IMG/VR virus record: IMGVR_UViG_3300025305_000142
Span: 1 to 23,783 of that record
Source of the DNA: a virus
Strand: one strand, 5' to 3'
DNA length: 23,783 nt
This document shows positions 1 through 23,783 of the stretch, in pieces. How positions within the stretch are numbered: position 1 is the first letter of the stretch; every line of letters starts with the position of its first letter. Both the position numbers and the translations under genes were made by a program. Below the pieces are notes generated by a model. The model searched no databases and was not told the origin of the DNA. It saw only the letters and a program-made list of their open reading frames with translations.

Positions 1-716
1 GCGCCAACTCTACCAGATTTATAATCAGCTATAGTGCTAGCGCGAGAAGAACCATATGGCATGCCTGACGGTCTATGCGCTGCAGCCATGCCGCCTGTAT
101 CGTCACGCACTGGCGGCGGATTCATAGCTCGTTGGCGTTCAGCTTCGGCTTCGTCTGGATCTCGGTACGCGCTTCCATCCAGCGCTGGATCTTCTTCATG
201 AAGAAGATCTGTCTCATCAAGATACTCATAAAGATCATTTTCATCCGTACTGAAGGCATTTCCGGGTTCATCGTCGCGTAAATAGAACGCTTTGTTACCC
301 AGCGCTTCGCCCGGGGGAACCCCAAGGCGTTTACGTGCCGCCTGGCTCTTCTTGGCTTTCTGCTGTGCAGCGTAACGTTCCATCTCAGCTCCACGTTGCT
401 GGTTCCGCTTCCACATTCTGTCCCTGTATTCTTGGCCGCCGGCGTCCGGATGTCGCTTAGCTTTCTCGGTACCAGCCCATTTTTGGCCAGTACCTATAGA
501 TTGCTGTGGTAGCTCCTTGCGGCGAGGCTCAAGGGCCTGCATGATACGTCCTGACAGGCCCTCAAACTCTAAGAGGTCGTTTTCATCCAAATCTTCTTCA
601 TCGAGATATTCATAAAGATCATTTTCATCCAATTCCATCTCATCAAGCTCTTCACCAAGGAAACTTTCTATTTCTTCTTTAATGATGCTTTTTAATTGTT
701 TCTTTGTAATATTCAT
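1..716 (-). CDS. Acidic protein with MKITK-type N-terminal peptide (C-terminus outside window)
   Basis: The reading frame is open from the ATG at 716 to the left edge, so the C-terminus is missing; 238 codons are visible. AGGA lies 9 bases before the start. Residues 1-15 (MNITKKQLKSIIKEE) match the N-termini of the next genes at 1509, 2210 and 3488, and contain I-K-E, the (I/L)-x-E form cut by T4-type prohead protease. Two acidic blocks around residues 29-37 and 157-165 share D-E-N-D-L-Y-E-Y-L-D-E, and 20 bases are identical at DNA level (227-246 and 611-630). The remainder is charged and Gln/Arg/Ala-rich with no recognised domain. I infer a protein packaged in or attached to the capsid; no enzymatic role is visible. 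Confidence 0.85.
   Translation of the reverse strand, partial: MNITKKQLKSIIKEEIESFLGEELDEMELDENDLYEYLDEEDLDENDLLEFEGLSGRIMQALEPRRKELPQQSIGTGQKWAGTEKAKRHPDAGGQEYRDRMWKRNQQRGAEMERYAAQQKAKKSQAARKRLGVPPGEALGNKAFYLRDDEPGNAFSTDENDLYEYLDETDLLHEEDPALDGSAYRDPDEAEAERQRAMNPPPVRDDTGGMAAAHRPSGMPYGSSRASTIADYKSGRVG
227..630. repeat. Direct repeat pair inside the acidic gene
   Basis: A 20-base sequence (cataaagatcattttcatcc) occurs at 227-246 and 611-630 in the same frame of the leftmost gene, encoding the repeated acidic block. It looks like an internal segmental duplication. Confidence 0.8.
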
Positions 717-733
717 ATATAAATTTCCTATAT

Positions 734-745
734 TAATAAATAGTA
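734..745 (-). promoter_or_regulatory. TACTAT box without -35 upstream of the leftmost gene
   Basis: The 12-mer TACTATTTATTA (minus strand) sits 18 bases before the start at 716. The same 12-mer occurs immediately upstream of the tmRNA (22191-22202). No TTGAC-like -35 is present 16-18 bases upstream, unlike the early-type promoters of the window. It may be a promoter of a different class; this is inference from two copies. Confidence 0.4.
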
Positions 746-760
746 TATGATTTTTCTATG

Positions 761-1204
761 TTAGCTGTTAATCCACATTTCAACCAAAGCCCTTCCAGCT
801 TCAGAAAAATCATGATATTCTGTTTTTAAAGTTATACGAGAATAAAGGTCCTCGTCATACTTAAATGATGGTTCAATTTTCCATTTACTACTGCTGTTTT
901 CTTTAATTACCCCGACGGATCGATCTGTTGCTGTTATTTCATATTCCCATAAACTAATTTTTTTATACTTAATCTTTTTGCTTTTACGTTGCTTTACTTC
1001 AAGTCGTTTAACTTTAAGTGCATCACTCACATCATCGATTTTATCTTCGTAATCCCACCAGGGATCAAAATATGTTCCATATTTTCGAAGCGGAGGTATA
1101 TTTTTTGGCAAATTCGCGATATTTGCTGGAAGATAAGGCATTGAACCACGATTTTTGGTTTTTGTGAGGTTCACTTTGTTCTTTGGTTTTTTATATTTTT
1201 GCAT
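761..1204 (-). CDS. Hypothetical basic protein
   Basis: 147 residues from the ATG at 1204. An upstream in-frame start at 1300 would bury a third of the preceding gene, so 1204 is preferred, although its nearest SD-like run (AGAGG) is 18 bases away. The N-terminus is Lys-rich (MQKYKKPKNKV), and the middle has another Lys/Arg cluster. The C-terminal half is a plain globular-looking segment ending in E-M-W-I-N-S. It follows the gene ending at 1219 with a 14-base gap. It lacks the MKITK peptide carried by its neighbours. No family recognised. Confidence 0.65.
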   Translation of the reverse strand: MQKYKKPKNKVNLTKTKNRGSMPYLPANIANLPKNIPPLRKYGTYFDPWWDYEDKIDDVSDALKVKRLEVKQRKSKKIKYKKISLWEYEITATDRSVGVIKENSSSKWKIEPSFKYDEDLYSRITLKTEYHDFSEAGRALVEMWINS

Positions 1205-1218
1205 GATATAACTAACTA

Positions 1219-1509
1219 TTAACCTCTCATGATAACATTTAATCTTCTCTGGACTGATGACGCCTGGGGGAACGCCTGTGCCAAAGTTTGTGCAATCCAC
1301 ATATTTATCTTAACTTTATTCCTGCCTCCACCACGGGCCGCTTCAGCCTGACCAATAATACTGTTTTTATCTTGTCGCGACATCATATTCAGACCCATAA
1401 CCAAATCTTTCAAATCTTCATATATATCATCATCTGAACGACGGGCTTCTTCCAACTTTCCAAGCTCTTCTTTAACAATTCGTTTAAGTTGAGATCTTGT
1501 TATATTCAT
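1219..1509 (-). CDS. Small protein with MKITK-type N-terminal peptide
   Basis: 96 residues beginning MNITRSQLKRIVKEELGKLEEA, the same amphipathic N-terminal signature as the genes at 716, 2210 and 3488. V-K-E/L-E-E stands where the others have I-K-E. The remainder has an acidic helix (SDDDIYEDLKDLVMGLNMM) and a C-terminal helix. No domain recognised. Only 14 bases separate it from the gene ending at 1524, so the two are probably co-transcribed. I infer a small virion or prohead-associated protein from the shared peptide. Confidence 0.75.
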   Translation of the reverse strand: MNITRSQLKRIVKEELGKLEEARRSDDDIYEDLKDLVMGLNMMSRQDKNSIIGQAEAARGGGRNKVKINMWIAQTLAQAFPQASSVQRRLNVIMRG

Positions 1510-1523
1510 TTTTTTATCTTCCT

Positions 1524-1757
1524 TTAAGCCATCATTGACACGTTTTTAACGTTAACACCAACGCCCATGAGAGCCCTAAATAAACTAATATAATTATCAG
1601 TCATATTTGGATTGGATTGACCCATAAGTTTTATGGCCTCAGTTAAAGAATCCATCATCTTTATAACTTCCTGTTGTTCTGGTGTAAAATCCTCACCATA
1701 CAGATCATCAACTTCTTCTTTAATAATTCGTTTAAGTTGTTGTTTTGTTATTTTCAT
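1524..1757 (-). CDS. Nested in-frame product with its own SD and MKITK peptide
   Basis: Internal ATG at 1757 in the frame of the 1524-2210 gene, preceded by GGAGGGTCAATCA. That is one of the strongest Shine-Dalgarno arrangements in the window. The product would be 77 residues: MKITKQQLKRIIKEE, then an acidic segment (VDDLYGEDFTPEQQE) and a helical C-terminus ending N-V-S-M-M-A. Because the peptide is N-terminal in every other carrier here, this start is likely used. Whether the longer fusion is also made cannot be seen. Confidence 0.65.
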   Translation of the reverse strand: MKITKQQLKRIIKEEVDDLYGEDFTPEQQEVIKMMDSLTEAIKLMGQSNPNMTDNYISLFRALMGVGVNVKNVSMMA

Positions 1758-2210
1758 TGATTGACCCTCCGCGATGGGTATATCCGTCGTTGGGTAGACT
1801 AGTCCACCTATCTTTGTCAGAAAATTTTCCATAGTCTTTTTATTTCTAGGGTGCACTCGCCCTTTTTCAAGAATATCCTGCAACCCATCTCTAAGCGCCA
1901 CCGCGTAATCGCACGCATACTTCGGTCTTTTCACAGAATCCATCTCGACTAACCACGGAAGATAAACCATGTTTCCTTCGTTATACCCTTCTGTTGCTTC
2001 TTTTCCAACGCACCATGGCTTCCACATGTTAACAAAATCTTTTAACAACCATCCCTCGTGATCACCGGGCTCTCGATATAAGCCGACGACGTGATTCTTA
2101 GCGAGGGTTTCTGGGGAGCAGTAGCCGTGTGAGCAGATCTCTTGCGCTTCTTTGAGAGATTTTATCTCTTCCTTAATAATCCGTTTAAGTTGTTGTTTTG
2201 TGATTTTCAT
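1524..2210 (-). CDS. Protein carrying the MKITK peptide twice (fused or nested genes)
   Basis: 228 residues from the ATG at 2210 (GGGAG 8 bases upstream). Residues 1-15 (MKITKQQLKRIIKEE) reappear identically at residues 152-166. The first module (about 150 residues) has Cys and Trp pairs and no recognised family; the second (77 residues) is helical. The DNA of the two peptide copies is near-identical (2172-2210 and 1719-1757, about three differences in 39). The second copy is preceded by GGAGGG six bases before its ATG, so it can start independently. The ORF therefore looks like two adjacent genes fused in frame by loss of a stop, or one gene making two products. Confidence 0.8.
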   Translation of the reverse strand: MKITKQQLKRIIKEEIKSLKEAQEICSHGYCSPETLAKNHVVGLYREPGDHEGWLLKDFVNMWKPWCVGKEATEGYNEGNMVYLPWLVEMDSVKRPKYACDYAVALRDGLQDILEKGRVHPRNKKTMENFLTKIGGLVYPTTDIPIAEGQSMKITKQQLKRIIKEEVDDLYGEDFTPEQQEVIKMMDSLTEAIKLMGQSNPNMTDNYISLFRALMGVGVNVKNVSMMA

Positions 2211-2310
2211 ACAGAATTCTCCCTTTCCATAGAGTAATTAGTTGCTTATCTTGAAGAACGCCCACCAAAATCCGGCAATTTTTTCCCCGAAATTTTTCTT
2301 AACAGTCAAT

Positions 2311-2535
2311 AAACGTTAACTTGTACTTTGTTCTAACGTTCCTATATTATTACTATGCGAATTAGTCGGAGAGCCAAAAAAGTAATTTCTTGGCGTTTTA
2401 TATCCATGACCTTGGCCACGTTAATTTGTTATCCATTCATAGGATCGATGACGAAATCTATTGGCCTAACGTTAATAATCAACGCCATTATGACGGTTGT
2501 ACATTATTACTTCGAGAAATGGTGGGAACGTTAAT
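2311..2535. repeat. AACGTTAA-type motif cluster in a gene-free stretch
   Basis: The 324 bases between 2211 and 2534 hold no credible gene; only ORFs of about 20 codons without SD were seen. Five copies of an ACGTTAA/AACGTT core lie at about 2313, 2335, 2418, 2469 and 2528, several with the palindrome AACGTT. Isolated copies occur at about 1549, 4300 and 11411. Function is unknown; binding sites for a regulator or a decayed gene are both possible. Confidence 0.5.
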
Positions 2536-3488
2536 TATCGGATTAGTTTTTCAAGTTCTTTCATTGAAATATCAAAATCGGGTGCATTCTTCTTCCGCGT
2601 CCTGCCCTCGTTTTTGGATGACACAGATCGATTTTCTGCGCGTGCTATTTCACATCGTCGACGCTGATCAATATCTTGTACTCCGGCACATGACGTATCG
2701 GTTTCATCCAACTCCATGCTTTCGCTTTTAGGAGGACATTTCATATCACCCGTTTGTACACATTTTGTCATTTTGCCGGTCTTGGTGTCATAAGTGCGCG
2801 TTTTCGTACCCACCACTGTTTCCGTACCAATTGGTTTACCTTCCTTCAAGGGAGGTGGCTCTTCCTTTGCAATTGACGTTGGGGGATTCATTGCAACCGC
2901 CTGAGCCAAGGCTGCTTTATCCTTGGCCAATTGTTCAGGTGTTGCTTTGCTAAGGAATTTTTCACGAGCTGCTTTAAATTTAGGTCGGTTTCTATCAATC
3001 CGCGCTTGAGGATCCTCCTGCCACTTATAACCTTTTCTATGCCGGCCAACCCAATCGCGCCTTGCATCACGTTGCGCCAAAGAAGCTTTGTATTCATCGG
3101 TTTCACGAAAGCTAGCATCTTTTCGTCCCATGCGGATGTTGTCCATATCTTTTCTGGTGAGGCGAGGCTTTTTAGTTTTGGGGTTAACTTGGATTTTTTT
3201 CCTGGCTTGAGCTGCAGCTGCTTGCGCATCTTCCGCAGCATTATCGAAATCAGCCTCTGCATCCATATACGACGTCCGCTCATCATCGGTAAATTGCGCC
3301 CAAGCGTCACTGGTCATTTTTCGCCCAGGGCGAAATTCGACGTCAATCTCACCACGTTCTCGCGCGCGAGCCCTACGTTCAGGTGAATCTTCATCGCTGC
3401 CCCATTCGCCTTCCATCCAGAGTTCATCCAAAACATTCTTAGTTTCTTCTTGGATGATTTTTTTAATATCCGACTTTGTAATTTTCAT
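2535..3488 (-). CDS. Charged protein with MKITK-type N-terminal peptide
   Basis: 317 residues; ATG at 3488 with GAGG 10 bases upstream. Residues 1-15 are MKITKSDIKKIIQEE, containing I-Q-E, the same signature as at 716, 1509 and 2210. The body is rich in Lys, Arg, Asp, Glu and Ala and is probably largely disordered or helical. It has an Ala-rich acidic stretch near residues 80-95 and a Cys-containing region (CVQTGDMKCPP, DTSCAGVQ) near 240-270. No catalytic domain is recognised. Composition and N-terminus suggest a capsid-internal or scaffold-like protein, as inference. Confidence 0.8.
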   Translation of the reverse strand: MKITKSDIKKIIQEETKNVLDELWMEGEWGSDEDSPERRARARERGEIDVEFRPGRKMTSDAWAQFTDDERTSYMDAEADFDNAAEDAQAAAAQARKKIQVNPKTKKPRLTRKDMDNIRMGRKDASFRETDEYKASLAQRDARRDWVGRHRKGYKWQEDPQARIDRNRPKFKAAREKFLSKATPEQLAKDKAALAQAVAMNPPTSIAKEEPPPLKEGKPIGTETVVGTKTRTYDTKTGKMTKCVQTGDMKCPPKSESMELDETDTSCAGVQDIDQRRRCEIARAENRSVSSKNEGRTRKKNAPDFDISMKELEKLIR

Positions 3489-3803
3489 TTTGTTATAGCC
3501 TCGGTGATATAGTAAATAGGCTTAGCCATTGCAAAAATCTAGAAAATTTCCGTGTGCGCAACACGTGCACATCTAGCCCGGCCTAGACCGTATACTTACT
3601 ATGCATAGATTCCGGGGTAGGGGGAGGGGGGCCCCCGTGTTTAGTTGCTATACACTACGCTTTGCTATGTGCAATAAATACACACATTAACAGATTGTAG
3701 CATATTTCTACACTTATGTTAACTAGCTATACGGTATTATCGCATATTTATTTCTCCTTTAATATCAATGGGTTAGTTTATGTTTGCCCTAGTCGTAGAC
3801 AAC
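3489..3803. other. Gene-free stretch with G-rich block and small repeats
   Basis: No minus-strand gene with an SD is seen. Minus-strand TACTAT (3509-3514) lies 21 bases upstream of the start at 3488 with no -35. At 3614-3636 a GGGG-TA-GGGGG-A-GGGGGG run is followed directly by CCCCC, giving a GC hairpin and possible G-tetrad former in otherwise AT-rich DNA. GTTTAGTTGCTATACACT at about 3639-3656 nearly matches 4015-4032, just upstream of the gene starting at 4013. GTGCAATAAATACAC (about 3668) resembles GCGCAATAAATGCGC (about 4234). Confidence 0.5.
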
Positions 3804-4013
3804 TTATTCCTCGGGCTCTTCTTCGCTTAGCTCGATCGGTTGTTCGACGTAAGGTACTGGAATCCCTTCGATTAATAGTATACCGACCTCGCCTAGTATA
3901 TACTTGTCTAGCGTCTCTGCTAGCGCCCAGGCCATCTTCTCGTCGTTGGCTTTGGCGTATTTGTCGATTAGCTTATGCATATAATGCTCTGTGAAGTCTA
4001 TAATGTCGCCCAT
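3804..4013 (-). CDS. Small acidic hypothetical protein
   Basis: 69 residues from the ATG at 4013, with AGGA 8 bases upstream. Helical N-terminal half (DFTEHYMHKLIDKYAKANDE), a hydrophobic middle (EVGILLIEGIPVPYV) and an acidic tail (ELSEEEPEE). It is isolated between two gene-poor stretches. The sequence just before its SD is repeated near 3640, where no start codon follows. No family recognised. Confidence 0.65.
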   Translation of the reverse strand: MGDIIDFTEHYMHKLIDKYAKANDEKMAWALAETLDKYILGEVGILLIEGIPVPYVEQPIELSEEEPEE

Positions 4014-4067
4014 GTTTAGTTCCTATACACTCTCTTTCTTTCTCTTGCTAAGGGAAAGCTTAATTAA

Positions 4068-4199
4068 CTACCTGATATCATTACTCTTTTTATTCTCGCC
4101 TCTTTTGGTTACATAGCCTGCTAGGCCACCGACGAAGCCGATCGCAGCGCCTAAAATAAAGGCACACGCGATATAAATAATTGCAGCAATATCAGTCAC
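4068..4199 (-). CDS. Small single-pass membrane protein
   Basis: 43 codons starting with GTG at 4199, with AGGA 8 bases upstream. One strong hydrophobic segment with Gly/Ala spacing (IIYIACAFILGAAIGFVGG), then a short basic tail (VTKRGENKKSNDIR). This predicts one transmembrane helix with a positive cytoplasmic C-terminus. The minus-strand sequence CCTACTATACACAC lies upstream and could be a -10 without a clear -35. No family recognised. Confidence 0.6.
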   Translation of the reverse strand: MTDIAAIIYIACAFILGAAIGFVGGLAGYVTKRGENKKSNDIR

Positions 4200-4492
4200 T
4201 TATCTTATCCTTTGTGTGTATAGTAGGTTTACATGCGCAATAAATGCGCTCCTGTAGAGCGTTTGCCCTTAGTGGGAAGTAATTACACATGTATAGTAAG
4301 TTAACGTTTAGCAGGTTGACACACTAGATCCAACCCTTCGTACTCGTCTCTTTTCCTTCTATCTCCTATTATATTGAATTCATAGGCAAAAACTAATTAC
4401 CACGTAATATAGTTACCCTAAGCAATTCGTAATGTTTTCAATGTGTTAACTTGCAAGGGTTTGGGTAGTACGACCGCAAACGCAGTGTAAAC
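4200..4492. other. Gene-poor stretch between membrane protein and sigma gene
   Basis: No convincing gene. A 32-codon ORF from an ATG near 4275 lacks an SD and overlaps the next gene, so it is not called. The small hairpin GCGC-AATAAAT-GCGC sits at about 4234-4248. Two TACTATACA sequences (minus strand, near 4222 and 4277) could be -10 elements. Confidence 0.4.
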
Positions 4493-5317
4493 CTAGTTTA
4501 CAGCAGCCAAAGCGCACGTTTGGAGCGCTTTGCGTAGCTTCTGAACCATTCCCTTTTCAATTTGGGCAATGCGTTGCTTTGAAACGCCAAACTCACTTGC
4601 AAGCTCGACCGTTGTCAGCTTATCATTCTCGAAGACATCGGAAGCAACGCGGTGAGTGAAGATTTTGACGTCACGGTCATTTTTCAAAGTTTTCTGGAAA
4701 CCATTAAGAATCTCGCCGATCTTCCTGCTTTGGTCAGTTCGGTCCATTTTTTCATCTTGTAGGATCCTGCTATCCGCGATCGTGTTCGCGACGGTTGCGC
4801 CGTCAGAATTCAACGGAGCGTTAAGCGAAGCGGCTCGTTTTCCGATCAAAGAAAGCGCTTTTTCGATGTCTTTGATGTTTAGGCCGAGTTCGCATGCGAT
4901 CGTGTCATTATCGACGTCAGAACCGAATTGACGACGAAGGCGCGGAAGTGAAGCGTACAACTTGCGAGCAGTGCGCGAACCGACTCGAATGGTTCCACAA
5001 TTTTCTTGCACGTATTGTTGGCATTTTGCCGTCATCCACTGGCGGGCGTAAGTTGTGAAAGATGCGCCACAAGACGGATCAAAAGTTTCTCCGGCTCGCA
5101 TGATTCCGGTCACAGCTTCCATCAAGAGATCATCGATATCGACGGTGTTGCGAACGTGCTTTTTTGCGACCTTGATCGCAAGCGGGATATTGGAGCGGAT
5201 CAGCGCGTCCATTGCTCGACGGTTGCCGGTCTTTTGAAAAGCGGCAGCATGTGCGATTTGCTCGTCACGGCTTAGAATGTTGACGGCGGAAGCTAGCGTT
5301 GCAATTGCGGTTCTCAT
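4493..5317 (-). CDS. Phage-encoded sigma70-family (RpoH-like) sigma factor
   Basis: 274 residues. Region 2 spans about residues 38-108 (IPLAIKVAKKH, DIDDLLMEAVTGIMRAGETFD, FTTYARQWMTAKCQQYVQEN). The segment around residue 118 (ARKLYASLPRLRRQFG) resembles the RpoH box. Region 4.2 is the C-terminal helix-turn-helix (TTVELASEFGVSKQRIAQIEKGM). An upstream in-frame ATG at 5389 overlaps the -35 of the gene's own promoter and would lie before the transcription start, so the ATG at 5317 (AGGAG 10 bases upstream) is chosen. The product should bind host core RNA polymerase and redirect it, presumably to phage promoters. Because its own promoter is of the window's sigma70-type class, it is probably made early and acts later (inference). 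Confidence 0.93.
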   Translation of the reverse strand: MRTAIATLASAVNILSRDEQIAHAAAFQKTGNRRAMDALIRSNIPLAIKVAKKHVRNTVDIDDLLMEAVTGIMRAGETFDPSCGASFTTYARQWMTAKCQQYVQENCGTIRVGSRTARKLYASLPRLRRQFGSDVDNDTIACELGLNIKDIEKALSLIGKRAASLNAPLNSDGATVANTIADSRILQDEKMDRTDQSRKIGEILNGFQKTLKNDRDVKIFTHRVASDVFENDKLTTVELASEFGVSKQRIAQIEKGMVQKLRKALQTCALAAVN

Positions 5318-5361
5318 GTAGATTTTGCTCCTGAGCAAGTTGTGTTTTCTTCTACCCCTAA

Positions 5362-5389
5362 ACAGTAAGCACCAGAATGGGCCAGACAA
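5362..5389 (-). promoter_or_regulatory. Early-type promoter of the sigma gene
   Basis: TTGTCT (5384-5389), 16-base spacer ending GTGCT, TACTGT (5362-5367). Predicted start about 5355, leaving a leader of about 38 nt before the ATG at 5317. Confidence 0.75.
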
Positions 5390-5577
5390 GGGGTAAGACG
5401 ATCTTTTTTCACTTTTCTTTGAGTCTCTGAACTGTCGCGAAAGTACGAATTCATACCTATATATATTGCAAGTCCTGTGCCAACTTGGTCATTTTGGGCA
5501 TTTATTTTGATTTCCTAATGATTTCAACGGCTTGGGGGCATGATCGCTCTCCTCAACTTATCAATTTGATGCTTTTA

Positions 5578-5660
5578 GGTGCGAAACCTTTTACGCACTT
5601 GGGTAGTGTTTTACGCACTTATTCGCCCTATGTAACGGGGTGCGAATCAATTTACGCACC
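5578..5660. repeat. Phased TTACGCAC / GGTGCGAA repeats
   Basis: TTACGCAC occurs at 5591, 5611 and 5652; the first two lie in a 12-base identical block (TTTTACGCACTT) exactly 20 bases apart. GGTGCGAA, which inverts the core, occurs at 5578 and 5639. Two hairpins result; the one at 5639-5660 has a perfect 6-bp stem (GGTGCG/CGCACC). The last copy contains the stop codon of the gene 5652-5912. The array sits between that gene and the sigma promoter. It could be an operator, an iteron-like origin element or a terminator. Confidence 0.65.
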
Positions 5661-5912
5661 TAGCAACTCACTGGAATCACTAGATATCTTCTTTACATGA
5701 AAATTCTTATCATTCTTGACCTCGACCCAACGCCACCATTTTTCGGGGTTCGAATCTGCCCGGAGTAGCGCGATCTCGGTGTCAACCGGTACGAAGCTCG
5801 ATTGGCGCGCTGGCGTCATTGCCGTGACGGTCCACAAATCGCCCTGTTCACGGATCCGGTTCTTGCCGTGTCGCGTGATGCCGGTCAATCGTACTTTGTC
5901 GCCTACTATCAT
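5652..5912 (-). CDS. Small GD-V beta-barrel-like protein
   Basis: 86 residues; ATG at 5912 with GAGG six bases upstream. It starts MIVGDKVRLTG, the form of the KVGDLV proteins further right. It continues with short beta-rich segments (GDLWTVTAM, FVPVDTEIALL) and a W-W-R-W-V-E-V motif; a small SH3/KOW-type fold is likely. It directly follows the 26-codon gene (stop and start adjacent). The stop codon lies in a phased repeat. Binding partner unknown. Confidence 0.7.
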   Translation of the reverse strand: MIVGDKVRLTGITRHGKNRIREQGDLWTVTAMTPARQSSFVPVDTEIALLRADSNPEKWWRWVEVKNDKNFHVKKISSDSSELLGA

Positions 5913-5993
5913 TTAGGGCCTCGCAATGAAGTGCCATATACCGAAGCTGGCAATAATTTGACAACCGATAACAATACAACCTTGAATTAACAT
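5913..5993 (-). CDS. 26-residue hydrophobic peptide
   Basis: ATG at 5993, with AGAGGG six bases upstream. The peptide is hydrophobic throughout (MLIQGCIVIGCQIIASFGIW) and ends HFIARP, so it could span or insert in the membrane. Its ATG overlaps the stop of the preceding gene (TAATG), and its own stop abuts the next ATG. The strong SD and tight coupling argue that it is translated. Confidence 0.55.
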   Translation of the reverse strand: MLIQGCIVIGCQIIASFGIWHFIARP

Positions 5994-6181
5994 TATGATC
6001 CCTCTGTGTAGCTCATTTCAATGGTGACCCAACGACCGTTACGATCGCCGGGATAAGCGCCTTTCCAAGCGCCTGAAACGCGATGGGCCTTTGGATTGCG
6101 TGCTTTGAACGCATCGATCGCCGCTTCCATCGTGGTGGCCGCGCCTTTGGTTTGGAAAAAATCGAAAAGTTTCTTTTTCAT
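5993..6181 (-). CDS. Small hypothetical protein
   Basis: 62 residues from the ATG at 6181, with AAGG seven bases upstream. Longer in-frame starts run back into the promoter at 6316-6343 and are rejected. Sequence: basic N-terminus (MKKKLFDFFQTKG), an Ala-rich helix (TTMEAAIDAFKARNPKAH), then a Gly/Trp-rich beta-like end. No family recognised. First gene after its promoter, with a leader of about 128 nt that is unusually long for this window. Confidence 0.7.
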   Translation of the reverse strand: MKKKLFDFFQTKGAATTMEAAIDAFKARNPKAHRVSGAWKGAYPGDRNGRWVTIEMSYTEGS

Positions 6182-6315
6182 CGGGTGACCTTTTGAAATG
6201 TATATTGAAATTAGAAAAAGAAACAAGGAAGGGCGGCATAACACCCTTTCATCAGTCAACGCTTTCGCTCGTGATCCTTCATGACTACCGATATTGGCTC
6301 GTCTCTTATATATAA

Positions 6316-6343
6316 ATAGTAAGAACGGATCCACCATGGTCAA
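6316..6343 (-). promoter_or_regulatory. Early-type promoter upstream of the gene at 6181
   Basis: TTGACC (6338-6343), 16-base spacer ending GTTCT, TACTAT (6316-6321). Predicted start about 6309. Confidence 0.75.
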
Positions 6344-6387
6344 GGGGTAGAGTGAAAAAAAATTCTCGTGACAGGCTTTTTTTCTAA

Positions 6388-6483
6388 CTAAAGAAAATAA
6401 TTGCCCTTTTTCCGTCGTTGGTCAAAAAGCCAACGAGTTCCAAGGGTTAGCGCGAGCCAAATAATGACTGTAATATCAATCAC
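6388..6483 (-). CDS. 31-residue membrane peptide
   Basis: GTG start at 6483 with GGAGGG five bases upstream. The N-terminal two thirds are hydrophobic (VIDITVIIWLALTLGTRWLF) and the tail is basic (DQRRKKGNYFL), predicting one membrane helix. The first codons (VIDITV) and the DNA around the start are duplicated from the start of the gene at 6673. It overlaps the end of that gene by eight bases. Confidence 0.6.
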   Translation of the reverse strand: MIDITVIIWLALTLGTRWLFDQRRKKGNYFL

Positions 6484-6676
6484 TTACGCCCTCCGCGTTG
6501 TCTAGCATAGCATTTAGAAGCGAGACAATGCCGTCGAGCCTTTCAATTTGGAGTTTCACAAACGTGGGGTGTCGAAGTTGAAGACTTTCGACGTCCTCAA
6601 TTGTGGCGAGCAGGGCATTTCGTTGGTCACGCAGTGCTATGACGTCAACATTTTTTACTGTAATATCAATCACTTA
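6467..6676. repeat. 20-base direct repeat at two successive gene starts
   Basis: ACTGTAATATCAATCACTTA occurs at 6467-6486 and 6657-6676. Each copy covers a GTG start and the first five or six codons (V-I-D-I-T-V) of a gene, so adjacent genes share their initiation region though their remainders are unrelated. Confidence 0.85.
6476..6673 (-). CDS. Small coiled-coil-like hypothetical protein
   Basis: 65 residues, GTG start at 6673 directly after the stop of the gene ending at 6674. The body is helical (VIALRDQRNALLATIEDVESL, then LQIERLDGIVSLLNAMLDN), likely a coiled coil. No family recognised. The initiation region is a 20-base repeat shared with the next gene; the SD (GGTG) is weak, suggesting translational coupling. 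Confidence 0.7.
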   Translation of the reverse strand: MIDITVKNVDVIALRDQRNALLATIEDVESLQLRHPTFVKLQIERLDGIVSLLNAMLDNAEGVSD

Positions 6677-7177
6677 TACACCAACCGCGTGAGCTAGCAC
6701 CTTGTCGGAGTGCCAACGAATTTGACCGGGACGGCAAACGATGGTTTTCATCTGACCGTTGACAAAAACGGTCACTTGATTGCGCTCGACAGAAGTCACG
6801 ATCGCGTGTTTCTTGTCAACCGTGATGAGCGAGCCAACAGGCGGGATCCCATCTTCTGTGACTAGGCCAGGGTTTTGAATACGCAGGAAAGGCCGTTTTT
6901 GACCTGACACGTACAAATAACCATTCTTTTCAGTCAAAACCATCTTCTTTTTCTTGGGCTTTGCCGTGAGCGAAGCAAACTGAGTGCCTTCAATGTGCCA
7001 GTCAGTGCCCTTCTTTTCTGCCTTCTCGACCCTAAAGACGATCGTGCGATATTTGGGATAACTCCGATACGTCTGAAGCTCACCGTCAGCGTTCATTCTG
7101 CCTTCTTCGCGGGCCTTTGTTTTGCCTCGACCGAAACCGAAACACCACTTTTTCATCAAATAATCGTTAGTTTTCAT
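6674..7177 (-). CDS. Hypothetical protein with basic middle and beta-rich C-terminus
   Basis: 167 residues; ATG at 7177 overlaps the stop of the previous gene (ATGA), with GAGG 10 bases upstream. The N-terminus has W-C-F-G-F-G-R-G-K. The centre holds a Lys cluster (AKPKKKKMV). The C-terminal half (about residues 105-160) has short beta-like repeats (GSLITVDKKHAIVTSVERNQVTVFVNGQ) that recall the GDLV proteins around it. No family recognised. Confidence 0.75.
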   Translation of the reverse strand: MKTNDYLMKKWCFGFGRGKTKAREEGRMNADGELQTYRSYPKYRTIVFRVEKAEKKGTDWHIEGTQFASLTAKPKKKKMVLTEKNGYLYVSGQKRPFLRIQNPGLVTEDGIPPVGSLITVDKKHAIVTSVERNQVTVFVNGQMKTIVCRPGQIRWHSDKVLAHAVGV

Positions 7178-7347
7178 TTCTCTTTGACCTCATAGACAAA
7201 AGTACCCTCGGCCAAAGATCGATCTTTGGATCCAACGCTAACCCACTTTTGCCAGCCGTTTTGCATAAGAATTTTAACTGAATCGGCACGAACTTCTAGA
7301 ATCAACGCCGCTTCACCGTGAGCAATAATCAAATCACCAGTTTTCAT
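7174..7347 (-). CDS. Small GDL beta-barrel-like protein
   Basis: 57 residues from the ATG at 7347, preceded by AGGAGG nine bases upstream; the longer in-frame start at 7380 has no SD and lies inside the previous gene. It begins MKTGDLIIAHGEAALILEV, the signature of the KVGDLV family, then V-K-I-L-M and a C-terminal F-V-Y-E-V-K-E-K. The stop overlaps the next ATG (ATGA). Confidence 0.75.
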   Translation of the reverse strand: MKTGDLIIAHGEAALILEVRADSVKILMQNGWQKWVSVGSKDRSLAEGTFVYEVKEK

Positions 7348-7348
7348 C

Positions 7349-7522
7349 TTAAAAATCCTCCTCGCTGCGCCAGACAACAAGAGCGTTTTCTTTTCCGTTG
7401 GTCACATCCAGAATACGGAGGGGTTCCATATCGTGTTTTTCTAAGAAAGCATCGTAAGCGCCGGTTCGGCTATCAAATAACTTTGTGGAGTTTACACCAT
7501 CTTCAGCAATAAACATTTTCAT
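7349..7522 (-). CDS. Small hypothetical protein
   Basis: 57 residues (MKMFIAEDGVNSTKLFDSRT...EEDF); ATG at 7522 with GGAGG nine bases upstream. A single alpha/beta-looking domain with a V-V-W pair near the end. The stop precedes the next ATG by one base, and the terminal codons E-E-D-F supply the next gene's AGGAGG. No family recognised. Confidence 0.75.
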   Translation of the reverse strand: MKMFIAEDGVNSTKLFDSRTGAYDAFLEKHDMEPLRILDVTNGKENALVVWRSEEDF

Positions 7523-7523
7523 T

Positions 7524-7748
7524 TTAGTTGTCCTCCAAGTAAGGCGGGTGCGACCAATTGGCGTACTGCCAGTCGGAAATCTGACCGTCCTTACACAAAG
7601 AATCGGTCCAATTGTTCCAATCTTCCCAAGCGGCGATCATGTCAATCGAGCCATCGTAGTGATGGCGCAAGACGTTAGGCAAGTGATCCCGTTCAAAGGT
7701 GTCACATGCTTGCTTCCAAGTAATTACAGTGTGAAGGTTGTTAGCCAC
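7524..7748 (-). CDS. Trp-rich small phage protein
   Basis: 74 residues from a GTG at 7748, with AGGAG seven bases upstream. Rich in Trp, His and Asp (AAWEDWNNWTDSLCKDGQIS, DWQYANWSH). I recall similar small proteins of unknown function in other large phages, but cannot assign a role. First gene after the promoter at 7786-7813; its last codons contain the SD of the next gene. Confidence 0.75.
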   Translation of the reverse strand: MANNLHTVITWKQACDTFERDHLPNVLRHHYDGSIDMIAAWEDWNNWTDSLCKDGQISDWQYANWSHPPYLEDN

Positions 7749-7785
7749 GTTCGGGCTCCTTTCAGTTGTTTCCTGTTACACCTAG

Positions 7786-7813
7786 AACATAGGAACGGAT
7801 TATTGATAGACAA
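7786..7813 (-). promoter_or_regulatory. Early-type promoter upstream of the gene at 7748
   Basis: TTGTCT (7808-7813), 16-base spacer ending GTTCC, TATGTT (7786-7791), then GTGTAA four bases on. Predicted start about 7779. It lies downstream of the gene ending at 7830. Confidence 0.8.
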
Positions 7814-7829
7814 GGAAAAAAATAACTTT

Positions 7830-8348
7830 TTAACTATTCATCGCTACAGCATACGCATTTAGATCCTGATAATACGATGGCTCGCGTCCGGTTTTGGCTC
7901 GCTTGAGATCTTTCAGGCTAGTAACCCCTTTTTTTCGTAATCGTGTTGCTCGGGACTTCAACGGGGCGCGAGAGTAATTTATATGCCACCGACGGATCCA
8001 ATTAATTAATCCATCCTCACACCCACCATCTTTATCGGGACCAGCGTATGTTTTAATCCTACTCAGCGCGCCGCTTAGTTTGAGATCGTCCCTCCAATCT
8101 CGTTGATCACTCGGTATCAGTGACACGGTTGTCACATCATTTAACCATGCTTTGACTTCAGTCTGAAGTTCAGTTCTGTAGTTAGGGTAATCTTCTAACT
8201 TTTGGATAGCTAAGTCTCGGTATAGTGACCACTCTTTACGCTCCGCTTCGTTGAGGGTCGATGAAGTTTGCCAAACCTCAATGGCGCTGCGGTCAGTAAG
8301 TTGCAAACATCCACTAGAATTACTTTCAAATTTGTCTTGAATCGACAT
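7830..8348 (-). CDS. Hypothetical protein, 172 residues
   Basis: ATG at 8348 with GAGG about five bases upstream. Soluble, Trp- and charged-residue-rich; probably helical (LNEAERKEWSLYRDLAIQKL, TELQTEVKAWLNDVTT), with a basic C-terminal segment (RAPLKSRATRLRKKG). No catalytic motif and no family recognised. It is transcribed from the promoter at 8389-8416, which is embedded in the end of the upstream gene. Confidence 0.75.
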   Translation of the reverse strand: MSIQDKFESNSSGCLQLTDRSAIEVWQTSSTLNEAERKEWSLYRDLAIQKLEDYPNYRTELQTEVKAWLNDVTTVSLIPSDQRDWRDDLKLSGALSRIKTYAGPDKDGGCEDGLINWIRRWHINYSRAPLKSRATRLRKKGVTSLKDLKRAKTGREPSYYQDLNAYAVAMNS

Positions 8349-8378
8349 TTTTACCTCATGAGGTTAAAGAGTTGTTTA

Positions 8379-8624
8379 TTACACACCAAACTTAGGAACG
8401 TTTGGAGCATCGACAAGGGAAAAAGTTAATCTTTTTTCAATTTCGTCGATAACTCGGCACGTGCGAGCAAGCTCGGCCTGAAAATGGCGCAAATCAGTGA
8501 TGTCAAAGACACTTTCGTCACTTTCTTCAATCTTTTCAATGAGTTCGAGCCTCGCAACTTGCCCCTGTCGGGCAGCGTCGAGCAAATTTTCAGCCTCATC
8601 TTGGCTTAGAAAAACGAATGGCAT
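8379..8624 (-). CDS. Small acidic helical protein; its 3' end is a promoter
   Basis: 81 residues; ATG at 8624 with GAGG eight bases upstream. Predicted helices rich in Glu and Leu (LIEKIEESDESVF, RVIDEIEKRL). The final codons (L-V-D-A-P-N-V-P-K-F-G-V-stop) are encoded by the promoter at 8389-8416: the TTGTCG -35 reads within L-V-D, and the stop TAA belongs to the GTGTAA box. The C-terminal tail may therefore be shaped by promoter sequence. No family recognised. Confidence 0.75.
   Translation of the reverse strand: MPFVFLSQDEAENLLDAARQGQVARLELIEKIEESDESVFDITDLRHFQAELARTCRVIDEIEKRLTFSLVDAPNVPKFGV
8389..8416 (-). promoter_or_regulatory. Early-type promoter inside a coding 3' end
   Basis: TTGTCG (8411-8416), 16-base spacer ending GTTCC, TAAGTT (8389-8394), GTGTAA four bases on. 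Drives the gene at 8348. Confidence 0.75.
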
Positions 8625-8687
8625 ATAGATAACCTCTTGATATAATTGGTAAATTCAAAGGTGTGACGATGACGCCACTTCTCAAGC

Positions 8688-8933
8688 TCAATCGAGCCGT
8701 GTAGTAGTCTGCTCGATGTATTGCGCAACCGTGCAACGGCTAACCTTGTAGTCGCTATAAAATTCTTTCTTGACTGATTCGGGTATATCATCCGGGTTGC
8801 TCCAATATCGCTTATCGAAAAAGTAGCGGCTAGCCTTTTTTGGCGTCTCGCTATTGCAGTGCGCGCATAAGTCCATAAAGCAGCGTCGACGATACTCGAC
8901 CGTTCGGTGTGTTCCACAAATTCGGCAATACAT
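8688..8933 (-). CDS. Zinc-ribbon-like small protein
   Basis: 81 residues from the ATG at 8933, with AGGA about nine bases upstream. The in-frame start at 8990 overlaps a -35 box and is rejected. An N-terminal C-x2-C (CRIC, residues 3-6) and a second C-x2-C (CAHC, about 22-25) are separated by a basic stretch (THRTVEYRRRC), consistent with one zinc site. The rest is charged (DDIPESVKKEFYSDYKVS). I recall similar phage proteins of unknown function. DNA or RNA binding is plausible. Confidence 0.75.
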   Translation of the reverse strand: MYCRICGTHRTVEYRRRCFMDLCAHCNSETPKKASRYFFDKRYWSNPDDIPESVKKEFYSDYKVSRCTVAQYIEQTTTRLD

Positions 8934-8962
8934 ATTTTTTGTCCTTTTCCTGTTACGTTTAG

Positions 8963-8990
8963 AACATAAGAACGGATCCGCGATAGACAA
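8963..8990 (-). promoter_or_regulatory. Early-type promoter upstream of the zinc-ribbon gene
   Basis: TTGTCT (8985-8990), 16-base spacer ending GTTCT, TATGTT (8963-8968). Predicted start about 8956. It lies just after the stop of the gene ending at 9000. Confidence 0.8.
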
Positions 8991-8999
8991 GGGGGAAAA

Positions 9000-9209
9000 T
9001 TACTTTTCCTTCTTTGGCCTTCCGAGCTTCTTTTGAGCGGACTGAACGACCGCAAGCCGATCAGCGGCGCAAAACGTCTTGATCTGGGGTTGGCTTGACG
9101 TTGGCCACCAAAGCACATGAACCGTCGAGTCGATGATCTTTATCACCAAACCCTTTGGTTCGTCGCGACCCTTTAGGATCACTAAATCGCCTTTGTGAAG
9201 TGTCGTCAT
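9000..9209 (-). CDS. GDLV beta-barrel-like protein with basic tail
   Basis: 69 residues from ATG 9209 (MTTLHKGDLVILKGRDE); an ATG three codons earlier is equally possible and neither has a clear SD. The N-terminal 45 residues fit the KVGDLV family (GDLVILKG, GLVIKIID, VHVLWW). Unlike its relatives it ends in a basic tail (AQKKLGRPKKEK) that resembles an AT-hook core (GRPKK), suggesting nucleic-acid contact. Confidence 0.7.
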   Translation of the reverse strand: MTTLHKGDLVILKGRDEPKGLVIKIIDSTVHVLWWPTSSQPQIKTFCAADRLAVVQSAQKKLGRPKKEK

Positions 9210-9274
9210 ATTGCACACATGGGAAAAAATTTCTCGCGAAGGCGTTTGCCTAAACTACGGGTACACCGCTGACG

Positions 9275-9454
9275 TTAAGCATTTTTGGCCTCTTTGAGAC
9301 AAGCCTTGACGAAACGAGTGACGTCAAAGCGGGGGTTAGTGGCTTGGAGCCGGTGAGCGAAGTCAAGCGCAAGGCATTGACGAGCTTCGGGGGTTACTGT
9401 CGCTAGCGTAGTGCCTACAACTTCTGCAATCATCTGAAAATCTTTTCGGGTCAT
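9275..9454 (-). CDS. Small phage protein (MTRKDFQ... type)
   Basis: 59 residues from the ATG at 9454, with GGAG six bases upstream. Sequence begins MTRKDFQMIAEVVG and ends NPRFDVTRFVKACLKEAKNA, a pattern I recall from many phages as a short protein of unknown function. The promoter at 9485-9512 gives it a leader of about 24 nt. Confidence 0.8.
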   Translation of the reverse strand: MTRKDFQMIAEVVGTTLATVTPEARQCLALDFAHRLQATNPRFDVTRFVKACLKEAKNA

Positions 9455-9484
9455 CTTTTTCTCCGTTGTTCCCGTTACACAATA

Positions 9485-9512
9485 ATAATAAGCACCGTTT
9501 TCAGGTGGACAA
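9485..9512 (-). promoter_or_regulatory. Early-type promoter upstream of the gene at 9454
   Basis: TTGTCC (9507-9512), 16-base spacer ending GTGCT, TATTAT (9485-9490), GTGTAA four bases on. Predicted start about 9478. Confidence 0.8.
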
Positions 9513-9575
9513 GCGAAAAATTAAAGATTCTCGGCGCTCATTTGGCCATAGATGAGGCAATGGTCTAGCTTTCAT
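9501..9575 (-). CDS. Possible 24-residue micro-gene
   Basis: ATG at 9575 preceded by AAGGAAAACG, the same initiation sequence used at 10006. The peptide (MKARPLPHLWPNERRESLIF...) is basic and Pro-rich. Its last codons run through the -35 of the promoter at 9485-9512. Short and unrecognised, so tentative. Confidence 0.35.
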   Translation of the reverse strand: MKARPLPHLWPNERRESLIFRLST

Positions 9576-9656
9576 CGTTTTCCTTACTCTCATTTGAGAG
9601 GCTAAGAACTTGAAAGGTTGTCTTTTGAGCCATTAGACACCACCGAGAATCTTTAA
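9521..9656. repeat. 14-bp perfect inverted repeat around two micro-ORFs
   Basis: TTAAAGATTCTCGG (9521-9534) and its exact reverse complement (9643-9656) flank 108 bases. The right arm ends just before the stop of the gene 9659-10006 and the left arm lies just upstream of a promoter. Possible roles: a long RNA hairpin ending the upstream transcript, or the ends of a small inserted unit. Confidence 0.75.
9565..9633 (-). CDS. Possible 22-residue micro-gene
   Basis: ATG at 9633 with a weak GGTGG upstream; MAQKTTFQVLSLSNESKENDES. The end (S-K-E-N-D) is encoded by the AAGGAAAACGATG junction that starts the next micro-ORF, as K-E-N-D-V is at 9999-10011. Tentative. Confidence 0.3.
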   Translation of the reverse strand: MAQKTTFQVLSLSNESKENDES

Positions 9657-9658
9657 TA

Positions 9659-10006
9659 TTAGCACCCACTAGGGATTTTTTCCCATGCTGGATCGAAAGG
9701 GTTGTAAGTTATTGAATTCTTTACCTTTTCTTGTAGCCACTTCGAGAACTCGTGGGCGACGTCTTTGCGAAAACCGCCGACGCTCCACAAGATTTGAGCA
9801 GTTGGGTATTGACAAGCGTTAGCTTTGTAATCATAAAGGGTTACAACGTCACCGTTTTCATCCTCAAAAAGCCATTCCATCGTCACTTTGTCACTTTCGC
9901 CTCGATGGTCTTTGCCAATGGCTCCGATGATTTGGTTTGCGGTGAAAGGCCCAACCTTCGTTTGAAGGTGGCTCATGTTCGTTGATTTTTCTGAACGCTT
10001 AAACAT
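9659..10006 (-). CDS. Hypothetical protein, 115 residues
   Basis: ATG at 10006 with AAGGA five bases upstream; a second ATG ten codons later (MSHLQTKVGPF) is a weaker alternative. Mixed alpha/beta composition with acidic turns (WLFEDENGDVVTLYDYKANA) and a C-terminal amphipathic helix (EFSKWLQEKVKNS). No motif recognised. It overlaps the previous stop by eight bases and can also be transcribed from the promoter at 10048-10075. Confidence 0.75.
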   Translation of the reverse strand: MFKRSEKSTNMSHLQTKVGPFTANQIIGAIGKDHRGESDKVTMEWLFEDENGDVVTLYDYKANACQYPTAQILWSVGGFRKDVAHEFSKWLQEKVKNSITYNPFDPAWEKIPSGC

Positions 10007-10235
10007 CGTTTTCCTTTTTGCCGTAGTTTTTAACGGCTCGTGTAATCATTATAGGAACGCTTTTCTTGTGGACAAGGGTTAAAACCTCATCAAGCAACGA
10101 TTGTATCTCTATGATATCACTGTCAAATTGCTCGTTTAGTTCCAGCTTCTCTCCAAGTAGCTGAGATTGTTCAAGATATTTCTTAGCTCGATTGAGCTTT
10201 ACTTTAAGATGTTGAAATGTTTCAGCTTTTTGCAT
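9999..10235 (-). CDS. Small coiled-coil protein overlapping a promoter
   Basis: 78 residues from the ATG at 10235, with GAGG six bases upstream. Mostly one long helix (KVKLNRAKKYLEQSQLLGEK, SDIIEIQSLLDEVLTLV), likely a coiled coil. Residues about 54-63 (L-V-H-K-K-S-V-P-I-M) are encoded by the promoter at 10048-10075, so this promoter lies fully inside coding sequence. No family recognised. Confidence 0.75.
   Translation of the reverse strand: MQKAETFQHLKVKLNRAKKYLEQSQLLGEKLELNEQFDSDIIEIQSLLDEVLTLVHKKSVPIMITRAVKNYGKKENDV
10048..10075 (-). promoter_or_regulatory. Early-type promoter inside the coiled-coil gene
   Basis: TTGTCC (10070-10075), 16-base spacer ending GTTCC, consensus TATAAT (10048-10053). 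Predicted start about 10041; drives the gene at 10006. Confidence 0.8.
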
Positions 10236-10401
10236 TTTGGACCTCGACTAGTTGAAGTTGATAGGACATGAACGGGTAATATTTGCCGTCAAGCAATATC
10301 TTATAGCATGGCGTGAGCCCGATGAGATACGAAACCCCGGCAACCAAACCGATCGGATAACCATCGACCTTGCAAACTCTCACTAGGTCACCGATTTTCA
10401 C
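10222..10401 (-). CDS. KVGDLV-family beta-barrel-like protein
   Basis: 59 residues from a GTG at 10401, with GGAGG six bases upstream. Starts (V)KIGDLVRVCKVDGYPIGLV and has the central strand Y-K-I-L-L-D-G. The C-terminus (LVEVQNAKS) is a variant of the family's E-V-I end; it encodes the SD and overlaps the start of the next gene by 14 bases. The fold is inferred to be a small SH3/KOW-like barrel; ligand unknown. Confidence 0.75.
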   Translation of the reverse strand: MKIGDLVRVCKVDGYPIGLVAGVSYLIGLTPCYKILLDGKYYPFMSYQLQLVEVQNAKS

Positions 10402-10591
10402 TGATTACCTCCAAACAAAAATCAGCATGACGTGCGAGGTACCCGTTTTGACACTGAACGTGATAAGCCTGATGCTTCCAAGCACTCTCGCGAGGATCGA
10501 ACGGCAGCTTCTCGATGATTATTCCCATCGTGCCGTCTGGAGCGTGACGAGAGCCGTATCTAATTATTCTCACTAGGTCACCCACTTTCAC
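10388..10591 (-). CDS. KVGDLV-family beta-barrel-like protein
   Basis: 67 residues from a GTG at 10591 (GGAAG nearby upstream); a longer frame to 10627 lies inside the previous gene and is rejected. MKVGDLVRIIRYG, then G-T-M-G-I-I-I-E-K, a Cys/His-bearing insert (YHVQCQNGYLARHADFC) and the end LEVISENR. The last codons overlap the start of the next gene by 14 bases. Confidence 0.8.
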   Translation of the reverse strand: MKVGDLVRIIRYGSRHAPDGTMGIIIEKLPFDPRESAWKHQAYHVQCQNGYLARHADFCLEVISENR

Positions 10592-10745
10592 TAATGACTT
10601 CCAAAAGAGTACCAGAACAAGAACCAATCTCGCCAGTGTCTAAAATCATGAAACTGGGATACTTATAACCCCCAGATTCTTTAATCTCAATCACTAGCGC
10701 AATCCAGTTGTAGTCAATCCGTTTCACGAGGTCACCGGCTTTCAT
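10578..10745 (-). CDS. KVGDLV-family beta-barrel-like protein
   Basis: 55 residues from the ATG at 10745, with GGAG seven bases upstream. MKAGDLVKRIDYNWIALVIEI, then Y-P-S-F-M-I-L-D-T-G and the family end LLEVISESG. The final 14 bases also encode the start of the next gene. An upstream in-frame start at 10808 lies within the previous gene and lacks an SD. Confidence 0.8.
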   Translation of the reverse strand: MKAGDLVKRIDYNWIALVIEIKESGGYKYPSFMILDTGEIGSCSGTLLEVISESG

Positions 10746-10905
10746 TAACCAACTCCAACTCGCCCAGCGGAATCCATACTGGTTCTGAACATTCGGGAAT
10801 ATACGCAAGCACCGCAGGGTTGACGCTCTTCGGCGGCTTAGTTTTCAAAACAATCCCCAGCAATTTGCCGCGATCCTTCCATCTTACCAAATCACCGACT
10901 TGCAC
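10732..10905 (-). CDS. KVGDLV-family beta-barrel-like protein
   Basis: 57 residues from a GTG at 10905 (GGAGG six bases upstream). MQVGDLVRWKDRGKLLGIVL, a Pro-rich loop, then P-V-W-I-P-L-G and the end ELELVNESR. Starts inside the last codons of the gene ending at 10892, and its own end holds the start of the next gene. Confidence 0.8.
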   Translation of the reverse strand: MQVGDLVRWKDRGKLLGIVLKTKPPKSVNPAVLAYIPECSEPVWIPLGELELVNESR

Positions 10906-11101
10906 TTATAACCTCCAAGTCACGCGAAAGGCTCCGTATAGATCGCGCCCCATATTTAGGGTGTTCCGTCAGTTGAACAATAAAAATGGGCCAATTCATG
11001 TCATCGTCGTAAGGCGTATGACATTCTGTGATTAGGCCGATGGTGTTATTAGGAACACCAATTCGAGCCCTTGTAGTTTTTACTAGATCACCGGGTTGCA
11101 T
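10892..11101 (-). CDS. KVGDLV-family beta-barrel-like protein
   Basis: 69 residues from the ATG at 11101 (GAGG six bases upstream, inside the E-V codons of the gene before). MQPGDLVKTTRARIGVPNNT, then IGLITECHTP, W-P-I-F-I-V-Q-L and DLEVISASR. Chained by 14-base overlaps at both ends. Confidence 0.8.
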   Translation of the reverse strand: MQPGDLVKTTRARIGVPNNTIGLITECHTPYDDDMNWPIFIVQLTEHPKYGARSIRSLSRDLEVISASR

Positions 11102-11285
11102 TCAGAACCTCAAAGTCTCGTGGGCTTTCCCAAGTCATTGTTTCACCAATGTGCGCTGGTTTCGCTGGCCAACTGATTTTGTAACGGTAAACGCCGATGG
11201 CGACGCGTTCTACCGTGTGTATTAAACCCGTGCCTTCATAAGTGCTGGCATGGGGTTTATAAATAACTAAATCACCGACTTTCAT
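11088..11285 (-). CDS. KVGDLV-family beta-barrel-like protein
   Basis: 65 residues from the ATG at 11285 (AAGG six bases upstream). MKVGDLVIYKPHASTYEGTG, then L-I-H-T-V-E-R-V and Y-R-Y-K-I-S-W, ending DFEVLNATR. 14-base overlaps at both ends. Confidence 0.8.
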   Translation of the reverse strand: MKVGDLVIYKPHASTYEGTGLIHTVERVAIGVYRYKISWPAKPAHIGETMTWESPRDFEVLNATR

Positions 11286-11451
11286 TTATCACCTTCAAAC
11301 ATACGCTAACTTCTGCCGTGGGAGTGCGCCTGGTTGTCCAAAGCACCAAAACTCCAACACTGTGTTTAGGTACGCCGACTTCCGTCACCAAACCAATCCC
11401 CAACGAAGGAACGTTAATATGTTTTACTAAATCGCCGGGTTTCATTTTCAT
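11272..11451 (-). CDS. KVGDLV-family beta-barrel-like protein, head of a run
   Basis: 59 residues if it begins at ATG 11451, which overlaps the stop of the membrane-protein gene (ATGA); an ATG two codons later (11445) gives MKPGDLVKHINVPSLGIG. Family features: G-L-V-T-E-V, V-G-V-L-V-L-W and the end LKVINESR. It heads the run down to 10222 and is transcribed from the promoter at 11480-11507, which lies inside the upstream gene. The SD is a weak AAGAAGAAG purine tract. Confidence 0.75.
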   Translation of the reverse strand: MKMKPGDLVKHINVPSLGIGLVTEVGVPKHSVGVLVLWTTRRTPTAEVSVCLKVINESR

Positions 11452-11561
11452 TTTCTTCTTCTTTTGTCTTCGTATTTAAACAATAGGAACACAACTCCAG
11501 TCGTCAAGACCAAATTGAGTACGAACATCCCAAGCGCCTGAAACGCAACGGCTACAGACAT
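11448..11561 (-). CDS. 37-residue membrane protein overlapping a promoter
   Basis: ATG at 11561 overlaps the stop of the upstream gene (TAATG). A single hydrophobic segment (VAFQALGMFVLNLVLTTGVV, continuing FLLF) is followed by a basic tail (KYEDKRRRK), predicting one membrane helix. The transmembrane codons L-V-L-T-T-G-V-V-F-L-L-F coincide with the promoter at 11480-11507, so the sequence serves both roles. Too short for family assignment. Confidence 0.65.
   Translation of the reverse strand: MSVAVAFQALGMFVLNLVLTTGVVFLLFKYEDKRRRK
11480..11507 (-). promoter_or_regulatory. Early-type promoter inside the membrane-protein gene
   Basis: TTGACG (11502-11507), 16-base spacer ending GTTCC, TATTGT (11480-11485). 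Predicted start about 11473, leader about 22 nt before the ATG at 11451. Confidence 0.75.
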
Positions 11562-11803
11562 TAACGGCGGCCTTCGATCCAATCAGTTTTTGAATTAGAA
11601 AAGTCGTTGAACTCTTCTTCTTCTTTGAGAATTTTAGCACTTTCCTCTTGAAGTAGAGGCACCAGCTTTTCCTTCAATCTTTGAAGGTTGCTCACGAAGC
11701 GATCCGCCCGTGGGTCGAGCTTCGCTAGCAGTTTGGCAGCGTCAAGAGCGTTAAGAACGCCAGCAGCCATAACTATCGTAGCATTGAGTTTTTCGTCAGA
11801 CAT
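11561..11803 (-). CDS. Helical hypothetical protein
   Basis: 80 residues from the ATG at 11803, with GGAG seven bases upstream. An Ala/Leu-rich N-terminal helix (ATIVMAAGVLNALDAAKLLA) and a charged coiled-coil-like stretch (LQRLKEKLVPLLQEESAKI) lead to an acidic end. No family recognised. Transcribed from the promoter at 11827-11854; leader about 17 nt. Confidence 0.75.
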   Translation of the reverse strand: MSDEKLNATIVMAAGVLNALDAAKLLAKLDPRADRFVSNLQRLKEKLVPLLQEESAKILKEEEEFNDFSNSKTDWIEGRR

Positions 11804-11826
11804 GTTTCATCTCCGTTGTTGTGTCA

Positions 11827-11854
11827 ACTATAAGAACGATCTTCCGATGGTCAA
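11827..11854 (-). promoter_or_regulatory. Early-type promoter whose -35 holds a stop codon
   Basis: TTGACC (11849-11854), 16-base spacer ending GTTCT, TATAGT (11827-11832). The TGA stop of the upstream gene (11851-11853) is part of the -35 hexamer. Confidence 0.8.
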
Positions 11855-12027
11855 TACCAATCTGAAGAAACTTCTGTTGAAATCCGTTCTAGCGAGCCTG
11901 AACCCCAGCCGTTCTTTCCATCGATTGAATCAAGCTCAGACATGTCTAAATCCTCGAAATCAAAAGGAATTTCCTCTTCATCACCCTCTTTTTTCAAATC
12001 TTTTCCATATATCGCGTACCAGTCCAT
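11851..12027 (-). CDS. Small acidic hypothetical protein
   Basis: 58 residues from the ATG at 12027 with GAGG seven bases upstream. Acidic throughout (KKEGDEEEIPFDFEDLDMSE), ending in S-S-D-W-Y. The stop lies in the -35 of the next promoter. It follows the VWA-like gene by eight bases and may be co-transcribed with it. An accessory role to that protein is only a guess. Confidence 0.7.
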   Translation of the reverse strand: MDWYAIYGKDLKKEGDEEEIPFDFEDLDMSELDSIDGKNGWGSGSLERISTEVSSDWY

Positions 12028-12035
12028 AATTCACC

Positions 12036-13289
12036 TCACTTTGCAATTGCGATTACACGCTCGTTTGTCTTGAAGTATGGGCGGCGGGCACTTTCCGCGT
12101 CCGTCATCCACATGCGGGCACATTTGCTGGACTTAGGCTTAGGGGCGCACATATCCGTAAGGACGATGTGAGCATCAAATCTGCCAGCATTAACGTATTC
12201 GGTAGGAGCATTGAAACACGTTCCACCGTAGAGAACACGTTCACGTTTGCGGGTTTCACCCTTACGCCACTGATATACTTTGTCCTCGGCAACGCGCGTG
12301 TCAAAGGGAATGACCGTGAAGGTTGCGATCTCAGCCAACTTGTTAAGTTCGGAGTAAAACACCGCTAACATACTGTCAGACACCGAACCAGATTGATCGA
12401 TAGAAATGGCAATATTCGCTTGTCTACGGACTTTGCGGCCAGGATGGACGTAAGGGTAGCGTTTGTTGAGACGCTTCACTGTGGAGCGTTTCTCGGCCCT
12501 CTGAGAGCATTTGACGAAGTAACGTAGCACTTTGCGCCAGTCAAGCACCGGAGAAATCCGATCCATGATCTCTTTTCTCATCGATGAAGAAATGGACCCC
12601 CAAGAATTGACCTTCGATGCATCGTCAGCAGCCTGTTTAACAGCGTCGGTAAGGCGTTGCTTCGCGATCTCTTTTGTCGCAGTATCGCAGGCTTTTCCGC
12701 CCCATTGGCTATGGTCATCGAAAGAATCCATATCACTTAAAGATCCTTTAGAATCGCCCTCAGAATCCTCGCCAGAACCATCTTCTGGTTTTCCTTCTTT
12801 CTCTTTTTCTTCCTGCTCGGCCTTTTCTTTCAGCTTTGCGTAATAGTATTCAGTGCTTTGAAATTCTGGAAACTCCTCGAAATAGCCATGACCAGGAAAG
12901 CAGCCATTTTCAGGCAAGTTCTCTTTGCCAATGTGACAGTTGATAGAAAGATCAGCTGCGATATTGTACAACTTGAACAGGGCTTGCTTCTCAGGATCAA
13001 CTTGACCCTCAAAGATACCAGCCAGTTCATCAGGCAAGCGGCCAAGGATATGCTCCATCACAAGATGATAAAACTCATGTACAAGTACGCCGGAGCGCTG
13101 CTTATCACTCTCCAAGCCCTCAAAGAACTCAGGGTTATAAAGCAACTCAAAGAAACCCGTGTCAGGATTGATACGGACACCGGCAGTCGGGATGTTCTTA
13201 TCCTCAGTCTTATCGACGTTACGCGAAAGAGAAGCAAAGAAAGGCTCATCTTGAAGCAAGCGAAAGATATGATCGTTAAGGTTGAACAT
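12036..13289 (-). CDS. VWA-like protein with N-terminal zincin-type domain
   Basis: 417 residues; ATG at 13289 with GGGGAG five bases upstream. The N-terminal domain contains H-E-F-Y-H (residues 71-75) with a further E79, the zincin HExxH pattern of VWA-like/DUF2201-type proteins. An acidic Ser/Glu-rich linker spans about 155-195. The C-terminal domain has MIDAS-type residues: D-Q-S-G-S at 298-302, T357 in G-G-T, and D379 in V-L-T-D-M. In cellular relatives such proteins act as metal-binding partners of MoxR AAA+ ATPases in remodelling or maturing targets. The MoxR gene is directly upstream, and each has its own early-type promoter. The phage target is unknown. Confidence 0.88.
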   Translation of the reverse strand: MFNLNDHIFRLLQDEPFFASLSRNVDKTEDKNIPTAGVRINPDTGFFELLYNPEFFEGLESDKQRSGVLVHEFYHLVMEHILGRLPDELAGIFEGQVDPEKQALFKLYNIAADLSINCHIGKENLPENGCFPGHGYFEEFPEFQSTEYYYAKLKEKAEQEEKEKEGKPEDGSGEDSEGDSKGSLSDMDSFDDHSQWGGKACDTATKEIAKQRLTDAVKQAADDASKVNSWGSISSSMRKEIMDRISPVLDWRKVLRYFVKCSQRAEKRSTVKRLNKRYPYVHPGRKVRRQANIAISIDQSGSVSDSMLAVFYSELNKLAEIATFTVIPFDTRVAEDKVYQWRKGETRKRERVLYGGTCFNAPTEYVNAGRFDAHIVLTDMCAPKPKSSKCARMWMTDAESARRPYFKTNERVIAIAK

Positions 13290-13324
13290 GATGCTCCCCT
13301 AATAAGTAGTTGTCTTACACTGTA

Positions 13325-13352
13325 AAGATAAGCACCCCTCAACAATCGTCAA
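13325..13352 (-). promoter_or_regulatory. Early-type promoter of the VWA gene
   Basis: TTGACG (13347-13352), 16-base spacer ending GTGCT, TATCTT (13325-13330), GTGTAA four bases on. Predicted start about 13318. It is embedded in a dyad (13330-13361). Confidence 0.8.
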
Positions 13353-13361
13353 GGGGTGCTT
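13330..13361. repeat. Dyad spanning the VWA promoter
   Basis: A perfect 10-bp inverted repeat (AAGCACCCCT / AGGGGTGCTT, 12-base loop) covers the interval from just upstream of the -35 to the edge of the -10. It could be an operator, or a hairpin ending the MoxR transcript. Confidence 0.6.
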
Positions 13362-13364
13362 GTG

Positions 13365-13402
13365 AAAAAAATGAACAGGGTTGCCACGTCGGGCCAGCAA
13401 CC
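13365..13402 (-). terminator. Possible intrinsic terminator after the MoxR gene
   Basis: Hairpin GGTTGC / GCAACC (13379-13402) on the minus strand is followed seven bases later by seven T residues (13371-13365). The distance to the T run is long, so this is tentative. The interval 13403-13477 holds nothing else recognisable beyond a 20-codon ORF without SD. Confidence 0.4.
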
Positions 13403-13477
13403 TAGCCCAGCCTGCTTTCTACATCCGTTAAAGACCGTTCAGGACAGGCGTTGAACAGCATCATAGTTGAGTCATAG

Positions 13478-14542
13478 CTATTCATTTTTTCCGGTGAGCA
13501 TAGTAACCATGCGAGTTGAAACTTTCGTACCATCTTCGGCCTTTGACTTGTGAAGCGCGATGACGTTCTCATTCACGCCTTTGCCAATCGACGTCCAGAG
13601 TTTCATTGCTGGCTCGGAAGGAAGACACACGAAGTAGTTAGCCAAGTTTTGGATCTGAGTCTCATCGAGAACCGCGGCAAAGGCATTGCTAGCTTCGATT
13701 TTCTCGATCAGCGCGCAATGCTCGTTGATGCCAAAGTTCGACGTCTTGTCGATCTTACCATCGTCGAGGATCATCTCAACCGTTACTTGACGCTCATAGT
13801 TTTGAACGAAGTCATTGAAAGCAACAGCAGCCTCGAAACCAACAAACGCAGTGGCAAGGTGGTAAATCGAAGACTTGTCCGTATGTTCGGAAAGAAAGTC
13901 AGCGGTTACGAGACAATCGTTGAAACGCTTCCAGGATCGGCGCGAAGGATAAACTTTGTTAGGCTCGAAATCAGTCTGATGCTCCAAGTGAGAACGATTC
14001 TGATTGATGAAGTCCCAAACAACGCCATCGACCTCGACCTTGGCCCAGTCGAGCCAATCCTCAATCGTCGGCTCGACGTCAAAGACCGTCCATCGATCAA
14101 GCTCAGCAGGGTCCATCTCGCCAACCTGATATTGCGAACCGTGGTCGCCACCGTTGATTGCAGCAACGATGACGGTATCGGGATGGAGGTGATTACCAAA
14201 CAGTTTGCGTGAATCTGTTAGCTCGAATAGACCCTGCCTCACTTCTGTGACGGCGCGATCGACCTCATCGAAAAAGAGGACAACACCACTGTCGCAAGCC
14301 GTCTGAAACCAATCAGGTGGACAAAATGAAGTAACGTCCCCATCAGTCTTGGGAAGACCGACCAGATCGCCTTCAGTCATTTGTGAAGCGCGGCGCTCGA
14401 TAACAGGCTTGCAAAGCAAACTTGCAAGTTGATAAACAACCTCGGATTTGCCGACACCATGTCGGCCACGAAGAAGAATTGGCTTGCGAACCGCCGCGAC
14501 GTGCGGGGCAACTTGATTAAATGTTTTGAAATCGATGGCCAT
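13478..14542 (-). CDS. MoxR-type AAA+ ATPase
   Basis: 354 residues; ATG at 14542 with AAGGAG about seven bases upstream. Walker A is G-R-H-G-V-G-K-S (26-33). Walker B is V-V-L-F-F-D-E-V-D (87-95). Sensor-1 Asn is in A-A-I-N (N130), and L-D-R-W (148-151) holds an arginine at the usual MoxR position. The M-T-E-G-D-L-V-G segment (55-62) is typical of MoxR proteins. The product should form a hexameric ATP-driven remodelling ring, with the VWA-like protein encoded just downstream as probable partner. Both use their own early-type promoters, implying expression during takeover rather than assembly (inference). Confidence 0.92.
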   Translation of the reverse strand: MAIDFKTFNQVAPHVAAVRKPILLRGRHGVGKSEVVYQLASLLCKPVIERRASQMTEGDLVGLPKTDGDVTSFCPPDWFQTACDSGVVLFFDEVDRAVTEVRQGLFELTDSRKLFGNHLHPDTVIVAAINGGDHGSQYQVGEMDPAELDRWTVFDVEPTIEDWLDWAKVEVDGVVWDFINQNRSHLEHQTDFEPNKVYPSRRSWKRFNDCLVTADFLSEHTDKSSIYHLATAFVGFEAAVAFNDFVQNYERQVTVEMILDDGKIDKTSNFGINEHCALIEKIEASNAFAAVLDETQIQNLANYFVCLPSEPAMKLWTSIGKGVNENVIALHKSKAEDGTKVSTRMVTMLTGKNE

Positions 14543-14596
14543 GTTACATCTCCTTGAGTAACTAGGTTAATAAATATTGTTTCCGTCTACACTACT

Positions 14597-14624
14597 AAGA
14601 TAGGAACCAGCTTACCATGGTCAA
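14597..14624 (-). promoter_or_regulatory. Early-type promoter of the MoxR gene
   Basis: TTGACC (14619-14624), 16-base spacer ending GTTCC, TATCTT (14597-14602), GTGTAG four bases on. The TGA stop of the upstream gene (14621-14623) lies in the -35. Predicted start about 14590. Confidence 0.85.
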
Positions 14625-15229
14625 CCAGTTTTTTTAACTTTTTTCAAGTATCTTTCTTCAGTCCAGAAGGGTGCAGACGCACCAACGGGGATGACGTACA
14701 CGGGTCGCGCATTTTTAGCAGCCGAAGCTAGCTTGGTCGCGTCATGCTCCAATACCATCACCATTTTGTTCCTATAACGTGCAGCATGGCCATTGGCGTT
14801 GGCTCGAATACGGACCATGGAACCAACAGCATAAATCGGATCAGTTTTGACGATATCGATGACCTTAACCGCGTATTTATTCTCGCACATAGCGCGGAAT
14901 GCTTTCTCCGTTGGGATGTAAACTTCTTCGTCCAAAACTCGTCGAGCCAAATCCTGGAAGTACGGAGGATTATTAAGGTAATAGCTAGCCATGATGACCA
15001 TCTTTTCACGCATTTCAGGCGTGTATTCCTCTTTCCACTTGCGAAGCGCAGCTTTCTTGTCTTCGCTGTACTTGGACTCGATGTTCTGGAGGGTGCCATT
15101 CTGACGATGTGACAGGTTGCGACCCTTGCCAACCTGCTGAGAAAGGGAGTCTAGGAAATTACGTTCCCAGTCAGTGAGAAGTTTCTCTTGAGTTAGCTTT
15201 TCTAGCCTTTCTTGAATTTTGTCAGTCAT
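14621..15229 (-). CDS. Phage protein with helical N-terminus and SH3-like C-terminus
   Basis: 202 residues from the ATG at 15229, with GGAG six bases upstream; an in-frame start five codons earlier has no better SD. The N-terminal 70 residues are helical and charged (KIQERLEKLTQEKLLTDWER, SEDKKAALRKWKEEY). The C-terminal part (about 135-200) has a small-barrel look (YAVGSMVRIRANANGHAARY, then KMVMVLEHDATKL) like the GDLV proteins. I recall similar phage proteins but no assigned function. The stop lies in the next promoter. Confidence 0.75.
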   Translation of the reverse strand: MTDKIQERLEKLTQEKLLTDWERNFLDSLSQQVGKGRNLSHRQNGTLQNIESKYSEDKKAALRKWKEEYTPEMREKMVIMASYYLNNPPYFQDLARRVLDEEVYIPTEKAFRAMCENKYAVKVIDIVKTDPIYAVGSMVRIRANANGHAARYRNKMVMVLEHDATKLASAAKNARPVYVIPVGASAPFWTEERYLKKVKKTG

Positions 15230-15258
15230 TTTTGACTCCAGCAATCGGTTACACTCTA

Positions 15259-15286
15259 ACTATAGGCACAACCGACTCTTGGACAA
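15259..15286 (-). promoter_or_regulatory. Early-type promoter upstream of the gene at 15229
   Basis: TTGTCC (15281-15286), 16-base spacer ending GTGCC, TATAGT (15259-15264), GTGTAA four bases on. Predicted start about 15252. Confidence 0.85.
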
Positions 15287-15292
15287 GAAAAA

Positions 15293-15391
15293 TTAAAGCA
15301 AACCGTAAGAAATGATGGCCAGGGCGGCTATTAAACACACCCGAACCATGTGCATCAAAAAATCTTCAAGCCTTTTCAAGATATCCATCAT
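15293..15391 (-). CDS. 32-residue membrane peptide
   Basis: ATG at 15391 overlaps the stop of the zinc-knuckle gene (ATGA), with GAGG 10 bases upstream. An amphipathic start (MMDILKRLEDFLMHMV) leads to a hydrophobic stretch (VCLIAALAIISYGLL), suggesting one membrane helix. It ends just before the promoter at 15259-15286. Confidence 0.55.
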   Translation of the reverse strand: MMDILKRLEDFLMHMVRVCLIAALAIISYGLL

Positions 15392-16185
15392 ACCGTGATA
15401 CCTCTTTTATTAAGTTCGTCATGCAGATCACGTGGTAAACGCCAGCGCTCTTTGCCACACTCATCGATCAGTCCCTGAGCCATCTTTTCACACGATTCAT
15501 ATGAAGGCGGGCAAGGTATAAGACCTCTTTGTTTCTCATCAAGCGGCGTTACAATCTTAATACGGGCGGATCTCGCTTTACCAGAAGAAAATTGGCGATA
15601 ATCGTAGGTTTCATCCAACGTGTTCCAGAAATCCATCGCTCTGATTGGTAGCGGCGCTCGGCCATTGACAACACCTTTTGGATGGTTAACATACGAAACG
15701 GCTGTCACGGTTGCTGAGAGCATGGTTTCGTCACCACCGACAATCATTTGGTGTGAAAGCCTATCGAAGTCTATACTTGTAACAATCCCAAGATACACAT
15801 TTTCGACGTGGCTCCTCGTGTCTGAATCCCAGTCGTTAGTGGTGTGTGAGATAAGAGCGCCGACGCCAAAGCCTTTCTCGTGAAAAGATTTGTGCAACCT
15901 CTCGCGACCTTCGTAAATCATGCCAGCATAGACGTCAACGTCAGCTTTTCTGGTGCTACAAGTTCGCTTCGTATGACCGGGCTGGCTACAGTAGGAGCAT
16001 TTGCGATTGTTTGCTCTTTCGGCTTTGCGCTTCTTTTTTTCGAAATACCTTTCGGCATTGCGGCGCTCGTATGAATTATCTGAACTAAGCCAACTTTCAT
16101 ATTGCTCGCGAAGAGCAGCACAGCTTGCGCGGTTGTGACCGTATTCATAACAATGACCACATCTAACAGTATTATTCCAGGACAT
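15388..16185 (-). CDS. Protein with two CCHC zinc knuckles
   Basis: 265 residues from the ATG at 16185, with GGAGG five bases upstream. Two retroviral-type C-x2-C-x4-H-x4-C knuckles: C9/C12/H17/C22 (CGHCYEYGHNRASC) and C63/C66/H71/C76 (CSYCSQPGHTKRTC), joined by a basic helical linker (FEKKKRKAERANNRK). The rest (about 85-265) is a globular region with beta-like strands (VENVYLGIVTSIDF, SATVTAVSYV) and no recognised fold. Such knuckles bind single-stranded RNA or DNA, so an RNA-binding regulator is plausible. Driven by its own early-type promoter. Confidence 0.85.
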   Translation of the reverse strand: MSWNNTVRCGHCYEYGHNRASCAALREQYESWLSSDNSYERRNAERYFEKKKRKAERANNRKCSYCSQPGHTKRTCSTRKADVDVYAGMIYEGRERLHKSFHEKGFGVGALISHTTNDWDSDTRSHVENVYLGIVTSIDFDRLSHQMIVGGDETMLSATVTAVSYVNHPKGVVNGRAPLPIRAMDFWNTLDETYDYRQFSSGKARSARIKIVTPLDEKQRGLIPCPPSYESCEKMAQGLIDECGKERWRLPRDLHDELNKRGITV

Positions 16186-16214
16186 TTTGTCCTCCATCCA
16201 TCAATTACACAACA

Positions 16215-16242
16215 ACTATAGGAACAAGCTATTCATCGTCAA
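16215..16242 (-). promoter_or_regulatory. Early-type promoter of the zinc-knuckle gene
   Basis: TTGACG (16237-16242), 16-base spacer ending GTTCC, TATAGT (16215-16220), GTGTAA four bases on. The -35 encodes I-D of the upstream gene, whose stop falls in the spacer. Confidence 0.85.
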
Positions 16243-16402
16243 TGGGAAAAAACACAGGAAAGAATTCAATGTGATCATTCAAGTCTTTCTTTAATGATTC
16301 CAAGTTCTTGAACACGATGGCAGCGACCTCTTTATCCTCTTCGAGAAGGCGGGTGTGGGTGTCTTCCATGTATCCTATCAAAAATCGCAACAAGCTATCC
16401 AA
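16229..16402 (-). CDS. Small acidic helical protein
   Basis: 57 residues if begun at the TTG at 16402, which has GAGG six bases upstream and overlaps the previous stop by eight bases. An ATG at 16369 (MEDTHTRLLEEDKEVAAIVF) is the alternative. Helical acidic body (FKNLESLKKDLNDHIEFF) and a hydrophobic/acidic tail whose last codons lie in the promoter at 16215-16242. No family recognised. Confidence 0.6.
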   Translation of the reverse strand: MDSLLRFLIGYMEDTHTRLLEEDKEVAAIVFKNLESLKKDLNDHIEFFPVFFPIDDE

Positions 16403-16619
16403 TTGGAGCCTCGCTGATGACCTTGAGCATCTTTTGAGGCCACGTGTCCCTAACCTCTTCAATATTCAACCAAGTAACGATAGGCATTTGTGTAAGATCT
16501 TCCTTGTCGGTTACAATGCCGATAATGCCGGAAGGCCAATGCTCGTAGCCGCCATCAGGATCTGACGTCGGTGCGCGATCCAAAAGCTCAACCAAATCGC
16601 CAACTTTAGCTAGCTGCAT
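16395..16619 (-). CDS. KVGDLV-family beta-barrel-like protein
   Basis: 74 residues from the ATG at 16619 with GGAG seven bases upstream. MQLAKVGDLVELLDRAP has a short N-terminal extension. Then GIIGIVTDKED, M-P-I-V-T-W-L and the family end LKVISEAPIG. Its start lies in the last 14 bases of the gene before. Confidence 0.8.
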   Translation of the reverse strand: MQLAKVGDLVELLDRAPTSDPDGGYEHWPSGIIGIVTDKEDLTQMPIVTWLNIEEVRDTWPQKMLKVISEAPIG

Positions 16620-16779
16620 TTAGCAACTCCATACCCCACTCGCCAACAGTTTCCTGTGTTGGCGTGCGAAACTTGGCCCACCGAACTGTGACTACGGTAC
16701 TCTTCTTACATTCATATAAATCTGTGATTATTCCAACGTCATCATCGTGAACACATTTTACTAGGTCACCGACTTTCAT
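16606..16779 (-). CDS. KVGDLV-family beta-barrel-like protein
   Basis: 57 residues from the ATG at 16779. MKVGDLVKCVHDDDVGIITD, then V-V-T-V-R-W and the end MELLNAAS. Its start is inside the last codons (Y-E-S-R-stop) of the pyrophosphohydrolase-like gene; the SD (GGAAC) is weak. Its own last 14 bases encode the start of the next gene. Confidence 0.8.
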   Translation of the reverse strand: MKVGDLVKCVHDDDVGIITDLYECKKSTVVTVRWAKFRTPTQETVGEWGMELLNAAS

Positions 16780-17068
16780 ACTGTTCCAATATGATTCTAT
16801 CCTTGAATCCGCCTCGTTCTTTTCGCTTATTTTCTACAGCCAACTTTAAACGAGGCATCTTTATCTCGTGTAACTCGCAAATTGAAAGGAAAACTTCCCA
16901 CATATCCGCTGCCTCTTCGTAACACGGTGTATTAACAAATTCATCAAGCTCTTCGCGCATCTTTTCATATAAACGCGCTTTATATTCGTCATAGTTGGCA
17001 ACGTGATAAACACAAGCCCTCCCGTCCTTCTCGATGATAAGGGGAATAAAGTCTCTAACTAGCTTCAC
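16766..17068 (-). CDS. MazG/PRA-PH-like nucleotide pyrophosphohydrolase
   Basis: 100 residues from a GTG at 17068 with GAGG six bases upstream; this gives the family-typical start M-K-L-V-R-D-F-I-P, whereas the longer frame to 17125 lies inside the previous gene. The helical core carries E-E-L-D-E-F (residues 40-45) and E-E-A-A-D-M-W-E-V (51-59), matching the metal-binding ExxE...ExxD pattern of all-alpha NTP pyrophosphatases. The C-terminus has K-R-K-E-R-G-G-F. Likely hydrolyses non-canonical or excess (d)NTPs. It ends in ...Y-E-S-R because its last codons are also the start of the next KVGDLV gene, so it is embedded in that chain. Confidence 0.8.
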   Translation of the reverse strand: MKLVRDFIPLIIEKDGRACVYHVANYDEYKARLYEKMREELDEFVNTPCYEEAADMWEVFLSICELHEIKMPRLKLAVENKRKERGGFKDRIILEQYESR

Positions 17069-17237
17069 TAATGACCTCACAACCTCTTTCGACGTATTTC
17101 TTTGGAAGCCAATGTGGTTTTCCATCGGTGCATAAAACTAGGTAGGGTTCTTTTTTCCTGCGATCTACGATCTCAAGAATCATTCCAATGCCGTCCTCGG
17201 GCCAACGCAAATCTCTTATCAAATCGCCTATATTCAT
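17055..17237 (-). CDS. KVGDLV-family beta-barrel-like protein, probably leaderless
   Basis: 60 residues from the ATG at 17237: MNIGDLIRDLRWPEDGIGMI, then Y-L-V-L-C-T-D-G and GCEVISEAS. The ATG begins seven bases after the -10 of the promoter at 17244-17271, and no SD precedes it. A transcript from that promoter would therefore be leaderless. An upstream TTG frame lies within the promoter spacer. The last 14 bases contain the start of the pyrophosphohydrolase-like gene. Confidence 0.75.
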   Translation of the reverse strand: MNIGDLIRDLRWPEDGIGMILEIVDRRKKEPYLVLCTDGKPHWLPKKYVERGCEVISEAS

Positions 17238-17243
17238 ACTATT

Positions 17244-17271
17244 ATTATAGGCACCGTTTTTCAATGGTCAA
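17244..17271 (-). promoter_or_regulatory. Early-type promoter with consensus -10
   Basis: TTGACC (17266-17271), 16-base spacer ending GTGCC, TATAAT (17244-17249). The upstream gene ends S-V-D-H-stop through the -35 and spacer. Confidence 0.85.
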
Positions 17272-17461
17272 CGGACTGAGTTGTGCTTATCGACTCCAAT
17301 TCATAGTCTTTGAACCATTCATATAACAGTTCAAACCGGACTTTATACCAATAGAAGCCGTCATCATCCTCATATAATTCTAATACAATACCATAGACAT
17401 CTGTTGGATAACCGGAGTGTGCATAAAAAGGCCTTAATTTTACTACGTCACCGACATGCAC
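17261..17461 (-). CDS. KVGDLV-family beta-barrel-like protein
   Basis: 66 residues from a GTG at 17461 (GAGG six bases upstream, inside the previous gene's E-V codons). MHVGDVVKLRPFYAHSG, then V-Y-G-I-V-L-E-L, W-Y-K-V-R-F and YELESIS. Past the usual end it has seven extra residues (TTQSVDH) encoded by the promoter at 17244-17271. Confidence 0.8.
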   Translation of the reverse strand: MHVGDVVKLRPFYAHSGYPTDVYGIVLELYEDDDGFYWYKVRFELLYEWFKDYELESISTTQSVDH

Positions 17462-17636
17462 TGACGACCTCTAAATCAGTATGCTTGAATCTATATGAAA
17501 CGCCACCGAAATTTACATCAACACATCCCCACAACTCCTGTACGTGGACTTTGGTTATCAAACCAATTTTACTCTCATAAGGCAAACCTTTACGGGTTTT
17601 TCTTATAGACAACTTCGTTAAATCACCGACTTTCAT
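17448..17636 (-). CDS. KVGDLV-family beta-barrel-like protein
   Basis: 62 residues from the ATG at 17636. MKVGDLTKLSIRKTRKGLPY, then K-I-G-L-I-T-K-V, V-D-V-N-F-G-G and DLEVVSACR. Starts in the last 14 bases of the GIY-YIG gene, and its end holds the next start. Confidence 0.8.
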   Translation of the reverse strand: MKVGDLTKLSIRKTRKGLPYESKIGLITKVHVQELWGCVDVNFGGVSYRFKHTDLEVVSACR

Positions 17637-17880
17637 TGATAACCTTTTCCTTTTGTTTTCGTGTTAACTGCTTAAAATTATATTCGGCTATCTGTGCAGT
17701 CGATTGATTCTCAAAGTCCACGCAGTATACCAATTCCACTGGGCGGCGAGATCTCGTGTATCTCGAACCACGTTTGCTCGTGTTATGTTCATTCAGTCGC
17801 CTGGAAATGTCAGTGGTCACGCCGGTGTATAACGTGCCGTCGCTACATCGTAGGACATAAAGAAACCATTCTTTAACCAC
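17623..17880 (-). CDS. GIY-YIG domain protein (UPF0213/YhbQ-like)
   Basis: 85 residues from a GTG at 17880 with GAGG six bases upstream. The domain fills the protein: F-L-Y-V-L-R-C (6-12) and L-Y-T-G-V-T (17-22) replace the G-I-Y and Y-I-G strands, followed by R26-R27, H31 and a Tyr-rich basic segment. Size and sequence fit single-domain UPF0213 proteins and small GIY-YIG nucleases. No DNA-binding extension is present. It sits mid-chain among KVGDLV genes and ends V-I-N-E-S-R, the same overlapping junction as theirs. Confidence 0.88.
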   Translation of the reverse strand: MVKEWFLYVLRCSDGTLYTGVTTDISRRLNEHNTSKRGSRYTRSRRPVELVYCVDFENQSTAQIAEYNFKQLTRKQKEKVINESR

Positions 17881-18076
17881 TGACTACCTCAACCCAGCCT
17901 TTGTCTATGGCCACAAATTCGCACCTCAATGCTTTCTTATCGCCAGACCACAGAATATCGATGCAATTTTCCGTCTCGGTGATTGGGTCACGCGACCATC
18001 TCACAGTATACGGTTCGCTAGCGACGACACCATAGCTGCCATCGTGATTATCTTTTACAAGGTCACCGATTTTCAT
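17873..18076 (-). CDS. KVGDLV-family beta-barrel-like protein
   Basis: 67 residues from the ATG at 18076 with GGAG six bases upstream. MKIGDLVKDNHDGSYGVVAS, a strand with C-I-D-I-L-W-S-G and VEVVSG. Residues 36-57 resemble the gene at 18597-18812 (CIDVLWFGSEK), so these two are close paralogs. Its end contains the GTG of the GIY-YIG gene. Confidence 0.8.
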   Translation of the reverse strand: MKIGDLVKDNHDGSYGVVASEPYTVRWSRDPITETENCIDILWSGDKKALRCEFVAIDKGWVEVVSG

Positions 18077-18091
18077 TATTTTCTCCGTTTT

Positions 18092-18187
18092 TTATACGGC
18101 TAGGCCATGGGCCAGGATAGAAATCACCCCAGCAAACACTAAAATTCTAAACAGGTTGTCAGCCTCTTTTGCTATGTTATTTTTCAT
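18092..18187 (-). CDS. 31-residue membrane peptide
   Basis: ATG at 18187 with AGGAG six bases upstream. A charged start (MKNNIAKEADNLFR) is followed by a hydrophobic segment (ILVFAGVISILAHGLAV) to the end, suggesting one membrane helix. First gene after the promoter at 18207-18234, with a leader of about 13 nt. Confidence 0.6.
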   Translation of the reverse strand: MKNNIAKEADNLFRILVFAGVISILAHGLAV

Positions 18188-18206
18188 TTTTTACTCCTAC
18201 ATGCAT

Positions 18207-18234
18207 AATATAGTGACTATTTTTACTAAGTCAA
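18207..18234 (-). promoter_or_regulatory. Sigma70-type promoter with stop codon in -35
   Basis: TTGACT (18229-18234), 16-base spacer lacking the GTKCY end, TATATT (18207-18212). The TGA stop of the upstream gene (18231-18233) is part of the -35. Confidence 0.75.
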
Positions 18235-18431
18235 ACAGAATTTATTATTTCTGCTTCCCAATATGGCTCATCAAAAGTCACGTGCCCCTCGTCAGTATAT
18301 ATGTTAAATATCCGATATGAATCTGGGACGATGGTCTTATATTTAATACCAGTGACTATGCCTAATGCCGAATAAGTCACAGGGAAACGCTCATCAGGAT
18401 CATAAACCCTAATTAAATCACCGACTTTCAC
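18231..18431 (-). CDS. KVGDLV-family beta-barrel-like protein
   Basis: 66 residues from a GTG at 18431 (GAGG six bases upstream). MKVGDLIRVYDPDERFPVTY, then A-L-G-I-V-T-G-I, R-I-F-N-I-Y-T-D-E-G and E-A-E-I-I-N-S-V. The stop lies in the -35 of the next promoter. Confidence 0.8.
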   Translation of the reverse strand: MKVGDLIRVYDPDERFPVTYSALGIVTGIKYKTIVPDSYRIFNIYTDEGHVTFDEPYWEAEIINSV

Positions 18432-18600
18432 TTATGACCTCGATTGTTTCGTCTGGCCGCCATGAAATATATGGATTTCTACCCAGCTTCATTCCCTCAG
18501 ATGGTTCGAACCAGTATACCTCCCACATTGAATCAATAGTTTCCGATAAAACAATCCCAGTTATTTCTGAGTATCTGTCTTTTACAAGATTTCCTATCAT
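18418..18600 (-). CDS. KVGDLV-family beta-barrel-like protein, divergent start
   Basis: 60 residues from the ATG at 18600, overlapping the previous stop (ATGA). MIGNLVKDRYSEITGIVLSE, then W-E-V-Y-W-F-E and IEVISESR. The start is shortened relative to MKVGDLVK, and the junction is a simple ATGA rather than the 14-base overlap. Its own end has the full overlap. Confidence 0.8.
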   Translation of the reverse strand: MIGNLVKDRYSEITGIVLSETIDSMWEVYWFEPSEGMKLGRNPYISWRPDETIEVISESR

Positions 18601-18812
18601 ATTACAACCTCTACAGAACCATTTTCAATAGCTGAATAATCAACACGGCTGGGCTTTTCGCTACCAAACCACAAAACATCGATGCATCGTGCATTAAACT
18701 CCCAGCCTTGACCGGAACTACTAATATCATAGGGTAGGCGCGCAATGACGCCATATTCAGGCGGCGATGTAGCTAACAAGCCATCGGTTTTTACCAAATC
18801 ACCCACCTTCAC
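18597..18812 (-). CDS. KVGDLV-family beta-barrel-like protein
   Basis: 71 residues from a GTG at 18812 with GGAGG six bases upstream. MKVGDLVKTDGLLATSPPEY, then G-V-I-A-R-L, C-I-D-V-L-W-F-G and SVEVVI. Close paralog of the gene 17873-18076. Confidence 0.8.
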   Translation of the reverse strand: MKVGDLVKTDGLLATSPPEYGVIARLPYDISSSGQGWEFNARCIDVLWFGSEKPSRVDYSAIENGSVEVVI

Positions 18813-19047
18813 TTATAACCTCCAGGCCATGGCCAAATGTTGTTCCCGCGTAAAGTTTATGTGTGAACCATTGTTTATGTGTGAACCATTGTACGAACCA
18901 GCGCGGTTGGGCGGTACCGGGTGAAGTCGGCGGGACACCTGGCAATTCTTCTACTACTAGCCCAATAGTTCCATTAGGAAGGCCACCCATGGACCGAGCT
19001 TCTCTTACTATAACCAGATCGCCGACTTTTAGTTTATTCTTCGCCAT
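18799..19047 (-). CDS. KVGDLV-family protein with an internal tandem repeat
   Basis: 82 residues from the ATG at 19047, inside the last codons of the HD gene; no strong SD. MAKNKLKVGDLVIVREARS, then GTIGLVVEELPG, and LEVISEGG. Residues Q-W-F-T-H-K are repeated in tandem (18855-18890). It heads the second KVGDLV chain. Confidence 0.8.
   Translation of the reverse strand: MAKNKLKVGDLVIVREARSMGGLPNGTIGLVVEELPGVPPTSPGTAQPRWFVQWFTHKQWFTHKLYAGTTFGHGLEVISEGG
18855..18890. repeat. 18-bp tandem duplication in coding sequence
   Basis: GTTTATGTGTGAACCATT occurs twice back to back, adding six residues in frame. The copies are identical, so the duplication is probably recent. Confidence 0.95.
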
Positions 19048-19591
19048 TTATACAAACAGTTTCCATCAAGCCCTTAAAGTAATTAAGGAAATTATTCTCT
19101 ATGTCATCCATCATATTTATGTGTCTTAATGAATCTTGTTCTGCATGTGGTGCCAAAAACTTAATTTCTTTTTCGAAAGCTTCTTTGTCGGCCTTGCCAA
19201 CAACTTCTGGAAAAGGAAATATAAGAGAAAACTTCTCTGCAATCTTTTCTTCGACCATTAACTCAAACTTTTTATAATCTGGAAGAAATTGTTTTAATGG
19301 AGATACGATATCTCCCAGGTAAGCTTCAGAAGCATCATGAAGTAGCGCAGTCAGGATAACTGTTGGATCCTCCGTTTCTTCCGCAACGAGATCTGCAACC
19401 ATCATGCTGTGTTCTGCAACTGAATAAAACTCTCCAATATGGCCATTAAACCTACATTGGAGTGACAGAGCATGTGCGATATCTTCGATACATATGTCTT
19501 CAGTCTTTACATCTAAAAAGTTAAATTCTTTTCCCGTCCAAGTGTGGATGTACTCTACACTTTTCTTATTCTTTTTTTCCATTCTCTTCAT
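19034..19591 (-). CDS. HD-domain phosphohydrolase (YfbR-like 5'-deoxynucleotidase)
   Basis: 185 residues from the ATG at 19591 (an ATG three codons later is also possible; both overlap the upstream gene). Metal-site residues of an HD domain: H61 in S-V-A-E-H-S, H85-D86 in A-L-L-H-D-A-S-E-A, and D94 in G-D-I-V-S-P-L-K. The N-terminal Y-I-H-T-W-T-G-K-E-F and Q-C-R-F-N-G-H are typical of phage members. Expected to hydrolyse (deoxy)nucleoside monophosphates in nucleotide-pool control. Confidence 0.9.
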   Translation of the reverse strand: MKRMEKKNKKSVEYIHTWTGKEFNFLDVKTEDICIEDIAHALSLQCRFNGHIGEFYSVAEHSMMVADLVAEETEDPTVILTALLHDASEAYLGDIVSPLKQFLPDYKKFELMVEEKIAEKFSLIFPFPEVVGKADKEAFEKEIKFLAPHAEQDSLRHINMMDDIENNFLNYFKGLMETVCINGEE

Positions 19592-19718
19592 TGAGGTATT
19601 CTTTTACATGTATCATTGTCATTCTCAAAGAAAGGTATATAGAACCATTCTCCACGGTGACGAACTTTAAACATTCCTCTAATTTTTCCTTTATCAACTC
19701 GACATCAGCTTTGTCCAT
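19566..19718 (-). CDS. Small hypothetical protein
   Basis: 50 residues (MDKADVELIKEKLEECLKFV... ending NEENGKKE) from the ATG at 19718; AGAGGA lies 13 bases upstream, farther than usual. Amphipathic helix then beta-like segment and a charged tail. It overlaps the HD gene start by 26 bases. No family recognised. Confidence 0.6.
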   Translation of the reverse strand: MDKADVELIKEKLEECLKFVTVENGSIYLSLRMTMIHVKEYLNEENGKKE

Positions 19719-19745
19719 TCAACCGTCCTCTCGTGTAACTAGAGA

Positions 19746-19994
19746 TTAGTTGAAACTTGAACAAATTACATTGTTAACTTTTAATGAAAAACCAACTTTT
19801 TCTAAATCCTTCCGTGCATTACCTAGATAATACACATCCACGTCTTCCGGGTTATAGGTCCAAACATCGACCCGATCCCAGTCACCCATGGGATGTACTT
19901 TTTGTGCAGCTGCCTTGTTCTCGGCAACGACAACACAAGAATCAAATGATTCGTCACCTTGGTTCTCGTCTTGCGTTAAAAGATAAAGTTTCAT
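19746..19994 (-). CDS. Small hypothetical protein
   Basis: 82 residues from the ATG at 19994 with AGAGG about eight bases upstream. It starts M-K-L-Y-L-L-T-Q-D-E-N, then C-V-V-V-A-E-N-K-A-A-A-Q-K-V-H-P. This is the layout of short phage proteins that I recall as unknowns (a strand, then an Ala-rich helix starting A-x-x-A). No catalytic motif seen. Confidence 0.75.
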   Translation of the reverse strand: MKLYLLTQDENQGDESFDSCVVVAENKAAAQKVHPMGDWDRVDVWTYNPEDVDVYYLGNARKDLEKVGFSLKVNNVICSSFN

Positions 19995-20008
19995 TCAGTT
20001 TTTCCTCT

Positions 20009-20143
20009 CTACGCAATGCATAGGGCGTTGAAGATCACCTGGCCCGTATCTGTTAATCCATAAATGACATCGCTGGGAAAACAACCCAAACGATACAGAT
20101 CATCGCTATACGATGACGCTAATTCTAAAATGTAAAGTATCAT
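20009..20143 (-). CDS. 44-residue hypothetical protein
   Basis: ATG at 20143 with AGAGG five bases upstream; MILYILELASSYSDDLYRLG, then CFPSDVIYGLTDTGQVIF and NALCIA. The codons around the stop carry the SD of the next gene. A consensus -10 (TATAAT, 20164-20169) lies 20 bases upstream without a good -35. No family recognised. Confidence 0.65.
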   Translation of the reverse strand: MILYILELASSYSDDLYRLGCFPSDVIYGLTDTGQVIFNALCIA

Positions 20144-20206
20144 TTTTGCCTCTCTCGGTTTATATTATAACAATAACAACATTAATTAAAAAGTTAAGGT
20201 TTATTT

Positions 20207-20287
20207 TGGTACCGAAGGCGGGACTCGAACCCGCAAGCCCTTCAAGGCGACAGATTTTACTTTGTAACAAACTATCCTCACTTGGGG
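20207..20287 (-). tRNA. Degenerate class II tRNA (3' half intact)
   Basis: On the minus strand the 3' half is well formed: T-stem/loop GCGGG-TTCGAGT-CCCGC (20218-20234), acceptor strand CTTCGGT, discriminator A and encoded CCA, plus a long variable arm (GCCT-TGAA-GGGC). The 5' half is poor: acceptor partner CCCCAAG has two mismatches. The D-arm is short and lacks GG. The anticodon arm has a six-base loop (GTAAAA) and a mismatch. The variable arm suggests Leu, Ser or Tyr; UAA (Leu) or GUA (Tyr) would be the nearest anticodon reading. Likely a decayed tRNA, or a retained tRNA 3' end. The rest of 20144-20314 shows no gene. Confidence 0.5.
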
Positions 20288-20314
20288 CCGGGTGGTTACC
20301 TTTTGTATCTTTGC

Positions 20315-20443
20315 TCATTCTTCGCTCTCCGCAAGTTTCTCAAGTGCTTTGCTGTGTTGTTCCATCACTTGCTTGGCTGCTTTGATGCGCACTTTTGAGC
20401 AACTAGCCGATTTGCCGCGCACAAAAGCGCTATTTCTGCGCAT
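20315..20443 (-). CDS. Small basic protein
   Basis: 42 residues from the ATG at 20443 with GGAG six bases upstream, overlapping the previous gene's end by 14 bases. MRRNSAFVRGKSASCSKVRI, then an amphipathic helix (KAAKQVMEQHSKALEKLAES). The longer frame to 20587 is a shadow inside the upstream gene. No family recognised. Confidence 0.6.
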   Translation of the reverse strand: MRRNSAFVRGKSASCSKVRIKAAKQVMEQHSKALEKLAESEE

Positions 20444-20993
20444 CAAACGCTCCACAATCGCAAGCGTGCCAATCTTTGTGCCATTTGCACTCTGGTGTGT
20501 GTTCTTCATTCGATGTGCTTTTTTCATTAAATGGTTCTTCGTCACAATCTGGACAAGACATTCCACCAGTTTCTTGGAAATAAACACAATCTTTTGTTTT
20601 GTGTTTATAAGGAGATGGATTGTCCGCTAACTTTTGTAATGTTTCTTTGTGATCGTCAATAACCTTATTTACTGATTGATAAAAACTTGGGTGTTCTGCT
20701 TTATACCAACCATCAAGTTCTTTTAGTTTAAGGCAGAGATCTGGATAATTTTCAATATATCCGCCACTTGTTTTTGCATCCAATCTATTCAATAAGTTTA
20801 TTGAAGAAAAACCTGCGAACATTGGATCTTTCTCATCGTATTTTGGAACCTTATTATTCTCAACGCAATCAATAAGAATATCGTCAAGATCTCTAATTTC
20901 TTCTGCTGCTCTGCGATTGAGGGATTTTAAACGTAAAATCTCTCTTTGGTGTTCGTTATTTTCTTGTTCTAATTTTTCAATCCACGATCTCAT
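20430..20993 (-). CDS. Coiled-coil protein with Cys/His-rich C-terminus
   Basis: 187 residues; ATG at 20993 overlaps the previous stop (ATGA), with GGAG eight bases upstream. Residues 1-45 form a coiled coil (IEKLEQENNEHQREILRLKS, then DLDDILIDCVENN). The C-terminus has C-P-D-C (about 147-150) and later Cys/His residues (T-P-E-C-K-W-H-K-D-W-H-A-C-D-C), enough for one or two zinc sites. Function unknown; nucleic-acid or protein binding is plausible. Confidence 0.75.
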   Translation of the reverse strand: MRSWIEKLEQENNEHQREILRLKSLNRRAAEEIRDLDDILIDCVENNKVPKYDEKDPMFAGFSSINLLNRLDAKTSGGYIENYPDLCLKLKELDGWYKAEHPSFYQSVNKVIDDHKETLQKLADNPSPYKHKTKDCVYFQETGGMSCPDCDEEPFNEKSTSNEEHTPECKWHKDWHACDCGAFDAQK

Positions 20994-21427
20994 TTCTCTT
21001 CTCCGTAATAATCACTACTCCAACAATCTTCTCTATCTCTCACATCTGGGTTATCTTCATTCCACTTAATGAAGTGATCTTGTATCTTTCCCTCATCATC
21101 AGCATAAACATAAGCTGAACCTGTCGCAATAAGATAATAAATGCCCTCACCATCAGGCATAATACTTTCGCTTATGTTGATGATGCCGCCAAAACCCATT
21201 GGCTTGCCTTTATATTCAGTTGGTGCTAATCGCTCTATTGAACGTTCCCAGCACAAATCTGTTTTTGTTCTGTTTCTAATCTTTGTTTCTTTTTCTTCAG
21301 TCACTTGCCTTACTTCACCTGAATCCAACGATTCTTGGATCTGATCGGCAACCCCTTGCCTTCCTTCTTCGGCTAACCCTTTGAGCATCTTGATGATCTC
21401 TGGGTCTGTGATGTTGAAATCTGCCAT
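20990..21427 (-). CDS. Hypothetical acidic protein
   Basis: 145 residues from the ATG at 21427, preceded by GGAGGAG. N-terminal helices (DPEIIKMLKGLAEEGRQGVA, DQIQESLDSGEV), then a mixed segment with a Gly-rich G-K-P-M-G-F-G-G-I-I-N-I and an acidic, Trp/Tyr-containing end (DCWSSDYYGEEK). No family recognised. Confidence 0.75.
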   Translation of the reverse strand: MADFNITDPEIIKMLKGLAEEGRQGVADQIQESLDSGEVRQVTEEKETKIRNRTKTDLCWERSIERLAPTEYKGKPMGFGGIINISESIMPDGEGIYYLIATGSAYVYADDEGKIQDHFIKWNEDNPDVRDREDCWSSDYYGEEK

Positions 21428-21428
21428 T

Positions 21429-21611
21429 TTATTTCTCCTCCATCGCTCTTACAAATTCTGGGTATTTTAGCAAACGCTGAAACAGGGGGATAAATTGCTT
21501 TCTATCTTCTTCCTTTTCAATATCCACTGCAACTGATACCAGTTCTCCTGTGTTATTCCCCTGCGTGTGCCGAAAGAAACACAGTGTTCCATCTACTTTT
21601 TTATTACTCAT
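21429..21611 (-). CDS. Small hypothetical protein
   Basis: 60 residues from the ATG at 21611 with AGGAG eight bases upstream. MSNKKVDGTLCFFRHTQGN, a V-S-V-A-V-D strand and a C-terminal helix (FIPLFQRLLKYPEFVRAMEE). One base separates its stop from the next gene, whose GGAGGAG is supplied by its own last codons. Confidence 0.7.
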   Translation of the reverse strand: MSNKKVDGTLCFFRHTQGNNTGELVSVAVDIEKEEDRKQFIPLFQRLLKYPEFVRAMEEK

Positions 21612-21623
21612 TTTCTAATCTCC

Positions 21624-21926
21624 TTAATAAGTTATGACGACCAAATCGTCAAATTCGTGTGGTTCGTATTTTTCATTCGTGAAGACAAAGCCTCCTTGAC
21701 CGCACCAAACATTATACTTTGATGTTCTATCGCTGTTCAATGAAAAATACGTAGCACCTTTTTCTTTTTTGATCCACTCAAAGAAATCTTCTGCCATTTG
21801 CTCTGCTGGTGTTTTCTTCAAATGAATTTTGGCAACACCGTCTACACCGTGTCCATAAATGATTCCTGCCCAGATATATTCAAATAGGTTTAGTTTGATT
21901 TCTGATGCTGGAGATGGTTTGCTCAT
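21624..21926 (-). CDS. Hypothetical protein downstream of the tmRNA
   Basis: 100 residues from the ATG at 21926 with AGGA six bases upstream. Mixed alpha/beta composition: an aromatic N-terminal stretch (NLFEYIWAGIIYGHG), a helix (TPAEQMAEDFFEWIKKEKG) and a beta-like end (GGFVFTN, DDLVVITY). It begins 28 bases after the tmRNA 3' end, so it is probably on the same primary transcript. No family recognised. Confidence 0.7.
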   Translation of the reverse strand: MSKPSPASEIKLNLFEYIWAGIIYGHGVDGVAKIHLKKTPAEQMAEDFFEWIKKEKGATYFSLNSDRTSKYNVWCGQGGFVFTNEKYEPHEFDDLVVITY

Positions 21927-21954
21927 TTCTTTTCCTATTCTTTTACTTTATTAA

Positions 21955-22189
21955 TGGAGGCGTGCGGTATCGAACCGCAGTCCTAAATGCTTTAATATTT
22001 TGCGATATACAAGGTTTAAAAATTGTTAACCCGGTTTTGGGTAACAAGGAAACCGGAAACCCCGCCATAGCTTACGCAGCCATTGGTAGTGCTACATCGT
22101 TTGCAGCTATTGTTTCGAGCCTTATAATGTTTGCTCATACATCCTTGCACAAAATATCTCCCTCATCTAGTCGAAGCCATTTCGCCCCC
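21955..22189 (-). ncRNA. ssrA: Compact phage tmRNA
   Basis: 235 nt. Acceptor stem GGGGGCG (22183-22189) pairs with CGCCTCC (21956-21962), including G3-U70, the alanine identity pair, with discriminator A at 21955 and no encoded CCA. T-arm TGCGG-TTCGATA-CCGCA and a TLD of the type GGGGGCGAAATGGCTTCGAC are as in other tmRNAs. Helix P2 pairs ATATTTTG (22150-22157) with CAAAATAT (21995-22002), and TGCAAGG (22143-22149) with CCTTGTA (22008-22014). Pseudoknot 1 (22117-22142: ATGT/ACAT crossed with GAGC/GCTC) precedes the tag. Pseudoknot 2 (22023-22056: CCGGTTT/AAACCGG crossed with TTGTTA/TAACAA) follows it. tmRNA with SmpB rescues stalled ribosomes and tags the nascent chain. Host tmRNAs are usually about 350-400 nt with more pseudoknots, so this is a reduced form. 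Confidence 0.95.
22072..22104 (-). other. tmRNA tag reading frame
   Basis: GCA resume codon at 22102-22104 through TAA at 22072-22074 encodes A-N-D-V-A-L-P-M-A-A-stop. Upstream ACAATAGCT resembles the conserved resume-setting bases of other tmRNAs. The first residues match A-N-D of E. coli (ANDENYALAA); the end is M-A-A rather than L-A-A. Confidence 0.9.
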
Positions 22190-22190
22190 G

Positions 22191-22202
22191 TAATAAATAG
22201 TA
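22191..22202 (-). promoter_or_regulatory. TACTAT box at the tmRNA 5' end
   Basis: TACTATTTATTA, identical to the box upstream of the leftmost gene. If TACTAT (22197-22202) is a -10, the start falls at 22189-22190, the mature tmRNA 5' end. No -35 is seen. Confidence 0.5.
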
Positions 22203-22386
22203 ATAAAATAAAGTACCGCAAGATTGTCGTTTTCGTCACAACAACAACGCTAGGCTTATTTCAACTGCCAAAAAAGGCACCTTCTAATAAAGCCATTGAA
22301 GGGTGGTATTAATTTAAATAAATGTTTATTTAAACACAATAAGATTTATCTCGCTTTGGTACTCTATTCGTCTATTTAACTTCCAT
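22203..22386. other. Leader between promoter and tmRNA
   Basis: No gene with an SD is present. On the minus strand a hairpin (ACCCTTC...GAAGGT, about 22253-22281) is followed by CC and six T residues, which may be a terminator or attenuator. An AT-rich palindromic stretch (TTTAAATAAACATTTATTTAAA) lies near 22310-22330. The leader would be part of a longer precursor if the promoter at 22387-22415 makes the tmRNA. Confidence 0.45.
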
Positions 22387-22415
22387 ATAATAGCATTTTT
22401 ATGGTTCCTTGTCAA
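22387..22415 (-). promoter_or_regulatory. Near-consensus sigma70 promoter upstream of the tmRNA
   Basis: TTGACA (22410-22415), 17-base spacer, TATTAT (22387-22392): the closest to consensus in the window. The -35 encodes V-D of the upstream gene's last codons, and that gene stops in the spacer. Predicted start about 22380. Confidence 0.8.
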
Positions 22416-22767
22416 CCTCTTCTTTAAAATAATTGTCAACCTTATGTTTTTTTATCAAAAGATGGAGGCTTTGTTCATGAAGTCCTAAAAATCTTGCTGC
22501 TTCACGTTTAGATCGTGTAGCAGATACTGCATATTTTAAAACTGCGTCTTTTACGATGGTGCGTAAAGAATACCAAATGGGCAATCCATACATCTTCCCC
22601 CTTAAGCCAAATTTTGAAGCTAATTCAAGCTTCAGGCCAATAACCTCTTCTAACGAAAGGTTATTAAAAAGGATTTCAAACTCTTCGCTTGATTTCCCCT
22701 CTTTTCTTAATTTGTTGGAAAGTGAATAATAACGGTTGGTCCCGCTATTCTTGTTCTTCTTGATCAT
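22399..22767 (-). CDS. Fis-type helix-turn-helix protein
   Basis: 122 residues from the ATG at 22767, with GGGAG seven bases upstream. Central helical region (LSLEEVIGLKLELASKFGLR, G-K-M-Y-G-L-P-I-W-Y-S). The C-terminal HTH at about 87-115 (KREAARFLGLHEQSLHLLIK) has the A-A-x-x-L-G-L...L-x-x-x-L/I-K-K pattern of Fis-family helices. Similar marine-phage proteins are familiar to me without assigned function; a DNA-binding regulator is likely. It overlaps the previous stop by 23 bases, and its last codons contain the promoter at 22387-22415. Confidence 0.78.
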   Translation of the reverse strand: MIKKNKNSGTNRYYSLSNKLRKEGKSSEEFEILFNNLSLEEVIGLKLELASKFGLRGKMYGLPIWYSLRTIVKDAVLKYAVSATRSKREAARFLGLHEQSLHLLIKKHKVDNYFKEEVDKEP

Positions 22768-23023
22768 TAGCAACTCCCAATATACCATAACCTGCTATAT
22801 CTTTGAAAGGACTTTCTCCAAAAGCCTCTTTCTGTGTTGCTATTCTAAATAATTTGTCTACAATTCGTGTGACCGCCAGCATGTCTTTATATTGCTTGGG
22901 TTCAATTCCGTCTGGATATAATACTTTTAATATTTCTTCTGATTTTTCGAATGCGCTACCGTATGCAATATTCTTTTCGTCTACAAGTTTGCCAATATCC
23001 GTACCAATTTTTTCAAATTTCAT
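22745..23023 (-). CDS. Probable nucleotide-modification-associated domain 1 (DUF1599-like) protein
   Basis: 92 residues from the ATG at 23023 with GAGG five bases upstream; the longer frame to 23164 lies inside the previous gene. All-alpha domain with N-I-A-Y-G-S-A-F, L-Y-P-D-G-I-E-P-K-Q-Y, V-D-K-L-F-R-I-A and E-S-P-F-K-D-I-A-G-Y-G-I-L. This is the pattern I know from Nmad1/DUF1599 proteins of phages, which are proposed to act around modified nucleotides. Catalysis is not demonstrated for the family, and the assignment is from memory of the motif. Confidence 0.75.
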   Translation of the reverse strand: MKFEKIGTDIGKLVDEKNIAYGSAFEKSEEILKVLYPDGIEPKQYKDMLAVTRIVDKLFRIATQKEAFGESPFKDIAGYGILGVANDQEEQE

Positions 23024-23033
23024 TAAAGCCTCG

Positions 23034-23783
23034 TTAAATAACTTCTTCGCCTGCTCCCGCCGCTGCGGGTGCTTCTCCACCAAGTTCTCCACCAAGTTCT
23101 GCGTCAAATTCTGCGCCAGCTTCAGTGCCAGCTTCGTCTTCGTCTTTTTCTGCTTCATATTCATCTGTTGTTGGCTCCGTTACTGCTCCAAGTTCTTGTT
23201 CCCATTTATCAAAATATAATTTTAAATTTGTAATGAGATAATCTTGAAAAAGTTTTTCATCACTTTCATCATGCAATATAGCATAAGTTTCAGTAATATT
23301 TTTCTCTATATTATTAAAAGCTTCTTGTGCGAGTGCTCGTCCAGTTGCATCTTGGCCTTCAATACCAAATGTATCTGGCTCTTCTGGTTCTTGGGGTTCA
23401 GCTTCTATATCAATAAATTTATCATCAGCTGGAGCATCAACATCGGATACTTTAATATCTACCTCTTCTTCGATATCGCCTTCTTCTTCGTCTAAACTAA
23501 TTAATCCTTCTTCTTCGCCAGCGGCTCCGCCAGCTTTATTAATATCTTCGGTGTCCAAAAGCGTAGAAACGGCATTAACAACATGTGCTCTGAAAGAATC
23601 GCGCTGTTCCCTGGCAGTTGTTAGTGTTTTAAATTCTGTTTCAAGATTCGGGAGAATTTGCTTAAGTAAGTCTTCAAGAATATTAATTGCTGTTGAAGAG
23701 TGAGGAGTATCTTCAATATCTTTTTTTGCTTCTTGAATTAAGTGGCGAACAACTTTTCTAATTTGCATCTCATCGTCTTCAAC
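23034..23783 (-). CDS. Acidic protein, N-terminus possibly outside window
   Basis: The frame stays open from the stop at 23034 to the right edge. The first ATG in the window (23768) has no SD and is preceded by in-frame V-E-D-D-E codons, so the start may lie outside. Visible: M-Q-I-R-K-V-V-R-H-L-I-Q-E-A (resembling the MKITK-type peptide and containing L-I-Q-E), a helical segment, and a long Glu/Asp-rich region. A C-terminal half with E-A/G-rich repeats ends A-A-A-G-A-G-E-E-V-I. It may be a scaffold-like or virion protein (inference from acidity and the peptide). No domain recognised. Confidence 0.75.
   Translation of the reverse strand, partial: VEDDEMQIRKVVRHLIQEAKKDIEDTPHSSTAINILEDLLKQILPNLETEFKTLTTAREQRDSFRAHVVNAVSTLLDTEDINKAGGAAGEEEGLISLDEEEGDIEEEVDIKVSDVDAPADDKFIDIEAEPQEPEEPDTFGIEGQDATGRALAQEAFNNIEKNITETYAILHDESDEKLFQDYLITNLKLYFDKWEQELGAVTEPTTDEYEAEKDEDEAGTEAGAEFDAELGGELGGEAPAAAGAGEEVI

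Follow-up and report, generated by a model that had tools for sequence, protein, structure and literature searches.

In phage T4, the first ten residues of the internal protein IPIII suffice for its packaging (PMC9026906), and the gp21 sites ITE-6 and LTE-619 of Alt follow the rule (I/L)-x-E (PMC5694885). The FIAE of IPII and IPIII, whose sequences were inspected here, follows it as well. In phage SPN3US, two paralogues have identical first 15 residues (PMC5694885), and among open-access full texts a shared N-terminal phage peptide was found only in work on T4 and SPN3US. In this study we considered a 23,783-nt stretch of viral DNA (IMG/VR record IMGVR_UViG_3300025305_000142; the whole stretch is referred to as the window), for which a preliminary description, made from the letters of the DNA, had proposed that a short N-terminal peptide shared by unrelated proteins is a removable capsid-targeting propeptide. 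Strings of this peptide retrieved no relevant paper in open-access full text, an absence that is not proof of novelty. We put the probability at about three in four that the peptide (hereafter the tag) is a capsid-targeting propeptide on unrelated proteins of marine T4-type phages, which would be cut by a gp21-type protease.

Four genes in the window begin with the tag (Table 1), as the preliminary description had it, although their succession is interrupted between carriers C and D by an untagged ORF (1204-761). The fifth, internal copy that it reported within 1524-2210 was recovered in frame, starting at 1757, by an independent profile. A supposed sixth copy, RKVVRHLIQEA in the gene at 23034-23783, was dropped, because this gene is truncated by the window end and the stretch is internal in the full-length homologues (310-330 aa) found in L333, L334, and L337. 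In order to avoid circularity, the independent profile was built from 373 non-redundant carriers, all from contigs other than the window; it matched exactly five places in the window, scoring the five copies with 18.9-36.2 bits (E 1.9e-5 to 6.6e-11, 439 window ORFs), while E-values from the profile of alignment A1 were left out as evidence since A1 included the window copies. In 1.37 Mb of IMG/VR loci picked at random no match reached 12 bits, and on all fetched carrier loci the profile gave 507 matches in the real vs. 0 in the reversed sequences.

Table 1. Tagged genes, their tags, and the intervening ORF in the window
Feature	Position	Strand	Description
Carrier A	2535..3488	-	317 aa, charged; N-terminus MKITKSDIKKIIQEE
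Tag of carrier A	3423..3488	-	MKITKSDIKKIIQEETKNVLDE, L-D-E end at 20-22
Carrier B	1524..2210	-	228 aa, two tags in one frame; N-terminus MKITKQQLKRIIKEE
Carrier B tag, first copy	2148..2210	-	MKITKQQLKRIIKEEIKSLKE, then A
Carrier B tag, internal copy	1713..1757	-	MKITKQQLKRIIKEE; preceded by GGAGG (Shine-Dalgarno-like)
Carrier C	1219..1509	-	96 aa; N-terminus MNITRSQLKRIVKEE
Tag of carrier C	1447..1509	-	MNITRSQLKRIVKEELGKLEE, then A
Untagged ORF between carriers C and D	761..1204	-	start uncertain
Carrier D	1..716	-	3' end cut by the window; N-terminus MNITKKQLKSIIKEE
Tag of carrier D	651..716	-	MNITKKQLKSIIKEEIESFLGE, L-G-E end at 20-22

For carrier A, neither a Pfam or PHROG match nor a homologue (searched with its body) was found, and carrier D holds a repeated DENDLYEYLDE stretch. 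Carrier B is either a two-unit protein or two proteins made from two start sites, as the ribosome-binding-like motif before its internal Met would allow separate translation; the codons of its two tag copies differ at several third positions, and modelled alone with AlphaFold it reached a pLDDT of 37, too low for the model to be used. The 23.8-kb window holds no head gene, and no Peptidase S77 was found in it.

Across the 373 carriers the tag reads M-K-I-T-K-x-Q-L-K-Q-I-I-K-E-E-[LI]-x-x-[VL]-L-x-E, and beyond this block the information content falls to background; it is 15-22 residues long and probably helical. The L-x-E at 20-22 was not forced by the search, as the regular expression used to find carriers specified residues 1-15 only. 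An [LI]-x-E ending exactly at residue 22 occurs in 31% of the 373 carriers (most positions further on show about 1%), and one ending at 19-24 in 48%, vs. 6% in shifted windows. In the window, an L-x-E ends at residue 21 or 22 in four of the five tags (A, the first copy of B, C, and D), and the internal copy of B has none there. The gp21 rule is also followed, as a sequence match, by I-x-E14, which is almost always present and was partly required by the search; the residue after it is E, unlike the A in T4. The cleavage after I-K-E that had been suggested fits the rule at E14, but the cut may instead, or also, lie at the second L-x-E (E22), and the roughly half of the carriers without L-x-E near residue 22 would depend on I-x-E14. 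That half of the carriers, together with the higher conservation of residues 1-15 than of L-x-E 20-22, would suit a docking helix which is retained and which positions the carriers by binding to the scaffold, the portal, a host protein, or a further component of the virion, with no maturation involved, and giant phages do keep some propeptide regions with their function intact (PMC5694885). We consider such a helix unlikely: conservation stops at the L-x-E, and the same ending recurs in the predicted capsid propeptide and in a second tag (both described below).

Six codons are used at L8 of the tag while the residue is fixed, and because residues are fixed where codons vary, selection acts on the peptide. 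This speaks against the repeat being a DNA-level feature, i.e., a recombination site or an enhancer of translation initiation at the 5' end of late genes, of which the peptide would be a by-product. The tag uses a somewhat narrower set of codons than the protein bodies do (ACA, CTT, ATC, and AGA are favoured), which would suit such a feature and also fits a spread by duplication or recombination, and a bS21-linked role in translation was considered given where the bS21-like gene of these phages often lies (see below). Nevertheless, a DNA-level origin appears very improbable, since the peptide recurs internally without Met and the L-x-E endings would be left unexplained.

The carriers were said to be otherwise dissimilar, and an alignment of 90 of them was indeed conserved over the first 15 residues only, with few Pfam matches among these 90. 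They are mostly small proteins, either orphans or of accessory type (YkuD, a weak RegB) and not replication enzymes. Descent from one family, diverged until the N-terminus alone is recognisable, might explain why carriers cluster in tandem and why the window copies B and C resemble each other in DNA sequence; it is the least probable explanation that we weighed, given the extent of the alignment, the unrelated known domains among carriers (YkuD, DUF6321), and the fact that the tag precedes a cargo unit in one genome but lies within a fusion in a different genome.

The preliminary description had linked the tag to T4-type prohead proteases, and the two were found together: Peptidase S77 (PF03420) was present in 27/36 carrier contigs ≥ 50 kb vs. 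3/18 random contigs (Fisher p = 9e-5), and a tag was located within 12 kb of the protease in 17 of 22 genomes (combined p = 0.004), both p values being indicative, since the carrier contigs are related and partly fragments and the tests are not independent. Among carrier contigs ≥ 100 kb the protease was detected in 17 of 19, and the nine contigs (50-112 kb) in which PF03420 was not found are probably fragments. In the relative G070, which encodes PF03420, tagged genes lie directly upstream of the terminase and of the protease, and tagged genes adjoin the protease in several other genomes; in G017, G021, G041, and G042 the tagged clusters are distant from it. The 12 major capsid proteins found in carrier loci share LLENQA or MLENQA..[LV]L[KR]E ahead of the conserved shell sequence, the block where T4 gp23 is processed, and the propeptide of the capsid protein in carrier genomes is predicted to end in the same L-x-E as the tag. 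The proteases of these genomes mostly begin with LLRE or LLTE. As a separate observation, a phage ribosomal protein bS21-like gene often lies within the head operon of carrier genomes.

The protease was also recovered from a relative of the window. The 189.6-kb contig G076 is syntenic with it (identities of 91% for MoxR and 85% for VWA, with the same gene order) and encodes an S77 protease (PF03420) at 31,777-32,220, as well as a T4-like head module comprising a terminase, a portal, a scaffold-like protein, and a gp23-like capsid protein with LLRE|ASSMA, these head genes being named by their likeness to those of other loci. At the place of the window carriers G076 has an 8-kb cluster of mostly tagged genes, and the gene at the syntenic place of carrier A is tagged in both G076 and G077, the tag being kept in a relative as MKITKLQIKKIIQEEIENVLEE. 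The idea that the window carriers sit just upstream of a head module was abandoned, as some 75 kb separate the G076 cluster from the protease.

Other proteins of the carrier genomes bear a second tag, MKLLFENWRKFLNE, which alternates with the first in the G076 cluster. This second tag ends in L-x-E in 69 of 131 core matches, an ending not required by the search, and GNAT, zeta toxin, and ParB_N are among the matches of its carriers. Tags also occur inside proteins, as in carrier B of the window. A 475-aa protein of G076 has three tags, and fused behind the last, internal one is a basic DUF6321 unit, which in G077 has a tagged gene to itself. Likewise, a small unit with YLSNIYKWC occurs behind both N-terminal and internal tags. 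Tags kept at fusion joints, just ahead of the fused cargo units, would fit better with internal cutting than with a purely N-terminal address, and they argue against the retained helix too; recent fusion without function is a possible explanation of the internal tags that we do not favour.

A DNA pattern for the peptide was found in at least 119 stretches of IMG/VR, and among 84,980 genomes of bacteria and archaea it was found on three contigs, which look like phage contigs. Of these, a Methylococcaceae TMED69 MAG also has PF03420, and a Halobacteriovorax contig agrees with the viral record L119 in its length and its tagged genes. Single phage contigs hold 2 to 32 copies. Among cultured phages, the tag profile found no match in T4, KVP40, HTVC008M, Syn9, P-SSM2, S-SCSM1, and Cr30, nor in phiKZ, SPN3US, and lambda, and since most of the cultured T4-like phages tested (T4, KVP40, Syn9, P-SSM2, HTVC008M, and others) are untagged, the protease alone does not predict the tag. 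One match was obtained in Flavobacterium phage immuto; phage immuto 2-6A, whose host is Flavobacterium sp. LMO8, has the related N-termini MKKSQLRQIIKEALD (QQO91870) and MKKSELVKLIKEELN (QQO91855) and encodes a T4-type protease. When 24-25-residue consensus peptides were searched with tblastn against cultured phages, a single weak match was returned, to an uncultured 484-kb phage, which has 19 tag-profile matches together with a T4-type protease and a T4-type capsid protein.

In the reading that we prefer, the tag, which is carried by many otherwise unrelated, mostly small proteins in a large group of marine T4-type phages, would bind the prohead core while the head is being assembled, so that the carrier is built into the prohead. 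The gp21-type (Peptidase S77) protease would then cleave behind an (I/L)-x-E, using I-x-E14, L-x-E20-22, or both sites. The tag would leave and the carrier would remain in the head alongside the DNA, and its probable fate would be ejection into the host, where it may serve as an early effector or bind DNA; in fusions of two or three carriers, the internal tags may serve as polyprotein cut sites. Core binding, cleavage, packaging, and ejection are all inferred. The proposal of a removable capsid-targeting propeptide gains from the (I/L)-x-E ending, the co-occurrence with the protease (a relative of the window included), the carriers in the head operons of relatives, and the absence of the tag from random viral DNA; it needs correcting in that the sixth example is not an N-terminal copy, the cut may lie at E22 as well as at E14, and the peptide differs from the T4 sequence. 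With somewhat less than even odds, we would extend this reading to a general loading system of marine T4-type and jumbo phages, in which two interchangeable removable tags would serve up to about thirty fast-changing cargos per genome, internal tags would give polyproteins cut in the prohead, and a large set of effectors would be delivered with the DNA. If the propeptide reading is true, the tag offers a sequence rule by which proteins that are packaged in the head, and probably injected, can be recognised in uncultured marine phages, hundreds of orphan genes (most without other annotation) become candidate effectors, and the loading principle of T4 is in much wider use than one would gather from its few internal proteins. 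The tag may also be of service in engineering phage heads, as a new means of packaging.

Several described systems resemble this one in part. The bS21-encoding huge phages have a terminase-portal-protease-MCP block similar to that of the carrier genomes, with bS21 near the protease (PMC9723584), and a search through the text of that paper turned up no shared N-terminal peptide. Giant phages such as SPN3US and phiKZ also have many inner-head proteins with removable N-terminal propeptides and a related protease, but their propeptides are mostly > 100 residues long and are cut according to A/S/G-x-E, whereas the conserved sites of the marine tag are I/L-x-E. The closest likeness is to T4 (IPI-III and Alt, with gp21), where a short N-terminal peptide ending in (I/L)-x-E is likewise found on unrelated proteins, the carriers are mostly small accessory proteins, and the protease is of the S77 type, as in the relatives of the window. 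The sequences themselves differ: MKITKxQLKQIIKEE is longer than MKTYQEFIAEA and no relation between them was found, the profile of the first tag matching nothing in T4, while the second tag comes nearer to MKTYQEFIAE in its pattern (aromatic, aromatic, L/I-x-E), a likeness of pattern only. The marine system also departs from T4 in that a single genome may hold as many as about 30 carriers, that two types of tag occur side by side, and that fusions contain internal copies. As far as sequence evidence goes, the tag would work like the T4 capsid-targeting sequence, by a likeness in the type of function; what is new compared with T4 is the different peptide, the larger scale, and the internal copies, on a loading principle that is itself known.

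The MoxR-type ATPase and the DUF2201 VWA/metallopeptidase protein are 85-91% conserved between the window and G076, a syntenic contig, and the small genes around this pair have diverged; the tmRNA region is partially conserved in L334, another viral locus. The roughly twelve small proteins of the window that share the start M-[KQ]-x-G-D-L-V, many of which close with EVISESR-like tails, form an expanded paralogue family.

Features of the window and of compared viral loci
Feature	Location	Strand	Details
MoxR-type ATPase adjoining DUF2201 VWA/metallopeptidase protein	window 12036-14542	-	
tmRNA gene	window 21955-22189	-	predicted tag ANDVALPMAA
~12 small proteins	window 10222-11451 and 16395-18812	-	common start M-[KQ]-x-G-D-L-V
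Conserved head-operon protein	L159:9631-10059 and homologues	-	129-144 aa
Prohead protease	G039:136937-138493 and LR756508:156507-158102		one 576-579-aa frame
C-terminal tag-like stretches, tagged proteins	L382:12515-13195 and 7746-9272		ITKADLKKVIREELEAFLDD; RKLIEEVYDEVLAEEG

The protein encoded at window 23034-23783(-), truncated at the window end, is acidic. Its homologues start with EEMSSMAGGDVGG, which resembles the predicted mature start of the capsid protein (SSSMAGGDVEGF, following the E of the predicted cleavage point). The head-operon family, flanked by the protease and a bS21-like gene, starts with MKKSDLKQLIKPLVKECIHEVLLEEG, a stretch similar in build to the tag, and is a possible core protein. 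In G039 and LR756508, the protease match falls into two pieces ~1 kb apart, the intervening stretch being a predicted insert, possibly an intein. Judging from sequence, the two L382 tagged proteins, tag-like at the C-terminus as well, would resemble T4 Alt, a protein processed at both of its termini.

Follow-up and report, generated by a model that had tools for sequence, protein, structure and literature searches.

Small SH3-like genes in uncultured phages form arrays that probably exchange as cassettes across a coding 14-nt joint

Two runs of small genes on the minus strand of a 23,783-nt stretch of viral DNA (positions 1 to 23,783 of IMG/VR record IMGVR_UViG_3300025305_000142; hereafter the window) are probably arrays of exchangeable cassettes, with exchange at the joint between neighbouring genes. 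The window contains 17 genes of a family of small SH3-like proteins that we call "K", a name coined in this analysis. The arrays and the core between them are laid out as follows:

18799..19047, minus: K gene starting MAKNKLKVGDLV..., first in the upstream array; 14-nt overlap with an HD-domain gene (19047/19034, other sequence)
18597..18812, minus: K gene; 14-nt junction 18812/18799
18418..18600, minus: K gene, MIGNLVK...; overlaps the preceding gene by 4 nt
18231..18431, minus: K gene; junction 18431/18418, GTGAAAGTCGGTGA exact
17873..18076, minus: K gene after a spacer; ATGAAAATCGGTGA is kept, though no listed gene overlaps the start
17623..17880, minus: GIY-YIG domain gene within the array (Pfam PF01541, E 4.7e-17); tail INESR is embedded in the start of the following K gene
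17448..17636, minus: K gene; junction 17636/17623
17261..17461, minus: K gene; junction 17461/17448
17055..17237, minus: K gene, MNIGDLI...; start without a 14-nt overlap
16766..17068, minus: pyrophosphohydrolase-like gene (named so in the preliminary description); 14-nt overlap at each end
16606..16779, minus: K gene; junction 16779/16766
16395..16619, minus: K gene, last in the upstream array; junction 16619/16606, other sequence (ATGCAGCTAGCTAA)
13478..14542, minus: MoxR-like AAA+ ATPase gene, conserved core between the arrays
12036..13289, minus: DUF2201 metallopeptidase / VWA-like protein gene, conserved core
11272..11451, minus: K gene, MKMKPGDLV..., first in the downstream array
11088..11285, minus: K gene whose protein structure was predicted; junction 11285/11272
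10892..11101, minus: K gene; junction 11101/11088 (ATGCAACCCGGTGA)
10732..10905, minus: K gene; junction 10905/10892
10578..10745, minus: K gene; junction 10745/10732
10388..10591, minus: K gene; junction 10591/10578
10222..10401, minus: K gene, last in the downstream array; junction 10401/10388
10222..10235, minus: 14-nt junction ATGCAAAAAGCTGA into the non-K gene 9999-10235, added here

The preliminary description had reported a 14-base overlap at 13 junctions and, with other sequence, at 19047/19034. All 14 lie on the minus strand and overlap by exactly 14 nt in one common register, and a further overlap absent from that list (10235/10222) connects a K gene to the non-K gene after it. The wording then given for the joint (GAGGT, EVISESR, MKVGD) holds as a consensus and not as a constant: at the 13 junctions GAGGT is exact at 7, the upstream gene ends in literal EVISESR once (18431) and in ESR five times, and the downstream gene starts with exact MKVGD at 6 and with MxxGD at 11. 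Junction 17068 leads into the non-K pyrophosphohydrolase-like gene (start MKLVRD, stop TAG), and junction 16619 into a gene that starts MQLAKVGD (stop TAA). Four K genes in the window start without a 14-nt overlap, with a 4-nt overlap at 18600, a spacer at 18076 and other arrangements at 17237 and 11451. Both the overlap and the joint sequence are commoner in the window than expected by chance. Where 1.94 occurrences of GTGAAAGTCGGTGA with at most 3 mismatches would be expected, there are 12, a number reached in 0/100 shuffles; among gene starts simulated from the window's codons, 8% have their first +2-frame stop at +11.

We propose that a cassette would begin at a start codon and extend to that of the following gene. 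The 3′ end (LEVIS, comprising the last beta strand, the GGAGGT ribosome site and A-[A/G]TG) would give the next gene a ribosome site and start codon, and its 5′ end (M-K-V-G-D, as ATG AAA GTC GGT GA) would give the preceding gene its stop codon, so that the upstream gene would end in E/A-S-R. Junction base counts delimit a joint of about 33 nt (-12 to +20) that is much alike across cassettes. In an AlphaFold2 model of one K protein (11088..11285; mean pLDDT 90), a five-strand SH3-like barrel with strands at residues 6-9, 19-29, 32-38, 50-53 and 58-60 of 65, the overlapping part of the joint encodes residues outside the predicted folded core. Since the joint is alike across cassettes and the overlap lies outside that predicted core, exchange would leave the genes on either side intact, with their reading frames and translational coupling preserved, no matter which genes are brought together; the 14-nt overlap itself presumably couples their translation. 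The agent would probably be the phage's own RecA/UvsX-type recombinase, acting during co-infection.

Relatives of the window were fetched with the MoxR-like AAA+ ATPase (13478..14542), all those used being uncultured contigs, and removal of near-identical loci left 72 sequences. In one step of the comparison, clusters of loci joined by long stretches of at least 99% identity were skipped. K members were called with an HMM built from the window's K genes and extended once, after which 9/788 hits were dropped for want of a start codon near the expected place; a simple longest-ORF caller supplied the non-K genes. The arrays and their standard joint occur in many related phages. Adjacent genes in the relatives' loci overlap by exactly 14 nt at 293/355 K-K joints and at 8/318 non-K joints of the same loci, the non-K genes in this count being restricted to clusters of at least 3 or to at least 80 aa. 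The remaining 62/355 K-K joints are in other registers (4-nt overlaps, spacers). In a wider set with identical DNA counted once, 709/879 K-K neighbours overlap by 14 nt, and the longest unbroken run of the standard joint reaches up to 12 repeats.

Alignment of relatives shows gain, loss and reordering of cassettes with breakpoints at the joint. The preliminary description had called for a search for indels bounded by the junction, and these were found at nucleotide resolution. Counted by contig pair, 68 array indels were scored; they are not independent events, as some compare near-identical phages. All three breakpoints lie at K starts in 40, one or two in 27 and none in 1. The 40 fully bounded indels represent 25 distinct inserts, and the displayed inserts are intact open frames. 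Homology switches within -15..+25 of the start codon in 35/40 indels (23/25 when each insert is counted once), and beside some of them the shared flank keeps 97-98.5% identity for 3.5-5 kb. All 40/40 empty sites carry the 14-nt joint, as do 39/40 left joints and 40/40 right joints, compared with 293/355 overall (p = 0.001, or p = 0.02 with the 25 distinct inserts). The length of 10/40 inserts differs modulo 3 from that expected of whole cassettes.

The arrays are the specific site of this turnover: breaks in similarity occur at 103/132 K-K 14-nt joints against 17/93 non-K boundaries (3 ambiguous cases omitted, p = 2e-19), and within the same pairs at 23/36 against 8/50. DNA similarity ends within -25..+30 of a K start in 334/423 and 300/354 cases, compared with 224/777 random in-gene positions; 135/777 similarity ends lie deep inside genes. 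Conserved gene order with no junction-bounded rearrangement, the outcome named beforehand as speaking against shuffling, is not what the relatives show: array order is scrambled among them and the order of the MoxR/VWA core is kept. Loci L001 and L002, for example, share 14 non-K genes and 1 K gene at the DNA level, and the DNA relatives (78-85%) of K gene 11088..11285 in L046, L120 and L019/L145 align solely from junction to junction.

The joint ends have also spread to genes unrelated to K. It had been claimed that the GIY-YIG and pyrophosphohydrolase-like genes share the ESR ending and the overlap; for the GIY-YIG gene the overlap and the tail, which it takes from the K gene after it, both hold, and for the pyrophosphohydrolase-like gene (16766..17068), which has no convincing match in Pfam or PHROG, the overlaps hold. 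Among relatives, GIY-YIG genes end in ESR where a K gene comes next, and one starts VKVGD. A membrane-protein gene likewise carries captured ends, and one non-K gene starts MKPGDF in L004 and MKCDYS in L007.

The suggestion that the junction is a homology site for shuffling thus divides: junction-bounded exchange is shown by the breakpoints among relatives, and homology as its driver is our reading of them. We infer that exchange proceeds by homologous or homeologous recombination across the joint. A RecA-family protein is encoded in 13/13 long records. RecA-type exchange usually needs longer identity than about 13 nt, and the exact identity between left and right junctions of filled sites has a median of 13 nt (range 7-30, 31 sites). 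We had expected these junctions to resemble each other distinctly more than random pairs do; they do so only slightly (24.8 against 23.6 of 33 nt alike, p = 0.03, or 0.04 in a first count). We had also expected faster turnover at 14-nt joints than at other K-K joints; K-K joints without the overlap break at 24/36, not significantly different from those with it (p = 0.19). Conserved neighbours, at 32/206 14-nt joints and 33/168 other K-K joints, do not separate the two kinds either.

The short identity and the similar turnover of joints in other registers are what would be seen if DNA were joined at random places by illegitimate or microhomology events, selection keeping the whole-gene joins; the shared joint would then reflect common ancestry and tight packing and would not be a recombination site. 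We judge this account unlikely, though it deserves serious weight. Other registers exist at 62/355 K-K joints, yet every empty site keeps the 14-nt register. The switch points also lie at the joint in most indels, though whole-gene units alone would place them there too.

The conserved joint of about 33 nt and the GIY-YIG gene within some arrays would also suit an integron-like system in which a site-specific recombinase or nuclease, such as the array GIY-YIG protein, recognises the joint. This is very unlikely: tyrosine and serine recombinase families were matched in 0/13 long records, and the 14-nt joint is wholly coding. The search with PF00589 (tyrosine recombinase) was positive in 14/14 control genomes and in 0/13 long records, which are possibly incomplete. 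Before contig de-duplication, only 6/47 full events involved a locus with a GIY-YIG gene, making that protein an unlikely general driver.

The relatedness of the K genes and their chaining on a single strand are what tandem duplication and divergence would produce, with copies inheriting the overlap and no shuffling. This we hold to be highly improbable. Only 5 within-locus K pairs reach at least 75% similarity among 1862 K genes, a figure that includes repeats between overlapping loci (1530 with identical DNA counted once), so new cassettes would mostly come from elsewhere. Close relatives differ by indels and moved genes, and the same ends occur on unrelated genes. The filled and empty sites already go most of the way to refuting this account, and the scarcity of similar pairs led us to reject tandem duplication as the main cassette source. 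False gene orders from metagenome misassembly, conceivable for uncultured contigs with a repeated joint, are scarcely credible, since exact repeats at the sites are just 7-30 nt, the displayed inserts have intact frames and IMG/VR records with different metagenome numbers share arrays, though their samples may be related (L004/L005 are at least 97% alike over 13,512 nt, and L026/L027 likewise over 16,958 nt).

The phages that carry the arrays, in which dozens of small genes are chained, are uncultured and for the most part T4-like, with a T4-type portal protein (PF07230) in 11/12 long relatives. Megablast of the array against isolated phages gave no match, and tblastn of the K consensus and one K protein against isolate phages gave none at E 1e-3 or 0.1. 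Two isolates close by portal protein likewise lacked a K match, an empty result of low weight. The K proteins resemble KOW/SH3-like barrels (Spt5 and NusG KOW, HspQ, PsaE, Tudor) in predicted fold and weakly in profile, and differ from them as stand-alone phage proteins of about 60 residues encoded in arrays. The best Foldseek PDB match of the model is weak (E 0.049), and an Spt5 chain matches K at E 0.0034. Pfam matches are also weak, at most 3/62 members per family (KOW 2/62, best E 0.005); the unnamed family phrog_1690 matches 6/62 members (best E 1.5e-5). As a guess, these small barrels may bind the host transcription or translation machinery.

Integron gene cassettes resemble the K arrays in being exchangeable small genes set in arrays and linked by a standard joint. 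Unlike the integron site, the K joint is coding and overlaps both genes, and the integrase family is unmatched; a non-coding, attC-like closing site has no place in the 14-nt K-K joints, which contain zero non-coding DNA. Judged from the aligned loci, the K arrays are best read as a variant of phage module-boundary (linker) recombination that is new in form. As in that process, a short sequence is common to the boundaries of modules that differ between relatives, and homology switches inside it (35/40 events at -15..+25). Short conserved boundary sequences were reportedly described at the joints of lambdoid phage mosaic modules by Clark et al. 2001 and Juhala et al. 2000. The K joint is alike in being a short sequence common to gene boundaries, but lies inside both genes, combines ribosome site, start and stop, is repeated many times per array and has spread to unrelated genes. 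The available text of one report describes conserved boundary sequences at module joints as proposed to permit module swaps by general recombination (PMC3029335). The same text describes Island3 and Brujita (Cluster I mycobacteriophages), which differ by one small gene through exchange between the related 3′ ends, about 50 bp, of neighbouring genes (PMC3029335). Single small genes are gained and lost there as in the K arrays; as far as that text goes, it is one event, compared with 40 events and 25 distinct inserts at one standard joint. The start-associated sequence (SAS) of Cluster K mycobacteriophages is, in the accessible part of its description, a repeated 13-bp sequence that lies upstream of gene starts, takes in the ribosome site and recurs in different gene families; the authors suggest a role for it in translation initiation (PMC3203893). 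So described, it resembles the K joint in its repetition at gene starts, its ribosome site and its presence in different families; the K joint differs in extending into both coding frames and bounding gene gain and loss. The SAS consensus GGGATAGGAGCCC is not matched just upstream of the starts, and junction base counts give a different sequence that enters both genes. Judging by titles and the starts of abstracts, we found no report of such arrays among the matches listed from the open-licence literature in PubMed Central.

Whether phage mosaicism arises by limited-homology exchange or by random joining and selection is described, in the available text of one account, as still debated (PMC3945230). 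With one standard joint repeated, and events between phages whose flanks are 97-98.5% identical, this question becomes directly measurable. More tentatively, and with somewhat less than even confidence, we suggest that the K arrays may embody a natural standardised coding recombination joint: a pool of genes each borrowing its neighbour's stop and lending a ribosome site and start, in which genes that acquire the ends, as GIY-YIG genes have, would become members that a general recombinase could shuffle between co-infecting phages. Neither an integrase nor non-coding att sites would be needed, and a working polycistron would result from any order. The joint may offer a design rule for assembling polycistrons from parts. 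Gene overlaps, which might be thought an obstacle to rearrangement, can here promote it, since the overlap is itself the adaptor.

The 17 genes of K, a family of small proteins predicted to be SH3-like, span 55 to 82 codons each on the minus strand of the window (23,783 bases of a virus record) and form two arrays flanking a conserved core, to which a MoxR-like ATPase and a DUF2201/VWA protein belong. The features considered here are as follows.

19047-16395, minus strand, K array
11451-10222, minus strand, K array
21952-22189, minus strand, phage-borne tmRNA (ARAGORN tag ANDVALPMAA; Rfam RF00023, E 5.5e-34)
1219-1509, minus strand, protein with an MKITKxxLKRIIKEE-like start
1524-2210, minus strand, the same start, with a second internal copy
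2535-3488, minus strand, the same start
23034-23768, minus strand, the same start, with a loose likeness

The MKITKxxLKRIIKEE-like start, carried by otherwise different proteins, may be a capsid-targeting leader.

The K proteins have as their consensus an MKVGDLV start, a central G-I-V and an LEVISESR end. The preliminary description had listed 14 junctions at which the stop of one gene lies inside the start of the next, and every one proved to be an exact 14-nt overlap in a single register; it missed 10235/10222, and the window holds 15 such joints. While the overlap itself is real, the wording of its motif is idealised and holds only as a consensus: among its 13 main joints, EVISESR is complete at 1, the ESR ending occurs at 5, an exact MKVGD start at 6 and GAGGT at 7.

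At the joint, ATG AAA GTC GGT GA is read in frame +2 as GAA AGT CGG TGA, or E-S-R-stop, so that the ESR ending of a K gene is dictated by the start of the next gene. The upstream stop needs the GGT glycine codon of the downstream gene. This codon is GGT in all 338 MxxGD genes with a 14-nt overlap (402 of 405 in a looser count with repeats still in), compared with 137 of 226 genes whose overlap is absent or at most 4 nt, and a GGT share of 29% among interior glycines. Conservation runs from about -12 to +20 (T-G-G-A-G-G-T-n-A-T-n-A, [A/G]TG, AAA GTC GGT GA, TTTGGTA), with a ribosome-binding-like GGAGGT 5 bases upstream of the start codon. Part of the base bias outside the overlap is also present in K genes without overlap, and ancestry therefore contributes. 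Taken together, a K gene provides its successor with a predicted ribosome site and a start codon, and its predecessor with a stop codon. Two joints of G018:C1 (31968-31982 and 32556-32570) carry GGTAG rather than GGTGA, and their shared stop would be TAG.

The protein of 11088-11285 gave a confident SH3-like barrel model (mean pLDDT 90). Its 65 residues carry strands from residue 6 at the earliest to residue 60 at the latest, the last five residues average 68, and no strand includes the overlap-encoded parts (residues 1-5 and the tail). Structural similarity to HspQ, Spt5, PsaE and Tudor was weak (every E > 0.04), as was profile similarity to the KOW domains of Spt5 and NusG, and a viral structure library returned unnamed or uncharacterised proteins on top (best E 0.0046).

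We fetched 80 relatives by their MoxR protein, 72 of them non-redundant. Neighbouring K genes in this set overlap by 14 nt in 293 of 355 pairs and by 4 nt in 34, and non-K pairs of the same loci in 8 and 44 of 318, respectively; mixed pairs show the 14-nt overlap in 32/96 (K to non-K) and 21/106 (non-K to K). With IMG/VR loci added, K genes occur in 194 of 200 loci (from 169 contigs), and 1862 of 1864 have the same orientation as the array; counting identical DNA once leaves 1530 K genes, with the 14-nt overlap in 709 of 879 K-K neighbours. The joint, defined strictly over 24 bases, occurs in at least 119 IMG/VR stretches and in five contigs of prokaryote assemblies, all five with K genes. One of these sequences, labelled a bacterial chromosome (L215, CP070664.1, from an assembly assigned by its label to candidate division WOR-3), has K genes with the same joint, perhaps as phage DNA integrated or assembled into that contig. 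Joint-bearing MAG contigs L212 and L214 (PBIO01000025.1 among them) are binned with Halobacteriovorax, a weak host hint at best. Eighteen long records (157-236 kb) carry 1 to 27 K genes, and a 15-base joint pattern (at most 2 mismatches) occurs in 16 of them; eight were chosen for having the joint, and a fair count, made on the others, is 8/10. A T4-type portal is present in 11 of 12 long records. One such portal is 39-42% identical to those of isolates, Microcystis and Flavobacterium phages being best among the matches listed; tests of two isolate phages close by portal did not detect K.

The order of four core genes is the same in the window and in relatives L001 and L002, despite almost wholly different K content: the window shares one K gene with L001 and none with L002, and L001 and L002 have 14 non-K genes and one K gene in common at the DNA level. 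Window cassette 11285 has DNA relatives (78-85% identical) in L046, L120 and L019/L145 (one contig), with similarity that reaches no more than 13 nt upstream of the start and no more than 23 nt into the gene that follows. Searching with the gene body brings in L033 and L035 as well. For the remaining K genes of the window, the set contains few DNA-level relatives or none. Only one nearly identical K pair was seen inside a single locus, in L048 (14613 and 14975; 98.8% over 163 nt).

The proposed comparison of relatives for junction-bounded indels was run as a systematic scan, in which each combination of contig pair and insert length counted once. It yielded 83 events, 68 touching arrays and 15 outside. 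All three breakpoints fall at K starts in 40 of the 68, one or two in 27 and none in 1, which supports junction-bounded gain, loss and shuffling of cassettes. The 40 full events represent 25 distinct inserts. For 35 of these events (23 of 25 per distinct insert), the best crossover interval falls between -15 and +25 relative to the start codon, and 30 of the 40 inserts have a length that agrees, modulo 3, with whole cassettes. The empty site has a 14-nt joint in 40/40, against a background of 293/355 (p = 0.001; 0.02 for distinct inserts), and similarity breaks at 103 of 132 K-K 14-nt joints versus 17 of 93 non-K boundaries. Hand-picked cases agree with the scan, with a non-K gene at left in L066/L080 and at right in L023/L024; in the three pairs from the scan given below, the right flanks are shorter or less alike (88-95%) than the left ones.

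L011/L012, left-flank identity 97.1% across 4,980 bp, with one additional K gene behind a GIY-YIG gene
L122/L130, left-flank identity 98.5% across 3,562 bp, with four additional K genes
L020/L018, left-flank identity 97.5% across 5,190 bp

Exchange of whole-gene units alone would also put breakpoints at gene ends, which counts against homology at the joint as the driver. So do the shortness of the exact match between junctions at filled sites (median 13 nt, range 7-30, 31 sites), the similarity of the two joints of one site, which hardly exceeds that of random pairs (p = 0.03), and the turnover of K-K joints of other kinds (24/36). Homology is favoured by the retention of the exact 14-nt register although other registers are viable, by a RecA-family protein encoded in 13/13 long records and by the lack of matches to tyrosine and serine recombinase families in 13 long records. 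Homology at the joint is the likely, though unproven, cause of exchange.

The closest systems found in open-licence PubMed Central are the short boundary sequences proposed for phage mosaics (PMC3029335), the Island3/Brujita gene difference (PMC3029335) and the start-associated sequences of Cluster K mycobacteriophages (PMC3203893). As far as seen, none of the three unites coding frames that overlap, neighbours that supply each other's start and stop, and exchangeable genes arranged in an array.

K-type ends also occur on unrelated genes. The ESR ending ascribed to an unrelated GIY-YIG gene was borne out, since it is found in all seven contigs in which an overlapping K gene follows (the window, L003, L011, L012/L196, L046, L120 and L170); the other 12 GIY-YIG entries lack it, ending for example in NPEDG, YGRK or EKSS, though DANR and NENR occur too. 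The L003 GIY-YIG protein has a VKVGD start immediately upstream of WWFYVLLC, a membrane-protein gene begins MKAGDLVF in L118 versus VDINYLMF in its 70% relative in L127, and a small non-K gene starts MKPGDF in L004 and MKCDYS in L007; the tail effect is also seen in other non-K clusters. The K-type ends thus behave as adaptors.

Follow-up and report, generated by a model that had tools for sequence, protein, structure and literature searches.

The bacterial one-piece ssrA RNA (Rfam family RF00023) combines a TLD with a G3-U70 pair, P2, PK1, a resume codon GCA, a tag ending in AA, a stop codon in P5, and a T-arm. Reduced tmRNAs with fewer pseudoknots occur in plastids and cyanobacteria, and as two-piece molecules in alpha-proteobacteria; plastid and two-piece tmRNAs lack PK2-4 or have them in reduced form (PMC3968760, PMC1168896). 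Known tmRNAs range from 230 to 400 nt, and PK2-4 are dispensable for tagging in E. coli (PMC3968760); PK3/4 are missing from plastid tmRNAs, and a 2005 survey put the shortest tmRNA with a reading frame at 250 nt (PMC1168896). A tmRNA is present in 402 of 18,146 phage genomes, about 2%, with two-piece forms mainly in aquatic phages (PMC9004378). Lytic phages such as mycobacteriophage cluster C, Bacillus phage G, and Melnitz carry a complete ssrA (PMC4131195, PMC9004378); in Melnitz the gene is two-piece and has a glutamine riboswitch. Phage DS6A provides a precedent for a TLD-only tmRNA, and RNA of this type strongly inhibits tmRNA according to the portion of PMC4131195 that cites Mao 2009. 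A 2025 tmRNA database lists nine standard-order genes without a tag frame, as well as group I introns and intervening sequences that add extra DNA, sometimes a homing endonuclease gene, to tmRNA genes (PMC11915505). Phage tmRNAs and reduced sets of pseudoknots are, overall, already known.

The window in this study, i.e. the whole analysed stretch of 23,783 bases from an IMG/VR virus record, contains a single tmRNA gene of 235 nt on the minus strand at 21955-22189, which was found independently by ARAGORN and by Rfam RF00023. The covariance-model search, proposed as a check by an earlier sequence-only reading of the same DNA, returned 89.8 bits (E 5.5e-34), well above the gathering cut-off of 47. 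The motif GGGGGYGNNNTGGNTTCGAC occurs once in the window and in none of 100 shuffles, and the fold z-score of the RNA against shuffles is -4.05. The features of the locus, with the evidence for each, are as follows.

21955-22189, minus strand: tmRNA gene, mature part without CCA (ARAGORN, Rfam RF00023)
22183-22189, minus strand: 5' strand of the acceptor stem P1, GGGGGCG, with G3 of G3-U70 (100% paired; C6-G changed to U6-A in relatives)
22170-22182, minus strand: D-loop-like segment AAAUGGCUUCGAC (Rfam match, motif scan)
22143-22169, minus strand: 5' strand of P2 (covariation alignment)
22116-22142, minus strand: PK1, stems AUGU/ACAU and UGAGC/GCUCG (both 100% paired, n=13, each with compensatory changes)
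22072-22104, minus strand: tag frame GCA...TAA, ANDVALPMAA*, 10 codons, resume codon GCA (ARAGORN; comparison with relatives L279 and L271)
22065-22086, minus strand: P5 hairpin containing the tag stop codon (covariation alignment)
22023-22062, minus strand: second hairpin CCGGUUU/AAACCGG with conserved loop CCUUGUUACCC; pseudoknot pairing uncertain (alignment, pairing counts, fold)
22016-22029, minus strand: insertion site of a nested gene of sister phages, empty in the window (comparison with sister phages)
21984-22014, minus strand: 3' strand of P2 (covariation alignment)
21963-21979, minus strand: T-arm UGCGG-UUCGAUA-CCGCA (changes on both sides in three of five pairs)
21956-21962, minus strand: 3' strand of P1, CGCCUCC, with the discriminator A at 21955 (alignment of compact relatives)
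22387-22415, minus strand: sigma-70-like promoter candidate TTGACA-17-TATTAT, 11/12 (consensus match only, about 200 nt upstream of the tmRNA)
22399-22788, minus strand: upstream neighbour gene, weakly Fis-like HTH, marking the orthologous tmRNA slot (conserved in relatives)

The elements are arranged as P1, the D-loop-like UGGCUUCGAC, P2, PK1, tag, P5, a further hairpin, the 3' strand of P2, and the T-arm. This order is the standard one and the RF00023 match is full-length (1-374), so the gene is not a permuted, two-piece tmRNA; the tag reading frame sets it apart from the DS6A type, which lacks a full mRNA-like part. As in RF00023, the acceptor stem has 7 bp with G3-U70, the T-arm is present, PK1 sits upstream of the tag, and a long P2 closes the ring in place of an anticodon arm. 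Of the core elements previously listed for this locus by eye, in a reading that gave no strand, the acceptor stem with G3-U70, TLD, P2, PK1, 10-codon tag, and T-arm were recovered within the 235 nt. Unlike bacterial one-piece ssrA of about 350 nt, the window gene has no PK3 or PK4, its second pseudoknot is reduced, and its CCA is not encoded, AUUA following the discriminator A. Unlike the other reduced tmRNAs, it is in one piece, resides in a phage, and lies at or just under the 250 nt mark. An att-site remnant was also considered and rejected because the tag and the two halves of the TLD are all intact.

To assess the helices, 13 compact tmRNAs were aligned with the inserted protein gene of some relatives taken out. 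Changes on both sides were seen in 13 pairs and 33 cells, compared with 9.1 in shuffles, none of 500 of which reached as high; 89% of cells were paired in the true register compared with 40-50% when the strands were slid. Covariation supports P1, P2, both stems of PK1, P5, and the T-stem individually, although these counts support rather than prove the structure since the shuffles ignore the relatedness of the sequences. One alternative is a tmRNA of host or phage origin in decay, its pseudoknots being lost by drift, which would agree with a length below that of a typical tmRNA, the poor conservation of the second pseudoknot, and the odd T-loop in sisters L278 and L280. However, across the compact subclade the tag is conserved and P1, P2, PK1, P5, and the T-stem all show compensatory changes; covariation thus disfavours decay, which we consider highly improbable.

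Two H-type pseudoknots had been drawn around the tag in the sequence-only reading. PK1 stands, being pairable in 13 of 13 sequences with compensatory changes, whereas the second appears only partly supported. Its hairpin CCGGUUU/AAACCGG covaries in part among the 13 compact relatives. The downstream stem UUGUUA/UAACAA, by contrast, forms in the window and L279 but fails in the rest of the family, with just 54% of cells paired, so the pseudoknot as drawn is not conserved. An upstream alternative, GGGU:ACCC (GGGU:AYYC), is pairable in 13/13 with C/U changes only, but its loop lengths are unfavourable. For the window sequence, the MFE fold favours a further option, a simple hairpin formed by the S2 strands. 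Overall, one hairpin is supported downstream of the tag, and pseudoknot pairing there, a usual but non-essential feature of tmRNA, is not conserved. It had further been argued that such a minimal form could reveal which parts suffice for trans-translation. As a natural minimal tmRNA with PK1, tag, P5, and one hairpin, the gene does allow a test of which ring parts are needed; however, it was already known from other tmRNAs that PK2-4 can be dispensed with or missing (PMC3968760, PMC1168896), which makes the argument weaker than first put.

The tag of L279 is identical to that of the window (ANDVALPMAA) with three synonymous differences, and that of L271 (ANDNVALPMAA) shows synonymous differences and one extra codon, a clean in-frame indel. 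Every compact tmRNA tag ends in LAA or MAA. Between the closest relatives, the tag codons show synonymous substitutions and a single clean codon deletion but no other change, so the frame is under selection; this conservation is the best evidence that it is translated, and the selection on it argues for a working tmRNA in the window. Tags such as VDTKLGKDCYSKLNEL, called by ARAGORN in the tmRNAs with an inserted gene, are artefacts of the insertion, and the true tag there is ANDNVALTLAA.

Relatives of the window in IMG/VR (contigs numbered L) were retrieved with its VWA-like ORF at 12036-13289 (two contigs) and with its MoxR-type ATPase ORF at 13478-14542 (eighty contigs, several of 160-190 kb). 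The MoxR-type ATPase has just distant matches in cultured-phage databases, and BLAST of the window tmRNA against 50,697 phage records gave no match. A tmRNA above the Rfam cut-off was found in 17 of 50 relative contigs, which bears out the earlier proposal of a phage-encoded compact tmRNA in this virus contig. The description of phage tmRNAs as rare is right for phages overall (PMC9004378) but not for this lineage. The compact window tmRNA belongs to a tmRNA gene that is common in a marine phage lineage of about 160-190 kb. No SmpB gene was detected in 20 relative contigs, compared with detection in 10 of 10 bacterial controls, the virus records being fragments; if the records are complete in this respect, the window RNA would have to use host SmpB. 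In a scan of prokaryote genomes, none carried the commonest tag context of the lineage.

The neighbour gene at 22399-22788 adjoins the tmRNA in relatives too, and an alignment-based scan with this gene yielded 80 loci. The content of the slot takes four forms, and some loci are without tmRNA. Most relatives have (i) full-length tmRNAs, 305-440 nt long, whose tags resemble ANDNVEFDYALAA. Form (ii) is the compact tmRNA of 235-253 nt, found in the window and in L271, L272, L273, L277, L279, L289, L291, L295, L297, and L298. Form (iii) is a compact tmRNA with an inserted protein gene, 463-529 nt in all, and form (iv) is a TLD-only RNA of about 80 nt in L102, L123, L199, L218, L224, and L228. On the neighbour-gene tree, form (iv) loci cluster together beside L087, which carries the full-length form, and their single origin is weakly supported. 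A spacer scan (160-190 nt) of viral contigs returned mostly chance tRNA/ORF pairs; clear compact tmRNAs of the lineage were only L264, L268, and L269, and L241, L242, L248, L255, and L267 were longer tmRNAs caught from inside. With four forms in one slot, the question of why phages carry tmRNA, i.e. to help, replace, or block that of the host, is open to direct comparison.

To our knowledge, TLD-only tmRNA genes are otherwise represented by phage DS6A and a few database entries. A pattern scan of viral contigs gave at least 120 contigs with TLD-only matches (L116-L235), or with L102 at least 121 matches; of these, at least 116 have a 7-bp acceptor stem with G3-U70, and at least 89 are distinct. 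These genes are about 63-95 nt long, often with a CCGCACGCGG inner hairpin. At least 74 of these viral loci also fit a tighter pattern, which matched only seven times in prokaryote genomes totalling 257 Gb. The cultured Streptomyces phages LuckySocke, GiJojo, and pSt2308 carry similar sequences that lack a tmRNA annotation. In a search of mainly open-access papers, we found no report of a TLD-only form at the orthologous slot.

The sequence-only reading had suggested that the tmRNA could replace that of the host or compete with it during infection. The TLD-only RNAs of the cousin phages resemble that of DS6A and have no tag reading frame, and they would fit competition with host tmRNA in those phages. 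The window RNA might itself mainly titrate host SmpB or occupy stalled ribosomes, blunting host trans-translation with tagging as a secondary activity; the cousin RNAs in the same slot speak for this, and DS6A-like RNA is a strong inhibitor of tmRNA in the cited portion of PMC4131195. A decoy, however, would need neither the full tag frame, with its synonymous-only change, nor PK1 or P5, all of which the window retains. We therefore regard this explanation as rather unlikely for the window.

At least 17 sister contigs (L274, L275, L276, L278, L280-L288, L290, L292, L293, and L359) carry an ORF of 63-69 codons nested in the tmRNA gene, e.g. at 1622-2099 in L274, 6049-6527 in L284, and around 444-650 in L359. 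The ORF lies between the second hairpin and the 3' strand of P2, its stop codon about 5 nt ahead of P2, and is preceded by a strong Shine-Dalgarno sequence (AAAGGAGGACAT-ATG in most). The surrounding tmRNA retains P1, P2, PK1, tag, and T-arm, and reaches 79-90 bits where scored. The nested protein forms two subfamilies, about 50% identical, with the frame kept and dN/dS of 0.03-0.28; judging from these ratios, the gene is under purifying selection. Its structure model is a two-helix hairpin (pLDDT 84), and no significant match was found in PHROGs, Pfam, or the PDB. Free-standing homologues with 28-58% identity occur in other phages, several with a CACACA-AGGAG-like leader, indicating that the tmRNA acquired a type of phage gene that elsewhere stands alone. 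The insertion is polymorphic: the empty L273 and the filled L274 have an identical neighbour protein, and L289 (empty) and L293 (filled) share about 90% identical DNA on both flanks; neither L277 (a contig of 156 kb) nor L295 (94 kb), both empty, has a copy of the nested gene elsewhere in the contig. The nested gene is well supported at the DNA level. In contrast to group I introns, the insert is a small gene of a free-standing type with its own Shine-Dalgarno sequence, located in the pseudoknot ring rather than the T-loop, and no intron signature was seen. The tmRNA genes of L286 and L288 contain a perfect TTGACA-18-TATAAT promoter ahead of the nested ORF, just upstream of 5543. In two nested forms, L278 (2865-3339) and L280 (2322-2797), the T-loop is AGUCGGUG instead of UUCGANN, and the T-stem covaries (GCGGG/CCCGC, GAGGG/CCCUC).

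A recurrent cargo gene at one common site in at least 17 contigs, its low dN/dS, and its presence or absence between otherwise close pairs would agree with a compact tmRNA that persists mainly as a carrier or regulatory platform, of which the window would be the empty version. The gene-free forms, however, keep the same tmRNA features, and nothing points to the cargo as the reason for retaining the tmRNA; this explanation has very little probability in our view. A broader proposal, which we put forward tentatively and hold to be possible rather than probable, is that the tmRNA gene of this lineage is a modular platform: with an independently initiated protein gene in the ring that is empty in the window, the RNA of the sisters would be at once tRNA, tag messenger, and putative ordinary messenger, and the slot of the cousins would hold a TLD-only inhibitor of host trans-translation. 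A tmRNA gene that houses a protein gene would represent a new way for structured RNA and messenger to overlap; no published report of such nesting was found in our search of mainly open-access papers.

The window RNA is most probably a working compact one-piece tmRNA of a large marine tailed phage, using host SmpB. This reading draws on the Rfam and ARAGORN calls, covariation, the kept tag frame, and the same slot in dozens of relatives; in addition, relatives carry 305-440 nt tmRNAs, no SmpB was detected in 20 relative contigs, and PK2-4 are unneeded for E. coli tagging (PMC3968760). It is weakened by the missing adjacent TATAAT, a promoter candidate about 200 nt off, and the lack of a match to the commonest tag context of the lineage in the scan of prokaryote genomes. 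A TATAAT box lies directly upstream of most compact sister tmRNAs, and the window has none; promoter matches like the candidate at 22387-22415 number 10 in the region, compared with 6.7 expected. A proposed course of action can be described as follows. The tmRNA would be made during infection, charged with alanine via G3-U70, and bound by host SmpB and EF-Tu, as the phage lineage appears to bring no SmpB. It would then enter ribosomes stalled on broken mRNA, where ANDVALPMAA would be added to the stalled protein and the ribosome freed at the stop codon in P5, presumably to the benefit of the phage. The compact form may have originated from the resident full-size tmRNA of the lineage as PK3-PK4 were lost and PK2 became simpler, and the freed ring segment may tolerate change, up to a complete small protein gene in the sisters.

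Elsewhere in the window, about 12 small ORFs of 60-80 aa, mostly tandem and overlapping, lie on the minus strand at 10388-11285 and 16395-19047 and share 'MKVGDLVK...EVIS'; by eye, they belong to one expanded family of small proteins, probably beta-barrels. Another small minus-strand ORF at 17623-17880 resembles, by eye, a GIY-YIG nuclease domain. At 3-3488, also on the minus strand, several proteins start with M[NK]ITK.QLK.I[IV]KEE, which occurs twice in the ORF at 1524-2210.
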